Shown here: positions 1 to 64,000 of the stretch, in pieces
Layout: the number at the start of each line of letters is the position of its first letter
Numbering within the stretch: position 1 is the stretch's first letter
Source: Sinonovacula constricta
Lineage: Eukaryota > Mollusca > Bivalvia > Cardiida > Solecurtidae
NCBI GenBank assembly: GCA_007844125.1
Contig: CM017572.1
Location: 21,049,934-21,113,933 of the forward strand
DNA: 64,000 bases
Reading direction: 5' to 3'
The notes under the pieces: generated by a model
What the model was told of the DNA's origin: nothing
Seen by the model: only the letters and a program-made list of their open reading frames with translations
Database searches by the model: none
Translations under genes and position numbers: made by a program

Positions 1-54
1 TTACATGATAAATATTAAAGAAATTATAATCATTACCGCCATTAAATTCACCTG

Positions 55-290
55 GCCACACATGATCGTCATCATGATCCCATATTACCTGTATAATCAC
101 CACTAACCATCATCATCATCAGCAGCATCACCGCCATCACGATCTACATCATAATCGTCATGGGCATTAGCATCACCGTAACCGTTTTTACCATTTACAT
201 AATAATCATAAACAGCATCGGTATCACCGTCATCATTATCAGCAGAAGCAGCAGCAGCAGCACCGTCATTTGCATCATCATTACTTTAGT
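55..290. repeat. low-complexity CAT/CAC/CAG-rich tract
   Basis: Imperfect trinucleotide-like runs (ATC, CAC, CAG) with no clean period. A short open frame across it is rich in I, T, V and S, as expected for simple sequence, and is not taken as a gene. Confidence 0.7.
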
Positions 291-1440
291 TACAGGGGTA
301 TGGATATGTACTTTATTTTTATCTTGCCTCTTTGCCAAGCAAATTTTCTTATGCTTCTAATCTTAATTGTTATATATCTTATAATGAACAATGTTGTAAA
401 TTTAGACAATGGTGTCAAAATCCCTATTTCTTAATGCATCGTTCCAATAACGCGCTATTACGTATATATGATTAATCGGAATTCGTGTCTGAAAGATTTG
501 TTAAGATTTCAAATATACGGATGGCCAGAAGGCCAACACTATTGTACCACTAAGCAGATCTACAGAAAAGCTACTTAATCGATTTAGCAGTTTTACAAAA
601 AAAAAACATGATACACATGTACATATAATTAGCGGTACTCGTTGAAGTTTAACCTTTTTCATGGTAGACATGTATATGTGACTGGCCATATCAAAATCAG
701 TCTAAAGTCGCAAAATTAATATTTTTAGTTTTTATATTTATTATATAGAGCATAAATAGACCTTTCAAACGATATAATAACCATCACGATACTATAATCC
801 TGTGGAAAGTTATTTAAATTTAGGTAACACAGTTTAAGGCCTAAAGCTACACATAAATGTGGAGAAAACGGCACTCAAACTTGTTTTAACATTTTTGGTC
901 TATACCTAAAACGAAATGCCATAGCAACCAACATTTTCTATATAAATTACACCATCATGTCATACACTGTTGGAAAGAGAAAACAAAACTCTATTTAATG
1001 CATATACTTATTTATTAACAAAGCAACAGTTATTATAGAAAATCATAAAAGTGTCAATTTCTTTAACTTTTTGTCTCGGTACCTATATGAGGGCGACACT
1101 GTTTTTAAGCTATTTCAAATAAATCCACAGCATTTACTTTAATAGAAATACATGTGAGAGTTAGCGATGTATGTAAATGTTTCTTCCATATCATTACACT
1201 TTTCACTTTCACATTTACTATCTCAGTCCAACGCACCATTTGCACTTGTAAAGTAAGTTGTAATCAATTCATTCCAGTTTCCGATACCTCCGAGATTTGA
1301 CCCATTTACTGACTCTTTTAGGCATTAAGCAACTTCCTCTGGTAGTGAATCTATTGTGTTTATTATTTATTTTCCAGTAATAGCACAGATCGATGACAAA
1401 ATCCACCTTTATATCGATAGAAACGCAGTAAACAGTAAAG
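291..1440. other. AT-rich sequence without recognisable gene
   Basis: No ORF with family resemblance and no tandem structure. The only notable feature is the left arm of a 40-bp inverted repeat at 673-712, whose partner lies at 1933-1972. Confidence 0.5.
673..712 (+). repeat. left arm of a 40-bp inverted repeat
   Basis: Reverse complement of 1933-1972 with one mismatch in 40. The arms are 1.2 kb apart, and sequence inside and outside them is not obviously shared. They may be terminal repeats of a ~1.3-kb non-autonomous element, or two opposed copies of a short dispersed repeat. Nearby blocks around 640-670 and 2022-2060 are similar in direct orientation, which favours a dispersed repeat. Confidence 0.6.
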
Positions 1441-1468
1441 ATCGGTGAAAAAATAATTCAAACGGGAT

Positions 1469-1518
1469 ACCGGAAGTATCACGTGACGTCCGGTTGACCA
1501 ATCAGAAAGGCCAATAGG
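1469..1518. promoter_or_regulatory. promoter-like cluster: ETS, E-box/CRE, two CCAAT-type boxes
   Basis: Within 50 bp lie ACCGGAAGT (ETS-type), TCACGTGACGTC (E-box overlapping a CRE-like core), GACCAATCAG and GCCAATAG (CCAAT boxes). Such dense clustering is typical of CpG-rich animal promoters. No transcript start can be proven from sequence, and the gene it would serve is not clear. Confidence 0.4.
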
Positions 1519-1932
1519 CTTTTTAGCATCAGGTGCGCGATTTCCTTTGTGTTGGTGACTTGTTTTAAGAGATTATAGTGGCTACTTGGATTGAAGATTA
1601 TGTTTAAAAATAGAATAATTGAATTTCCAGAGAATTAACCTTTATTACGATACCAAATACATCCACTATGTCCATTTGTTTCTGCTTGAAATGCGCTAAT
1701 GAATTTGGGTCATTTTCTATTGTTCGTTGCGTAATATCGATAATTACGTGGACGTAAACAGAGTATAGGGTCCGATCAAAGTTAAAATAAACAATCAAAA
1801 ACTTATTTAATTGAACTAATTTTTCAATTAATTCGTAGTAAAGAGTCTCAACATTAATTATATAGCAAAATCTAAAAATCGATATTTTTGCACCTGCATG
1901 CCTTCTGAGCGGATTATCTCGATAATCTGAAA

Positions 1933-1972
1933 TGCGACTTTAGACTGATTTTGATATGGCCTGTCACATATA
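1933..1972 (-). repeat. right arm of the 40-bp inverted repeat
   Basis: Matches the reverse complement of 673-712 at 39 of 40 positions. See the left arm for interpretation. Confidence 0.6.
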
Positions 1973-2163
1973 TAAATAGAAGTATTCGTCGTAGTTTTAC
2001 ATGGTACACATGTATATATAAACAGCGGTATTTGTAGCAGTTTTACCTTTTTCATGGTACATATGAATACATGAATAATGGTTCTCGTAGATCGCAATAA
2101 ATATATACCTTACCCCTTCTAGGTCAGCTTTAATATTGCAGATTCAATATTTTTGTGTTTTTA

Positions 2164-2186
2164 GACTGGTGCGCATGCGCCAGTCT
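2164..2186. promoter_or_regulatory. NRF1-like palindrome
   Basis: A perfect GCGCATGCGC core (2171-2180) sits inside a longer near-palindrome of the form GACTGG...CCAGTC. The core equals the NRF1 consensus known from animal promoters. A related CGCATGCGCA occurs near 3855. Function is inferred from motif and CpG-rich context only. Confidence 0.35.
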
Positions 2187-2417
2187 TAAGTAACGATGCT
2201 GTGAACTCAGCGACGCGTGGTTTTTAACATCGGGTGTATCATTGCGACCACGAGAGCGTATTCAAGTTGTTGTGCGGCATAAGAAGTAGTGCGTTTTTAG
2301 AAAACACAAATATTACGAAGGAATGCGAACCTTTGTAAGGAAATGCGACAAATAAAAACAAGGAAACAATGTAATGTTGTTTTTCGAACAAATATGAAAG
2401 GATATTAAAAGAACGAT

Positions 2418-2519
2418 TACAAACAAATTAGTCACGTGACAAGCGGGAGATAGCGTTGGTCGTCATTTTGGATAGATCGGAGTGCTTTTGAACGAGTTTC
2501 TGCTCAGCTTTCAAGGACC
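2418..2519 (+). promoter_or_regulatory. E-box promoter-like segment with candidate 5' exon
   Basis: GTCACGTGAC at 2431-2440 is the palindromic E-box bound by USF/TFEB-type bHLH factors. It is followed by GC-richer sequence and a strong donor-like site, ACC|GTAAGTAAG, at 2519/2520. A non-coding first exon ending at 2519 is plausible and could feed the METTL24-like gene, whose first coding exon has its own acceptor at 13971-13972. There is no direct evidence for the link. Confidence 0.3.
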
Positions 2520-2812
2520 GTAAGTAAGTTGGCAAATATTTATGTTAATGCATTGTTGCGATCGACGTAAAAATTAGGATTGTAACTGTTTCAGTCTCTT
2601 AAGTTACGTGGGCCTTGTGCATTTCATTGTTGACACTACTTCAGTTGTGGCGGAAGCTGATCATAACTGCATTAGAACTAGAAGGTTTTTTATCGTTAAC
2701 TTCAGATAATGCATTTTTCGTAACGTTTGTGGTGTGTTGTTAGTTTAATAAGCTAACAGACTTCGGCATTTTTTTGTCTTGAAATCTAGACCTAAATACA
2801 GGAGGCTACGAT

Positions 2813-2874
2813 TATAAACAAATCAGTCACGTGACCAAAATTGCGGGAAAATCTAGCGTGGGTTGCCATTTTTG
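2813..2874 (+). promoter_or_regulatory. second copy of the E-box segment
   Basis: Carries GTCACGTGAC at 2826-2835, preceded by an AAACAAAT-type stretch and followed by GCGGGA, AGCGTxGGT and GCCATTTTTG. The same order and spacing occur at 2420-2470, so this is a diverged local duplication of the promoter-like block about 395 bp away. Confidence 0.4.
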
Positions 2875-3086
2875 TAAGCTTCTGTGGATTGAGAGTTTCC
2901 TAAGCAATATTAAGGTAGCAGTGACATCCATTGGTGGAATGTATGTTACATATGTACATATATGTTACAATACTGATGACCGCAACCGTTCACGTAACCT
3001 TCATGCTGTGCTACTGTTGACAATCACTGTACTTCTATTGCATGAACCAATTACAACAGCCAGGTTAATGGTTATCACCACGGTAC

Positions 3087-3447
3087 TGTATACTCAGGGA
3101 TTTCAATAGCTTTCACTTTTGTTGAGAATTTCTTTGACAATTTTCAAGGGGTCATGATCAGATTGACACAAGTCAAATCATGTGTTCACGAACTTAACTA
3201 ATTGTAAAATTGCTTTAACTTCATTTCCATATATTTACAAGGGTCCAATTAGTATTTACTTCATTTTTAAATGCTTTACATACTACATTTATGGTTATTA
3301 TTGCAAAATTTGACCACTTATTATGCGCTTCTGCATCAAAATGACCCCCAACCTAAGATTTAGGTGAGGTCATAACTGGAAAACCTCAATTTTCCTTGCA
3401 TCAAAATGCAAATATCTGGATCTGTTAAAATCCCTGAATATACTGAA
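3087..3447. mobile_element. putative MITE with short terminal inverted repeats
   Basis: The left end reads GTATACTCAGGGATTTCAA, and the reverse complement of the right end reads GTATATTCAGGGATTTTAA. The interior (~360 bp) has no coding capacity. This layout fits a non-autonomous DNA transposon. The target duplication is ambiguous because the ends are AT-rich. Confidence 0.45.
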
Positions 3448-4320
3448 TTATTCGCTAATGTTGTTGATAGTGACTGTCTCGTACAAACGAAAAGAACATA
3501 CACGTAGTTTCATATGTTTCGAGTAATGATATCTGTGCAGGAAAAGTTTGATTCTTTTGTTCTTCTCCACCTCTCTTTTGTTCATCTTCAAATGTTTTTT
3601 AAAGTTTTGTAACATTAAATTCTTATATGAAAACTACTAGTTGTTATTCATTGCTCCCCTATGACAGCCAATGTAAGACCATCAACAGCAATCTTTCCAA
3701 TTCCTTAATGTGCATTTCGCCGTTCAAGACATCTTGATTACTCCCTTGGAACTACGCTTTCAACCGGCGCGCCAGTCTTCCAACGCTTTCAGCGCTTTGA
3801 TTATTCTTAAGCGACAATGCGTAAGGAACTAGTATTCTACGTACATGCAACTACACGCATGCGCACTATTTTGAGGGATAGTTGCTGCCACCATAGGTCT
3901 GCTGTATTGTGTTTGTCAGGAATGTGTGCTTGCAATGGAACTGCAGATATATGGAGATTTCCATTTCTTGTATACTGTAACGAAATCCTATAATATCGGC
4001 TTAGTTATAATAAATATGACTAGACAGAAGCCTTATAATTGTTTATACCAATGTTTGAACTCACCGATAGAGCAAAGGTGTTAGTAACACTTTATCGGCT
4101 AATTAGTCTATTTTTAGCGCGAGCTTTTTGTCTGGGAACTCTGATTCCTGTTTCACGCAAGCGCGGTGTTTAAGGACGGATCGTCGGAATAACACATGGA
4201 TAGAGAAAGGAAGATAGTCAATTTAAAGCGACATAATAAGTTTTAGCTTGAACAAAGCAATTTGGAAGAAGAAACTGGCTTCCGAATTCTGATTGTTTGC
4301 TTTTATTTTTTTGTGGGTAA
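3448..4320. other. no recognisable gene; CpG-containing sequence
   Basis: Contains an NRF1-like CGCATGCGCA near 3855. It also holds a ~45-bp block at ~3882-3926 (GATAGTTGCTGCCA, then TATTGTGTTT) that recurs at ~22187-22223 in intron 2 of the METTL24-like gene. No exon with family resemblance seen. Confidence 0.35.
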
Positions 4321-4324
4321 AAGA

Positions 4325-4384
4325 ATGAAATTGGCCATCAGCGCAACATTGATTGCGGAAGTCGCTACAGCTTCTGATCAAATG
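4325..4384 (+). CDS. candidate short exon ending in a strong 5' splice site
   Basis: An ATG at 4325 opens 20 codons (MKLAISATLIAEVA, then TASDQM) that end exactly at ATG|GTAAGTG (4384/4385). The peptide has a short hydrophobic stretch, but no family is recognised and no partner exon was found. It could equally be part of a non-coding 5' exon. Low confidence. Confidence 0.2.
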
Positions 4385-5197
4385 GTAAGTGTACACGGGT
4401 AGGAATAGGGGTTCAGCGATTTTTTTTACGTAAACTGCTATGGGGATTTTAAAGTGTAGGGGATTGTTGTAAGATTACGTTTTATCAAAGGTTGTTATTG
4501 CATCGGCAGACAATACGAGGTTTATAAGGCCAGCAAGATACCTTCGTCGGTGGTCAGATGCTGTGCGATTAAAATTCCTACCTGTCGAAGTCATCTTTAA
4601 AAGATATGGACAGACCGAAGTCAGTACTAATGTGTTTTTCTGGCTAAGTTAGATTGAATAATGAGATTTCTCACTGGTAAATACCGGGGGTTGAATTGAC
4701 CGCCCACCTTGCTCGTACAGCCATGTAAAAAGTAAAGCATAACACATTGCCTGTCATTACAAATAGGTATTTCCTGTCTGAGATAAACTGAAATCATCAA
4801 AGTGCCTATTGATAGATTTAAAAATAAATATTTTTAAGATTCGCACTGTCTAACAATAAAGTTAGTGTAATAACAGTCTTCACTTTAACTAAAGTATAAG
4901 CTTATTCGATTCGAGCATTATGTATGAATTTCCCAAAATTTCTTTTAACTTTTAATGCAATCCCAAACACTAGCTACTATGAATGCTCTGTTCAAGCGCG
5001 AAAGCATGACGTCCGAAATTTCTCTTGTCCTTTCCCCTTTGTAATGACGGCTGGTATGGAGAAAAAGATTTCTGATTCGGATTAGATATTTTGTGACAAT
5101 TCACACAACTACAAGAATTAATCATTGTCTGTAAAGGTCAATTTAAAAAAACGTGCGCTTTCACGGTACTGATGTGTTGATTCGCCTTACCACAAAG

Positions 5198-5212
5198 ATG
5201 GCGGACAAACAG
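5198..5212 (+). CDS. candidate first coding exon (MADKQ) with YY1-type start context
   Basis: AAGATGGCGGAC places an ATG in an ideal YY1/Kozak-like context in CpG-rich sequence. Five codons later CAG|GTGCGC offers a donor (5212/5213). Animal genes often begin MAD... this way. No downstream partner exon was identified, so this is only a suggestion; without splicing the frame stays open a further ~18 codons. Confidence 0.2.
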
Positions 5213-5683
5213 GTGCGCGCGCACCCTGGGGAAAATTCGATAACCATCTATTTGCTGTTAATGAAATAGATGAAATATCAGATAACATCATATTCATATA
5301 CTGTTGTTGGACTATAGTTCGGTTTAATAGCCTTTGTTATCTTCCCTGAATAATTGCTTCTCTTAAAGGCCCTTTAGCGTGAAGGTCCGCATTTCATTTC
5401 CGGTTGAGAGCAAATCAGAAATGTCAACCTTTAATCATGTTTTATTTGTTTGTTTGTTTTTATGTGTTTTTTTGGGTGTCAGTGTGTTTTTTAAATTACC
5501 AATTAAAGACATCTTGATAAGTCGTTTTGAATTTATCAAACACAAAACACCGACAATATAAAACACGGCTATTGTTGATGATAGACTGCATCGGATGAGT
5601 ATATTGTTAAAACAACTGTCATGTCATAAAAAGCTGGAATACGTTATGACGGCAATGTTTAAGTTGTTTATCTGTCCGTTGTT

Positions 5684-5900
5684 GGTGGGCTGCCGTAGTG
5701 TAGTGGTAGAGTCGCCGATTTGTAACTCCTCTGACCGCAAAGCCTCTACCGGGAAGTTAGAATCCCATTCAGTGCGAAGGACTTAATGTGGGAAGGTCTT
5801 CAAACTGTCCTATGGTGCGCCGGTGGTTCTACCTAGGCATTTGTTTGGGTCTTTTTACACTAAATAGCTGGGCGGCTATAGTGGTCATAATTGTTCGCTA
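5684..5900 (+). mobile_element. probable tRNA-derived SINE fragment
   Basis: Begins with a tRNA-like A-box region (TAGTGTAGTGGTAGAG) but lacks a good B box. The tail recalls the interiors of other tRNA-derived SINEs (GGTGCGCCGGTGGTTCTACC). Not a functional tRNA gene: no cloverleaf is visible. Confidence 0.35.
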
Positions 5901-6365
5901 CGGCGTATTTCAAAAACAAAACACTATCTGTAGAACTATAAAACCACATACAATTATAATTGTTATACATAGATAACCACTTTGCTACTAATATCCAGGG
6001 CCAGATGGTATTTAAGTATTTATGACAATTTTTATTTTCTCTGTATGGGTCAAAGTCTTAGGGCATAGAACCTAATCTGGTGGGGTCTTCCAGCTGACTT
6101 TCAAAGTGATCTGGTGGTTCCTTGGCTGACTGTCTAAGATCTTCTTCTAGCCAAAGCTGGACTTCATGTATGTGGCCATTATCGTGTGTCTGCAATATGT
6201 TCACTTTTTTTCTTTTAGGGTTGTGAGCTATGAACTCCAAGGCAGCAAACAACCAGTCGGTGGTATTGGTGGATATTCGAACAGAATATTGCTATGCCGG
6301 ACCTGATAGGCCAGAACTCAAACGAGTAATTGCAGACAAGGAAAGAAACGCAACGCACAAGAAAG

Positions 6366-6664
6366 TTTGTTTGTTTGTTTATTGGGTTTATCGTCCCACC
6401 AACAGTATTTCAGTTATCTGGAGACGGTGTCCACTTGAAGCAGATATAGTGCTGCCTTCACTGTGTATAGCATGCCATGAACACCTGGCGTGATACTACA
6501 CCCAGTCACATTATCCTGACACCGGGCCAACCAGTCGTAGAACTACCCTTATATTTGCTTGAGCGTTAGCAAGGGAGCTATACCACTACTATTTTAATGA
6601 CTTTGGTGTGTCGCGGCCCGGGATCGAACCCGGGGTCTCCCGTACCTGGAGCCGACGCTCTATC
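6366..6664 (-). mobile_element. SINE family A copy, 5'-truncated, with target duplication
   Basis: Minus-strand copy of the family whose full-length member is at 7749-8070. The (TTTG)n tail complement is at the left and the tRNA-like head at the right, cut short within the A-box side. It is flanked by a perfect 9-bp direct repeat, ACAAGAAAG, at 6357-6365 and 6665-6673. That is the expected target-site duplication of LINE-mobilised SINEs. Confidence 0.8.
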
Positions 6665-6673
6665 ACAAGAAAG

Positions 6674-7595
6674 GCTGTTGATCCAATGATTCAATTGAAA
6701 CAGCAATCGCCACGACAACATCGCAACAGCTTGCCAAGGTAACATATCCATCTTCTTGTATATAATGCGGTGTTTATGGTTATTATTGGTTATTCGTTGG
6801 TTATTTTATGGTTTTATAGATCGCCTGTTGGCAGTTGTGTTCTAATTCCCAAAGCATGTTTTTGACCTCGTGTCTTTATGTAGTCTGCCTCGAGTGAGAT
6901 ATTCACTTCATTGACAAATAGAAAAAAACCCAGAGATTATGCATCGTGATGCTATGCCTTTGTTTACAAAAAATAACTTTGTGGTGAAGTAATCTCTAGA
7001 AAATATGAATTGCCGTAGTTGTTTCAAAGAATTATTTGTTCCTGGTCTGGTATGTGGAATTGGTCAATGGAGCTGTGCATATTTGCTAGATCCTGTCAAA
7101 CTACGGAAAAATCATTGTTGTTCTTTTTTCCTACCGTGATGCAAGGAATCGTTTGTGGTCATTGCCTAAGACGGCCGCCATTAAATTTGAAAATTATTTT
7201 TTCGCAAACAGTTCAACATTTTTAGCATATTCGTATATTTAAAAGGTCAAATCAATCCCTTTGACGTGTGATAGATTTGCTTCCCCTTTCAGTCAATGAA
7301 AGCGCTGCAAACACTGTGGTATTTAGTATTTACTTCTTTAGAGAAAGTGACATTTTGAAGCAGTTATAACCGGTTTTAATAAAACTGTTGGTTTAACTGG
7401 TGTATATTATTTAGTGTAAGATAACCATTTCTTCTCAAAACACCGTCCCCCTCCCCCTTACCGCCTCACCTTTAGAAAGGGAAAAGTTCGAATCCTAGTA
7501 GCCCAAAACAAAGAGTAATATTATATCAGAAAAAAATCAATGATTTCGAGAAGAAAATGGCATATTTCCACGAACTGATCCGGAAAAACAACGTT
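6674..7595. other. no recognisable gene
   Basis: AT-rich sequence with only short ORFs lacking family resemblance. Confidence 0.4.
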
Positions 7596-7599
7596 GATT

Positions 7600-7700
7600 G
7601 TTAAGGCGGACGGACGGACCGACGAATAGACCGACAGACAGGCGGGCGGACGGATTGACGGACGGGCGGGGGAGCGTACAGACGGACGGATAGACGGATG
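7600..7700. repeat. GACG/GACN-rich simple repeat
   Basis: Imperfect tetranucleotide runs (GGAC, GACG, CGGA) over ~100 bp. The minus-strand ORF across it is a low-complexity P/S/V/R peptide and is not a gene. Confidence 0.7.
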
Positions 7701-7748
7701 CTTGCAAAGGCGTGTACGCCTTAAACGTGTACAAACATCTTAATAAGT

Positions 7749-8070
7749 ACCGGACCTGGTAGCGCAATCGTTAGAGCGTCGGCTCCAGGTTCGGGAGGCC
7801 CCGGGTTCGATCCCGGGCCGCGACATTCCAAAGTCGTTAAAAATGGTAGTGGTATAGCTCCCTTGCTAACGCTCGAGCAAATATAAGGGTAGTTCCACGA
7901 CTGGCTGGCCCGGTGTCAGGATAATGTGACTGGGTGTGGTATCATGCCAGGTGTTCACGGCATGCTATACACAGTGAAGGCAGCACTATATCTGCTTCAA
8001 GTGGACACCGTCTCCAGATAACTGAAGTACTGTTGGTGGGACGATAAACCCAATAAACAAACAAACAAAC
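7749..8070 (+). mobile_element. SINE family A, near full length
   Basis: tRNA-derived SINE of ~320 bp. The tRNA-like head has an A box (GGTAGCGCAATCGTTAGAGC) and a B box (GGTTCGATCCC) and ends near 7825. A conserved body follows, and the element ends in an (AAAC)n tail near 8070. The flanks hold an imperfect ~10-bp repeat (ATCTTAATAA / ATCTGAATAA). Other copies in this window: 6366-6664, 12831-13148 and 26124-26432, all minus. Confidence 0.85.
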
Positions 8071-8621
8071 ATCTGAATAAATAATCCGTTTAAATATACT
8101 AAATTGTGGATCTTGCCTGCCTTAATATATAAAATATGTATACAAGCAAGATAGGCATTGTACATTATTACCTTGCGGCATATGGAGTCCGCGAAAAACC
8201 CTAATCGTCAACACGGCATTTGCACAAATTAAAATACTCAGTGCTAGTCCTGCTTAAGATTCAAGTACTTCTTACTATATTATATAACACACTATGAAAA
8301 AACTGCATTAAGTAAAGCATACAATGTATTAAGCATCAAAAGTACATAGTTTATAGTTTATTATTGTTTATTGTATTTCACACGTCATTGCAATAAAACT
8401 CTTGGGTCCAGATGTCGTCAGGTGCCGACTTTACGGTCGGGTAATTCAGTAAGAACTTTCTCTCGAAATCTTAGTTATATTTCAACTTCTTAACGTCATA
8501 ATCGTCTAGCTTACTTTGTGAAGAAGATTTCAAGCTTGTCGCAAGTCGCAGAAGGCGTTGAGGACCTGCTTGGGATATCGCTAATACATGCATCGAGGCC
8601 TAGGACATAATGCATAGTCAA
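8071..8621. other. no recognisable gene
   Basis: AT-rich sequence between the SINE and the 65-bp array; nothing identifiable. Confidence 0.4.
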
Positions 8622-11164
8622 GCTGAGGTTGTGTCTAGCCGGATTATGACTCACTACATCCCCACCCTCTACTGATACGACTGCAACTTGAGGCTGTGTC
8701 TAGCCGGATTATGACCCACCACATCGCCACCCCTGACTGATACTACTGCAGCCTGAGGCTGGTTCTATCTGGATTATGACCCTACACAGTCCACCCTCTA
8801 CTGGTACGACTGCAGCCTGAGACTGTGACTAGCCGGATTATGACCCACCACATCCCCATCCCTTGCTGATACGACTGCAACCTGAGGCTGTGTCTATCTG
8901 GATTATGACCCACTACATCCCACCCTCTACTGATACGACTGCAACCTGAGGCTGTGTCTATCTGGATTATGACCCACTACATCCCATCCTCTACTGATAC
9001 GACTGCAACCTGAGGCTGTGTCTATTAGGATTATGACCCTACACAGCCCACCCTCTACTGATACGACTGCAACCTGAGGCTGTGTCTAGCCGGATTATGA
9101 CCCTACACAGCCCACCCTCTACTGATACGACTGCAACCTGAGGCTGTGTCTAGCCGGATTATGACCCTACACAGCCCACCCTCTACTGGTACGACTGCAG
9201 CCTGATGTTGTGTCTAGCCGGATTATGACCCACCACATCCCCACCCCTTTCTGGTACGACTGCAACCTGATGTTGTGTCTAGCCGGATTATGACCCACTA
9301 CATCCCCATCACTTGCCGATACGACTGCAACCTGAGGCTGTGTCTATCAGGATTATGACCCTACACAGCCCACCCTCTACTGATACGACTGCAACCTGAG
9401 GCTGTGTCTAGCCGGATTATGACCCTACACAGCCCACCCTCTACTGATACGACTGCAACCTGAGGCTGTGTCTATCTGGATTATGACCCTACACAGCCCA
9501 CCCTCTACTGATACGACTGCAACCTGAGGCTGTGTCTATCTGGATTATGACCCTACACAGACCACCCTCTACTGATACGACTGCAACCTGAGGCTGTGTC
9601 TAGCCGGAATATGGCCCACCACATCCCCATCCCTTGCTGATACGACTGCAACCTGAGGCTTTGTCTAGCTGGATTAAGAGTGACTACATCCCAATCCCTT
9701 TCTGATACGACTGCAGCCTGAGGATGTGTCTAGCCGGATTATGACCGACCAGATCCCCACCCCTTGCTGATACGACTGCAACCTGAGGCTGTGTCTAGCC
9801 GGATTATGACCCACTACATCCCCATCCCTTGCTGATACGATTGCAACCTGAGGCTGTGTCTAGCCGGATTATGACCAACCACATCGCCACCCCTTACTGA
9901 TACGACTGCAACCTGAGGTTGTGTCTAGCCGGATTATGGCCCAATTCATACCTATCCCTTTCTCATACGACTGCAGCCTGAGGCTGTGTCTAGCCGGATT
10001 ATGACCCACTACATCCCTATCCCTTGCTGATACGACTGCAGCCTGAGGCTGTGTCTAGCCGGATTATGACCCACTACATCCCTATCCCTTGCTGATACGA
10101 CGGCAGCCTGAGGCTGTGTCTAGCCGGATTATGACCCACTACATCCCCATCCCTTGCTGATACGACTGTAACCTGAGGCTGTGTCTAGCCGGATTATGAC
10201 CAACCACATCGCCACCCCTTACTGATACGACTGCAACCTGAGGTTGTGTCTAGCCGGATTATGGCCCAATTCATACCTATCCCTTTCTCATACGACTGCA
10301 GCCTGAGGCTGTGTCTAGCCGGATTATGACCCACTACATCCCTATCCCTTGCTGATACGTCGGCAGCCTGAGGCTGTGACTAGCCGGATTATGACCCACC
10401 ACATCCCCATCACTTGCTGGTACGACTGCAACCTGAGGCTGTGTCTAGCCGGATTATGACCGGCTACATCCCCATCACTTGCTGGTACGACAGCACCCTA
10501 AGGCTGTGTCTAGCCGGATTATGACCCACTACATCCCAACCCCTTTCTGATACGACTGCAGCCTGATGTTGTGTCTAGACGGATTAGGACCCACAAAATC
10601 TCCTCCCCTTACTGATACGACTGCAGCCTGAGGCTGTGTCTTGGCGGATTATGACCCACCACATCCCAACCCCTTTCTGATACGACTGCAACCTTAGGCT
10701 GTGTCTATCTGGATTTTGACTCACTACATCCCCACCCCTTACTGGTACAACTGCAACCTGAGGCTGTGTCTAGCCGGATTATGACCCACCACATCCCCAC
10801 CCCTTACTGGTACGACTGCAGCCTGATGTTGTGTCTAGACGGATTATGACCCACAAAATCTCCTCCCCTTACTGATACGACTGCAGCCTGAGGCTGTGTC
10901 TAGCCGGATTATGACCCACCACATCCCCACTACCTTTCTGATACGACTGCAGCCTGAGGCTGTGTCTAGCTGAATTATGACCCACCACATCCCCACTACA
11001 TTTCTGATACGACGGCAGCCTGAGACTGTGTCTAGCCGGATTATGACCCACTACATCCCCATCCCTTGCTGGTACGACTGCAACCTGAGGCTGTGTTTAT
11101 CTGGATTATGACCCACTACATCCCAACCCATTTCTGATACGACTGCAGCCTGATGTTGTGTCTC
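8622..11164 (+). repeat. 65-bp minisatellite array, ~39 copies
   Basis: The unit is about 65 bp. Recurring landmarks are GTGTCTAGCCGGATTATGAC, CCACTACATCCC, and TGATACGACTGCAACCTGAGG. Copies differ by substitutions, and some multi-unit blocks are duplicated (compare ~9780-9960 with ~10140-10290). Short minus-strand ORFs inside are by-products of a unit length that is not a multiple of three. Confidence 0.95.
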
Positions 11165-11540
11165 TGATAGCTCTGAATGCTAAAACGTTCGGACCAAGAT
11201 AGTTCAAATATCTAAAAGCTGATGTGAAGAGATTATGACAAAGATTTTGCCATATTTTCTTGCAAACAATTAACTCTGTTGTCTCTGACACCAACATGCT
11301 AACTTTTTATGTTAAACCGTGTTTTTAATTTCTTTGAACAATGATGCATTAAAATAGTACTTTTGCAATAACATTTTTTAACTTTTAAAAATTTCTATCA
11401 AACGCTCGGCTCTTTACCCCGCCGTTTTTATGACGTAGGAAATCCCCATATCCGGTTTTAGGTCAGTGAAAGGCACAATTAAAAAAAAGAAGACTACAGT
11501 TACTATACGCAATAAATATGCAGTCTATTAACGATATTTT
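11165..11540. other. no recognisable gene
   Basis: Unique-looking AT-rich sequence after the array; no supported feature. Confidence 0.4.
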
Positions 11541-11542
11541 TA

Positions 11543-11770
11543 CCGGCCGCAATAGCTCAGGTGGAAGAACGTCAGCTTGCGGATCGGGAGGTCGCGGGGT
11601 TCGAACCCCTGCTGGGTCAAACCAAAGACTTTAAAGTCGGTAGTGGTGGCTTCTCTCCTAACGCTCTGGGCTAAGGGGACAGCATTACGCCTGACTAGTC
11701 GGTGTCAGTATAATGGACCGGCCGGGTTCAGTCCCTGGGCACCTCATAAATGCCCCGTACTATAATGATA
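11543..11770 (+). mobile_element. SINE family B with tRNA-like head
   Basis: The head starts GGCCGCAATAGCTCAGGTGG and has the B box GGGTTCGAACCCC near 11598-11611. The body contains AAAGACTTTAAAGTCGGTAG and GGTGTCAGTATAATGGACCG. The same body without its tRNA head lies at 23493-23645. The ORF through it is a shadow. A live tRNA gene is unlikely because a SINE body follows directly. Confidence 0.75.
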
Positions 11771-12268
11771 GAAATGTCGCTGCACAGTATTAGCAAAAAA
11801 GCCGGCAAATCCCAAAATCCCACAATATTTTATTTAATAACATGGTTCACTGTACTGCCTTAAGATGCAAAATTGTGGTTGTATAGGCAATGTGGGATTT
11901 ATAACGATTCCAAGGGAACATGAACTTCGACATAATATATTGAGGCTGCCATGTGTCGAAAAGGCGAATAGATGGTAAAACTGTGCAGTGATAGACTTCA
12001 AGGACGTTATGACTTTGTTAATAAATCGGGTTAGTGGCGAAGATTTTGTACTTTTAACGAAACTGCAGTTGAAAAGGTCACCAATGCCGAGGATGGGGGT
12101 CCGGAGAAAGCAGAAAAGCCTTCTTACCTTACTCTTACTTAAGAATAGCCAAGCGAATTAGGGCGTTTTGGATCTATGAAGTAAAAGAATTTTTGAGATA
12201 TAAACCCCATGCTTTTGCAAAATAAATAGCCCTAATAATTATATTTATTTGTTTTGATTGTCCAAATA
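11771..12268. other. no recognisable gene
   Basis: AT-rich sequence; no ORF with family resemblance. Confidence 0.4.
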
Positions 12269-12269
12269 C

Positions 12270-12352
12270 AGTCAAACCTGTATTAAAAGACCACCCACGG
12301 GACAGGACTAAAGTGGTCTCTTAAGACAGGTGGTCTCTTAATGCAACATGGT
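12270..12352 (+). mobile_element. pogo/Tigger-like transposon terminus (solo)
   Basis: TA followed by CAGTCAAACCTGTATTAAAA and repeated GTGGTCTCTTAA motifs resembles termini of pogo/Tigger DNA transposons. No matching second end was found nearby, so this is a fragment or very diverged. Confidence 0.4.
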
Positions 12353-12830
12353 TGTTTCTTTGTACTACTTGAGAGTATAAGGCCATTGAAACAGCTCATA
12401 TTTTGCACGAGTTCATATTTGGATCCCTACCCTGCGCCTCAGTCAAGAAAGATACTGTAGTTTCATGATGTGTTAGCGTGTACTGGTAAATTAATTAATA
12501 CAATCATACCGTAATGAATAGAATCATTTGTCAGTAATATAAAGCAGACGGTTTTACTTTTACTGTCACTTAACTTGATAAATTTGCAGCTTCAGGGCTA
12601 ATTACAGAACAGTTAAGATTGTTTTAAGGTAAATATTATTTTAGTAATTAGTAGCTGTTTTGATTGTTTGGTATATTTTTTGTTCTTTTTTTTAGTAACT
12701 GCTTGTTTCATTTTGATTAAAATCTTTTTCATTGCCTTTTAATAAAGATATTTTGTACTTAAAATGTGAAGGATATTGGACTTCTCTTTATGAAAAAACG
12801 TTTCAAACCGATAAGGTATATTTGTTCTGA

Positions 12831-13148
12831 ATGTTTATTTATTGGGTTTATCATCACTCCAACAGTAGTTCAGTTATCTGGAGACAGTTTCCACTTGGAG
12901 GATTATAGTGCTGCCTTCACTGTGTGTATAGCATTCCGTGAACACCTGGAATGATGCCACACCCAGTAGCATTATCCTGACACTGAGCCAACCAGTCGTG
13001 GAACTACCCTTACATTTGCTTGAGCGTTAGCAAGGGTTCTATACCTTTGCCAATTTTAACGACTTTGGTATGTCGCGGCCCGGAATCGAACCCGGGGTAT
13101 CTCGTAAGTGAAGCCGACGTTCTACCGATTGCGCCACTAGGTCCGGTG
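12831..13148 (-). mobile_element. SINE family A copy
   Basis: Near full-length minus-strand copy. The tail complement (TTTATTTATTGGG) is at the left and the tRNA-like head complement (GCGGCCCGGAATCGAACCCGG to GCGCCACTAGGTCCGG) at the right. More diverged from the 7749-8070 copy than the other members. Confidence 0.8.
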
Positions 13149-13309
13149 TGTTTACCCTTTCATAAAATATAATTTCCATAAAATGTTATTCGTAGGTGTG
13201 GGATGAATTGTAATTAAAACTGAATAAAATCTATGTCACGTTAACTAACCAGCAACCCTTTAAAAACAACTAATCAATAGTGTAAACAAAATAATTTAAA
13301 TGCTAGATT

Positions 13310-13630
13310 CAGTTTTAAATGTAACAATGTCGGTAAGTAAGAACGATTGGGATCGTGGTATAAGAAAAGACATCGACGTTAAAGCGGATGACGTGGATGA
13401 GCTAAAACATAAGTAGTCACATGGTTTTCTTGGTTTAAAAATAGCTAATAACGCAGCGTGGCTCAGATAGGAAATATATGCTTTTATGACGATTGTGGCG
13501 TTATTAATCACTTTTTAAACATGCATAGGGCATCAATAAACAGCATTTTGCGAGATCTGTTCAGATAATAATGGTTTATAAAGATATTTAAAATATTTTG
13601 GTCCAAACTGTCGGATACAACATTTAGAGA
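13310..13630 (+). mobile_element. ~310-bp dispersed element, copy 1
   Basis: Shares ordered landmarks with 24415-24735 and 28690-28984: AAGAACGATTGGGA near the start, GATGAGCTAAAACAT, then GTCACATGGTTTTCTTGG, CATCAATAAACAGCATTT, GAGATCTGTTCAGAT, and CCAAACTGTCGGATAC at the end. No coding capacity. It lies just upstream of the first coding exon of the METTL24-like gene. Probably a non-autonomous mobile element; its class is not identified. Confidence 0.7.
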
Positions 13631-13993
13631 GAGATAACGTGCGCTTTAAAAATTCAGATGCGAGGGAATAATATTGTAGATGGCATCATATTTATATGAA
13701 TACTATTAATTATCGAAGATCAAATGAATATAATTTGAAGTATTCCGGTGTCATATATATTGCAGATCCCGTTAATGTTAATAGAAAGCAAAATTATTAT
13801 TTTTTCAACTTTCTTGATCAGTGTTGTGTTGTTTTTTTTTTCAAGCAAATGTTCAATGTGATTCAACAAATGTACGTCATATTGAAAAAGTAATATCATG
13901 TTAAGGAGATCATTTGTTTAACGTAGCTTTTGCGGAAGGGGCAAAAATTGTATACATATTGTTTGTTTCCAGGCCAGTTGTGCAGTTGGCAAA

Positions 13994-14101
13994 ATGCGTA
14001 AAGTCCATATATCCCTCAAGACCGTGGCTGTCACCATATTACTTCTACTTGTTGTTAAAGCCAGCCTTGACTTCGCCAAAACTCAAAAGATTGGAAAAGA
14101 G
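13994..14101 (+). CDS. METTL24-like: METTL24-like exon 1 (start and signal anchor)
   Basis: An acceptor (GTTTGTTTCCAG) at 13961-13972 precedes a 21-bp leader and the ATG at 13994, so at least one upstream non-coding exon is expected. Its 36 codons have a basic start (MRKVH), then a hydrophobic helix (VAVTILLLLVV) and a short polar stretch. The exon ends in phase 0 at GAG|GTGGGT. The same architecture recurs at 48474-48593. Confidence 0.65.
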
Positions 14102-17100
14102 GTGGGTTTTTTTTTTGTATACTTTGGTCTCTTAAGTTTCATATAAATATATTGCATAAACAGTCGGTGTCTGGTCAATTCAGAAACTCTTTATCTTGTA
14201 GAGTTGATGGCAGATATGTTGGGCAGACTTGGCGAGTAAGGCCTAACTAATAAATGTACATTAGAAATAACATTTTATCTCGACTATTGCCAATCGGAAT
14301 ACCTCGAATAATTCACGAATCATCTCTCGGATGTATGTAGGTAGTCGGATCACCTCGGCCATTTCCCTAAATGGGACTACTCTGGTGACAGACATCAAAA
14401 CAAAGCTCGGATGACAGATAATTACAGTACGACGCCTGTAAAACTTTAGTTTATGGCGGCATCAAATTTAAATCATTCAATTTTTAATTTACCCAGTGTA
14501 GCAGACACACAGCTGTCAAACGATGCCATTGTTTATGTTTTGTGCGTACTACATTTAGGCATATTTTTCTTCCGACTTCCGGCGAATAAAACGATCGTGA
14601 TTTCTGTAAGTATTATTGCACCAGATACATCCGAGGGATGATTATTGTCCCGAGACGGAAATACCCGAGGTGTTCCGATTAGACTATTGTTTGAAAGCTT
14701 TTTTCACACACCCGGGTATTGCTGTTTGTTAGTGTAACCAAAGGACTGTATATTGGGACTAGGTCACTCTATCCGGAGGACTGTATATTGGGACTAGGTC
14801 ACTTTATTCGGAGGCCAGTATATTGGGACTAGGTTACTCTATCCGGAGGACTGTATATTGGGACTAGGTCACTCTATCCGGAGGCCAGTATATTATGATT
14901 AGGTCACTCTATCCGGAGGACTGTATATTGGGTCTAGGTCACTCTATCCGGAAGACTGTATATTGGGACTAGGTCACTCTATCCGGAGGACTGTATATTA
15001 GGACTAGGTCACTCTATCCGGAGGACTGTATATTGGGACTAGGTCACTCTATCCGGAGGACTGTATATTAGGACTAGGTCACTCTATCCGGAGGACTGTA
15101 TATTAGGACTAGGTCACTCTATCCGGAGGACTGTATATTGGGACTAGGTCACTCTATCCGGAGGACTGTATATTGGGTCTAGGTCACTCTATCCGGAAGA
15201 CTGTATATTGGGACTAGGTCACTCTATCCGGAGGACTGTATATTAGGACTAGGTCACTCTATCCGGAGGACTGTATATTGGGACTAGGTCACTCTATCCG
15301 GAGGACTGTATATTGGGACTAGGTCACTTTATTCGGAGGCCAGTATATTGGGACTAGGTTACTCTATCCGGAGGACTGTATATTGGGACTAGGTCACTCT
15401 ATCCGGAGGCCAGTATATTATGACTAGGTTATTCTATCCGGAGGACTGTATATTGGGACTAGGTCACTCTATCCGGAGGACTGTATATTAGGACTAGGTC
15501 ACTTTATCCGGAAGACTGTATATTGGGACTAGGTCACTCTATCCGGAGGACTGTATATTGGGACTAGGTCACTTTATCCGGAAGACTGTATATTGGGACT
15601 AGGTCACTTTATCCGGAAGACTGTATATTGGGACTAGGTCACCCTATCCGGAGGACTGTATATTGGGACTAGGTCACTTTATCCGGAAGACTGTATATTG
15701 GGACTAGGTCACTCTATCCGGAGGACTGTATATTAGGACTAGGTCACTCTATCCGGAGGACTGTATATTGGGACTAGGTCACTCTATCCGGAGGACTGTA
15801 TATTGGACTAGGTCACTGTATCCGGCGGATTGTAAATTCGGACAAGGCAGCTGTATCCCGAGGACTGTTAATATACAGGTGGATGTTTCTGGAGGACTGT
15901 ATATTGTGTATCATTATTCAGATCACTTTTGGGGATCAAAACCTAACTGCTGTCAAAAGTCGATCTGGGCTGATATTCGTGGACAAGCAGGGGATATTAC
16001 GAATACCTTCCACAGACGTCCTGAACCAGTTAGAGTTTAATCAGCTGGAAGAGTTATACCACAGGTATCATGATTATATTGATTAAGATGAGATATACCA
16101 GGTATCATGATTATATTGATTAAGATGAGATATACAGCAGGTATCATGATTATATTGATTTAGATGAGATATACAGCAGGTATCATAATTATATTGATTA
16201 AGATGAGATATACAGCAGGTATCATGATTATATTGATTAAGATGAGATATACCACAGGTATCATGATTATATTGATTAAGATGAGATATACAGCAGGTAT
16301 CAGGATTATATTAATTATGATGAGATATACCAGGTATCATGGTTATATTAATTTAAATGAGATATACACCAGGTATCATGGTTATATTAATTTAAATGAG
16401 ATATACACCAGGTATCATGATTATATTAATTTAGATGAGATATACACCAGGTATCATGATTATATTAATTTAGATGAGATATACACCAGGTATCATGATT
16501 ATATTGATTAAGATGAGATATACAGCAGGTATCATGATTATATTAATTTAGATGAGATATACACCAGGTATCATGATTATATTAATTTAGATGAGATATA
16601 CACCAGGTATCATGATTATATTGATTTAAATGAGATATACACCAGGTATCATGATTATATTGATTAAGATGAGATATACAGCAGGTATCATGATTATATT
16701 GATTAAGATGAGATATACAGCAGGTATCATGATTATATTGATTTAGATGAGATATACACCAGGTATCATGGTTATATTAATTTAAATGAGATATACACCA
16801 GGTATCATGATTATATTAATTTAGATGAGATATACACCAGGTATCATGATTATATTAATTTAGATGAGATATACACCAGGTATCATGATTATATTGATTT
16901 AAATGAGATATACACCAGGTATCATGATTATATTGATTTAAATGAGATATACACCAGGTATCATGATTATATTAATTTAGATGAGATGTACCAGGTATCA
17001 TGGTTATATTAATTTAAATGAGATATACACCAGGTATCATGATAATATTAATTATGATGAGATATACCACAGGTATCATGATTATATTAATTATGATGAG

Positions 17101-20100
17101 ATATACACCAGGTATCATGATTATATTAATTTAGCTGAGATATACCACATGTATCATGATTATATAAATTTAGATGAGATATACCACATGTATCATGATT
17201 ATATTAATTTAGATGAGATATACCACATGCATCATGATTATATAAATTTATATTGATTTAAATGAGATATACACCAGGTATCATGATTATATTGATTAAG
17301 ATGAGATATACAGCAGGTATCATGATTATATTGATTAAGATGAGATATACAGCAGGTATCATGATTATATTGATTTAGATGAGATATACACCAGGTATCA
17401 TGGTTATATTAATTTAAATGAGATATACACCAGGTATCATGATTATATTAATTTAGATGAGATATACACCAGGTATCATGATTATATTAATTTAGATGAG
17501 ATATACACCAGGTATCATGATTATATTGATTTAAATGAGATATACACCAGGTATCATGATTATATTGATTTAAATGAGATATACACCAGGTATCATGATT
17601 ATATTAATTTAGATGAGATATACACCAGGTATCATGATTATATTGATTAAGGTGAGATATACCACATGTATCATGATTATATAAATTTAGATGAGATATA
17701 CCACTTGTATCATGATTATATTAATTTAGATGAGATATACCACATGCATCATGATTATATAAATTTATATTGATTTAAATGAGATATACACCAGGTATCA
17801 TGATTATATTGATTAAGATGAGATATACAGCAGGTATCATGATTATATTGATTAAGATGAGATATACAGCAGGTATCATGATTATATTGATTTAGATGAG
17901 ATATACACCAGGTATCATGGTTATATTAATTTAAATGAGATATACCAGGTATCATGATTATATTAATTTATATTAATTAGATGAGATATACACCAGGTAT
18001 CATGATTATATTAATTTAGATGAGATATACACCAGGTATCATGATTATATTGATTTAAATGAGATATACACCAGGTATCATGATTATATTGATTTAAATG
18101 AGATATACACCAGGTATCATGATTATATTAATTTAGATGAGATATACACCAGGTATCATGATTATATTGATTAAGGTGAGATATACCACATGTATCATGA
18201 TTATATAAATTTAGATGAGATATACCACATGTATCATGATTATATAAATTTAGATGAGATATACCACATGCATCATGATTATATTAATTTAGATGAGATA
18301 TACCACATGTATCATAATTATATTAATTAAGCTGAGATATACCACATGCATCATGATTATATAAATTTAGATGAGATATACCACATGTATCATAATTATA
18401 TTAATTAAGCTGAGATATTCCACATGCATCATGATTATATAAATTTAGATGAGATATACCACATGCATCATGATTATATAAATTTAGATGAGATATACCA
18501 CATGCATCATGGTTATATTAATTTAGATTAGATTTACAGCAGGTATCATGATAATATTTATTATGATGAGATATACCACTGGTATCATGATTATATAAAT
18601 TTAGATGAGATATACCACATGCATCATGGTTATATTAATTTAGATTAGATTTACAGCAGGTATCATGATATTATTAATTATGATGAGATATACCACAGGT
18701 ATCATGATTATATTAATTTAGATTAGATTTACAGCAGGTATCATGATAATATTAATTTAGATGAAATATACCACTGGTATCATGATTATATTAATTATGA
18801 TGAGATATACCACATGTATCATGATTATATTAATTTAGATGAGATATACCACAGGTATCATGATTATATTAATTTAGATGAGATATACAGCAGGTATCAT
18901 GATAATATTAATTATGATGAGATATACCACTGGTATCATGATTATATTAATTTAGATGAAATATACCACTGGTATCATGATTATATTAATTTAGATGAGA
19001 TATACACCAGGTATCATGATAATTTTAATTTAGATGAGATATACCACATGTATCATGATAATATTAATTTATATGAGATATACCACATGTATCATAATTA
19101 TATTAATTAAGCTGAGATATACCACATATATCATGATTATATAAATTTAGATGAGATATACCACATGCATCATGCTTAAATTAATTTAGATGAGATATAC
19201 CACATGCATCATGCTTAAATTAATTTAGATGAGATATACCACATGCATTATGATTATATTAATTTAGCTGAGATACACCACATGTATCATGATTATATAA
19301 ATTTAGATGAGATACACCACATGCATCATGCTTAAATTAATTTAGATGAGATATACCACATGCATTATGATTATATTAATTTAGATGAGATATACCACAT
19401 GTATCATGATTATATTAATTTAGATGAGATATACCACAGGTATCATGATTATATTAATTTAGATGAGATATACCACAGGTATCATGATTATATTAATTTA
19501 GATGAGATATACCACATGTATCATGATTATATTAATTTAGATGAGATATACCACAGGTATCATGATTATATTAATTTAGATGAGATATACCACATGCATC
19601 ATGATTATATTAATTTAGATGAGATATACCACAGGTATCATGATTATATTAATTTAGATGAGATATACCACATGTATCATGATTATATTAATTTAGATGA
19701 GATATACCACAGGTATCACGATTATGTTAATTTAGATAAGATTTACAGCAGGTATCATGATTATATTAATTTAGATGAGATATACCACAGGTATCATGAT
19801 TATATTGATTTAGATGAGATATATCACAGGTATCATGATTATATTAATTTAGATGAGATATACCACAGGTATCATGATTATATTAATTTAGATAAGATAT
19901 ACCACTGGTATCATGATTATATTAATTTAGATGAGATATACCACTGGTATCATGATTATAATAATTTAGATGAGATATACACCAGGTATCATGATAATTT
20001 TAATTTAGATGAGATATACCACATGTATCATGATTATATTAATTTAGATGAGATATACCACAGGTATCATGATAATATTAATTTAGATGAGATATACCAC

Positions 20101-23100
20101 TGGTATCATGATTATATTAATTTAGATGAGATATACCACTGGTATCATGATTATAATAATTTAGATGAGATATACACCAGGTATCATGATAATTTTAATT
20201 TAGATGAGATATACACCAGGTATCATGATTATATTAATTTAGATGAGATATACACCAGGTTTCATGATAATATTAATTTAGATGAGATATACCACTGGTA
20301 TCATAATTATATTAATTTAGACGAGATATACCACATGTATCATGCTTGTATTAACTGAGTTTTAGCTAATGCGGAATACCATCATCCTAGTAACTGTTGC
20401 TATTCTTTCATTGCTTCGCTTCAAACCCATCTTTAAGGGAAGTTTAAATTGACAAATATAGTATAATACATAGTATAATACGATATAAAGGAAAGATCAG
20501 ATAGTCAACACTGAAATATGTTGTCATTATCACTTTATTGCTTATGCTTATGGTACGTAGCTCAGTGAGCATCGACAATATTTGAAGTGTAAGTATAGGT
20601 CGGCACCTGATCAATAAGTTGCGTTTTCCATGTACGCGTGATCCGTATCCGTGTCCGTTATCCGTAAAGGGCATTTTACATGCATGCGTTTTCGTCATAC
20701 GTACTTTCTTTTTTATGAGGCTTTCAAGCAGAAAAGATTCTTGAAAGTGATTTAACTTCACTAGTTCTGGAACATTTTTATATAATGAGGTATTCTTATT
20801 GGGATAAAAAAGCAAAGAAGAAGAAAACGTGGCTGTTGTTTTCGACCATTAGTTCCAAAGCTATTACAAACCTCTAATATAGTGATCAATACTTCAGGCT
20901 GATCAAACACCAGTTTGGATTTGCGTTATGTTTTGTTACATATCTTTTATAAGAGAAAAATTGGCATTTTAGTATTTTGAACGATCCGTGTCCCAAAAAC
21001 GTAAAAAATGCTCAATGCGCGATTTAATACTAACTAGGATGACACCCGGATGACGTACGCATACATTAAAATGACCCTTTTTATTTCAAGAAGAGCGATT
21101 CTTTTACTCGACAGACACGGATTGCGGATACGGGTGACGGATGCGGATCACGCGTACAGCCTAAGTTCGAATTACCGCACCTTCTTTCATCTTTCCATTT
21201 CATAGATGTCTTGAAATGGTGCATCTTCGAGACGTCGCGGCATTATGTTAATTTAAGATAAATGCCGACGCATCTAGGTTAACAAAATGACTTTACAAGA
21301 AAAAGGAAATTTTGGATATTGATCATCTTTTATTAAAACCATTATAATTAATAGTTGACATACATATAGTATCGTTATATGTAAAAGCACCTGTATACTC
21401 AACATTTACTGTTTTATAAAATATTTTAAATACAATATACATATACGATATACATATACGATATACAATAACGATATACAATAACGATATTCAATAACGA
21501 TATACAATAACGACATACAATAACGATATACTATAACGATAGACATATACGATAGACATATACGATATACATATACAGTATACAATAACGATATACATAT
21601 ACGATATAAGTATACGATATACATATACGATAAACATATACGATATGCTAATGTTGATTTCTATTTAAAAATGTTGTGTTCATTGCAAATACATTTTTAT
21701 TTAAAATATGATATTTGGACAGGTGCATTATGTTTCTTTTGTCTGTTTGGCGTTTTATGTCTGTGCATTTTAATTCTAAAATAAAGCGCCTTTGTAAAAA
21801 TGTTGATTAAAACCGTTTTTGCCTACTTTACTGTGTATGCCCGTAAAGAAAACAAACAATCATATAAATTAATTGACAAATTTATTCAACAAATACATAC
21901 ATGTAAAGAAACAAACAGGCTTATTGTTCAGAAGATCCAGTCCGAACTGAACGTTATATAAACATGGGTACATATGCAGATACAAACAGTATGTTAACGT
22001 GACGTTTCTTAGTCATTCCAGATGTCAATGCTGATCGGTCAAACATCTCGCTCGGTCGAACTCAAGCGTAGGTCCCTTGGGTGTATGAGCGAAGTTTGAC
22101 TGTACATATACGATATACATAGACTAGTCGTCTTGGATATGTTAATACTAAAATCCTTACTTCTTACACTATATTTAATATGTAGCGATAGTTGCTGCCA
22201 GATCTGCGGTATTGTGTTTATGTATTGTTGATTGCAGTATTCATGTCACATGGTTCCATGATTCGTTTATACACTGTAGATATCTAGAAAATATACAAGT
22301 TCAGTGTAAAAACCAAATGAGGCTTGGGTCCCTGGTTGACGGGGGATATCACGTGTGTATGGATCCAAATGTTGTGTTTTTTGTTTATAATTAAACCGCA
22401 TACCATTTAAAATTGTTAAGGATAAAGTAAAACAACGTGCCTTCCGGAGTCAGTTTGGCCTTTATTTATTTATATATTTATGCATTTATTGTATTGGACT
22501 TTCTTCCTTATTGTAGATATCTAGAGAATATACAAGTTCACTGTAAAAGCCAAATGAGGATGGGGTCCGTGGTTGACGGAGGATACCACGTGTGTATGGA
22601 TCCGAGTGTTAGTCCGTCAAACGACTGTCTGGCATACTCATTCGGGTAAGGGCTTTTTAAATGTTCCTGATCCATATTTTGTATGGTCGTTACACCTCAG
22701 ATAATTCACGGATCTTCTCTTAGATGTGTGGAGGGAATGCCCAGCGAAAATGTACATGCCAATATCTATGGTTCACACCGTAGACAGCAAACACCGTAGA
22801 CAGCTCACACCGTAGACAACACACATCGTACACAGCTCACACCACAGACAGCTCACACCGTAGACAGCACACACCGTAGACAGCTCACACCCTAGACAGC
22901 TCACACCGTACCGTAGAAAGCTCACACCGCAGACAACTCACACCGTAGACAGTTCACAACGTATAAAACTCACACCATATACAGTTCACGCCGTATACAA
23001 GCTCACACCATATACAACTCGGTTAAGGGCTTTTTAACGTAAGATCTAAGCCTGGTGTCAAACTACATGTCTAGTATGTTTGATCAGTCCTTTTTGCTTA

Positions 23101-26100
23101 AGTCCTTGACCACTGATCAATTTCGTGTCCACACACCTCGGAATGTCTTGTCTAGGAGAGCCATTGTTCTGATCCGTACTTCACAGAATGTTTCGTCTGC
23201 CTCTGGTTAACAGTGTATTTTGACAGAGCCTTAGCTTGTCCATACATCTCGGAATGTTTTCACCTTCTATTTTGATGGATATGTAACCAATTAGTACAAT
23301 ATTATAAATAGTTTAGTATATACATGTACTAATATTTTACTTACTGATTATATATATCGCCCCCGGCCGGGCAATCTCATTAAAATCACATCCTAACTTT
23401 CGCTTCATTACTTTCCGCTGGTTAGGATCTGATAACCAGCGGAAAGTAATGAAGCGAAAGTTAGGATGTGATTTGAATGAGATTGCCGGCCGAGTTTAAA
23501 TCAAAGACTTTAAAGTTGGTAGTAGTTGCTTCCCTCCTAACGCTCGGGGCTGAGCGGACAGCTTTACGCATGTCTCGTCGGTGTCAGTATAATGGACCGG
23601 TCGGGTTCAGTCCCTGGGCACGTGTCTCTGTGCTCTGTGCGTCACATAATACAGCCATCTTTTTAAACTTAACATGAACCTAACAAGATGGTCCAAACTG
23701 TCGGATACAATCTTTAATACAATAATGTGATGTTTTATGATATAAAATTATCATTTTAAACGTTTGGGACGATTTTTTTTTTAAAATAATCTGCATTGTG
23801 TTGGTTGGTGTCAAGTTATTATCAACAATCCATGTTGTTTTTCGTTGCCAATGGTGATAATCTTAAAAATTAGTCCGCCATCTTGGTGTTTTGTGTTGTG
23901 AAGAAAAATAAAAAAGAGTAACAAGATCTAGATCAGAATTTAAATATTGACTCACATTTTAAACGTTTACCTTTTTTTTCTGTGTGTTTTTATTCCAGCA
24001 TTCGCCGAGATTTTAGTTTTGACGATGCCCTGTCAAACACTTTCGGATGTGAGGTCCATAGTTTTGACCCAGGGTAAGTGTGACAGACGTTTGTATATAT
24101 TCTACCGATACACTTTAATTAATTAATAATTAAGAATAAGGCAGTTATAATCCGTCCAGAAGAGTTTACGATTTTTTTTTCAGTAAAAAAATGTAATTTT
24201 TTATATTTTTATTTTTCGTCATCTTTTCACGACTTCTCTTCACAGATTACTTGGAAGTTAATCTGCATAAATTGCACTCTATTGTACAACATATCCAGTT
24301 ATTACAATTTATAAAAGGCGTTTGGTTAATGATTGTCTCTATAAACAGATACCATTGCATAGGGTGTTTATTTTTGTGCTTTAAAAGGTTTTATCCGACA
24401 GTGTGCCTACATCTTATATATGTAACAATATCTGTAAATAAGAACGATTGGGACTCCTGCTGAAAATAGAAATAGACCTCACAGCGGATTACGTGGATGA
24501 ACTAAAACATTAGTAGTCACATGGTTATCTTGGTTTAAAAATAACTTACTACGCAGCGTGGCTCAGATAGGAAATACATTTTTATGACGATTGTGGCGTA
24601 ATGGTTCACTTTTACCACAGGTGTAGGAGGGCATCAATAAATAGCATTTTACGAGATCTGCTCAGATAACAATGGTTTACTAAGACGTATATTGAAAATA
24701 ATTTTGGTTCAAACTGTCGGCTACCACCTTTAATATAAAAAGAACTGTATAGTTAAAATATAAAACATTAAAATTCAAGCCTCGGTCGCTCGAACACTGG
24801 ATCGGTAGAATTACCCGGTCTCTTTAGTTTGCCTTCTTTGTTCTATATGAAAAACATGCGGTCGCTAGTACCACCTGTAGTTCGAACAGAAATATTAATA
24901 TATACAACGCATTTATGTCCTAATCAGTGTATGCCAAAAGAAACTATGTTATATAAGTATATATTAAGTTTGCGAAGAACATTTAAAAGGTGAGCCAAGT
25001 GTAAAAGTATTTGAAAGTAATAAATGATGGACGGTTTAACTTATTCAACGGTAATATTGTTATTTATTTGATCCAATAATTATTTCACGTTCGTATTAAG
25101 TTTGCATAGATTGTGTACACTCCATTATACTTAAAAATATAATTGACCAATCAAATTATTTAAATATGGAATAGGAACTTGTATGGTCGCGTGTTTTAAT
25201 TGTTTCAAAGATATTCAAGGAATGTAAGGTCGAGTAGTTCAGAAATGGTCAAAGAATGTACGGTCGCATGATGTTCAAAGAACGACGGTCGCATGATGTT
25301 CAAAGAATGTACGGTCGCATGATGTTCAAAGAATGTACGGTCGCATGATGTTTAAAGAATGTAGAGTCGCGTGTTTTTATTGTTTCAGAGATGGTCTATG
25401 AATGTACGGTCGCGTTATGGTCGAAGAACGTACGGTCGCGTGATGTTCAAAGAATGTACGATTGCGTGTTTTTATTGTTTCAGAGATGGACAAAGAATTA
25501 CGGTCGCGTGATGGTCAAAGAATGTACAGTCGCGTGATGGTCAAAGAATGTATGGTCGCGTTTTTTTTTTGTTTGTTTCAGAGATGGTCAAAGAATGTAC
25601 TGTCGCGTGTTTTTGCTGTTTCAGAGATCGTCAAAGAATGTACAGTCGCGTGTTTTTGCTGTTTCAGAGATGGTCAAAGAATGTACGGTCGCGTGTTTTT
25701 GCTGTTTCAGAGATCGTCAAAGAATGTACAGTCGAGTGTTTTTGCTGTTTCAGAGATGGTCAAAGAATGTACGGTCGCGTGTTTTTGCTGTTTCAGAGAT
25801 GGTCAAAGAATGTACGGTCGCGTGGTTTTGCTGTTTCAGAGATCGTCAAAGAATGTACAGTCGCGTGTTTTTGCTGTTTCAGAGATGGTCAATTAATGTA
25901 CGATCGCGTGTTTTTATTGTTTCAGAGATGGTCAACAAGAACATCAACATGCGGAGAAGGTCTTCTTCCATCCAATCGGAATCGGTGGTAAGGACGAAAT
26001 GGCCGAAATAGTTCCTGGGCAAAGCTGGGCAATAAAAACACTCAGAACTATCCAAACTGATCTTGGACATTCAAAGGTACGATAAACTTACCAAATGGTC

Positions 26101-29100
26101 AATAAAATTTTAAAAATAATAATAGAAATAGAAAGTTTGTTTTTGTATCGTCCCACCAACAGTATTTTAGTAACCTGGTGACGGTGTCCACTTGAAGCAG
26201 ATATAGTGCTGCCTTCACTGTGTATAGCAATGCCGTGAACACCTGGCATGATACCACAACCAGTCACATTATCCTGACACCGGGCCAGCAAGTCGTGCAA
26301 CTACCCTTATATTTTCTTGAGCGTTAGTAAGGGAGCTATACCACTACCATTTTAACGACTTTGGTATGTCGCGGCCCGGGATCAAACCCGGGACCTCCCG
26401 TACCTGGAACCGATGGCGCTAACAGGTCCGATAGAGTAGAAAGTATTGGGCAATTATATTGAATATAAAAGTCAAAGTGCTGCAAGTACTTGGTTATTTA
26501 TTGCTTCTGTGTCTAATACATGCCCTTGCCACATAGTTTCATTTTAAGCTGTTTGACCTACGCCGTGCAGTCTCAATTCTGTATATATTGGTTTACTATT
26601 TGTTAAAGTTACGTTACACATGCATACGTTAATGCTTGTAATTAACAAATGAATCGACAGAAAAGATTTCCTTTGAGCATATTGACAACGTGTGTGATTT
26701 TGACGAATACATTGTTGTTGTTTTTTTAATTTTACTGTTCATGTTTTTAACATCCGTTATGATTCCATTAACTTACAAAAATAACCATATCGCCTGCAAA
26801 TAATACCATTATTAAATTTAAATTACCTAGTTAAATTTCCAGTTCCTCCATTCATCTGAAAATGCAATTCTAGGTCTTCCTAGAAAAGTGATGCTAAAAG
26901 AGGTGAAATCGTGTCCCCTTGCTTCACCCCGAACTCGACTTTGATAACAACCAGACACATTGTCAAGAATTCTTATACATGATCGCACAGATGCGTAGAT
27001 ACCTTTTACCATCACTAAAACTTTACTATATATCCCCAATACAGTCCAATTTAAATAAAAGTCCGTTTCTATATATACTATATTATAAACACTTTGAGGT
27101 CTAAAATAGCAACATATAACCGCCTTTTTTTTCTTAAGAAACGACTTATTACAATGTTAAGAACAAAAATGGTCTACTGTTGAAGGCCCTTTTCTAAAAC
27201 CAAACTGATTGTCCGGCAGCTTATTACTAATGATGCAAAAGTCGTTCCATATGCTTTATTTGGTCAATGACCGACGCACCTAAGGTCAATACATATGTAC
27301 ATGCACCTATACCGGGGTCGCTGCGAAGGCGACCATTGACAAAGCGTACAGGAGCACCTTTTCACAAATCTAGTATACATGTAACGTAATACATCGTGTC
27401 TTGTGAGGCCCTAACAGAGGATAAAACAGGAATATATTCAATCAAAAATACAGACCTCTCCTCGCTAAACTCATATATATCATTTTGCAAAAAAATAACT
27501 CAAAAGTTATTAGGTCGTAGGCTGCAGAACCTTCCACACATAAATAAGTACCTCCCACAAATATGTTTTTCTCCGCCATAATAGTGTGAAGGTTAAATTC
27601 CATTTTGACAAAGGTTCCTCTTTTGTTCCAAGATTAAGGTGAATATCTTTTCGATGTTTTTCGATAAACGAGCCTGAGCCAAACAAGGTTAACCAACGCT
27701 GTCGAAAGTCCCTGAAGTTGGCAGCCTAGCAGCCTGAAGTTGGCAGTCTAGCAGCCTGAAGTTGGCAGCCTAGCAGCCTGAAGCTGGCAGCCTAGCAGTC
27801 TGAAGCTGGCAGCCTAGCAGCCTGAAGCTGGCAGCCTAGCAGTCTGAAGCTGGCAGCCTAGCAGCCTGAAGTTGGCAGCCTAGCAGCCTGAAGCTGGCAG
27901 CCTAGCAGCCTGAAGCTGGCAGCCTAGCAGCCTGAAGTTGGCAGACTAGCAGCCTAGCAGCCTGAAGTTGGCAGCCTAGCAGCCTGAAGTTGGCAGCCTA
28001 GCAGCCTAGCAGCCTGAAGTTGACAGACTAGCAGCCTAGCAGCGGAGCATCCTAGCAGCCTAAACTTTCCGATTGGTGTAAGAAATTTCGAAACGGCCCG
28101 AAATGCATCATTGTCACTTTTTAGGACACTAGAAGCTCATATGCTATGAAATCAGCCTTATTTGCATCCAAATTTCTAAGCTTGTGAAATATGAAGAAAT
28201 TGTAAAACGGTCTGAAAAGCATCATAATCACTTTCTTACGACAATATAAGCTTATAAGATATGAAACTTACCTTAAAACCTTAAAAATTCACATAATCTC
28301 TAGGCTGCTGGAATGTGAAGCTAGGCTGCTAAACTGCTAGGCTGCCAACTTTAGGCTGCTAGGCTACCAACTTCAGGCTGCTAGGCTGTCAACTTCACGG
28401 ACATCGCTGTCGATGAGATGGTTATGGCAATAGCCAACCACGTTGTAAGTGGAGACCAAAATGAATCTTGAGCAGTACAGCTTTTTCGCAGAATAATTCA
28501 TGAGATAAAGTATTTAACAAAATATTCTTAACGTACTTATTTTCGTGAACTAATGATATCGGATAAAAATTAAGGTCTGGGCGATACATTAACCAAGCAA
28601 ACTGAAATGAGATTTGGACGATTTTCAACAGTATCTCGATCAATTTTGGGCGATAAAACTCGTCAATCAGTTCTAAAAATTTTCATTGTTTAAGCTATAA
28701 ATAAGAACGCTTGGGACTTCTGCTAAAAATAGACAGCGACGTCAGAGTGGATGACGTAAATGAGCTAAAACATGAATGGTCACGTGGTTTTCTTAGTTTT
28801 AAAATAGCTAGCTGTACAGCATGATATGAAATACATTTCTGTAATGACGATTGTGTATGGATCACTTTTCACACAGGTATGGGATGTCAATAAACAGCAT
28901 TTCGCGAGATCTGTTCAGGTAGCAATAATTTATTTGGTTGCTTAAAGAAAAGAATTTTGATCCAAACTGTCGGATACCAAATTGAAACATTGGCTCCGTC
29001 AAACAGAAAAAAAAATGCTATATATTCGAACAACTGTTTTTGACGTTAAAGAACAACGACCTGACATTCTGTATAACGTTACGACTACAGTAGAATAACT

Positions 29101-29448
29101 GTATTGTAATATAATGTCTATATTTAAGCGTCGGTTGGAGGTAGTGAAGATAGACACAGAGGGTGCCGAATGGGGGGCTTTGCTACAAATGCTTGACGAC
29201 GGCATTCTATCACAGGTGAAGCAGCTCATCTTGGAGATACATTCCTTTATCTCGGGGGTAGATTTGTAACATCCCACCGAACAAAAGAGCTCTACATCCA
29301 TGATGTGGGATTGTTCCGCAAACTATACGACCAAGGCTTCCGGATATTTTTCTTCCGCAGTTATACCTTCCGAAATTGCATATACGAAAGTGAGGATGGA
29401 ACGCAAAGAACCGGATGTCATGAAGTCCACTTTATGAAAGAAGGTTGA
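13994..29448 (+). CDS. METTL24-like: METTL24-like methyltransferase, six coding exons
   Basis: Spliced gene assembled from exons 13994-14101, 15922-16064, 22517-22645, 23999-24073, 25926-26076 and 29129-29448. Donor and acceptor phases agree at every junction (0, 2, 2, 2, 0). The product would be ~310 residues, against ~366 for human METTL24 as I recall. Residues ~10-25 form a signal-anchor, suggesting a type II membrane or secretory-pathway protein. Family hallmarks follow in order: DGGYHVCMDP, LAYSFGIRRDFSFDDAL, GCEVHSFDPG, VVKIDTEGAEW and KQLILEIHSF. These build an S-adenosylmethionine-binding fold; the substrate of this family is not established. Exon 6 has a frameshift (see that exon), so the copy may be inactive or the sequence may contain an error. 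Introns 1, 2 and 4 carry tandem arrays abutting the exons, two of them repeating the splice junction itself. No upstream promoter exon is proven. Confidence 0.75.
14741..15912 (+). repeat. 35-bp minisatellite in intron 1, ~33 copies
   Basis: Unit landmarks are GGAGGACTGTATATTGGGAC, then TAGGTCACTCTATCC. The array runs almost to the exon 2 acceptor: the last degenerate unit, GGAGGACTGTATATTG, lies at ~15891-15906, about 15 bp before the AG at 15920-15921. Each unit contains CTAG|GTCACT, an AG|GT core. Blocks of several units are duplicated (for example 14920-15060 and 15160-15300). Confidence 0.95.
15922..16064 (+). CDS. METTL24-like: METTL24-like exon 2 (luminal stem region)
   Basis: Starts in phase 0 after CATTATTCAG and ends in phase 2 at TACCACAG|GTATCA. 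Its 47 codons plus two bases join exon 3 to give ...EELYHR|YLENIQVHC, which fits the family. The exon has minisatellites on both sides: the 35-bp array ends ~10-15 bp before it, and the 39-bp array begins within its last ~14 bases. Reading on past the donor meets TAA at 16084-16086. Confidence 0.7.
16051..20357 (+). repeat. 39-bp minisatellite in intron 2 derived from the exon 2 donor junction, ~110 copies
   Basis: The unit is GAGATATACCACAG, then GTATCATGATTATATT, then a variable AATTTAGAT. The first 27 bases match the exon 2 end plus intron start (GAGTTATACCACAG|GTATCATGATTATATT), so most copies carry an authentic-looking 5' splice site; some variants (ACATGTATC, ACTGGTATC) have lost the AG before GT. 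Because 39 is a multiple of three, long ORFs arise (up to 332 codons at 19360-20358, repeated DEIYHRYHDYINL). Larger duplicated blocks are visible (~17240 and ~17757 share an odd junction). Confidence 0.95.
20631..21158. mobile_element. putative MITE with long imperfect inverted ends
   Basis: The left end reads TGTACGCGTGATCCGTATCC and the reverse complement of the right end reads TGTACGCGTGATCCGCATCC. Each is followed by further ATCCGT-type repeats. The element is ~530 bp with no coding capacity. It is consistent with a foldback or MITE-type element inserted in intron 2. The minus-strand ORF overlapping its left end is not supported as a gene. Confidence 0.5.
21428..21650 (+). repeat. 13-bp tandem repeat (CGATATACAATAA / CGATATACATATA)
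   Basis: About 17 imperfect copies of an AT-rich 13-mer alternating two variants. The overlapping minus-strand ORF (repeated IVYVYRI-type peptide) is an artefact of the repeat. Confidence 0.85.
21651..22185. other. intron sequence with a pogo-like end
   Basis: Mostly AT-rich. Near 22096-22107, AGTTTGACTGTA, preceded by GGTCGAACTCAAGCG, resembles the inverted end of a pogo/Tigger element (TA-CAGTCAAAC when read on the minus strand). No second end was found. Confidence 0.3.
22280..22366 (+). pseudogene. duplicated partial copy of METTL24-like exon 3
   Basis: Starts after its own TAG acceptor in the same phase as the true exon 3 and matches 22517-22603 at about nine of ten bases, encoding a YLENIQVQC and DGGYHVCMDP version. 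Homology stops before the donor, and the frame then runs to a TAA at 22392-22394. It could be a dead duplicate or an alternative terminal exon giving a truncated protein; missing the 3' half and donor favours the former. Confidence 0.7.
22517..22645 (+). CDS. METTL24-like: METTL24-like exon 3 (DGGYHVC motif)
   Basis: Acceptor TTATTGTAG, donor TTCGG|GTAAGG; begins with one base completing the exon 2 codon and ends in phase 2. It encodes YLENIQVHC, then the family landmark VVDGGYHVCMDP and CLAYSF, leading into the SAM-binding strand. A partial duplicate lies 237 bp upstream. Confidence 0.8.
22772..23018 (+). repeat. 15-bp tandem repeat (CTCACACCGTAGACA)
   Basis: About 16 degenerate copies in intron 3, decaying toward CACCATATACAA at the right end. 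Confidence 0.85.
23364..23492. repeat. near-perfect ~60-bp hairpin
   Basis: Arms 23364-23424 and 23433-23492 are reverse complements except for one extra G and one substitution, separated by an 8-base loop. The right arm runs directly into a SINE family B body that lacks its tRNA head. It could be a foldback element, or a palindrome created when the SINE inserted or recombined. Confidence 0.85.
23493..23645 (+). mobile_element. SINE family B body without tRNA head
   Basis: Matches the body of 11543-11770: AAAGACTTTAAAGT, TCCTAACGCTCGGGGCT, GGTGTCAGTATAATGGACCG, and GGGTTCAGTCCCTGGGCAC. The head is replaced by the hairpin at 23364-23492. The short ORF here is a shadow. Confidence 0.7.
23686..23715 (+). 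mobile_element. terminal fragment of the ~310-bp dispersed element
   Basis: Only the last ~25 bp (GGTCCAAACTGTCGGATACAA) of the element represented at 13310-13630 is recognisable. Confidence 0.45.
23999..24073 (+). CDS. METTL24-like: METTL24-like exon 4 (SAM-binding strand)
   Basis: 75-bp exon with a long pyrimidine-rich acceptor (TTTTTATTCCAG) and a consensus donor (CAGG|GTAAGT). It encodes IRRDFSFDDAL, then GCEVHSFDP. With the preceding SFG this covers the acidic and glycine-containing part of the SAM-binding core typical of METTL24 proteins. Phase 2 at both ends. Confidence 0.85.
24415..24735 (+). mobile_element. ~310-bp dispersed element, copy 2
   Basis: Intron 4 copy of the element at 13310-13630 with the same ordered landmarks, including GCAGCGTGGCTCAGATAGGAA, and the CAAACTGTCGG end. 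Confidence 0.7.
24736..25190. other. intron 4 sequence without recognisable feature
   Basis: AT-rich; the segment at ~24780-24830 (CGGTCGCTCGAACACTGG) resembles pogo-type subterminal sequence but is not assignable. Confidence 0.3.
25191..25925 (+). repeat. 43-bp minisatellite in intron 4 containing the exon 5 acceptor
   Basis: Regular from ~25577: unit TGTTTCAG|AGATGGTCAA, then AGAATGTACGGTCGCGTG, then TTTTTGC. Acceptor AGs fall at 25580, 25623, 25666, 25709, 25752, 25795, 25838 and 25881; the true exon 5 AG is at 25924. Shorter degenerate units (AAGAATGTACGGTCGC) extend left to ~25191, with two more TTTCAGAGATGG near 25380 and 25480. As 43 is not a multiple of three, all three frames open into the same 43-residue repeat; those ORFs are not genes. 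Confidence 0.95.
25926..26076 (+). CDS. METTL24-like: METTL24-like exon 5
   Basis: Joins exon 4 in frame (FDPG|DGQQEHQHAEKV) and ends in phase 0 at TCAAAG|GTACGA. It encodes 50 residues including VFFHPIGIGG, SWAIKTLR and DLGHSK, matching the mid-domain of METTL24. The exon's first bases (AGATGGTCAA) are the same as those in each preceding 43-bp unit. In the exon's frame the nearest upstream unit carries a TAA at 25894-25896. Confidence 0.85.
26124..26432 (-). mobile_element. SINE family A copy
   Basis: Minus-strand copy in intron 5; tail complement at the left, tRNA-like head complement (GCGGCCCGGGATCAAACCCGG to CTAACAGGTCCG) at the right with a few bases of the head lost. Short AGAAAGT repeats flank it (near 26129 and 26437), a possible target duplication. 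Confidence 0.75.
26433..26860. other. intron 5 sequence without recognisable feature
   Basis: AT-rich; nothing supported. Confidence 0.35.
26861..27245 (-). mobile_element. degenerate LINE reverse transcriptase fragment
   Basis: Minus-strand translation across several frames gives RT landmarks in order: LPDNQFGFRKGPSTVDHF, then VAILDL, and then FGVKQGDTISPLL. Frameshifts and stops separate them, and the YADD region is absent. A dead non-LTR retrotransposon fragment in intron 5. Confidence 0.6.
27246..27690. other. intron 5 sequence without recognisable feature
   Basis: No ORF with family resemblance; probably flank of the LINE fragment. Confidence 0.3.
27690..28410. mobile_element. foldback-type element with 22-bp repeats in both arms
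   Basis: The left arm (~27715-28055) is ~15 copies of GCAGCCTAGCAGCCTGAAGT-TG. The right arm (~28300-28395) has the same unit inverted (CTAGGCTGC, CAACTTCAGGCTG). Outside the repeats, the left CGCTGTCGAAAGTCCCTGAAG matches the reverse complement of the right CTTCACGGACATCGCTGTCG imperfectly. This looks like one element with terminal inverted repeats that contain expanding minisatellites. Confidence 0.6.
28690..28984 (+). mobile_element. ~310-bp dispersed element, copy 3
   Basis: Same ordered landmarks as 13310-13630, including GATGAGCTAAAACAT-type, CAATAAACAGCATTT, and CCAAACTGTCGGATACC. It ends ~145 bp upstream of the exon 6 acceptor. Confidence 0.7.
29129..29448 (+). CDS. METTL24-like: METTL24-like exon 6 (last coding exon, frameshifted)
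   Basis: Begins in phase 0 after CTATATTTAAG and encodes RRLEVVKIDTEGAEW, then KQLILEIHSF, the acidic motif region of the family. The frame hits TAA at 29267-29269. The C-terminal part continues in another frame from ~29266 to a TGA at 29446-29448: TKELYIHDVGLFRKLYDQGF, then FRNCIY and GCHEVHFMK, all family-like. A one-base deletion in the T run near 29263-29265 would explain this. The intron alternative would be only ~36 bp and is unlikely. Either a pseudogenising mutation or a consensus error. Confidence 0.75.
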
Positions 29449-29609
29449 TGAGGCGTTAGGTGTGTATTAATTTCAAACATGTTTATTCTGTCTGCATTGA
29501 AGGTGGACACTTGAGGGATATATATGGGAAAACTGGGAAAAAAGAACATAAGTTGCAAACAAAACAGTTTTCTTAATAGTAACCTGGGTTAACAGTATTT
29601 TCTGTACAT

Positions 29610-30310
29610 GTTTACTTGTTATGGCAGCATAACAGAACAGTTTTTCTCTTATTGGACAGTTAATTGACCCGACAGTACTTTCTGTACATTTTCAATTGTT
29701 ATGCTGGCATAACAGAGAAGATTTTCTTATTAAATAGTATAGCCTAACAGTGTTTTTTTTCTGCACCTTTATTTGTTATGCTCGCATAACCGAATAAATT
29801 TTCTTATTGTACATTAAATTGGCCTAACAGTATTTTCTGCACATTTTCAATTGTTATGCCAGCGTAACAGTTTAGTTTTTGCTAATTCAAAAGTATGCGG
29901 GTCTAAAAGTTTTTGTCTACATTTTCATTTGTTATGCCAGCATAACAGAAAAGATTTTCTTATTGAATAGTAAACTGACCCAACAGTTTTTATACATTTT
30001 CTCTTATTATGTAGTATGCTGGGCCTATCAGTTTTTTCTAAATTTTTATTTTTTATGCCAGCATAACATAACATATTTTCTTATTAAATAGTAAATTGAC
30101 CCGACAGTACTTTATGTTCATGTTCAATTATAATGCTGGCATAACAGAGAAGATTTTCTTATTGAATCGTAAATTGGCCTTACAGTATTTTCTTTACATT
30201 TCCCTTTGTTATGCTGGCCAAACAGAACAATTTCTTCTCAATGGATAGTATTCCAGCCTAAGATTTTAATTGTTCCTTGCCATTGTATGCCAGCATAACA
30301 GAATTACAAC
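29610..30310 (+). repeat. ~80-100-bp tandem repeat with palindromic TTATGCYRGCATAA core
   Basis: About nine copies downstream of the METTL24-like stop codon. Each has the palindrome TTATGCCAGCATAACAG (or TTATGCTGGCATAA) followed by TTTTCTTATT, then AGTAAATTGRCCYRACAGTA, and TTTCTGTACATTTTCAATTG. Spacing is irregular (about 75-120 bp). Confidence 0.85.
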
Positions 30311-30584
30311 ATATATTGATTGGCCTTGTGGTTTATATACGTATGATGTCCAACCTTTGCCTTTGCATATATATATTAAACTTTAATACTGTAGAATGTT
30401 GTTCCTTATTTATGTTGTCCTTTTGTCTTGCATTGGTCAGAAGGCTGAATCTGTACATGTAATTATATGGCTAAAATGGTCTTTTAAAAAGAAATATTTT
30501 GGAAAGTGTAAATTTAACCCGCATATTTGCATATCTATTTATCCAAAATGATGCCTCCCATTAGATATTATTAAACATCCCCTT

Positions 30585-32560
30585 TTTGAAATAAACCAGA
30601 AAATGATCCAAAATCTTACAGACCAATAACATCCCATGCGGGGAAATTGTTCGATGTGATTGTCAATGCACGTTTAGAACATTTACTAGAATCCAAGAAT
30701 ATTATAAATCCTTTTCAATCTGGATTGAGAAAAGGACGGAGCACATTAGACCAGCTCGCAAGGCTGCAACATGACATAGTCTATGCTAGGAACAGGCGAA
30801 TATATGTTGCGGCCATTTTTTTCGACCTGCAAGCCGCTTTTGACCTTACATGACATGCAGGCGTTCTCTCGAAACTTAAAGACCATGGAATAACCGGCAA
30901 CTGTTTTAGAGACCTGAGAGCTTTCTTAAGTGATAGGAAAATACGGGTTAAGGTAGGGGATACACTATCTCATCGTGAGACCCTAAGTAGGGGTACCCCA
31001 CAGGGCTCAATACTCTCCCCACTACTGTTCTCTCTCCTCATTAATGACCTTCCTAGCAGTGTCGAGGGGACAGGTCTGGTAGTGAGCCAATTTGCTGATG
31101 ATTCGAGCGTCCGGCTATCTGGATCCTCGTTAAAACCGATCAGAAAGAAAGCCCAGAGCAGATTGGATGCCATCTGGGAGTTGTCAAAAACATGGGGATA
31201 TAAAATATCTCAAAGTAAAACAGTAGGCATACTTTTTGGTCTTAAACCAAAATGGATTTGGACGTATATTTAGGCGGGGAAAAGGTAAATTTTAGAGATA
31301 AGGTGAAATTTCTGGGGATGACTCTTGATAGGAGGTTATCATTCAAAAGTCATATACAAGACATTGTGAATAGATGTCAGAGAGACTTGAACTTAATGAG
31401 AATGTTAAAAGGGACTGATTTTGGTTCAGATAAACACAGTCTCCTGTTACTCTACAAGTCTCTCATACGTCCGAAAATAGACTACGGCTGTCAAATTTCT
31501 GTCAAATCTATTCCATCGCAGCCAAAACAAACCTCAAAAAATTAGACTGCCTACAAAACCAGGCTCTCAGGATCGCACTAGGAGCCCCGAAATCCACACC
31601 CATTATAATTTTAGAACAAGGAAGCCGGTGTACCTCCCCTGGACCTGCGGAGGGATGACCAGTCTGTCAGATACTGGGCCAGGGCCCGCACCAAACCAGA
31701 CAACCCTGTGAACAAAATCCTCGGCACCGGGTATTTTTACAAAACTCCCAGGAAGGGATCAATAAATACACCCTCTCTCCCATTTGGGGCCCATGCCCAA
31801 AATTTAGTGGAAGAATGCGGTGTCGATGATTGCGGATAGCAGAATTTGGTCCTTCCAAAGTTGAACCGTGGACCCTGACAAAGCCCGAGATCGACCTAGG
31901 TTTAACTAAACTGTTCAATAAAAATGACTGTTCGAATAAGATCAAAGGGATGACAGTGGAGCATTTGGACATTAAATACAAAATTTGGGTTAAAATATAC
32001 ACAGATGGAAGTAAAGATCCTCAAAGTGGTAGGGTGGACTCCGCATTCTGTATTCCATCTTAAGAAATATATTTTCGGAAAGAATTACGAACAAAGCTTC
32101 CATCTACACTGCGGAGATGAATGCCATCTTACAATCCTTGAGCTTGATAAAAGAACAAGAAAGAACAAGATCTGTCATACTTTCGGACTTTTAGGCTCCT
32201 TAACATCAATAGAAAACAATAATAGCAGATCTAGACCTGACCTCCTCAATCAAATCCAAATCCTAGTTAACCAGTGTATGGAGTAAGGTCATATAGTTAC
32301 CTTAACATGGTGTCCAGCGCACGTAGGGATCACCTCTTGCGGGACCAAGCATGACGACAACCATCTACTGCTACAATGCAATGATCACAAGGGGGAGAGG
32401 ATGATTTTAGAACAAACTTTACTTTCGGAAAACTTGGCTTTTACTAAGGCTTACATCCTCTACCCACCAAAAAAATTAGAAACCACCATCTTTACAGCTC
32501 TGGGTGATTTCTTACACAACACTAAGATGTCGACAAAGATTTAAAAAAAATGATGAACTA
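30585..32560 (+). mobile_element. 5'-truncated LINE: reverse transcriptase with RNase H remnant
   Basis: RT landmarks appear in order across broken frames: SYRPITSHAGKLFD, NPFQSGLRKGRSTLDQL, IFFDLQAAFD, SRGTPQGSILSPLLF, QFADDSSVRL (the FADD catalytic motif) and FLGMTLDRRLSF. IYTDGSKDPQSG then marks an RNase H start. RT plus RNase H suggests an I/Jockey-group non-LTR element. A stop at ~30851 and several frameshifts make it dead. The endonuclease region is missing. Confidence 0.8.
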
Positions 32561-32894
32561 AACCATAGTAGAACAATCAACCAAGTGAAATCTATATATC
32601 TAACACCAGTGGTTATTATCACTAATGTATTATTAAATAGTTAAGATATTTTTAATTAACTCAATTTATTGTATCTCAACGCAAAAGAGATTGATACACC
32701 AAACCCACCCAGAGTTGAACTGGGGTACCAGTCAATTTGTTTACACAAATACTTTAACTGGCCCGACCATCCAGAGCTAAAAAGGCATAATTCTTTGACG
32801 CCAAAATACAAATAAACTGTAGTACACCTACCCCCCCCCCACCCACGGCGGGATGCGTGTAAATAAGTAAGGCTTGATATAGGCACCTCTTGTA
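32561..32894. other. probable LINE 3' region; nothing else seen
   Basis: AT-rich with a C run near 32829-32840; no gene. Confidence 0.3.
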
Positions 32895-35178
32895 TACCAA
32901 ATATATAAAGCATATAACAACTTTTAGTGACCTGGCTTATCCGGATCGACTTCCGACCCTGGGGATGGGCGATGGCTCATAATCAGGGCCGGGAGGCGTC
33001 GGGAGGATCTGATCGGGATCGCTATCCATGTTTTTATACACTATCATACCAAGCATATAACAACTTTTAGTAACCTGGCTTATCCGGATCGACTTCCGAC
33101 CCTGGGGATGGGCGGTGGCTCATAATCAGGGCCGGGATGAGTCGGGAGGATCTGGTCAGGATCGCTATCCATGCTATTTATACACTACCATACCAAGCAT
33201 ATAACAACTTTTAGTGACCTGGCTTATCCGGATCGACTTCCGACCCTGGGGATGGGCGGTGGCTCATAATCAGGACCGGGAGGAGTCGGGAGGATCTGAT
33301 AAGGATCGCTATCCATGTTTTTATACACTATCATACCAAGCATGTAACAACTTTTAGTGACCTGGCTTATCCGGATCGACTTCCGACCCTGGGGATGGGC
33401 GGTGGCTCATAATCAGGACCGGGAGGAGACGGGAGGATCTGATCAGGATCGCTATCCATGTTTTTATACACTATCATACCAAGCATATAACAACTTTTAG
33501 TAACCTGGCTTATCCAAATCGACTTCCGACCCTGGGGATGGGCGATGGCTCATAATCAGGGCCGGGAGGCGTCGGGAGGATCTGATCGGGATCGCTATCC
33601 ATGTTTTTATACACTATCATACCAAGCATATAACAACTTTTAGTGACCTGGCTTATCCGGATCGACTTCCGACCCTGGGGATGGGCGGTGGCTCATAATC
33701 AGGACCGGGAGGAGTCGGGAGGATCTGATCAGGATCGCTATCCATGTTTTTATACACTATCATACCAAGCATATAACAACTTTTAGTAACCTGGCTTATC
33801 CGGATCGACTTCCGACCCTGGGGATGGGCGGTGGCTCATAATCAGGGCCGGGATGAGTCGGGAGGATCTGGTCAGGATCGCTATCCATGCTATTTATACA
33901 CTACCATACCAAGCATATAACAACTTTTAGTGACCTGGCTTATCCGGATCGACTTCCGACCCTGGGGATGGGCGGTGGCTCATAATCAGGACCGGGAGGA
34001 GTCGGGAGGATCTGATCAGGATCGCTATCCATGTTTTTATACACTATCATACCAAGCATGTAACAACTTTTAGTGACCTGGCTTATCCGGATCGACTCCC
34101 GACCCTGGGGATGGGTGGTGGCTCATAATCAGGGCCGGGAGGAGTAGGGATGATTTGATCAGGATCGCTATCCATGTTTTTATTCACTATCATACCAAGC
34201 ATATAACAACTTTTATTGACCTGGCTTTTTCGGATCGACTTCCGACCCTGGGGATGGGCGGTGGCTCATAATCAGGACCGGGAGGAGTCGGGAGGATCTG
34301 ATCAGGATCGCTATCCATGTTTTTATACACTATCATACCAAGCATATAACAACTTTTAGTGACCTGGCTTATCCGGATCGACTTCCGACCCTGGGGATGG
34401 GCGGTGGCTCATAATCAGGACCGGGAGGAGTCGGGAGGATCTGATCAGGATCGCTATCCATGTTTTTATACACTATCATACCAAGCATATAACAACTTTT
34501 AGTAACCTGGCTTATCCGGATCGACTTCCGACCCTGGGGATGGGCGATGGCTCATAATCAGGGCCGGGGGGCGTCGGGAGGATCTGATCGGGATCGCTAT
34601 CCATGTTTTTATACACTATCATACCAAGCATATAACAACTTTTAGTGACCTGGCTTATCCGGATCGACTTCCGACCCTGGGGATGGGCGGTGGCTCATAA
34701 TCAGGACCGGGAGGAGTCGGGAGGATCTGATCAGGATCGCTATCCATGTTTTTATACACTATCATACCAAGCATATAACAACTTTTAGTAACCTGGCTTA
34801 TCCGGATCGACTTCCGACCCTGGGGATGGGCGGTGGCTCATAATCAGGGCCGGGATGAGTCGGGAGGATCTGGTCAGGATCGCTATCCATGCTATTTATA
34901 CACTACCATACCAAGCATATAACAACTTTTAGTGACCTGGCTTATCCGGATCGACTTCCGACCCTGCGGATGGGCGGTGGCTCATAATCAGGACCGGGAG
35001 GAGTCGGGAGGATCTGGTCAGGATCGCTATCCATGTTTTTATATACTATCATACCAAGCATATAACAACTTTTAGTGACCTGGCTTATCCGGATCGACTT
35101 CCAACCCTGGGGATGGGTGGTGGCTCATAATCAGGGCCGGGAGGAGTCGGGAGGATCTGATCAGGATCACTATTTATG
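32895..35178 (+). repeat. ~144-bp satellite array, ~16 copies
   Basis: Unit landmarks are AAGCATATAACAACTTTTAG, CTGGCTTATCCGGATCGACT, CGACCCTGGGGATGGGCGG, TGGCTCATAATCAGG and GGATCGCTATCCATG. Variants (GGATGAGTCGGG with CTATTTATACACTACCAT; GGCGTCGGGAGG with GATCGGGATCG) recur at multiples of the unit, so higher-order duplication is present. Confidence 0.95.
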
Positions 35179-36640
35179 CTTTGCTGTAGCATGACAGTTT
35201 TACTGACAGTAATTTAACTCTAAACTATTAAGCACGCATCCCGCAGGGGGAAAACTGCAATGAGGAGGCATGATGAGGTGGGGGAAGGTGTGGGTCCTGG
35301 ATAAAAATACCTCTTCAGGGCATTTTGTGATGAAAGAAACCGACCGACGTCTACCGAGTGCCAACAATACACAAGTGGCGGCGCTGTTAATCCAATTCAA
35401 AGGTACTAGGAACCATGATATAATAACAACAAATACTCTATTACCCTACATCTTCTTACCTTGCTCTATCCTTCCAGGGCTTTGGGACTACCAATAAACT
35501 ATGCAATTGTCAAAATAGGCTAAGGTCCCAACCCTGTGCTTTCTTAACTATTGAGTTGACACCATATTATATAAATGAAATACCTATACGCCCCCTTCCA
35601 AGGTGTACAGGGACAAGAACAATACAAAATATACGTAAATAAAGCTATAAAGTCCCTGTATTAACCTGTCTTTATCTCTTCTATAAAACAATATTTAAAA
35701 TAAATACTAAAAAAAATAAAAAGAAGAGAATTATAAGGCCAGCAGACCTGTTACAATAAATAAATGAACAAATTCCCTATCACATTATAATAATTAGTGG
35801 TACAGATTCGCCTGAGGGATATACCATTACCCTAAAATAACGAGGGGACATGTCTTATATAAATAACAGCACGGAAGTATCAACACTATAATTATAAACA
35901 CTCTTTATGTATTTATTAAACTATTTTTTCACACCGTCCCTGGTTCTACTCAGGAAATGTTACATTGGAATAGATATCAAACATACATAAAAATTCTGTC
36001 ATATAAAAACTATTCTTAATAGTAATGGCTCTGCTGGCTCATATAATGGCGCCGCCACTGGTATCCAGGTTGAAAATTGAAAACTAAATTAAAGACAAAA
36101 TAAATACAAATGGTTTTGCATACATTCTCATTTTACAACAAATTGACAATAAGCAGGGTACACTTATACACAGAAAAATGAACACAAAGCTTGGAACAGG
36201 TAAGAATTGATTTGCATAACAGATGCATAGAGCAATCTAATTGATTATGTTAGTTGTTTTTTTTTTTTTTGATACCTTGCCATTGAAATAAAACTCCAGT
36301 TTAGTACCCAAAACATTTCGTACCAATATGTGAGTTAGTATTTTTCTCATTTTTTTTTTGTTAATACAAAATAAACGTGTTTGCATTGGTATACAATATT
36401 TTTTGACATGTATACATTGAATTCACTTGTACAACTGGGATTCAGTGGTGAGTAGGTCCTCTTACTTTTTTCACAATCTTCTGGACCAGCCAAACACTAT
36501 TGTGCCAATTAATTTAACAATAAAATATTGTTTCAGAGATGTACAGCATCCACCACCCAGTCTTTTTTACTGTTAGGCTTACAAATAAAACAGAATTGTT
36601 AGTCCCAGATACCAAGCTTATCAGTTCTTTTCTTTTACAG
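35179..36640. other. no recognisable gene
   Basis: AT-rich sequence. Short ORFs at 35200-35500 show no family resemblance. GGAACAG|GTAAGAA near 36198 looks like a donor that could belong to an upstream exon of the transposase relic at 36641, but no coding sequence supports it. Confidence 0.35.
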
Positions 36641-37850
36641 CTATGATTGACAGTCTGGGAGGTCCACAAAAAGTAAACCACATGTTAGCTGCACTTAACA
36701 TTCCAACTATTAGCAACGCCAATCTGAAAAAGATGGAGAGACGGGCTGGGAAGTCCATTGAGAAAATCAGATCTCAGTAAGTATATTAGCATACATTGAG
36801 TTTTTAAATCAAAGACATGGTTTATTGGCTTTGTTTACAACATTTTTGAACACCTCTTCAATATAAATTGTAGGACTTTGATTAATATGGTTCAGTAAAA
36901 AAAAGAATTCATCTCATAATTTTCTACCAGCATCTGTTAATAGACAACTTGTGTTACTGAGATGACAATTATGATTTGTGTGTGTGTGTTATTTAAGATA
37001 TGAATTTTATTTATCCTTTCAGTTCATAATGGAAGAAAGCCACATATAACACAGATGGCTGCCAGAAAGGAGGATAGTGATAGTGAGTTTTCCACGTATG
37101 TGCTGCTAAAGGAACCTAGTTTGCATGGAGTGCAACAGACAACTGGAAAAAGTGTGGCAGATGGTGTTACGTATGTAAATGGGGCTACAGTAGAAACTGT
37201 TAGTAGACAATGTGCTGTTGTCAAGTTTGTTAAGTGGCTGAAAAGGTTTGATCAAGTTGTGTTAGTGGCACACAATAGCAGGAAGTTTGACTTCTCTATC
37301 CTTCTGTCAGCAGTGTCAAATATTAACAAGTTGGACGACTTTTTGCCAGTGTTGCTGGTTGTGTGGATTCATTATCCTTGTTTTGTAAGACATACGTTAA
37401 CAGAGGTAGCTACAAACAGAAAGGTCTGGCACGTGATATTTTGTGAATTCAGTACAATGCACATGATGCTGTGGAAGATGTGCACACTTTGGTGAAACTC
37501 TTCTAGCATTCATGCACATTATTTCCAGATGTTCTCAAATCTTCAATCATTGACATGTCTGGTAGCCAGTAGTGTCTGTAAACTGCCAACAGAAGAACAT
37601 ATAGCATCATTTGTACTCAACCTGGAACATCTCAGGATAATATACACACAAGATGGAGAAGATGGACTGCATTCTACCTTTACATCTAAAAATAGTGAAG
37701 GACAACCTCGCGTTACAAACACTAAAGGAACACTTGATACTTTAGTGCCTAACCTAGCTTATTTCTTTCAGAAAAAAATACACAGTAATTTACTAAATAC
37801 AGTGCACAGGAACTCTTTATTTTATGACTTTTTTTAGTTATATCCAATTA
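36641..37850 (+). pseudogene. Mutator-like transposase / DnaQ-type exonuclease relic
   Basis: 36641-36776, between an acceptor (TTTTACAG) and donor (CA|GTAAGT), encodes a helical segment (VNHMLAALNIPTISNANL, KKMERRAGKSIEK) that I associate with Mutator-like transposase-domain proteins. 37055-37500 encodes a DEDD-type 3'-5' exonuclease part: FVKWLKRFDQVVLVAHNS, KFDFSILLSA, and after a frameshift YNAHDAVEDVHTLVKLF. 37580-37780 continues with IASFVLNLEHLR and NSEGQPRVTNTKGTLDTL. The N-terminal exonuclease motif is not evident and frames are broken, so it is read as a dead domesticated-type or transposon gene. Confidence 0.55.
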
Positions 37851-38612
37851 TCCTGCATCAAAGCTGCAGCAGGGACCATTTGTCACATTCTCTGACAATA
37901 CTCCTGTTATTGTTAGCATTTAAAATTTGAGAGGAAATAAGTTTCTAGTTTGTTTTTTTCCAAATAATTTCATTGTTTAAGTTTTAAAAAAGGCGTTAGT
38001 TTATGTTTGTGAAGAAAGCTAAATATTTTCTACATATTTGTGTTTGATTAACTCCCCTGAAACTTGACACCATAGTCATAAACCAGTATGTTGTGAAATA
38101 ACTATGTGGTAAAAGTTATTCTTTTTTATATTTTGTCACTTATACAGTGTAGATAATTTATATATAGGTTTCTTGAGATAATTGTTTATAGAAATTTTTA
38201 GCTGGAAAATCACACATTTGAAAATAAGCAGAAAAAAATCACTTTGTGTTTTAGGATGTTGTTCATAAAAAATCCATTTTGCCTATTTTCTTATAGAATA
38301 AATCCAATTAATTAATTTATTTATTCATTTGGCAAAATTATAGAGGATTTTGTGTCGTCAGTTGTCACGTTTCAGATCATATCTGAAACGAGCGGTACAA
38401 TCTTAAAATTTGCATATCTCATGTTAAAGCTGGTAAAAGTTGTCAAAACTTAATTTTTATATGTCTTATAGAATGCTTAACAAGAAAAAGTAAAGACGAT
38501 TACCAATTTCTAACATGCATTTCAGAGTCCGTAATCCTTAATATGTTTATAAAACTTATGAAAACTATAGGTTATTTGTTTAAAATGTATTATTTTCTCT
38601 ATTTCTAATCAA
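37851..38612. other. no recognisable gene
   Basis: AT-rich flank; possible transposon 3' region. Confidence 0.35.
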
Positions 38613-39856
38613 GAGGGCCATGATGGCCCTTAATCGCTCACCTGATGACACAGGCTTTAAGTAGGCTCAAATCTGGCATCAAGTAATTAAGAGTTATTTA
38701 CTTTAAAAATCTTTGGTGAAGATTGGACCATTAGTGTGCCCACTGGGTTGATAACATTTTCTAGAATTTTACCAAGTAACCTACTAAATCCATATGACTC
38801 CCTTCAAAACATATGTAAGATTTCATACTGGCAAACATGATGGTCAAGTTTGGTGAAGCCTGGGCCATCAATGTAGCCTCTTAAGTGTTTTCACAAGCTT
38901 TTTCTAAGTTTTGACCTAGTGACCTACTTTTTGACCCCACGTGACCCAGTTCCGAACTCATCCAAGATTTCATGCAGACAAACATTCTGATCAAGTTTGG
39001 TGAAGATTGGGCTATAAATGTGGCCTCTAGTGTGTTCACAAGTTTTTTTAAGATTTGACCTAGTGACCTACTTTTTGACCCCACGTGACCCAGTTACGAA
39101 CTTATTCAAGATTTCATGCAGACAAACATCCTGACCAAGTTTGGTGAAGATTGGGCCATAAATGTGGTCTCTAGTGTGTTCACAAGCTCTTTCTGAGATT
39201 TGACCTAGTGACCTACTTTTTGACCCCACGTGACCCAGTTACAAACTTATTCAAGATTTTATGCAGACAAACATCCTGACCAAGTTTGGTGAAGATTGGG
39301 CTATAAATGTGGTCTCTAGTGTGTTCACAATCTTTTTCTAGGATTTGACCTAGTGACCTAGTTTTTTACCTCACGTGACCCAGTTACGAACTCATCCAAG
39401 ATTTCATGCAGACAAACATTCTTACCAAGTTTGGTGAGGATTGGGCTATAAACGTGGTCTTTAGTGTGTTCACAAGCTTTTTCTAAGATTTGACCTAGTG
39501 ACCTACTTTTTGACCCCACGTGACTTAGTTACGAACTCATTCAAGATTTTATGTAGGCAAACATTCTGACTAAGTTTGGTAAATATTGGGCTATAAATGT
39601 GGTCTCTAGTGTGTTCACATTTTTTTCCTAAAATTTGACCTCGTGACCTACTTTTTGACCCCAGGTGACCCAATAATGAACTCATCCAAGATTTCATGCA
39701 GACAAACATTCTGACCAAGTTTGATGAAGATTGGATAAAAATTGTGGCCTCTAGTGTGTTCACAAGGTAAATGTTGACGACGGACGACGGACGACGGACG
39801 AAGCGGTATCACAAAAGCTCCCCTTGAGCACGTTGTGCTCAGGTGAGCTAAAATAG
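38613..39856. mobile_element. interspersed element with ~145-bp internal tandem units
   Basis: Starts AGAGGGCCATGATGGCCC, then CGCTCACCTGA, and ends GTGCTCAGGTGAGCTAAAA, so the outer ends hold inverted GCTCACCTG / CAGGTGAGC. Between them are ~7 units of ~145 bp: GACCTAGTGACCTACTTTTT, GACCCCACGTGACCCAG, CATGCAGACAAACATTCTGA, CCAAGTTTGGTGAAGATTGG. Units start near 38914, 39057, 39202, 39347, 39492 and 39637. I associate this repeat type with bivalve genomes; class not identified. Minus ORFs are shadows. Confidence 0.8.
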
Positions 39857-39924
39857 ATTGATAGGGTCTGTAGTGACATGTATGAAAAATATCAATTTTA
39901 CTCACACACAGATGACAATCATGG

Positions 39925-39990
39925 AATAGTGCAGTGGTTATTGACTTGTCCTGATGTTAACGGTCTCGAGAGATCGAATCCCATTGCAAT
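39925..39990 (+). mobile_element. tRNA-like SINE head or tRNA pseudogene
   Basis: An A-box-like TAGTGCAGTGGTTA and B-box-like GATCGAATCCC are spaced as in a tRNA, followed by an A run. Weak stems argue against a functional tRNA. Confidence 0.4.
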
Positions 39991-41960
39991 CAAAAAAAAT
40001 TTTCTGTGACTTTTTTCTTCATTGTTTTTACATTAAATATAACAATCAAAACATTTAAACAGACAAAAAGTATTGATCATAACAAATGTTCACGCAGAGG
40101 ATGTATTTCTACTTTTTTAAATTTCTAAACACTAATGTACATATGACGGTTATACATGTTAATGAAGACATGTTTGTCCCTTTTTTAGGATTGTAGTTGT
40201 ACATATAAGTAGAATTATATACCAGAATTAAATTATTACGGTGATTTTAATGTTTAATTAATAATTTAAATCAGTCATATCTAAATTTCTAATAAATATT
40301 ATTTTTCAGTGTTGCGTCGCCTTTTGATGCTTCACATCAATGATTTTCTTGTATAGGATTATTGTATGCATGTATTGAAGGGTAGTTGTTGTCGGAGAAT
40401 GTATGTGTGAGCATCTGAATAAAAGTGTAAACCATCCTTCGGGTCTTGTATTACCATCCCTTAAAGGTCTGTATATAAATAACAACAACATTACATTTAG
40501 GAATCAACCAACCGTACAAAGGCACTCGGTAGTCGTAATCCAACACATGACACTCTCGTGCCCCCCCCCCCCCCCCAATATTTTCTTATGAAATATTTAC
40601 TGCGAAGAGGCTGTACGGGGAAACTGCATATACCCTGGTCAAAACAAGGGGCCTGCGAGGGGGACGTCGGGAGGTTAGAGGCATCCAGTGGGGCGTACGC
40701 TCCTTGTTTATTATCCCCTGCACCCAGCTCTATATCGCCGTCCGGCACCTCTGAGAGTTTTACACATGTCTCTCCTAACTTAACAATTCAGACTGAGATT
40801 CACTTATTTAAAGCTATTATTGCATCCTACTTTGGATCGCATGTACTCTTCTCTGTTTTTTTTTTTTTTTTTTTTTGGAAATTAATTTTACTTTCACTAC
40901 TCTTTAGGGAATGAGAGACACCTTTGTGATTGTCAGTCATTGAAACAAGGTCTCCCGTCTCTCCTTTTATTTTTGTTTTAATTTCCTCCTCAACTCTATG
41001 GTGCGTGCGGACGATAAAAAACACACAATCAATGGAACAGGCTAATGAATTAAAGTTCCATCGGCCGCACGTTAACCAGCCTTTTCTTTCAAAAATAATT
41101 TAATAATAATGTAAACGATACATCAGTATTAATAGTATACATGTAAACAATGATACATACCTGCATAGCAACGTCAAAAATATAGTCCGAACATGCATAT
41201 GACAAAAGCAGTCAAGTGATCGAGACGAGCCAATCAGATTAAAAGAAAACAGCCAGGTTGTATGCAACATATAACAGCCATCTCAGTCCCCCGGTCATTT
41301 GATGTAAATATAAATCTGTGTTCAGGCGTTTAATCTTTCTGCTTCAGGTAGGTCGTGGTGTATATGTATATTACTGCGTTCACCTTCTTATTCATCAATA
41401 TTCTTCAATTGTACATAACGTGTTTAAGTTTAGTTCATAGACGAAATAATAAGAATGCACCAATTCTGTTTGCAGCTGTGATACACCAGTCGTATTTAGC
41501 AATAGGTTGGTTGTTTTGTGTTTTGTTCGTGGATTTTTGCAACTTTTGTGCAGTTACTTTGAATGTAGTGACTTTGATAACATCCTATTTTAGGTTTTAT
41601 AATTATTCCACAACAACAGCAACAAACAACTTTATTATAAATCAAACTGTGAAATATACAGTACATGAGTATACAAAAGAAATATAAAGGAAACACAATA
41701 TGCAATATAAATGATACACGTGACATGGTGGAGACGACACTTATGGAAATAAAACATAAGTCTGAGTTTGTCCAAAAAACTTTGTCAAAAAAAAGGAAAA
41801 TAGATTTTACAGCTTGCTGATTATATTTTTAATATTCTAACATAGATTTTTTTTTCGAATGGGAAATCACGACAATGTTGACAAGGTCTTACTGAAACAG
41901 GCTATAGAATGTATATTGCGAACGTGTGGATTAGAATACGACACTCGTCACTGATTGGTC
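39991..41960. other. no recognisable gene; contains poly-C and poly-T runs
   Basis: A C run at 40561-40575 and a T run at 40857-40876. ORFs of 60-118 codons in both strands show no family resemblance. Confidence 0.4.
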
Positions 41961-41964
41961 GGCT

Positions 41965-44900
41965 GGATTATGTTGTGTTGCCTATTTTGAATTGATATTG
42001 TTGGGTGTTTCTTGCTCCAAGTATTTGGACTTTAGTTTTGGAAATGTTTGCATTTAATTTCCAGTCATCACATTAGTCAATGAAATCATTGATACATTTT
42101 TGAAGTGAAGTGGCATCTTCAGCCAATAATATTGTATCATCAGCATAGAGCAAGATAAGTATTTTAAAGTTGGCAGCACAGTATTTGATATATTGATGAA
42201 ATTGATTCCGTTATATGAATTACTTGCAAGAGCATCTTCCAGGTCATTAGGAAAAAGAGTGAAAAGCACAGGTGACAGGTTTTCGCCTTGTCTCACGCCT
42301 ATTAAGCAGTCAAAGAAGGCAGATCTGTTAGGAGTGGTTTGAGCACCAGATGCAATATTGTATGGTGTTTGGTTACTCTGTTGTTGAATTTCTGCATCTT
42401 TAATTATATAGTTGTTTAGTGAAATTTGCACACATGATTTGATATTTGAGTACATATTATGAACAACCTTAAAAAACTTTCCACTTATGTTGTTTCTGAG
42501 GAGTTTTTGCCATAACCCGTATCGCCACACAAGAGTCAAATGATTAGAGAAGTCAATATAGCAAGAAAATAATTTCTTTTTAAAATGTTTCAGAATTTCA
42601 ATTATTGAATTTAATGTGAATATATTATCTGTTGTTGAATAATGCTGCCAAAACCCTGCTTGATTTTCATGAAGGATTGCATTTTCTTGAAGGAATTCAT
42701 TTAAAACTGCTGTAAACAGTTTTCCTTCACATGAGAGAAGAGTTATGGGTCTGTAATTAATACCTGGATCTTTGCTATTTCCTTTATTCTTGTATATTGG
42801 AATGATAATGCCTTCTGACCAGTTTGCTGGGATTATTCCAGAGTCTAAAACAGTCTGACATATATAGGCATCATAACTGTCTTGGAGCTTATAATGTATT
42901 CATTTAATATACCATCTATTCCTAGTGATTTGCTATTTTTGAGATTTTTAGTGCATTTGAGTATTTCTTTCTCTGTAAATTGTGAATTGAGTAAGCTATT
43001 GTCATCTATTGTTATATTGTTAATATCAATATTGTTGTCATTGTCATGATAATTAGTATTTAGGTCTTTAAAGTGATTATACAAAGCCGGTAGTTCAGGA
43101 TGTTCTACTGTAGATTTACTTTTAATTCTGTTTAATATTTTCCAGTAGTCTTTGGGCCTTTTGCTATGAAGTGATCTTAATTTCGTTTCATGTTATTTAT
43201 TGTATTTATTTATTTACTTATTCCAGGTTGCTTTATAGGCTTATGTTGCATTTATCATGTTTGTGTTGCTGTATGCACATGGGTGTATGTAATACTGTTT
43301 TCTGGCCTTGTTGTATAATGTTTTGGCCTTTTTGCACTCATGGCCATACCAATTGTGTTTATTGCTGTTAACTGGCTGGTGCCTACTTGTATTAGTGAAT
43401 GATTTGTGGGCGCTATTGTAAAACATTGATGCTAATTTCACTGATATTTCATCCATTAAGGCTTGCGTTGTTTTAACCTCTGCGGCTTGAAGCATGGTCA
43501 AGAGGTCTTGTGTATCAATGTTTTGTACAAAAGTATCTTGTTGTGAATGTTCCCATAGTCTGTTAGTTTGGCTTTTGTTTGGAAGTTTTTTATTTTTGCT
43601 ACTTGTGAGATAATTGATATCACAATGAAGCACTGAGTGACTATCTGAGAACAAGGCATCTAGCTCTTTAATTTCAAAGTTAGCAATTTATTTATAGGCT
43701 TTAATGCTAGCAATGTAATAATCCAGTACAGATGTATGTCTGAATGTAAAATTACTAGAACTATTGTGTTCAAATCTACCATTCACTATAATCAGATTAT
43801 TAATCTTGCATGTGTTAAGTAGTCTGTGGCCATGGATATTAACCTTTCTATCCATTGACTTTCTGTCGAAAGGAATATTATTTTGCTGTAGTAATAACTT
43901 TTGGCCCTAAAGATTCTGGGTATCAAAATCAAGTTCAAACTGGTCAGAAATAAAAGCATCATTCTCAGCATAATCAGGCAGTAATGCTGTCAGGGCATTA
44001 AAGTCTCCACACAAAAACAAATACAGTAAAACCTCTCCACAGCAACATCTGGCGGAGGCACGAAAAAATGTTGCTGCTGAGAGGTGATGCTGCTCAGAGG
44101 TTTCTATGAGACGAGAAAAAATGTGTGTTTTTTTAAATAGTTTTGTACTTTAGGCAATCAGCATTTGCTTGTCTTTTACAAAAACAATATCGTCAGTAAC
44201 GGACCTGTATCTGAGTTTTGCCGCAGCCCAACTCAGTAGCAATAGACTGTGCTGACCTTCCTTGATCTAACAACTTAATCGCAGTAGCACTCTGCTCTAA
44301 CGTAAGGTAAACATGTTTATAAGACATTTCAAGACAAAATGACCACTATTCCAGTATTGAGTCAAGCAAAGACTGATTTACCATTAAAAAATCGAAACAA
44401 TGACAGTTTGCATTTAGCACTTAACGTAAACATCTTTTTAAGTAAGCAATCAATACAGTGATATCTTTTAATCTTTCGTTCAATTAAAGAAAGCAAACCA
44501 ACTCGTTAACATCATCAATAGTTGACACTTCTTTCACACGTTCCCGCAATACCCTAGATCTACAACGGCATGTTTGTAGCAGGCAGCTGGTTTCCCGTCC
44601 AACTACAACTTGATTCCAATTAACACCTTCTCAACAGGGTACAAGCAGTGATCAGCCGACCGCGTGACAATTCTGGTGTACGCGACAGACTGTTCTAAAA
44701 ATAGCTGCACTGGTGTTGCTACGCAGAGGTTAAAGTAGCTGTACTCATAATCACATGACATTCGGCTAATTTCATTTTCAAAGAGGTCATATTCTGCATT
44801 ATTATAAAATCTAGATTTTACCGGGGGCACAAAAGTTACTCCAAACATTGTATCTTGTTTAAAATCTGTTAATGATTTTTTGACTTTAACTCAACTGACA

Positions 44901-45165
44901 TAATCAGTTTCGGAGTGTATTAATTCTACATTTTTAACAAGATCATTGTGAACGAAGGCTCCGATTCCTCCTGACTTTCGTACGTACTTTTGCTTTCTGG
45001 GTTTACTAAGGAATGTATAGTCTGGTATAGATACAAATGTATGACATTATAAATGTCAAGTTTTGTTTCACATACAGATAAAACGTCATGTTTTGAAACA
45101 AGTTCTTGAAAATCTGGGAACATAACTCTTCTTTTTAGACCACACAATTTAACACTGAAGTTCGT
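41965..45165 (-). mobile_element. degenerate LINE (endonuclease + reverse transcriptase), interrupted
   Basis: Read from high to low coordinates. The APE-type endonuclease begins near 45160 (CGLKRRVMFPDFQELVSKHD, VLSVCETKLD) and continues past the inserted DNA transposon with LFLCGDFNALTALLPDY. A linker follows (~43240-43650). RT landmarks come next: KNSKSLGIDGILNEYI, GVRQGENLSPVLFTLF, a YADD region spread over two frames near 42140, and DWKLNANISKTKVQILG. Numerous frameshifts; 3' end near 41965 without a clear tail. Confidence 0.75.
44024..44741 (-). mobile_element. pogo/Tigger-like DNA transposon nested in the LINE
   Basis: 718 bp flanked by TA on both sides (44022-44023, 44742-44743). The left end is CAGTAAAACCTCTCCACAGC, and the inverted right end is CAGCTACTTTAACCTCTGCG, then TAGCAAC. 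Removing it with one TA makes the LINE endonuclease frame continuous across the site (...DYEY|LFLCGDFNA). On the minus strand near 44215-44330 lies MSYKHVYLTLEQSATAIKLL, then SAQSIATELGCGKTQIQ, the CENP-B-type DNA-binding helix-turn-helix of pogo transposases. The catalytic domain is absent: a non-autonomous deletion derivative. Confidence 0.8.
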
Positions 45166-46340
45166 AGTGGGATATTTTGCTTACCATGTATAGTATTATT
45201 TTCTGATTCAATTGTGTTAGAAAAATTGTTAGTGTTCAATATTATAGTTATTATCGACCACAAAGTGACCTCACTCCGCCATGTCACCTGACCTCCTCTC
45301 CTTATTCTATGAAGCAAATTAAAATTACTATAACCCCAAACTATATAAACATTTTCTTTAAATGTGTAGGATTTGATTCCTCTAATAAAATCTCGTTTAT
45401 TTCTTAAAGGTTGTATCCGACCGTTTGGACCAAATATTTTTGTCTCAAATGACTTCATAAGTCATTTTTTACATGGAAAGGTCCTGCAAAATGCTATTCA
45501 TTGATGCCATAGATTTGTGTGAACAGTAAAGCATAAGTCAATACTCGCCATTGCAAACAGATATTTCCACGCTGCAGAGATAGCTATTTTCAAACTGAGA
45601 AAACCACGTGACAACTTACTTTTGAGATCACGTTATCTTGTCATCCGGGTAGTCCGTGCTGACGTCGGTATCTATTTTTAGCAGAGATCACCATCGTGCT
45701 TATTTATAATTTTGAAAGAATGAAAAGTTGGAGTGTTATTTTTCATAATTTGTACTGTCTTACAACGTAGTTGCTCAAAATCGCACATACTTAGATTCAA
45801 ATATAAGTTTAGTCAGAAATCGTGAAATATTCTTTTCTCATGAACGGGAGCAATCGTGCCTCATAACTGTGAGAGTGTCAAGAGTTTTTGTATTTTTTAT
45901 CACACAATACAAAGATCACATTATCAAATTACTTCGTTTTTAAAGGGAAATTACAAATTCTGTAGGAAGTTTTCCTCCGTTAATCTTTTCTCCTTCATTT
46001 ATAAAAAAACCGCATTTAAATCTATAAAGCCATCGCTGAGGTATCCTTATTCAAAACTATGCATCTTTCGGAAAAATCAAACGTCAGAAAACGCTTTCTC
46101 AGATAGTTGGATCAACGCCCAACGTTTACATTCTGATGACACTGAATTTGTATGAGTTGTCTCTTGTTACAATAATTTGAATGCATCGCACTGTTTTTGC
46201 TGTAAAACATCTTATGTCTTGATGCAATAAACTATTTGTATTGTATTGTATTGTATTGTATACCTCTTTGAACAAGTAGTCAGCTCGCCTTGAGTAACAA
46301 CATCACTTTATGTGTTGTGGATGAAACCGAAGCGCCCTGT
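45166..46340. other. no recognisable gene
   Basis: Contains CCACGTGAC near 45604 and GCTGACGTCGG near 45658, weakly promoter-like, plus a (TATTG)n run near 46232-46260. ORFs here have no family resemblance. A non-coding first exon of the downstream gene could lie here. Confidence 0.35.
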
Positions 46341-46352
46341 TCATAAATATAA

Positions 46353-47082
<730 letters not shown>

Positions 47083-47953
47083 ATCAGGGGTGCGGAAATC
47101 CCATGCCCGTCTTGCCCGACATGGGAAATGTCATTGTCGGACAAGTGTATTTTCGTCTGAGTTCTCAGCGGACATGTTGATATTTGTTGCATAATGCCTT
47201 TTATATCATGAAACCTTTGGTAAAAAATCATTTCTAACAAATACATAAAACATTGAGAATGAAAGCAGTCAAAATCTCGGATCAAATTTATTGTAGCATA
47301 ATCGTACATTTGTTAACTACCGAATTGTCTTATTGTGCATGTGAGGGTAAACATAAGAAAATTACGAATATAGATGGTACATCAGTTCATGGTAGTGATC
47401 TCTCTTATAAGGACAGTATTTATTGTAAGGAAAGTAAGCGGAGTTCGATATAAAATATAACAAAACAAAGACAGGTTCTGAAAAGGTGTTCATGAGTTAT
47501 GATAAACCAATTAAAGTAGAATATGCAATAAAAATTCTCAAGTCAACCACTTGAGTCTGGGTCTTAAAATTATTTATCCGTAAATTGGGAACGCGGTGAC
47601 GTCATACCAAAATAAAAGTGCACGCGTTTCATCTGCTGGAATCCAAAACAACACACAGGCAAATGAAATCCAAGCCTTGCAGAGACTGCCAGAATGACAA
47701 AGATACATAAACGCACATCCCAAGATAAGTGGCTAAATGGATCTGCTGTGGTTTCATGTAAATGCAGATGACCGTGATTTTGTCTTTTGCAAGTGATTAC
47801 TGGTCTTTTTATATGCTATGCAAAATGAATCGTCTATCGAAACTTAATATTAATGAATATCCGGACAAGTGGAACTTCATGACGGACAAGCATATTTTTA
47901 AATCCAATTTGCCTATGGACAAGAAGCGAAAAAAATATTTCCACACTCCTGAT
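47083..47953. mobile_element. putative ~870-bp element with short terminal inverted repeats
   Basis: The left end is ATCAGGGGTGCGGAAAT, and the inverted right end is ATCAGGAGTGTGGAAAT (15 of 17). CGGACAAG motifs lie inside both ends (near 47137, 47862, 47883). No intact ORF inside. Confidence 0.45.
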
Positions 47954-48473
47954 AATTAAAGATAATATAAGTATGTCATATAGTGAAGTAACAATTTTAG
48001 GTTTTGGGATGGGTTGGTGGCCGCAACGGTAGAACGATATGCTATATGCCAAAATGTTCGTTAGTATCACTAGTATGTTACTTTGCCAGGATAAACTGTC
48101 AACGCATTGCACGGAACGCGTCATTAAGTATGGCGCCCAAGATGACCGCCAAATATTGTTATTATGGGTACAATATTAATACCCAACAGTTACCGTCTTG
48201 GAACGGTCAGTCGGCAAAAGGGATTTACACAGTAAACACCATACTTGTTGCTTCGACCCCTCCCCAGCAGTGATCTCCATGATTTTATCTCGAGAGGTGT
48301 TCCTGAGTGCTGGCAGTTTTTAATGTTTTTAAATGTTTTACAAAATGCCGACATCTTTTGGAAGATTTTCATAGTATATGTGTATATATAATAAATTTAA
48401 AGATGTTGCGATTGTGATACTTACTATAATATAATTATTTTATGTTTACAGTCCAAATCGTGCAAGTTTCATA

Positions 48474-48593
48474 ATGTTGCGAAACAGCCCAGGACGCATC
48501 ACCAACAAATATGTGGCTATCATCATTGTTGTGTTTATCTGTGCTTCGTTGGCCGTGTTTGTCTTCAACAAACCACAAACGGATGTGAAGGAG
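48474..48593 (+). CDS. first coding exon of a second membrane-anchored (METTL24-like?) gene
   Basis: The acceptor TTTATGTTTACAG ends at 48451. A 22-bp leader precedes the ATG at 48474, and 40 codons run to GAG|GTGAGG in phase 0. The peptide has a basic start (MLRNSPGRITNKY), a hydrophobic helix (VAIIIVVFICASLAVFVF) and a polar tail ending KE. Acceptor-leader-ATG-anchor-KE|GTG in phase 0 matches exon 1 at 13973-14101, so a tandem paralogue is likely. Its other exons must lie beyond the minisatellite and the window end. Confidence 0.5.
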
Positions 48594-48822
48594 GTGAGGT
48601 GATATGTAATGGGAACTTATAACGTATTTCATTTGTAATAGAGGGTTAACGGCCCTTCGCCGATTTTTTGGCAAAAGGTTTCCAACATAGTTGGGTGTTG
48701 GTGCAATATGTTTCCAATACTGTTAACATACAGCGTAAACTTCAAGTCTCATTTTTTATCTGGCATTATATTAATGGTATCTTATTTATAAAGCAATTCA
48801 AAGTTACAATCTTACTACTACC

Positions 48823-51800
48823 CTATCCTGGCACAATAAATACATTACGCCATATTGGCACAATAAATACACTACCCTATCCTGGCACAATACATACACT
48901 ATTCTATCCTGGCACAATAAATACACTATCATATCCTGGCACAATAAATACACTATCCTATCCTGGCACAATAAATACACTATCCTAACCAGGCACAATA
49001 AATACACTATCCTATCCTGGCACAATAAATACACTACACTATCCAGGCACAATAAATACACTACCCAGTCCTGGTACAATAAATACACTATCATATCCTG
49101 GCACAATAAATACACTACACTATCCTGGCACAATAAATACACTATCCTATCCTGGCACAATAAATACACTATTCTATCCTGGCACAATAAATACACTATC
49201 ATATCCTGGCACAATAAAAACACTCCCATATTCTGGCACAATAAATGCACTATTCTATCCTGGCACAATACATACACTATTCTATCCTTGCACAATAAAT
49301 ACACTATTATATCCTGGCACAATAAATACACTATCCTATCCTGGCACAATAAATACACTATCATATCCTGGCACAATAGATACACTATCCTATCATGGCA
49401 CAATAAATACAATATTCTATCCTGGCACAATAAATACACTACCATATCCTGGCACAATAAATTCACTACCCTGTCCTGGCACAATAAATACACTATCCTA
49501 TCCTGGCACAATAAATACACTATTCTATCCTGGCACAATAAATACTCTACCCTGTCCTGGTACAATAAATACACTATCCTATCATGGCACAATAAATACA
49601 ATATTCTATCCTGGCACAATAAATACACTACCATATCCTGGCACAATAAATTCACTACCCTGTCCTGGCACAATAAATACACTACCATATCCTGGCACAA
49701 TAAATTCACTACCCTGTCCTGGCACAATAAATACACTATCCTATCCTGGCACAATAAATACACTATTCTATCCTGGCACAATAAATACACTATCCTATCA
49801 TGGTACAATAAATACACTACACTATCCTGGCACAATAAATACTCTACCCTGTCCTGGTACAATAAATACACTATCCTATCCTGGCACAATAAATACACTA
49901 CACTATCCTGGTACAATAAATACACTGTCCTATCCTGGCACAATAAATACACTACACTATCCTGGCACAATAAATACTCTACCCTGTCCTGGCACAATAA
50001 ATACACTATCCTATCCTGGCACAATAAATACACTATTCTATCCTGGCACAATAAATACATTACACTATCCTGGCACAATAAATTCACTACCCTGTCCTGG
50101 CACAATAAATACTCTACCCTGTCCTGGTACAATAAATACACTATCCTATCATGGCACAATAAATACACTATCCTATCATGGCACAATAAATACACTGTCC
50201 TATCCTGGTACAATAAATACACTATCCTATCATGGCACAATAAATACTCTACCCTGTCCTGGCACAATAAATACACTGTCCTATCCTGGTACAATAAATA
50301 CACTATCCTATCATGGCACAATAAATACACTGTCCTATCATGGCACAATAAATACACTATCATATCATGGCACAATAAATACACTATCATATCCTGGTAC
50401 AATAAATACACTATCCTATCCTGGCACAATAAATACTCTACCCTGTCCTGGCACAATAAATACTCTACCCTGTCCTGGCACAATAAATACTCTACCCTGT
50501 CCTGGTACAATAAATACACTATCCTATCATGGCACAATAAATACACTATCCTATCCTGGCGCAATAAATACACTGTCCTATCCTGGTACATTAAATACAC
50601 TATCCTATCATGGCACAATAAATACACTATCCTATCATGGCACAATAAATACACTGTCCTATCCTGGTACAATAAATACACTATCCTATCATGGCACAAT
50701 AAATACACTATCCTATCATGGCACAATAAATACACTATCCTATCCTGGCGCAATAAATACACTGTCCTATCCTGGTACAATAAATACACTATCCTATCAT
50801 GGCACAATAAATACACTGTCCTATCATGGTACAATAAATACACTATCCTATCATGGCACAATAAATACACTATCCTATCATGGCACAATAAATACACTGT
50901 CCTATCATGGTACAATAAATACACTATCCTATCATGGCACAATAAATACACTGTCCTATCCTGGTACAATAAATACACTATCCTATCATGGCACAATAAA
51001 TACACTATCCTATCATGGCACAATAAATACTCTACCCTGTCCTGGTACAATAAATACTCTACCCTGTCCTGGCACAATAAATACACTATCCTATCATGGC
51101 ACAATAAATACACTGTCCTATCATGGTACAATAAATACACTATCCTATCCTGGTACAATAAATACACTATCCTATCATGGCACAATAAATACTCTACCCT
51201 GTCCTGGTACAATAAATACTCCACCCTGTCCAGGTACAATAAATACACTATCCTATCCTGGCGCAATAAATACACTACACTATCCTGGTACAATAAATAC
51301 ACTGTCCTATCCTGGCACAATAAATACACTATTCTATCCTGGCACAATAAATACACTATCATATCCTGGCACAATAAATACACTCCCATATCCAGGCATA
51401 ATAAATACACTATTATATCCTGGCACAATACATACACTATTCTATCCTGGCGCAATAAATACACTATTCTATCCTGGCACAATAAATACACTATCCTATC
51501 ATGGCACAATAAATACACTATCATATCCTGGCACAATAAATACACTACCGTATCCAGGCACAATAAATACTCTACCCTGTCCAGGTACAATAAATACAAT
51601 ATCCTATCCTGGCGCAATAAATACACTACACTATCCTGGCACAATAAATACACTATCCTATCCTGGCACAATAAATACACTACACTATCCTGGCACAATA
51701 AATACACTGTCCTATCCTGGCACAATAAATACACTATTCTATCCTGGCACAATAAATACACTATCATATCCTGGCACAATAAATACACTCCCATATCCAG

Positions 51801-54800
51801 GCATAATAAATACACTATTCTATCCTGGCACAATACATACACTATTCTATCCTGGCGCAATAAATACACTATTCTATCCTGGCACAATAAATACACTATC
51901 CTATCATGGCACAATAAATACACTATCATATCCTGGCACAATAGATACACTATCCTATCATGGCACAATAAATACACTATCCTATCATGGCACAATAAAT
52001 ACACTATCCTATCATGGCACAATAAATACACTATCCTATCCTGGCACAATAAATACACTATCCTATCCTTGCACAATAAATACACTCCCATATCCAGGCA
52101 TAATAAATACACTATTCTATCCTGGCACAATACATACACTATTCTATCCTGGCGCAATAAATACACTATCCTATCATGGCACAATAAATACACTATCCTA
52201 TCATGGCACAATAAATACACTATCATATCCTGGCACAATAGATACACTATCCTATCATGGCACAATAAATACACTATCCTATCATGGCACAATAAATACA
52301 CTATCCTATCATGGCACAATAAATACACTATCCTATCCTGGCACAATAAATACTCTACCCTATCCTGGTACAATAAATACAATATCCTATCCTGGCACAA
52401 TAAATACACTACAGTATCCTGGCACAATAAATACACTGTCCTATCCTGGCACAATAAACACACTATTCTATCCTGGCACAATAAATACACTATCATATCC
52501 TTGCACAATAAATACACTCCCATATCCAGGCATAATAAATACACTATTCTATCCTGGCACAATACATACACTATTCTATCCTGGCGCAATAAATACACTA
52601 TCATATCATGGCACAATTAATACACTATCCTATCATGGCACAATTAATACACTATCCTATCCTGGCGCAATAAATACACTATTCTATCCTGGCACAATAA
52701 ATACACTATCCTATCCTGGCACAATAAATACACTATCCTATCCTGGCACAATAAATACACTATCCTATCATGGCACAATAAATACACTATCCTATCATGG
52801 CACAATAAATACACTATCCTATCATGGCACAATAATACACTATCCTATCATGGCACAATTAATACACTATCCTATCATGGCACAATTAATACACTATTAT
52901 ATCCTGGCACAATACATACACTATTCTATCCTGGCACAATAAATACACTATCCTGTCCTGGCACAATAAATACACTATCCTATCATGGCACAATAAATAC
53001 ACTATCCTATCCTGGCACAATTAATACACTATCCTATCATGGCACAATAAATACACTACACTATCATGGCACAATAAATACACTATCCTATCATGGCACA
53101 ATAAATACACTATCCTATCATGGCACAATTAATACAATATCCTATCATGGCACAATTAGTACACTATCCTATCATGGCACAATAAATACACTATTCTATC
53201 CTGGCACAATAAATACTCTACCCTGTCCTGGCACAATAAATACTCTACCCTGTCCTGGCACAATAAATACTCTACCCTGTCCTGGTACAATAAATACACT
53301 ATCCTATCCTGGTACAATAAATACTCTACCCTGTCCTGGTACAATAAATACACTATCCTATCCTGGCGCAATAAATACACTGTCCTATCCTGGTACAATA
53401 AATACACTATCCTATCATGGCACAATAAATACACTGTCCTATCATGGTACAATAAATACACTATCCTATCATGGCACAATAAATACACTATCCTATCATG
53501 GCACAATAAATACACTGTCCTATCCTGGTACAATAAATACACTATCCTATCATGACACAATAAATACACTATCCTATCCTGGTACAATAAATACACTATC
53601 CTATCATGGCACAATAAATACACTATCCTATCATGGCACAATAAATACACTATCCTATCCTGGCGCAATAAATACACTGTCCTATCCTGGTACATTAAAT
53701 ACACTATCCTATCATGGCACAATAAATACACTATCCTATCATGGCACAATAAATACACTGTCCTATCCTGGTACAATAAATACACTATCCTATCATGGCA
53801 CAATAAATACACTATCCTATCATGGCACAATAAATACACTATCCTATCCTGGCGCAATAAATACACTGTCCTATCCTGGTACAATAAATACACTATCCTA
53901 TCATGCCACAATAAATACACTGTCCTATCATGGTACAATAAATACACTATCCTATCATGGCACAATAAATACACTATCCTATCATGGCACAATAAATACA
54001 CTGTCCTATCATGGTACAATAAATACACTATCCTATCATGGCACAATAAATACACTGTCCTATCCTGGTACAATAAATACACTATCCTATCATGGCACAA
54101 TAAATACACTATCCTATCATGGCACAATAAATACTCTACCCTGTCCTGGTACAATAAATACTCTACCCTGTCCTGGCACAATAAATACACTATCCTATCA
54201 TGGCACAATAAATACACTGTCCTATCATGGTACAATAAATACGCTATCCTATCCTGGTACAATAAATACACTATCCTATCATGGCACAATAAATACTCTA
54301 CCCTGTCCTGGTACAATAAATACTCTACCCTGTCCAGGTACAATAAATACACTATCCTATCCTGGCGCAATAAATACACTACACTATCCTGGTACAATAA
54401 ATACACTGTCCTATCCTGGCACAATAAATACACTATTCTATCCTGGCACAATAAATACACTATCATATCCTGGCACAATAAATACACTCCCATATCCAGG
54501 CATAATAAATACACTATTCTATCCTGGCACAATACATACACTATTCTATCCTGACGCAATAAATACACTATTCTATCCTGGCACAATAAATACACTATCC
54601 TATCCTGGCACAATAAATACACTACACTATCCTGGCACAATAAATACACTGTCCTATCCTGGCACAATAAATACACTATTCTATCCTGGCACAATAAATA
54701 CACTATCATATCCTGGCACAATAAATACACTCCCATATCCAGGCATAATAAATACACTATTCTATCCTGGCACAATACATACACTATTCTATCCTGGCGC

Positions 54801-57800
54801 AATAAATACACTATTCTATCCTGGCACAATAAATACACTATCCTATCATGGCACAATAAATACACTATCATATCCTGGCACAATAGATACACTATCCTAT
54901 CATGGCACAATAAATACACTATCCTATCATGGCACAATAAATACACTATCCTATCATGGCACAATAAATACACTATCCTATCCTGGCACAATAAATACAC
55001 TATCCTATCCTTGCACAATAAATACACTCCCATATCCAGGCATAATAAATACACTATTCTATCCTGGCACAATACATACACTATTCTATCCTGGCGCAAT
55101 AAATACACTATCCTATCATGGCACAATAAATACACTATCCTATCATGGCACAATAAATACACTATCATATCCTGGCACAATAGATACACTATCCTATCAT
55201 GGCACAATAAATACACTATCCTATCATGGCACAATAAATACACTATCCTATCATGGCACAATAAATACACTATCCTATCCTGGCACAATAAATACTCTAC
55301 CCTATCCTGGTACAATAAATACAATATCCTATCCTGGCACAATAAATACACTACAGTATCCTGGCACAATAAATACACTGTCCTATCCTGGCACAATAAA
55401 CACACTATTCTATCCTGGCACAATAAATACACTATCATTTCCTTGCACAATAAATACACTCCCATATCCAGGCATAATAAATACACTATTCTATCCTGGC
55501 ACAATACATACACTATTCTATCCTGGCGCAATAAATACACTATCATATCCTGGCACAATAAATACACTATCCTATCATGGCACAATTAATACACTATCCT
55601 ATCATGGCACAATTAATACACTATCCTATCCTGGCGCAATAAATACACTATTCTATCCTGGCACAATAAATACACTATCCTATCCTGGCACAATAAATAC
55701 ACTATCCTATCCTGGCACAATAAATACACTATCCTATCATGGCACAATAAATACACTATCCTATCATGGCACAATAAATACACTATCCTATCATGGCCCA
55801 ATAATACACTATCCTATCATGGCACAATTAATACACTATCCTATCATGGCACAATTAATACACTATTATATCCTGGCACAATACATACACTATTATATCC
55901 TGGCACAATAAATACACTATCCTGTCCTGGCACAATAAATACACTATCCTATCATGGCACAATAAATACACTATCCTATCCTGGCACAATTAATACACTA
56001 TCCTATCATGGCACAATAAATACACTACACTATCATGGCACAATAAATACACTATCCTATCATGGCACAATAAATACACTATCCTATCATGGCACAATTA
56101 ATACAATATCCTATCATGGCACAATTAGTACACTATCCTATCATGGCACAATAAATACACTATTCTATCCTGGCACAATAAATACACTTTTCTATCCTGG
56201 CACAATAAATACACTATCCTATCCTGGCACAATAAATACACTATCCTGTCCTGGCACAATAAATACACTACCCTAATCCTGGCACAATAAATGCACTATC
56301 TATCCTGGCACAATAAATACACTATTCTATCATGGCACAATCAAATACACTACAGTATCCAGGCCACAATAAAATACACTATTCTATCCTTGCACAATAA
56401 ATACACTATTCTATCCAGGCACAATAAAATACACTACCCTGTCCTGGTACAATAATACACTATCCTATCTTGGCCACAATAAATACACTACCGTATCCAG
56501 GCACAATAAATACACTATCCTATCCTGGCACAATAAATACACTACCCTATCCAGGCACAATAAATACACTACCCTATCCTGGCACAATAAATACACTATC
56601 CTATCCTGGCACACATAAATACACTATCCTATCCTGGCACAATAAATACCACTATTCTATCCTGGCCAACAATAAATACACTATCATATCCTGGCACAAT
56701 AATAATACCACTATCTATCCTGGCACAATAAATACACTATCCTATCCTAGCACAATAAATACACTATTCGATCCTGGCACAATAAATACACTATCCTATC
56801 CTGGCACAATCAATACACTACCCTGTCCTGGCACAATAAATACACTATCCTATCCTGGCACAATAAATACACTACACTATCCTGGCACAATAAAAACACT
56901 ACCCTGTCCTGGTACAATAAATGCAGTATCCTATCCTGGCACAATAAATACACTACACTATCCTGGCACAATAAATACACTATCCAATCATGGCACAATA
57001 CATAACACTACCCTATCCTGGCACAATAAATACACTATTCTATCCTGGCACAATAAATACACTATCCTATCATGGCACAATTAATACACTACCGTTATCC
57101 TGGCACGATTAATACCACTATCATAACCTTGCACAATAAAGCCACTATTCTATCCTGGCACAATAAATACACTACCTTATCCTGGCACAATAAATACACT
57201 ATCCTATCCTGGCACAATAAATACACTACCGTATCCAGGCACAATAAATATACTATCCTATCCTGGCACAATAAATACTCTACCCTATCCAGGCACAATA
57301 AATACACTATCCTATCCTGGCACAATAAATACACTACCCTGTCCTGGCACAGTAAATACACTATCCTATCCTGGCACAATAAATACACTACACTATCCAG
57401 GCACAATAAATACACTACCCAGTCCTGGCACAATAAATACACTATCCTATCCTGGCACAATAAATACACTACACTATCCTGGCACAATAAATACACTATC
57501 CTATCCTGGCACAATAAATACACTATTCTATCCTGGCACAATAAATACACTATCATATCCTGGCACAATAAAAACATTCCCATATTCTGGCACAATAAAT
57601 GCACTATTCTATCCTGGCACAATACATACACTATTCTATCCTTGCACAATAAATACACTATTCTATCCTGGCACAATAAATACACTATCCTATCCTGGCA
57701 CAATAAATACACTATCATATCCTTGCACAATAAATACACTCCCATATCCAGGCATAATAAATACACTATTCTATCCTGGCACAATACATACACTATTCTA

Positions 57801-60800
57801 TCCTGGCGCAATAAATACACTATCATATCATGGCACAATTAATACACTATCCTATCATGGCACAATTAATACACTATCCTATCCTGGCGCAATAAATACA
57901 CTATTCTATCCTGGCACAATAAATACACTATCCTATCCTGGCACAATAAATACACTATCCTATCCTGGCACAATAAATACACTATCCTATCATGGCACAA
58001 TAAATACACTATCCTATCATGGCACAATAAATACACTATCCTATCATGGCACAATAATACACTATCCTATCATGGCACAATTAATACACTATCCTATCAT
58101 GGCACAATTAATACACTATTATATCCTGGCACAATACATACACTATTCTATCCTGGCACAATAAATACACTATCCTGTCCTGGCACAATAAATACACTAT
58201 CCTATCATGGCACAATAAATACACTATCCTATCCTGGCACAATTAATACACTATCCTATCATGGCACAATAAATACACTACACTATCATGGCACAATAAA
58301 TACACTATCCTATCATGGCACAATAAATACACTATCCTATCATGGCACAATTAATACAATATCCTATCATGGCACAATTAGTACACTATCCTATCATGGC
58401 ACAATAAATACACTATTCTATCCTGGCACAATAAATACTCTACCCTGTCCTGGCACAATAAATACTCTACCCTGTCCTGGCACAATAAATACTCTACCCT
58501 GTCCTGGTACAATAAATACACTATCCTATCCTGGTACAATAAATACTCTACCCTGTCCTGGTACAATAAATACACTATCCTATCCTGGCGCAATAAATAC
58601 ACTGTCCTATCCTGGTACAATAAATACACTATCCTATCATGGCACAATAAATACACTGTCCTATCATGGTACAATAAATACACTATCCTATCATGGCACA
58701 ATAAATACACTATCCTATCATGGCACAATAAATACACTGTCCTATCCTGGTACAATAAATACACTATCCTATCATGACACAATAAATACACTATCCTATC
58801 CTGGTACAATAAATACACTATCCTATCATGGCACAATAAATACACTATCCTATCATGGCACAATAAATACACTATCCTATCCTGGCGCAATAAATACACT
58901 GTCCTATCCTGGTACATTAAATACACTATCCTATCATGGCACAATAAATACACTATCCTATCATGGCACAATAAATACACTGTCCTATCCTGGTACAATA
59001 AATACACTATCCTATCATGGCACAATAAATACACTATCCTATCATGGCACAATAAATACACTATCCTATCCTGGCGCAATAAATACACTGTCCTATCCTG
59101 GTACAATAAATACACTATCCTATCATGGCACAATAAATACACTGTCCTATCATGGTACAATAAATACACTATCCTATCATGGCACAATAAATACACTATC
59201 CTATCATGGCACAATAAATACACTGTCCTATCATGGTACAATAAATACACTATCCTATCATGGCACAATAAATACACTGTCCTATCCTGGTACAATAAAT
59301 ACACTATCCTATCATGGCACAATAAATACACTATCCTATCATGGCACAATAAATACTCTACCCTGTCCTGGTACAATAAATACTCTACCCTGTCCTGGCA
59401 CAATAAATACACTATCCTATCATGGCACAATAAATACACTGTCCTATCATGGTACAATAAATACGCTATCCTATCCTGGTACAATAAATACACTATCCTA
59501 TCATGGCACAATAAATACTCTACCCTGTCCTGGTACAATAAATACTCTACCCTGTCCAGGTACAATAAATACACTATCCTATCCTGGCGCAATAAATACA
59601 CTACACTATCCTGGTACAATAAATACACTGTCCTATCCTGGCACAATAAATACACTATTCTATCCTGGCACAATAAATACACTATCATATCCTGGCACAA
59701 TAAATACACTCCCATATCCAGGCATAATAAATACACTATTCTATCCTGGCACAATACATACACTATTCTATCCTGACGCAATAAATACACTATTCTATCC
59801 TGGCACAATAAATACACTATCCTATCCTGGCACAATAAATACACTACACTATCCTGGCACAATAAATACACTGTCCTATCCTGGCACAATAAATACACTA
59901 TTCTATCCTGGCACAATAAATACACTATCATATCCTGGCACAATAAATACACTCCCATATCCAGGCATAATAAATACACTATTCTATCCTGGCACAATAC
60001 ATACACTATTCTATCCTGGCGCAATAAATACACTATTCTATCCTGGCACAATAAATACACTATCCTATCATGGCACAATAAATACACTATCATATCCTGG
60101 CACAATAGATACACTATCCTATCATGGCACAATAAATACACTATCCTATCATGGCACAATTAATACACTATCCTATCATGGCACAATAAATACACTATCC
60201 TATCCTGGCACAATAAATACACTCCCATATCCAGGCATAATAAATACACTATTCTATCCTGGCACAATACATACACTATTCTATCCTGGCGCAATAAATA
60301 CACTATCCTATCCTGGCACAATAAATACACTATCCTATCATGGCACAATAAATACACTATCATATCCTGGCACAATAGATACACTATCCTATCATGGCAC
60401 AATAAATACACTATCCTATCATGGCACAATAAATACACTATCCTATCATGGCACAATAAATACACTATCCTATCCTGGCACAATAAATACTCTACCCTAT
60501 CCTGGTACAATAAATACAATATCCTATCCTGGCACAATAAATACACTACAGTATCCTGGCACAATAAATACACTGTCCTATCCTGGCACAATAAACACAC
60601 TATTCTATCCTGGCACAATAAATACACTATCATTTCCTTGCACAATAAATACACTCCCATATCCAGGCATAATAAATACACTATTCTATCCTGGCACAAT
60701 ACATACACTATTCTATCCTGGCGCAATAAATACACTATCATATCCTGGCACAATAAATACACTATCCTATCATGGCACAATTAATACACTATCCTATCAT

Positions 60801-63800
60801 GGCACAATTAATACACTATCCTATCCTGGCGCAATAAATACACTATTCTATCCTGGCACAATAAATACACTATCCTATCCTGGCACAATAAATACACTAT
60901 CCTATCCTGGCACAATAAATACACTATCCTATCATGGCACAATAAATACACTATCCTATCATGGCACAATAAATACACTATCCTATCATGGCCAATAATA
61001 CACTATCCTATCATGGCACAATTAATACACTATCCTATCATGGCACAATTAATACACTATTATATCCTGGCACAATACATACACTATTCTATCCTGGCAC
61101 AATAAATACACTATCCTGTCCTGGCACAATAAATACACTATCCTATCATGGCACAATAAATACACTATCCTATCCTGGCACAATTAATACACTATCCTAT
61201 CATGGCACAATAAATACACTACACTATCATGGCACAATAAATACACTATCCTATCATGGCACAATAAATACACTATCCTATCATGGCACAATTAATACAA
61301 TATCCTATCATGGCACAATTAGTACACTATCCTATCATGGCACAATAAATACACTATTCTATCCTGGCACAATAAATACACTTTTCTATCCTGGCACAAT
61401 AAATACACTATCCTATCCTGGCACAATAAATACACTATCCTGTCCTGGCACAATAAATACACTACCCTATCCTGGCACAATAAATGCACTATTCTATCCT
61501 GGCACAATAAATACACTATTCTATCATGGCACAATAAATACACTACAGTATCCAGGCACAATAAATACACTATTCTATCCTTGCACAATAAATACACTAT
61601 TCTATCCAGGCACAATAAATACACTACCCTGTCCTGGTACAATAAATACACTATCCTATCTTGGCACAATAAATACACTACCGTATCCAGGCACAATAAA
61701 TACACTATCCTATCCTGGCACAATAAATACACTACCCTATCCAGGCACAATAAATACACTACCCTATCCTGGCACAATAAATACACTATCCTATCCTGGC
61801 ACAATAAATACACTATCCTATCCTGGCACAATAAATACACTATTCTATCCTGGCACAATAAATACACTATCATATCCTGGCACAATAAATACACTATCCT
61901 ATCCTGGCACAATAAATACACTATCCTATCCTAGCACAATAAATACACTATTCTATCCTGGCACAATAAATACACTATCCTATCCTGGCACAATCAATAC
62001 ACTACCCTGTCCTGGCACAATAAATACACTATCCTATCCTGGCACAATAAATACACTACACTATCCTGGCACAATAAAAACACTACCCTGTCCTGGTACA
62101 ATAAATGCAGTATCCTATCCTGGCACAATAAATACACTACACTATCCTGGCACAATAAATACACTATCCAATCATGGCACAATACATACACTACCCTATC
62201 CTGGCACAATAAATACACTATTCTATCCTGGCACAATAAATACACTATCCTATCATGGCACAATTAATACACTACCGTATCCTGGCACGATTAATACACT
62301 ATCATAACCTTGCACAATAAAGCCACTATTCTATCCTGGCACAATAAATACACTACCTTATCCTGGCACAATAAATACACTATCCTATCCTGGCACAATA
62401 AATACACTACCGTATCCAGGCACAATAAATATACTATCCTATCCTGGCACAATAAATACTCTACCCTATCCAGGCACAATAAATACACTATCCTATCCTG
62501 GCACAATAAATACACTACCCTGTCCTGGCACAGTAAATACACTATCCTATCCTGGCACAATAAATACACTACACTATCCAGGCACAATAAATACACTACC
62601 CAGTCCTGGTACAATAAATACACTATCCTATCCTGGCACAATAAATACACTACACTATCCTGGCACAATAAATACACTATCCTATCCTGGCACAATAAAT
62701 ACACTATTCTATCCTGGCACAATAAATACACTATCATATCCTGGCACAATAAAAACATTCCCATATTCTGGCACAATAAATGCACTATTCTATCCTGGCA
62801 CAATACATACACTATTCTATCCTTGCACAATAAATACACTATTCTATCCTGGCACAATAAATACACTATCCTATCCTGGCACAATAAATACACTATCATA
62901 TCCTTGCACAATAAATACACTCCCATATCCAGGCATAATAAATACACTATTCTATCCTGGCACAATACATACACTATTCTATCCTGGCGCAATAAATACA
63001 CTATCATATCATGGCACAATTAATACACTATCCTATCATGGCACAATTAATACACTATCCTATCCTGGCGCAATAAATACACTATTCTATCCTGGCACAA
63101 TAAATACACTATCCTATCCTGGCACAATAAATACACTATCCTATCCTGGCACAATAAATACACTATCCTATCATGGCACAATAAATACACTATCCTATCA
63201 TGGCACAATAAATACACTATCCTATCATGGCACAATAATACACTATCCTATCATGGCACAATTAATACACTATCCTATCATGGCACAATTAATACACTAT
63301 TATATCCTGGCACAATACATACACTATTCTATCCTGGCACAATAAATACACTATCCTGTCCTGGCACAATAAATACACTATCCTATCATGGCACAATAAA
63401 TACACTATCCTATCCTGGCACAATTAATACACTATCCTATCATGGCACAATAAATACACTACACTATCATGGCACAATAAATACACTATCCTATCATGGC
63501 ACAATAAATACACTATCCTATCATGGCACAATTAATACAATATCCTATCATGGCACAATTAGTACACTATCCTATCATGGCACAATAAATACACTATTCT
63601 ATCCTGGCACAATAAATACTCTACCCTGTCCTGGCACAATAAATACTCTACCCTGTCCTGGCACAATAAATACTCTACCCTGTCCTGGTACAATAAATAC
63701 ACTATCCTATCCTGGTACAATAAATACTCTACCCTGTCCTGGTACAATAAATACACTATCCTATCCTGGCGCAATAAATACACTGTCCTATCCTGGTACA

Positions 63801-64000
63801 ATAAATACACTATCCTATCATGGCACAATAAATACACTGTCCTATCATGGTACAATAAATACACTATCCTATCATGGCACAATAAATACACTATCCTATC
63901 ATGGCACAATAAATACACTGTCCTATCCTGGTACAATAAATACACTATCCTATCATGACACAATAAATACACTATCCTATCCTGGTACAATAAATACACT
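48823..64000 (+). repeat. giant 27-bp minisatellite, ~560 copies, runs off the window
   Basis: Consensus unit TATCCTGGCACAATAAATAC, then ACTATCC; common variants are TATCATGGCAC, CTGTCCTGGTAC, TTCTATCC, and CACAATTAATAC. Every standard unit has AATAAA on the + strand. It begins ~230 bp after the donor at 48593, so it would be intronic. With a unit of nine codons, two + frames (NKYTILSWH and TINTLSYPG) and one - frame (CQDRIVYLL) stay open for hundreds of codons; no coding claim is made. Higher-order structure is given separately. Confidence 0.98.
53157..63559 (+). repeat. ~5.2-kb higher-order repeat of the 27-bp array
   Basis: The rare variant CAATTAGTACAC occurs at 53153, 56122, 58375, 61316 and 63556. 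The intervals alternate 2969, 2253, 2941 and 2240, giving a 5.2-kb composite period of two sub-blocks. Long stretches (for example from 53157, 58379 and 63560) are nearly identical in unit order. The third composite unit is cut by the window end. Confidence 0.85.

Follow-up and report, generated by a model that had tools for sequence, protein, structure and literature searches.

The 5' splice site of exon 2 in a METTL24-like gene of Sinonovacula constricta is embedded in a tandem array of about 110 units of 39 bp, each combining the end of the exon with the start of the following intron. This array is probably a junction-spanning minisatellite, or "mirage", that grew out of an old exon 2 donor and is tolerated by virtue of exon definition. 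Positions given below are those of the window, i.e. the whole stretch of 64,000 nucleotides that was analysed, and all features lie on its + strand.

The METTL24-like gene and its exon 2 donor

Exon 2 (15922..16064) was delineated by homology to P0001, alignment A1, an open frame, an AG acceptor and a GT donor, and ends in phase 2. The likely authentic donor of intron 2, CAG/GTATCA (16062..16070, with the slash marking the junction), allows a phase-compatible join to exon 3 and lies at an intron position common to the paralogues; the joined exons translate as ELYHR/YLENIQ, matching the homologues. P0001 is a 312-aa homologue from a 1647-nt contig that runs across the exon 2-exon 3 join without a break, as a spliced message would, though its identity is no more than 83% and the array may be missing from its own genome. 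Exon 3 (22517..22645) was recovered with tblastn of P0001 (100% over 44 aa) and has splice signals; a partial second copy of it (22274..22373; 99 bp aligned) bears an acceptor-like TGTAG at its 5' edge. Exons 4 (23999..24073) and 5 (25926..26076) are likewise supported by tblastn homology and splice signals, and the last exon, exon 6 (29129..29440), by tblastn homology. Given that a frame change falls between about 29251 and 29257 in exon 6, and that in the genome search the sole match to start at residue 1 was placed 19 kb downstream of this exon, the gene may be non-functional.

Anatomy of the 39-bp array

TRF places the array at 16051..20354, with a period of 39 and 109.8 copies, while wrap-around alignment of 16051-20360 resolves it into 110 units, of which the last is degenerate and reaches to about 20360. 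Every unit comprises the equivalent of the last 14 nt of exon 2 and the first 25 nt of intron 2. Unit 1, which straddles the actual boundary, reads GAGTTATACCACAG on the exonic and GTATCATGATTATATTGATTAAGAT on the intronic side, and departs from the consensus used in 3 of 39 columns; one departure, a T at column 4, is private to this unit among the 110 and bears on whether the boundary unit escapes homogenisation, as in a mirage, though it is a single site. The exonic part of unit 1 agrees with the consensus at 13 of 14 nt (probability of at least 13 by base composition alone, 8.6e-8). Allowing up to 3 mismatches, a 23-nt core pattern occurs 100 times in the window, always within 16057-20351, and never in shuffles. 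The 15 nt immediately upstream of 16051 match the unit consensus at 8 positions, a score equalled by 3 of 411 exonic 39-mers, itself included; this is suggestive only of a unit that reached further into exon 2.

The exact donor 9-mer is present in 68 of the 110 units, namely the presumed true donor and 67 decoys; AG/GT is kept in 69 units and GT in 95, with the remaining 15 having lost it. The first-pass annotation had correctly recognised that the array begins inside exon 2 and that its unit joins exon end to donor, as TRF and the unit alignment both indicate. Its positions for the exon 2 end (16064), for an in-frame TAA (16084..16086) between the likely true donor and the first decoy, and for that decoy (whose AG ends at 16101) also agree with ours, whereas its estimate of roughly a hundred decoy donors was too high. 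It had further proposed that the expansion began by slippage at the splice junction. Derivation from a pre-existing exon 2 donor holds up, but simple slippage alone is not supported: the longest exact repeats inside the array (372, 252 and 240 bp) occur at lags of 632, 524 and 517 bp, and such long exact runs, up to 372 bp at lags of 10-30 units, suggest that multi-unit duplications also shaped it. Taken with the unit anatomy and polarity, these repeats show a history in which a 39-bp segment over the old donor was duplicated in tandem and grew into intron 2 to about 110 units, in part by duplication of many units at a time.

As 39 bp amounts to 13 codons, the array might instead be read as coding sequence, with a 340-codon open frame at 19336-20358 and no exon-frame stop in 83 of the 105 ungapped units. 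This reading is exceedingly unlikely: unit 1 contains the TAA, variability is lowest at third codon positions (0.026, versus 0.103 and 0.097 for the other two), which is the reverse of coding constraint, and the open frame retrieved no protein at E<=0.001 among the 7999 candidates scored.

The exon end predates the array

At the end of exon 2, [YF]H is present in 19 of the 22 aligned homologues that cover the site and [YF]HR in 10 of the 22. In the same genome, E-L-Y-(H/Q/D)-R is encoded at all five paralogue exon-2 ends examined, which terminate in phase 2 and have no array across them. Because it is kept both in homologues and in these five array-free paralogue copies, the exon 2 end is, on comparative grounds, older than the array.

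This bears on the alternative that the exon end or the donor came from outside, brought by a foreign satellite or a mobile array that inserted into the intron. Minisatellites are certainly abundant throughout the genome, but homologues and paralogues mark the exon end as ancestral, and the exonic part of the unit reproduces it at all but one of its 14 positions. Moreover, when a two-unit query was run against the 1.22-Gb assembly, with the best candidates scored and common words skipped, all 51 scored matches fell inside 16051-20354, and the unit was found nowhere else among these candidates. A foreign origin is thus strongly disfavoured by these sequence comparisons, and we consider it scarcely credible.

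Birth of intron 2 from the array rejected

The first-pass annotation had also held that each unit could act as both acceptor and donor, in the configuration proposed for intron birth by tandem duplication. The dual role finds no support in the sequence before the unit AG, which averages 40% pyrimidine against 59-76% for the five acceptors of the gene, though the likely exon 3 acceptor of one paralogue (L056) has just 41%, which counts against doubting the units as acceptors on this ground.

In its strict form, intron birth would mean that an uninterrupted coding segment bearing AGGT was duplicated and that intron 2 is the stretch between the copies. One resemblance points this way: nucleotides 1-19 of intron 2 and of exon 3 share 11 matches in the in-frame register only, a likeness noticed after the fact and attained in 1 of 39 registers, at 1 of 150 other AGGT sites and at 0.8% of intron positions. 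Over 28 nt it is less marked (7 of 39 registers), and the 14 nt before the acceptor share no more than 4 positions with the exon 2 end. Further, intron 2 is not absent from the relatives of this gene, but occurs at the same codon and in the same phase in the paralogues (5 exon-2 ends and at least 6 exon-3 starts). Its acceptor, at 22516, lies 2.16 kb past the array end at 20354, and its length of 6452 nt is not the multiple of 39 that would be expected of a tandem intron of the UBC type. Birth of intron 2 from the array was dropped once the paralogues proved to have the same intron, and since, in addition, the acceptor sits some 2.2 kb beyond the repeats. The intron-birth account is thus largely refuted by the shared intron position, and we regard it as highly improbable.

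Other junction arrays and their frequency

A second array of the same general kind lies on the acceptor side of exon 5, where a 26/43-bp repeat (25245..25935) has 11 copies of TGTTTCAGAGAT, comprising the likely true acceptor and 10 decoys, and its similarity extends 16 nt into the exon. A 35-bp array detected by TRF near the exon 2 acceptor (14742..15868) was rejected as a further case, as overlap with the exon is unsupported (shuffle P 0.31), even if one stray copy reaches to about 15 nt from the acceptor.

Elsewhere in the genome, 3 of 30 paralogue loci have junction arrays, as does the region upstream of one unrelated, transporter-like exon. In the latter, the first 29 exon nucleotides match ten upstream units at 16-21 positions in register, and it is on this register that the array reading rests rather than on the best free local alignment score of 27, a value that 1000 shuffles (mean 17.3, maximum 29) attained at least once. 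In the C15 paralogue (L053/L067) exon 6 has a candidate gained intron with its acceptor inside a 65-bp array. Formation of this intron from uninterrupted coding sequence was considered and set aside, since the pre-acceptor part of the unit shows no significant likeness to the end of that exon (P 0.16 and 0.17).

Nine junctions and 11 arrays of the window were compared, a 27-bp array being left out: two arrays have an end no more than 20 nt from a junction, against a null mean of 0.16 (P 0.012), and three when the distance is raised to 60 nt (P 0.009). For the gene span alone, which has six arrays, the corresponding counts are two (P 0.029) and three (P 0.033). This enrichment is biased, because the window was picked for such an array. 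In the paralogue survey 3 of 64 edges carry a junction array, against null means of 2.7 (P 0.52) with no tolerance, 3.2 (P 0.66) with 10 nt and 3.8 (P 0.77) with 20 nt, with arrays in the null allowed to overlap exons by up to 50 nt; the edges were taken from the limits of tblastn matches, not from proven splice sites, and at one locus (L058) a single match covered two exons. In this small survey of one gene family, junction arrays are no commoner than random placement of abundant minisatellites predicts. The 39-bp array arose in a genome very rich in minisatellites in which, judging from this survey, repeats cross exon edges about as often as expected by chance. By extension, junction arrays might be a common by-product of minisatellite birth in this genome, affecting a few percent of splice junctions (the same 3 of 64 edges), so that a single junction could face dozens of rival sites of identical sequence, a generalisation that we put forward tentatively and rate at slightly under even.

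How the decoy donors might be tolerated

The decoys are probably tolerated through definition of exon 2 across the exon, which would favour the donor nearest the upstream acceptor. Use of any decoy would add at least 37 nt with an in-frame stop, and the resulting message would on that account be open to decay. The first-pass annotation had likewise proposed that this stop, together with U1 competition or exon definition, may keep the first site in use. In the minigenes of PMC9225289, in which exon definition operated and two donors of identical strength competed, only the upstream one was used; when the identical donors were weakened, larger exons were skipped. The calculated U1 pairing of the exon 2 donor is -7.2 kcal/mol, compared with -10.8 for exon 3, -11.9 for exon 4 and -5.6 for exon 5, so the exon 2 donor is not strong, and the skipping seen with weakened donors accordingly counts against tolerance. 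On the other side, regular splicing is reported as undisturbed in the lancelet mirages that PMC3087553 and PMC3902484 describe.

The donors could conversely have been kept for a function, with their number recruiting U1, aiding definition of exon 2 or shielding the transcript from premature termination. An intact donor is found in each of units 1-28, compared with 40 of the other 82, which speaks for such retention; but many of these 28 units were copied from each other and hence are not independent evidence, and the five paralogue exon-2 donors examined do without such an array. We therefore hold a functional role to be unlikely, and favour tolerance of a junction-spanning minisatellite.

The array offers a natural test of how cells choose the right splice site: exon 2 faces 67 decoy donors that share its 9-mer, and exon 5 faces 10 decoy acceptors. 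Should only the exon-proximal site be used, this would be a natural demonstration of how strongly cross-exon proximity overrules site number. Were junction arrays indeed a common by-product, the genome would be nature's own saturation experiment in the choice of splice sites, and mirages would be general among animals rather than peculiar to lancelets.

Comparison with known systems

The closest parallels are the lancelet mirages described for Adh3, the globins BflGb6 and BflGb9, troponin C and PGBD5 (PMC3087553, PMC3902484). As in the cases reported there, minisatellite-like tandem copies extend across an exon-intron boundary on the donor or acceptor side, AG/GT is present in many but not all units (here AG/GT in 69 and GT in 95 of 110), and the unit lengths overlap (10-72 bp in Adh3, 39 bp here). 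The present array differs in its mollusc host and in its scale, with about 110 units and 68 exact donors as against 3 and 6 units in two BflGb6 haplotypes; in addition, two multi-copy junction arrays occur here in one gene, as known from the DNA of one assembly. Minisatellites across exon-intron boundaries are also seen among the internal tandem repeats of human segmental-duplication genes (PMC2812944), but those average 30 bp x 4 units and are reported to come with altered transcripts and new introns, whereas the mollusc intron 2 is old. The dual-specific splice-site arrays of UBC and VCX3A (PMC10809524) similarly have an AGGT core in every unit, yet there the repeat contains both intron ends and a whole number of units makes up the intron length, while the mollusc acceptor is outside the array. 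Finally, the tandem genomic duplication model of intron gain (reviewed in PMC3443670) likewise invokes a tandemly duplicated AGGT-bearing segment; in contrast, the mollusc duplication copied a pre-existing junction. With this array, junction-spanning minisatellites are known from molluscs as well as from lancelets and duplicated human genes, and it shows how these repeats can form without creating a new intron.

Anatomy and polarity of the exon 2 junction array

Tandem Repeats Finder delimits the 39-bp array of the METTL24-like gene at 16051-20354, and wrap-around alignment of 16051-20360 resolves it into 110 units, the first of which pairs the 14 terminal nucleotides of exon 2 with the GT and 23 further intron nucleotides. 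The first-pass annotation had proposed about 110 copies carrying some hundred decoy donors; the copy number holds, while the decoys number 67, since the donor 9-mer CAG|GTATCA is kept in 68 of the 110 units (AG|GT in 69/110, GT in 95/110), units 1-28 all being intact. That annotation is also borne out in placing an in-frame TAA at 16084-16086 and a first decoy at 16101/16102. The extra sequence from any of the 67 decoys would include this TAA, and the added lengths are spread over the three frames (30, 21 and 16).

The further claim, that the array was built from the 5' junction of exon 2, agrees with the composition of unit 1 and with the relative ages of the parts. In an alignment of the query with 23 of its 28 homologues, 22 of which cover the exon 2 end, this end reads [YF]H in 19/22 and [YF]HR in 10/22. 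The exon-2 ends of five paralogues from the same genome (L056, L064, L073, L074 and L075) read E-L-Y-(H/Q/D)-R in the same phase, with a GT donor in three and an apparent GC in two (L074, L075), and no array crosses the exon-2 end in any of the five. Conservation of the exon end in homologues and array-free paralogues shows that it predates the array, which was thus made from a pre-existing exon end.

The array contains 55 distinct unit sequences, among the first 60 units identical ones recur most often at lags of 13, 29 and 16, and exact repeats reach 372 bp; recurrence at set lags together with such long repeats shows that expansion involved many-unit blocks. The open frame towards the 3' end of the array is non-coding, as variation is lowest at third codon positions. 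When a two-unit query was searched against the species' own genome (1.22 Gb, 177 contigs), in which the window corresponds to C18:21049934-21113933, all 51 scored matches fell within the array; as this search scores the best candidates and skips common words, the case for a unit unique to this array appears strong but not absolute.

Age of intron 2

The AG|GT core had also been read as the configuration proposed for intron birth by tandem duplication, a described route of intron gain (PMC3443670). The exon-3 starts of six or more paralogue loci (L055, L058, L059, L062, L064 and L076) and the five exon-2 ends share the same phase-2 intron within the Arg codon, and the intron 2 acceptor (22516) lies 2.16 kb past the array. 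Given this shared position and the acceptor outside the array, both birth by tandem duplication and membership of the UBC-type dual-specific class (PMC10809524) are rejected, and intron 2 is old. The start of intron 2 resembles that of exon 3 at 11 of 19 positions, a post hoc likeness in which we place no belief.

Integrity of the METTL24-like gene

Exons 2 (15922-16064), 3 (22517-22645), 4 (23999-24073), 5 (25926-26076) and 6 (29129-29440), when joined, encode a product matching Pfam Methyltransf_22 at 84.9 bits (cut-off 22.4). A protein search with it recovered the 28 homologues; 21 have a named source, in every case a mollusc species, led by Mactra antiquata at 51%. We take the organism of the window to be a mollusc and probably a bivalve. 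The homologue used for exon finding, P0001 (312 aa, Met start), matches the product at 83% over 98% and has an exon 2-exon 3 join identical to the predicted one; its 1647-nt contig is shorter than the gene's introns allow, and it is therefore read as the spliced message of a relative.

Exon 6 shows a frame shift between a match ending at 29251 and one starting at 29257, both well-conserved stretches. The sole match starting at residue 1 in the genome search (residues 1-41, 90%) begins at C18:21098407, window position 48474, 3' of exon 6; the corresponding exon 1 (48474-48593, plus strand; 92.5% to residues 1-40 of P0001) follows exon 6 at a distance of 19 kb, and exons 2-6 were not found in the 59 kb after it (7750 of those bases being N). 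The gene may be rearranged, decayed or mis-assembled, and the displaced exon might reflect a permuted gene, mis-assembly or the loss of a second copy. These doubts leave the anatomy of the array untouched but do bear on its effect on splicing. The window also holds a partial exon 3 copy (22274-22373), beginning at the acceptor with 99 bp aligned, and two reverse transcriptase remnants matching Pfam RVT_1 (30590-30853, plus strand; 42054-42899, minus strand). A 27-bp array of about 19 kb occupies 48817-64000 and continues to about 67720 (L031).

Other junction arrays and their frequency

Exon 5 has an acceptor array with a 43-bp unit, in which 11 copies of TGTTTCAGAGAT are found, the inferred true one counted, and whose likeness continues 16 nt into the exon. 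A 50-bp array crosses the exon 3 donor of the paralogue L076 (L076:1-808, minus strand), with 15 in-register copies beyond the inferred true donor (<=4 substitutions), and extends to the limit of the fetched stretch. In the 65-bp array of L053 the acceptor TTTCAG|TTTTGTCGAC occurs 7 times without change, the last copy being the inferred true one; in this paralogue (L053/L067, C15:18368311-18371512, minus strand) a 1281-nt intron splits exon 6, and the 12 other exon-6 matches in the survey are unbroken past residue 270. In L056 two 43-bp copies span the exon 3 acceptor (L056:1465-1553); separately, its intron end GAATTACACCACAG matches the exon 2 end of the window gene at 12/14 positions, and its in-frame reading resembles an exon 2 end. 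In the unrelated gene L035 a 49-bp acceptor-side array (L035:5638-6301) with 11 in-register acceptor-like sites, the exon's own among them, runs into the last exon, whose LPETMGG motif suggests an SLC22-type transporter; this exon reaches only E 0.09 against NCBIfam TIGR00898 and has no match in Pfam or the Protein Data Bank.

A survey of 30 paralogue loci (37 exon matches, 64 junction edges, 27 arrays), the window gene's own four loci excluded, placed 3/64 edges inside an array against a random-placement mean of 2.7 (P 0.52). Thus, in this small survey of one gene family, which a modest excess would escape, junction arrays are recurrent, yet not above expectation from minisatellite density. 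We conclude that arrays form in many places and need no particular seeding by splice junctions, and that those beginning at an exon edge survive where the exon-proximal site remains in use.

Probable basis of decoy tolerance

The real site, as marked by homology or frame, is the exon-nearest one in 6/6 junction arrays (exons 2 and 5, L076, L053, L056 and L035), a pattern that is partly a product of how exons were recognised. Calculated U1 pairing of the inferred true donor equals that of the 67 decoys, at -7.2 kcal/mol, and local strength therefore cannot separate them. No upstream exon was found by tblastn of P0001 in the 15.9 kb 5' of exon 2, nor a convincing one in 19.8 kb outside the window's start. 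A 143-nt exon, a 6452-nt intron and no near upstream exon constitute the exon-definition setting, in which the donor nearest the exon would be favoured and the decoys tolerated. Where two donors of equal strength competed under exon definition, exclusive use of the upstream donor is reported, as is skipping of the larger exons once the donors were weakened (PMC9225289).

Comparison with known systems

Literature titles and abstract openings, in a coverage largely outside subscription journals, yielded no molluscan junction-spanning minisatellite, and none is described in the passages considered of a clam paper (PMC4732748). Minisatellites occur in introns of earthworm metallothionein genes (PMC12783039), and an abalone gene has a length-variable 27-bp minisatellite within intron 3, which is not said to cross a junction (PMC6905558). 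Closer counterparts are the mirages of lancelets, minisatellite-like tandem copies across exon-intron boundaries (PMC3087553), and the human genes with boundary repeats (PMC2812944).
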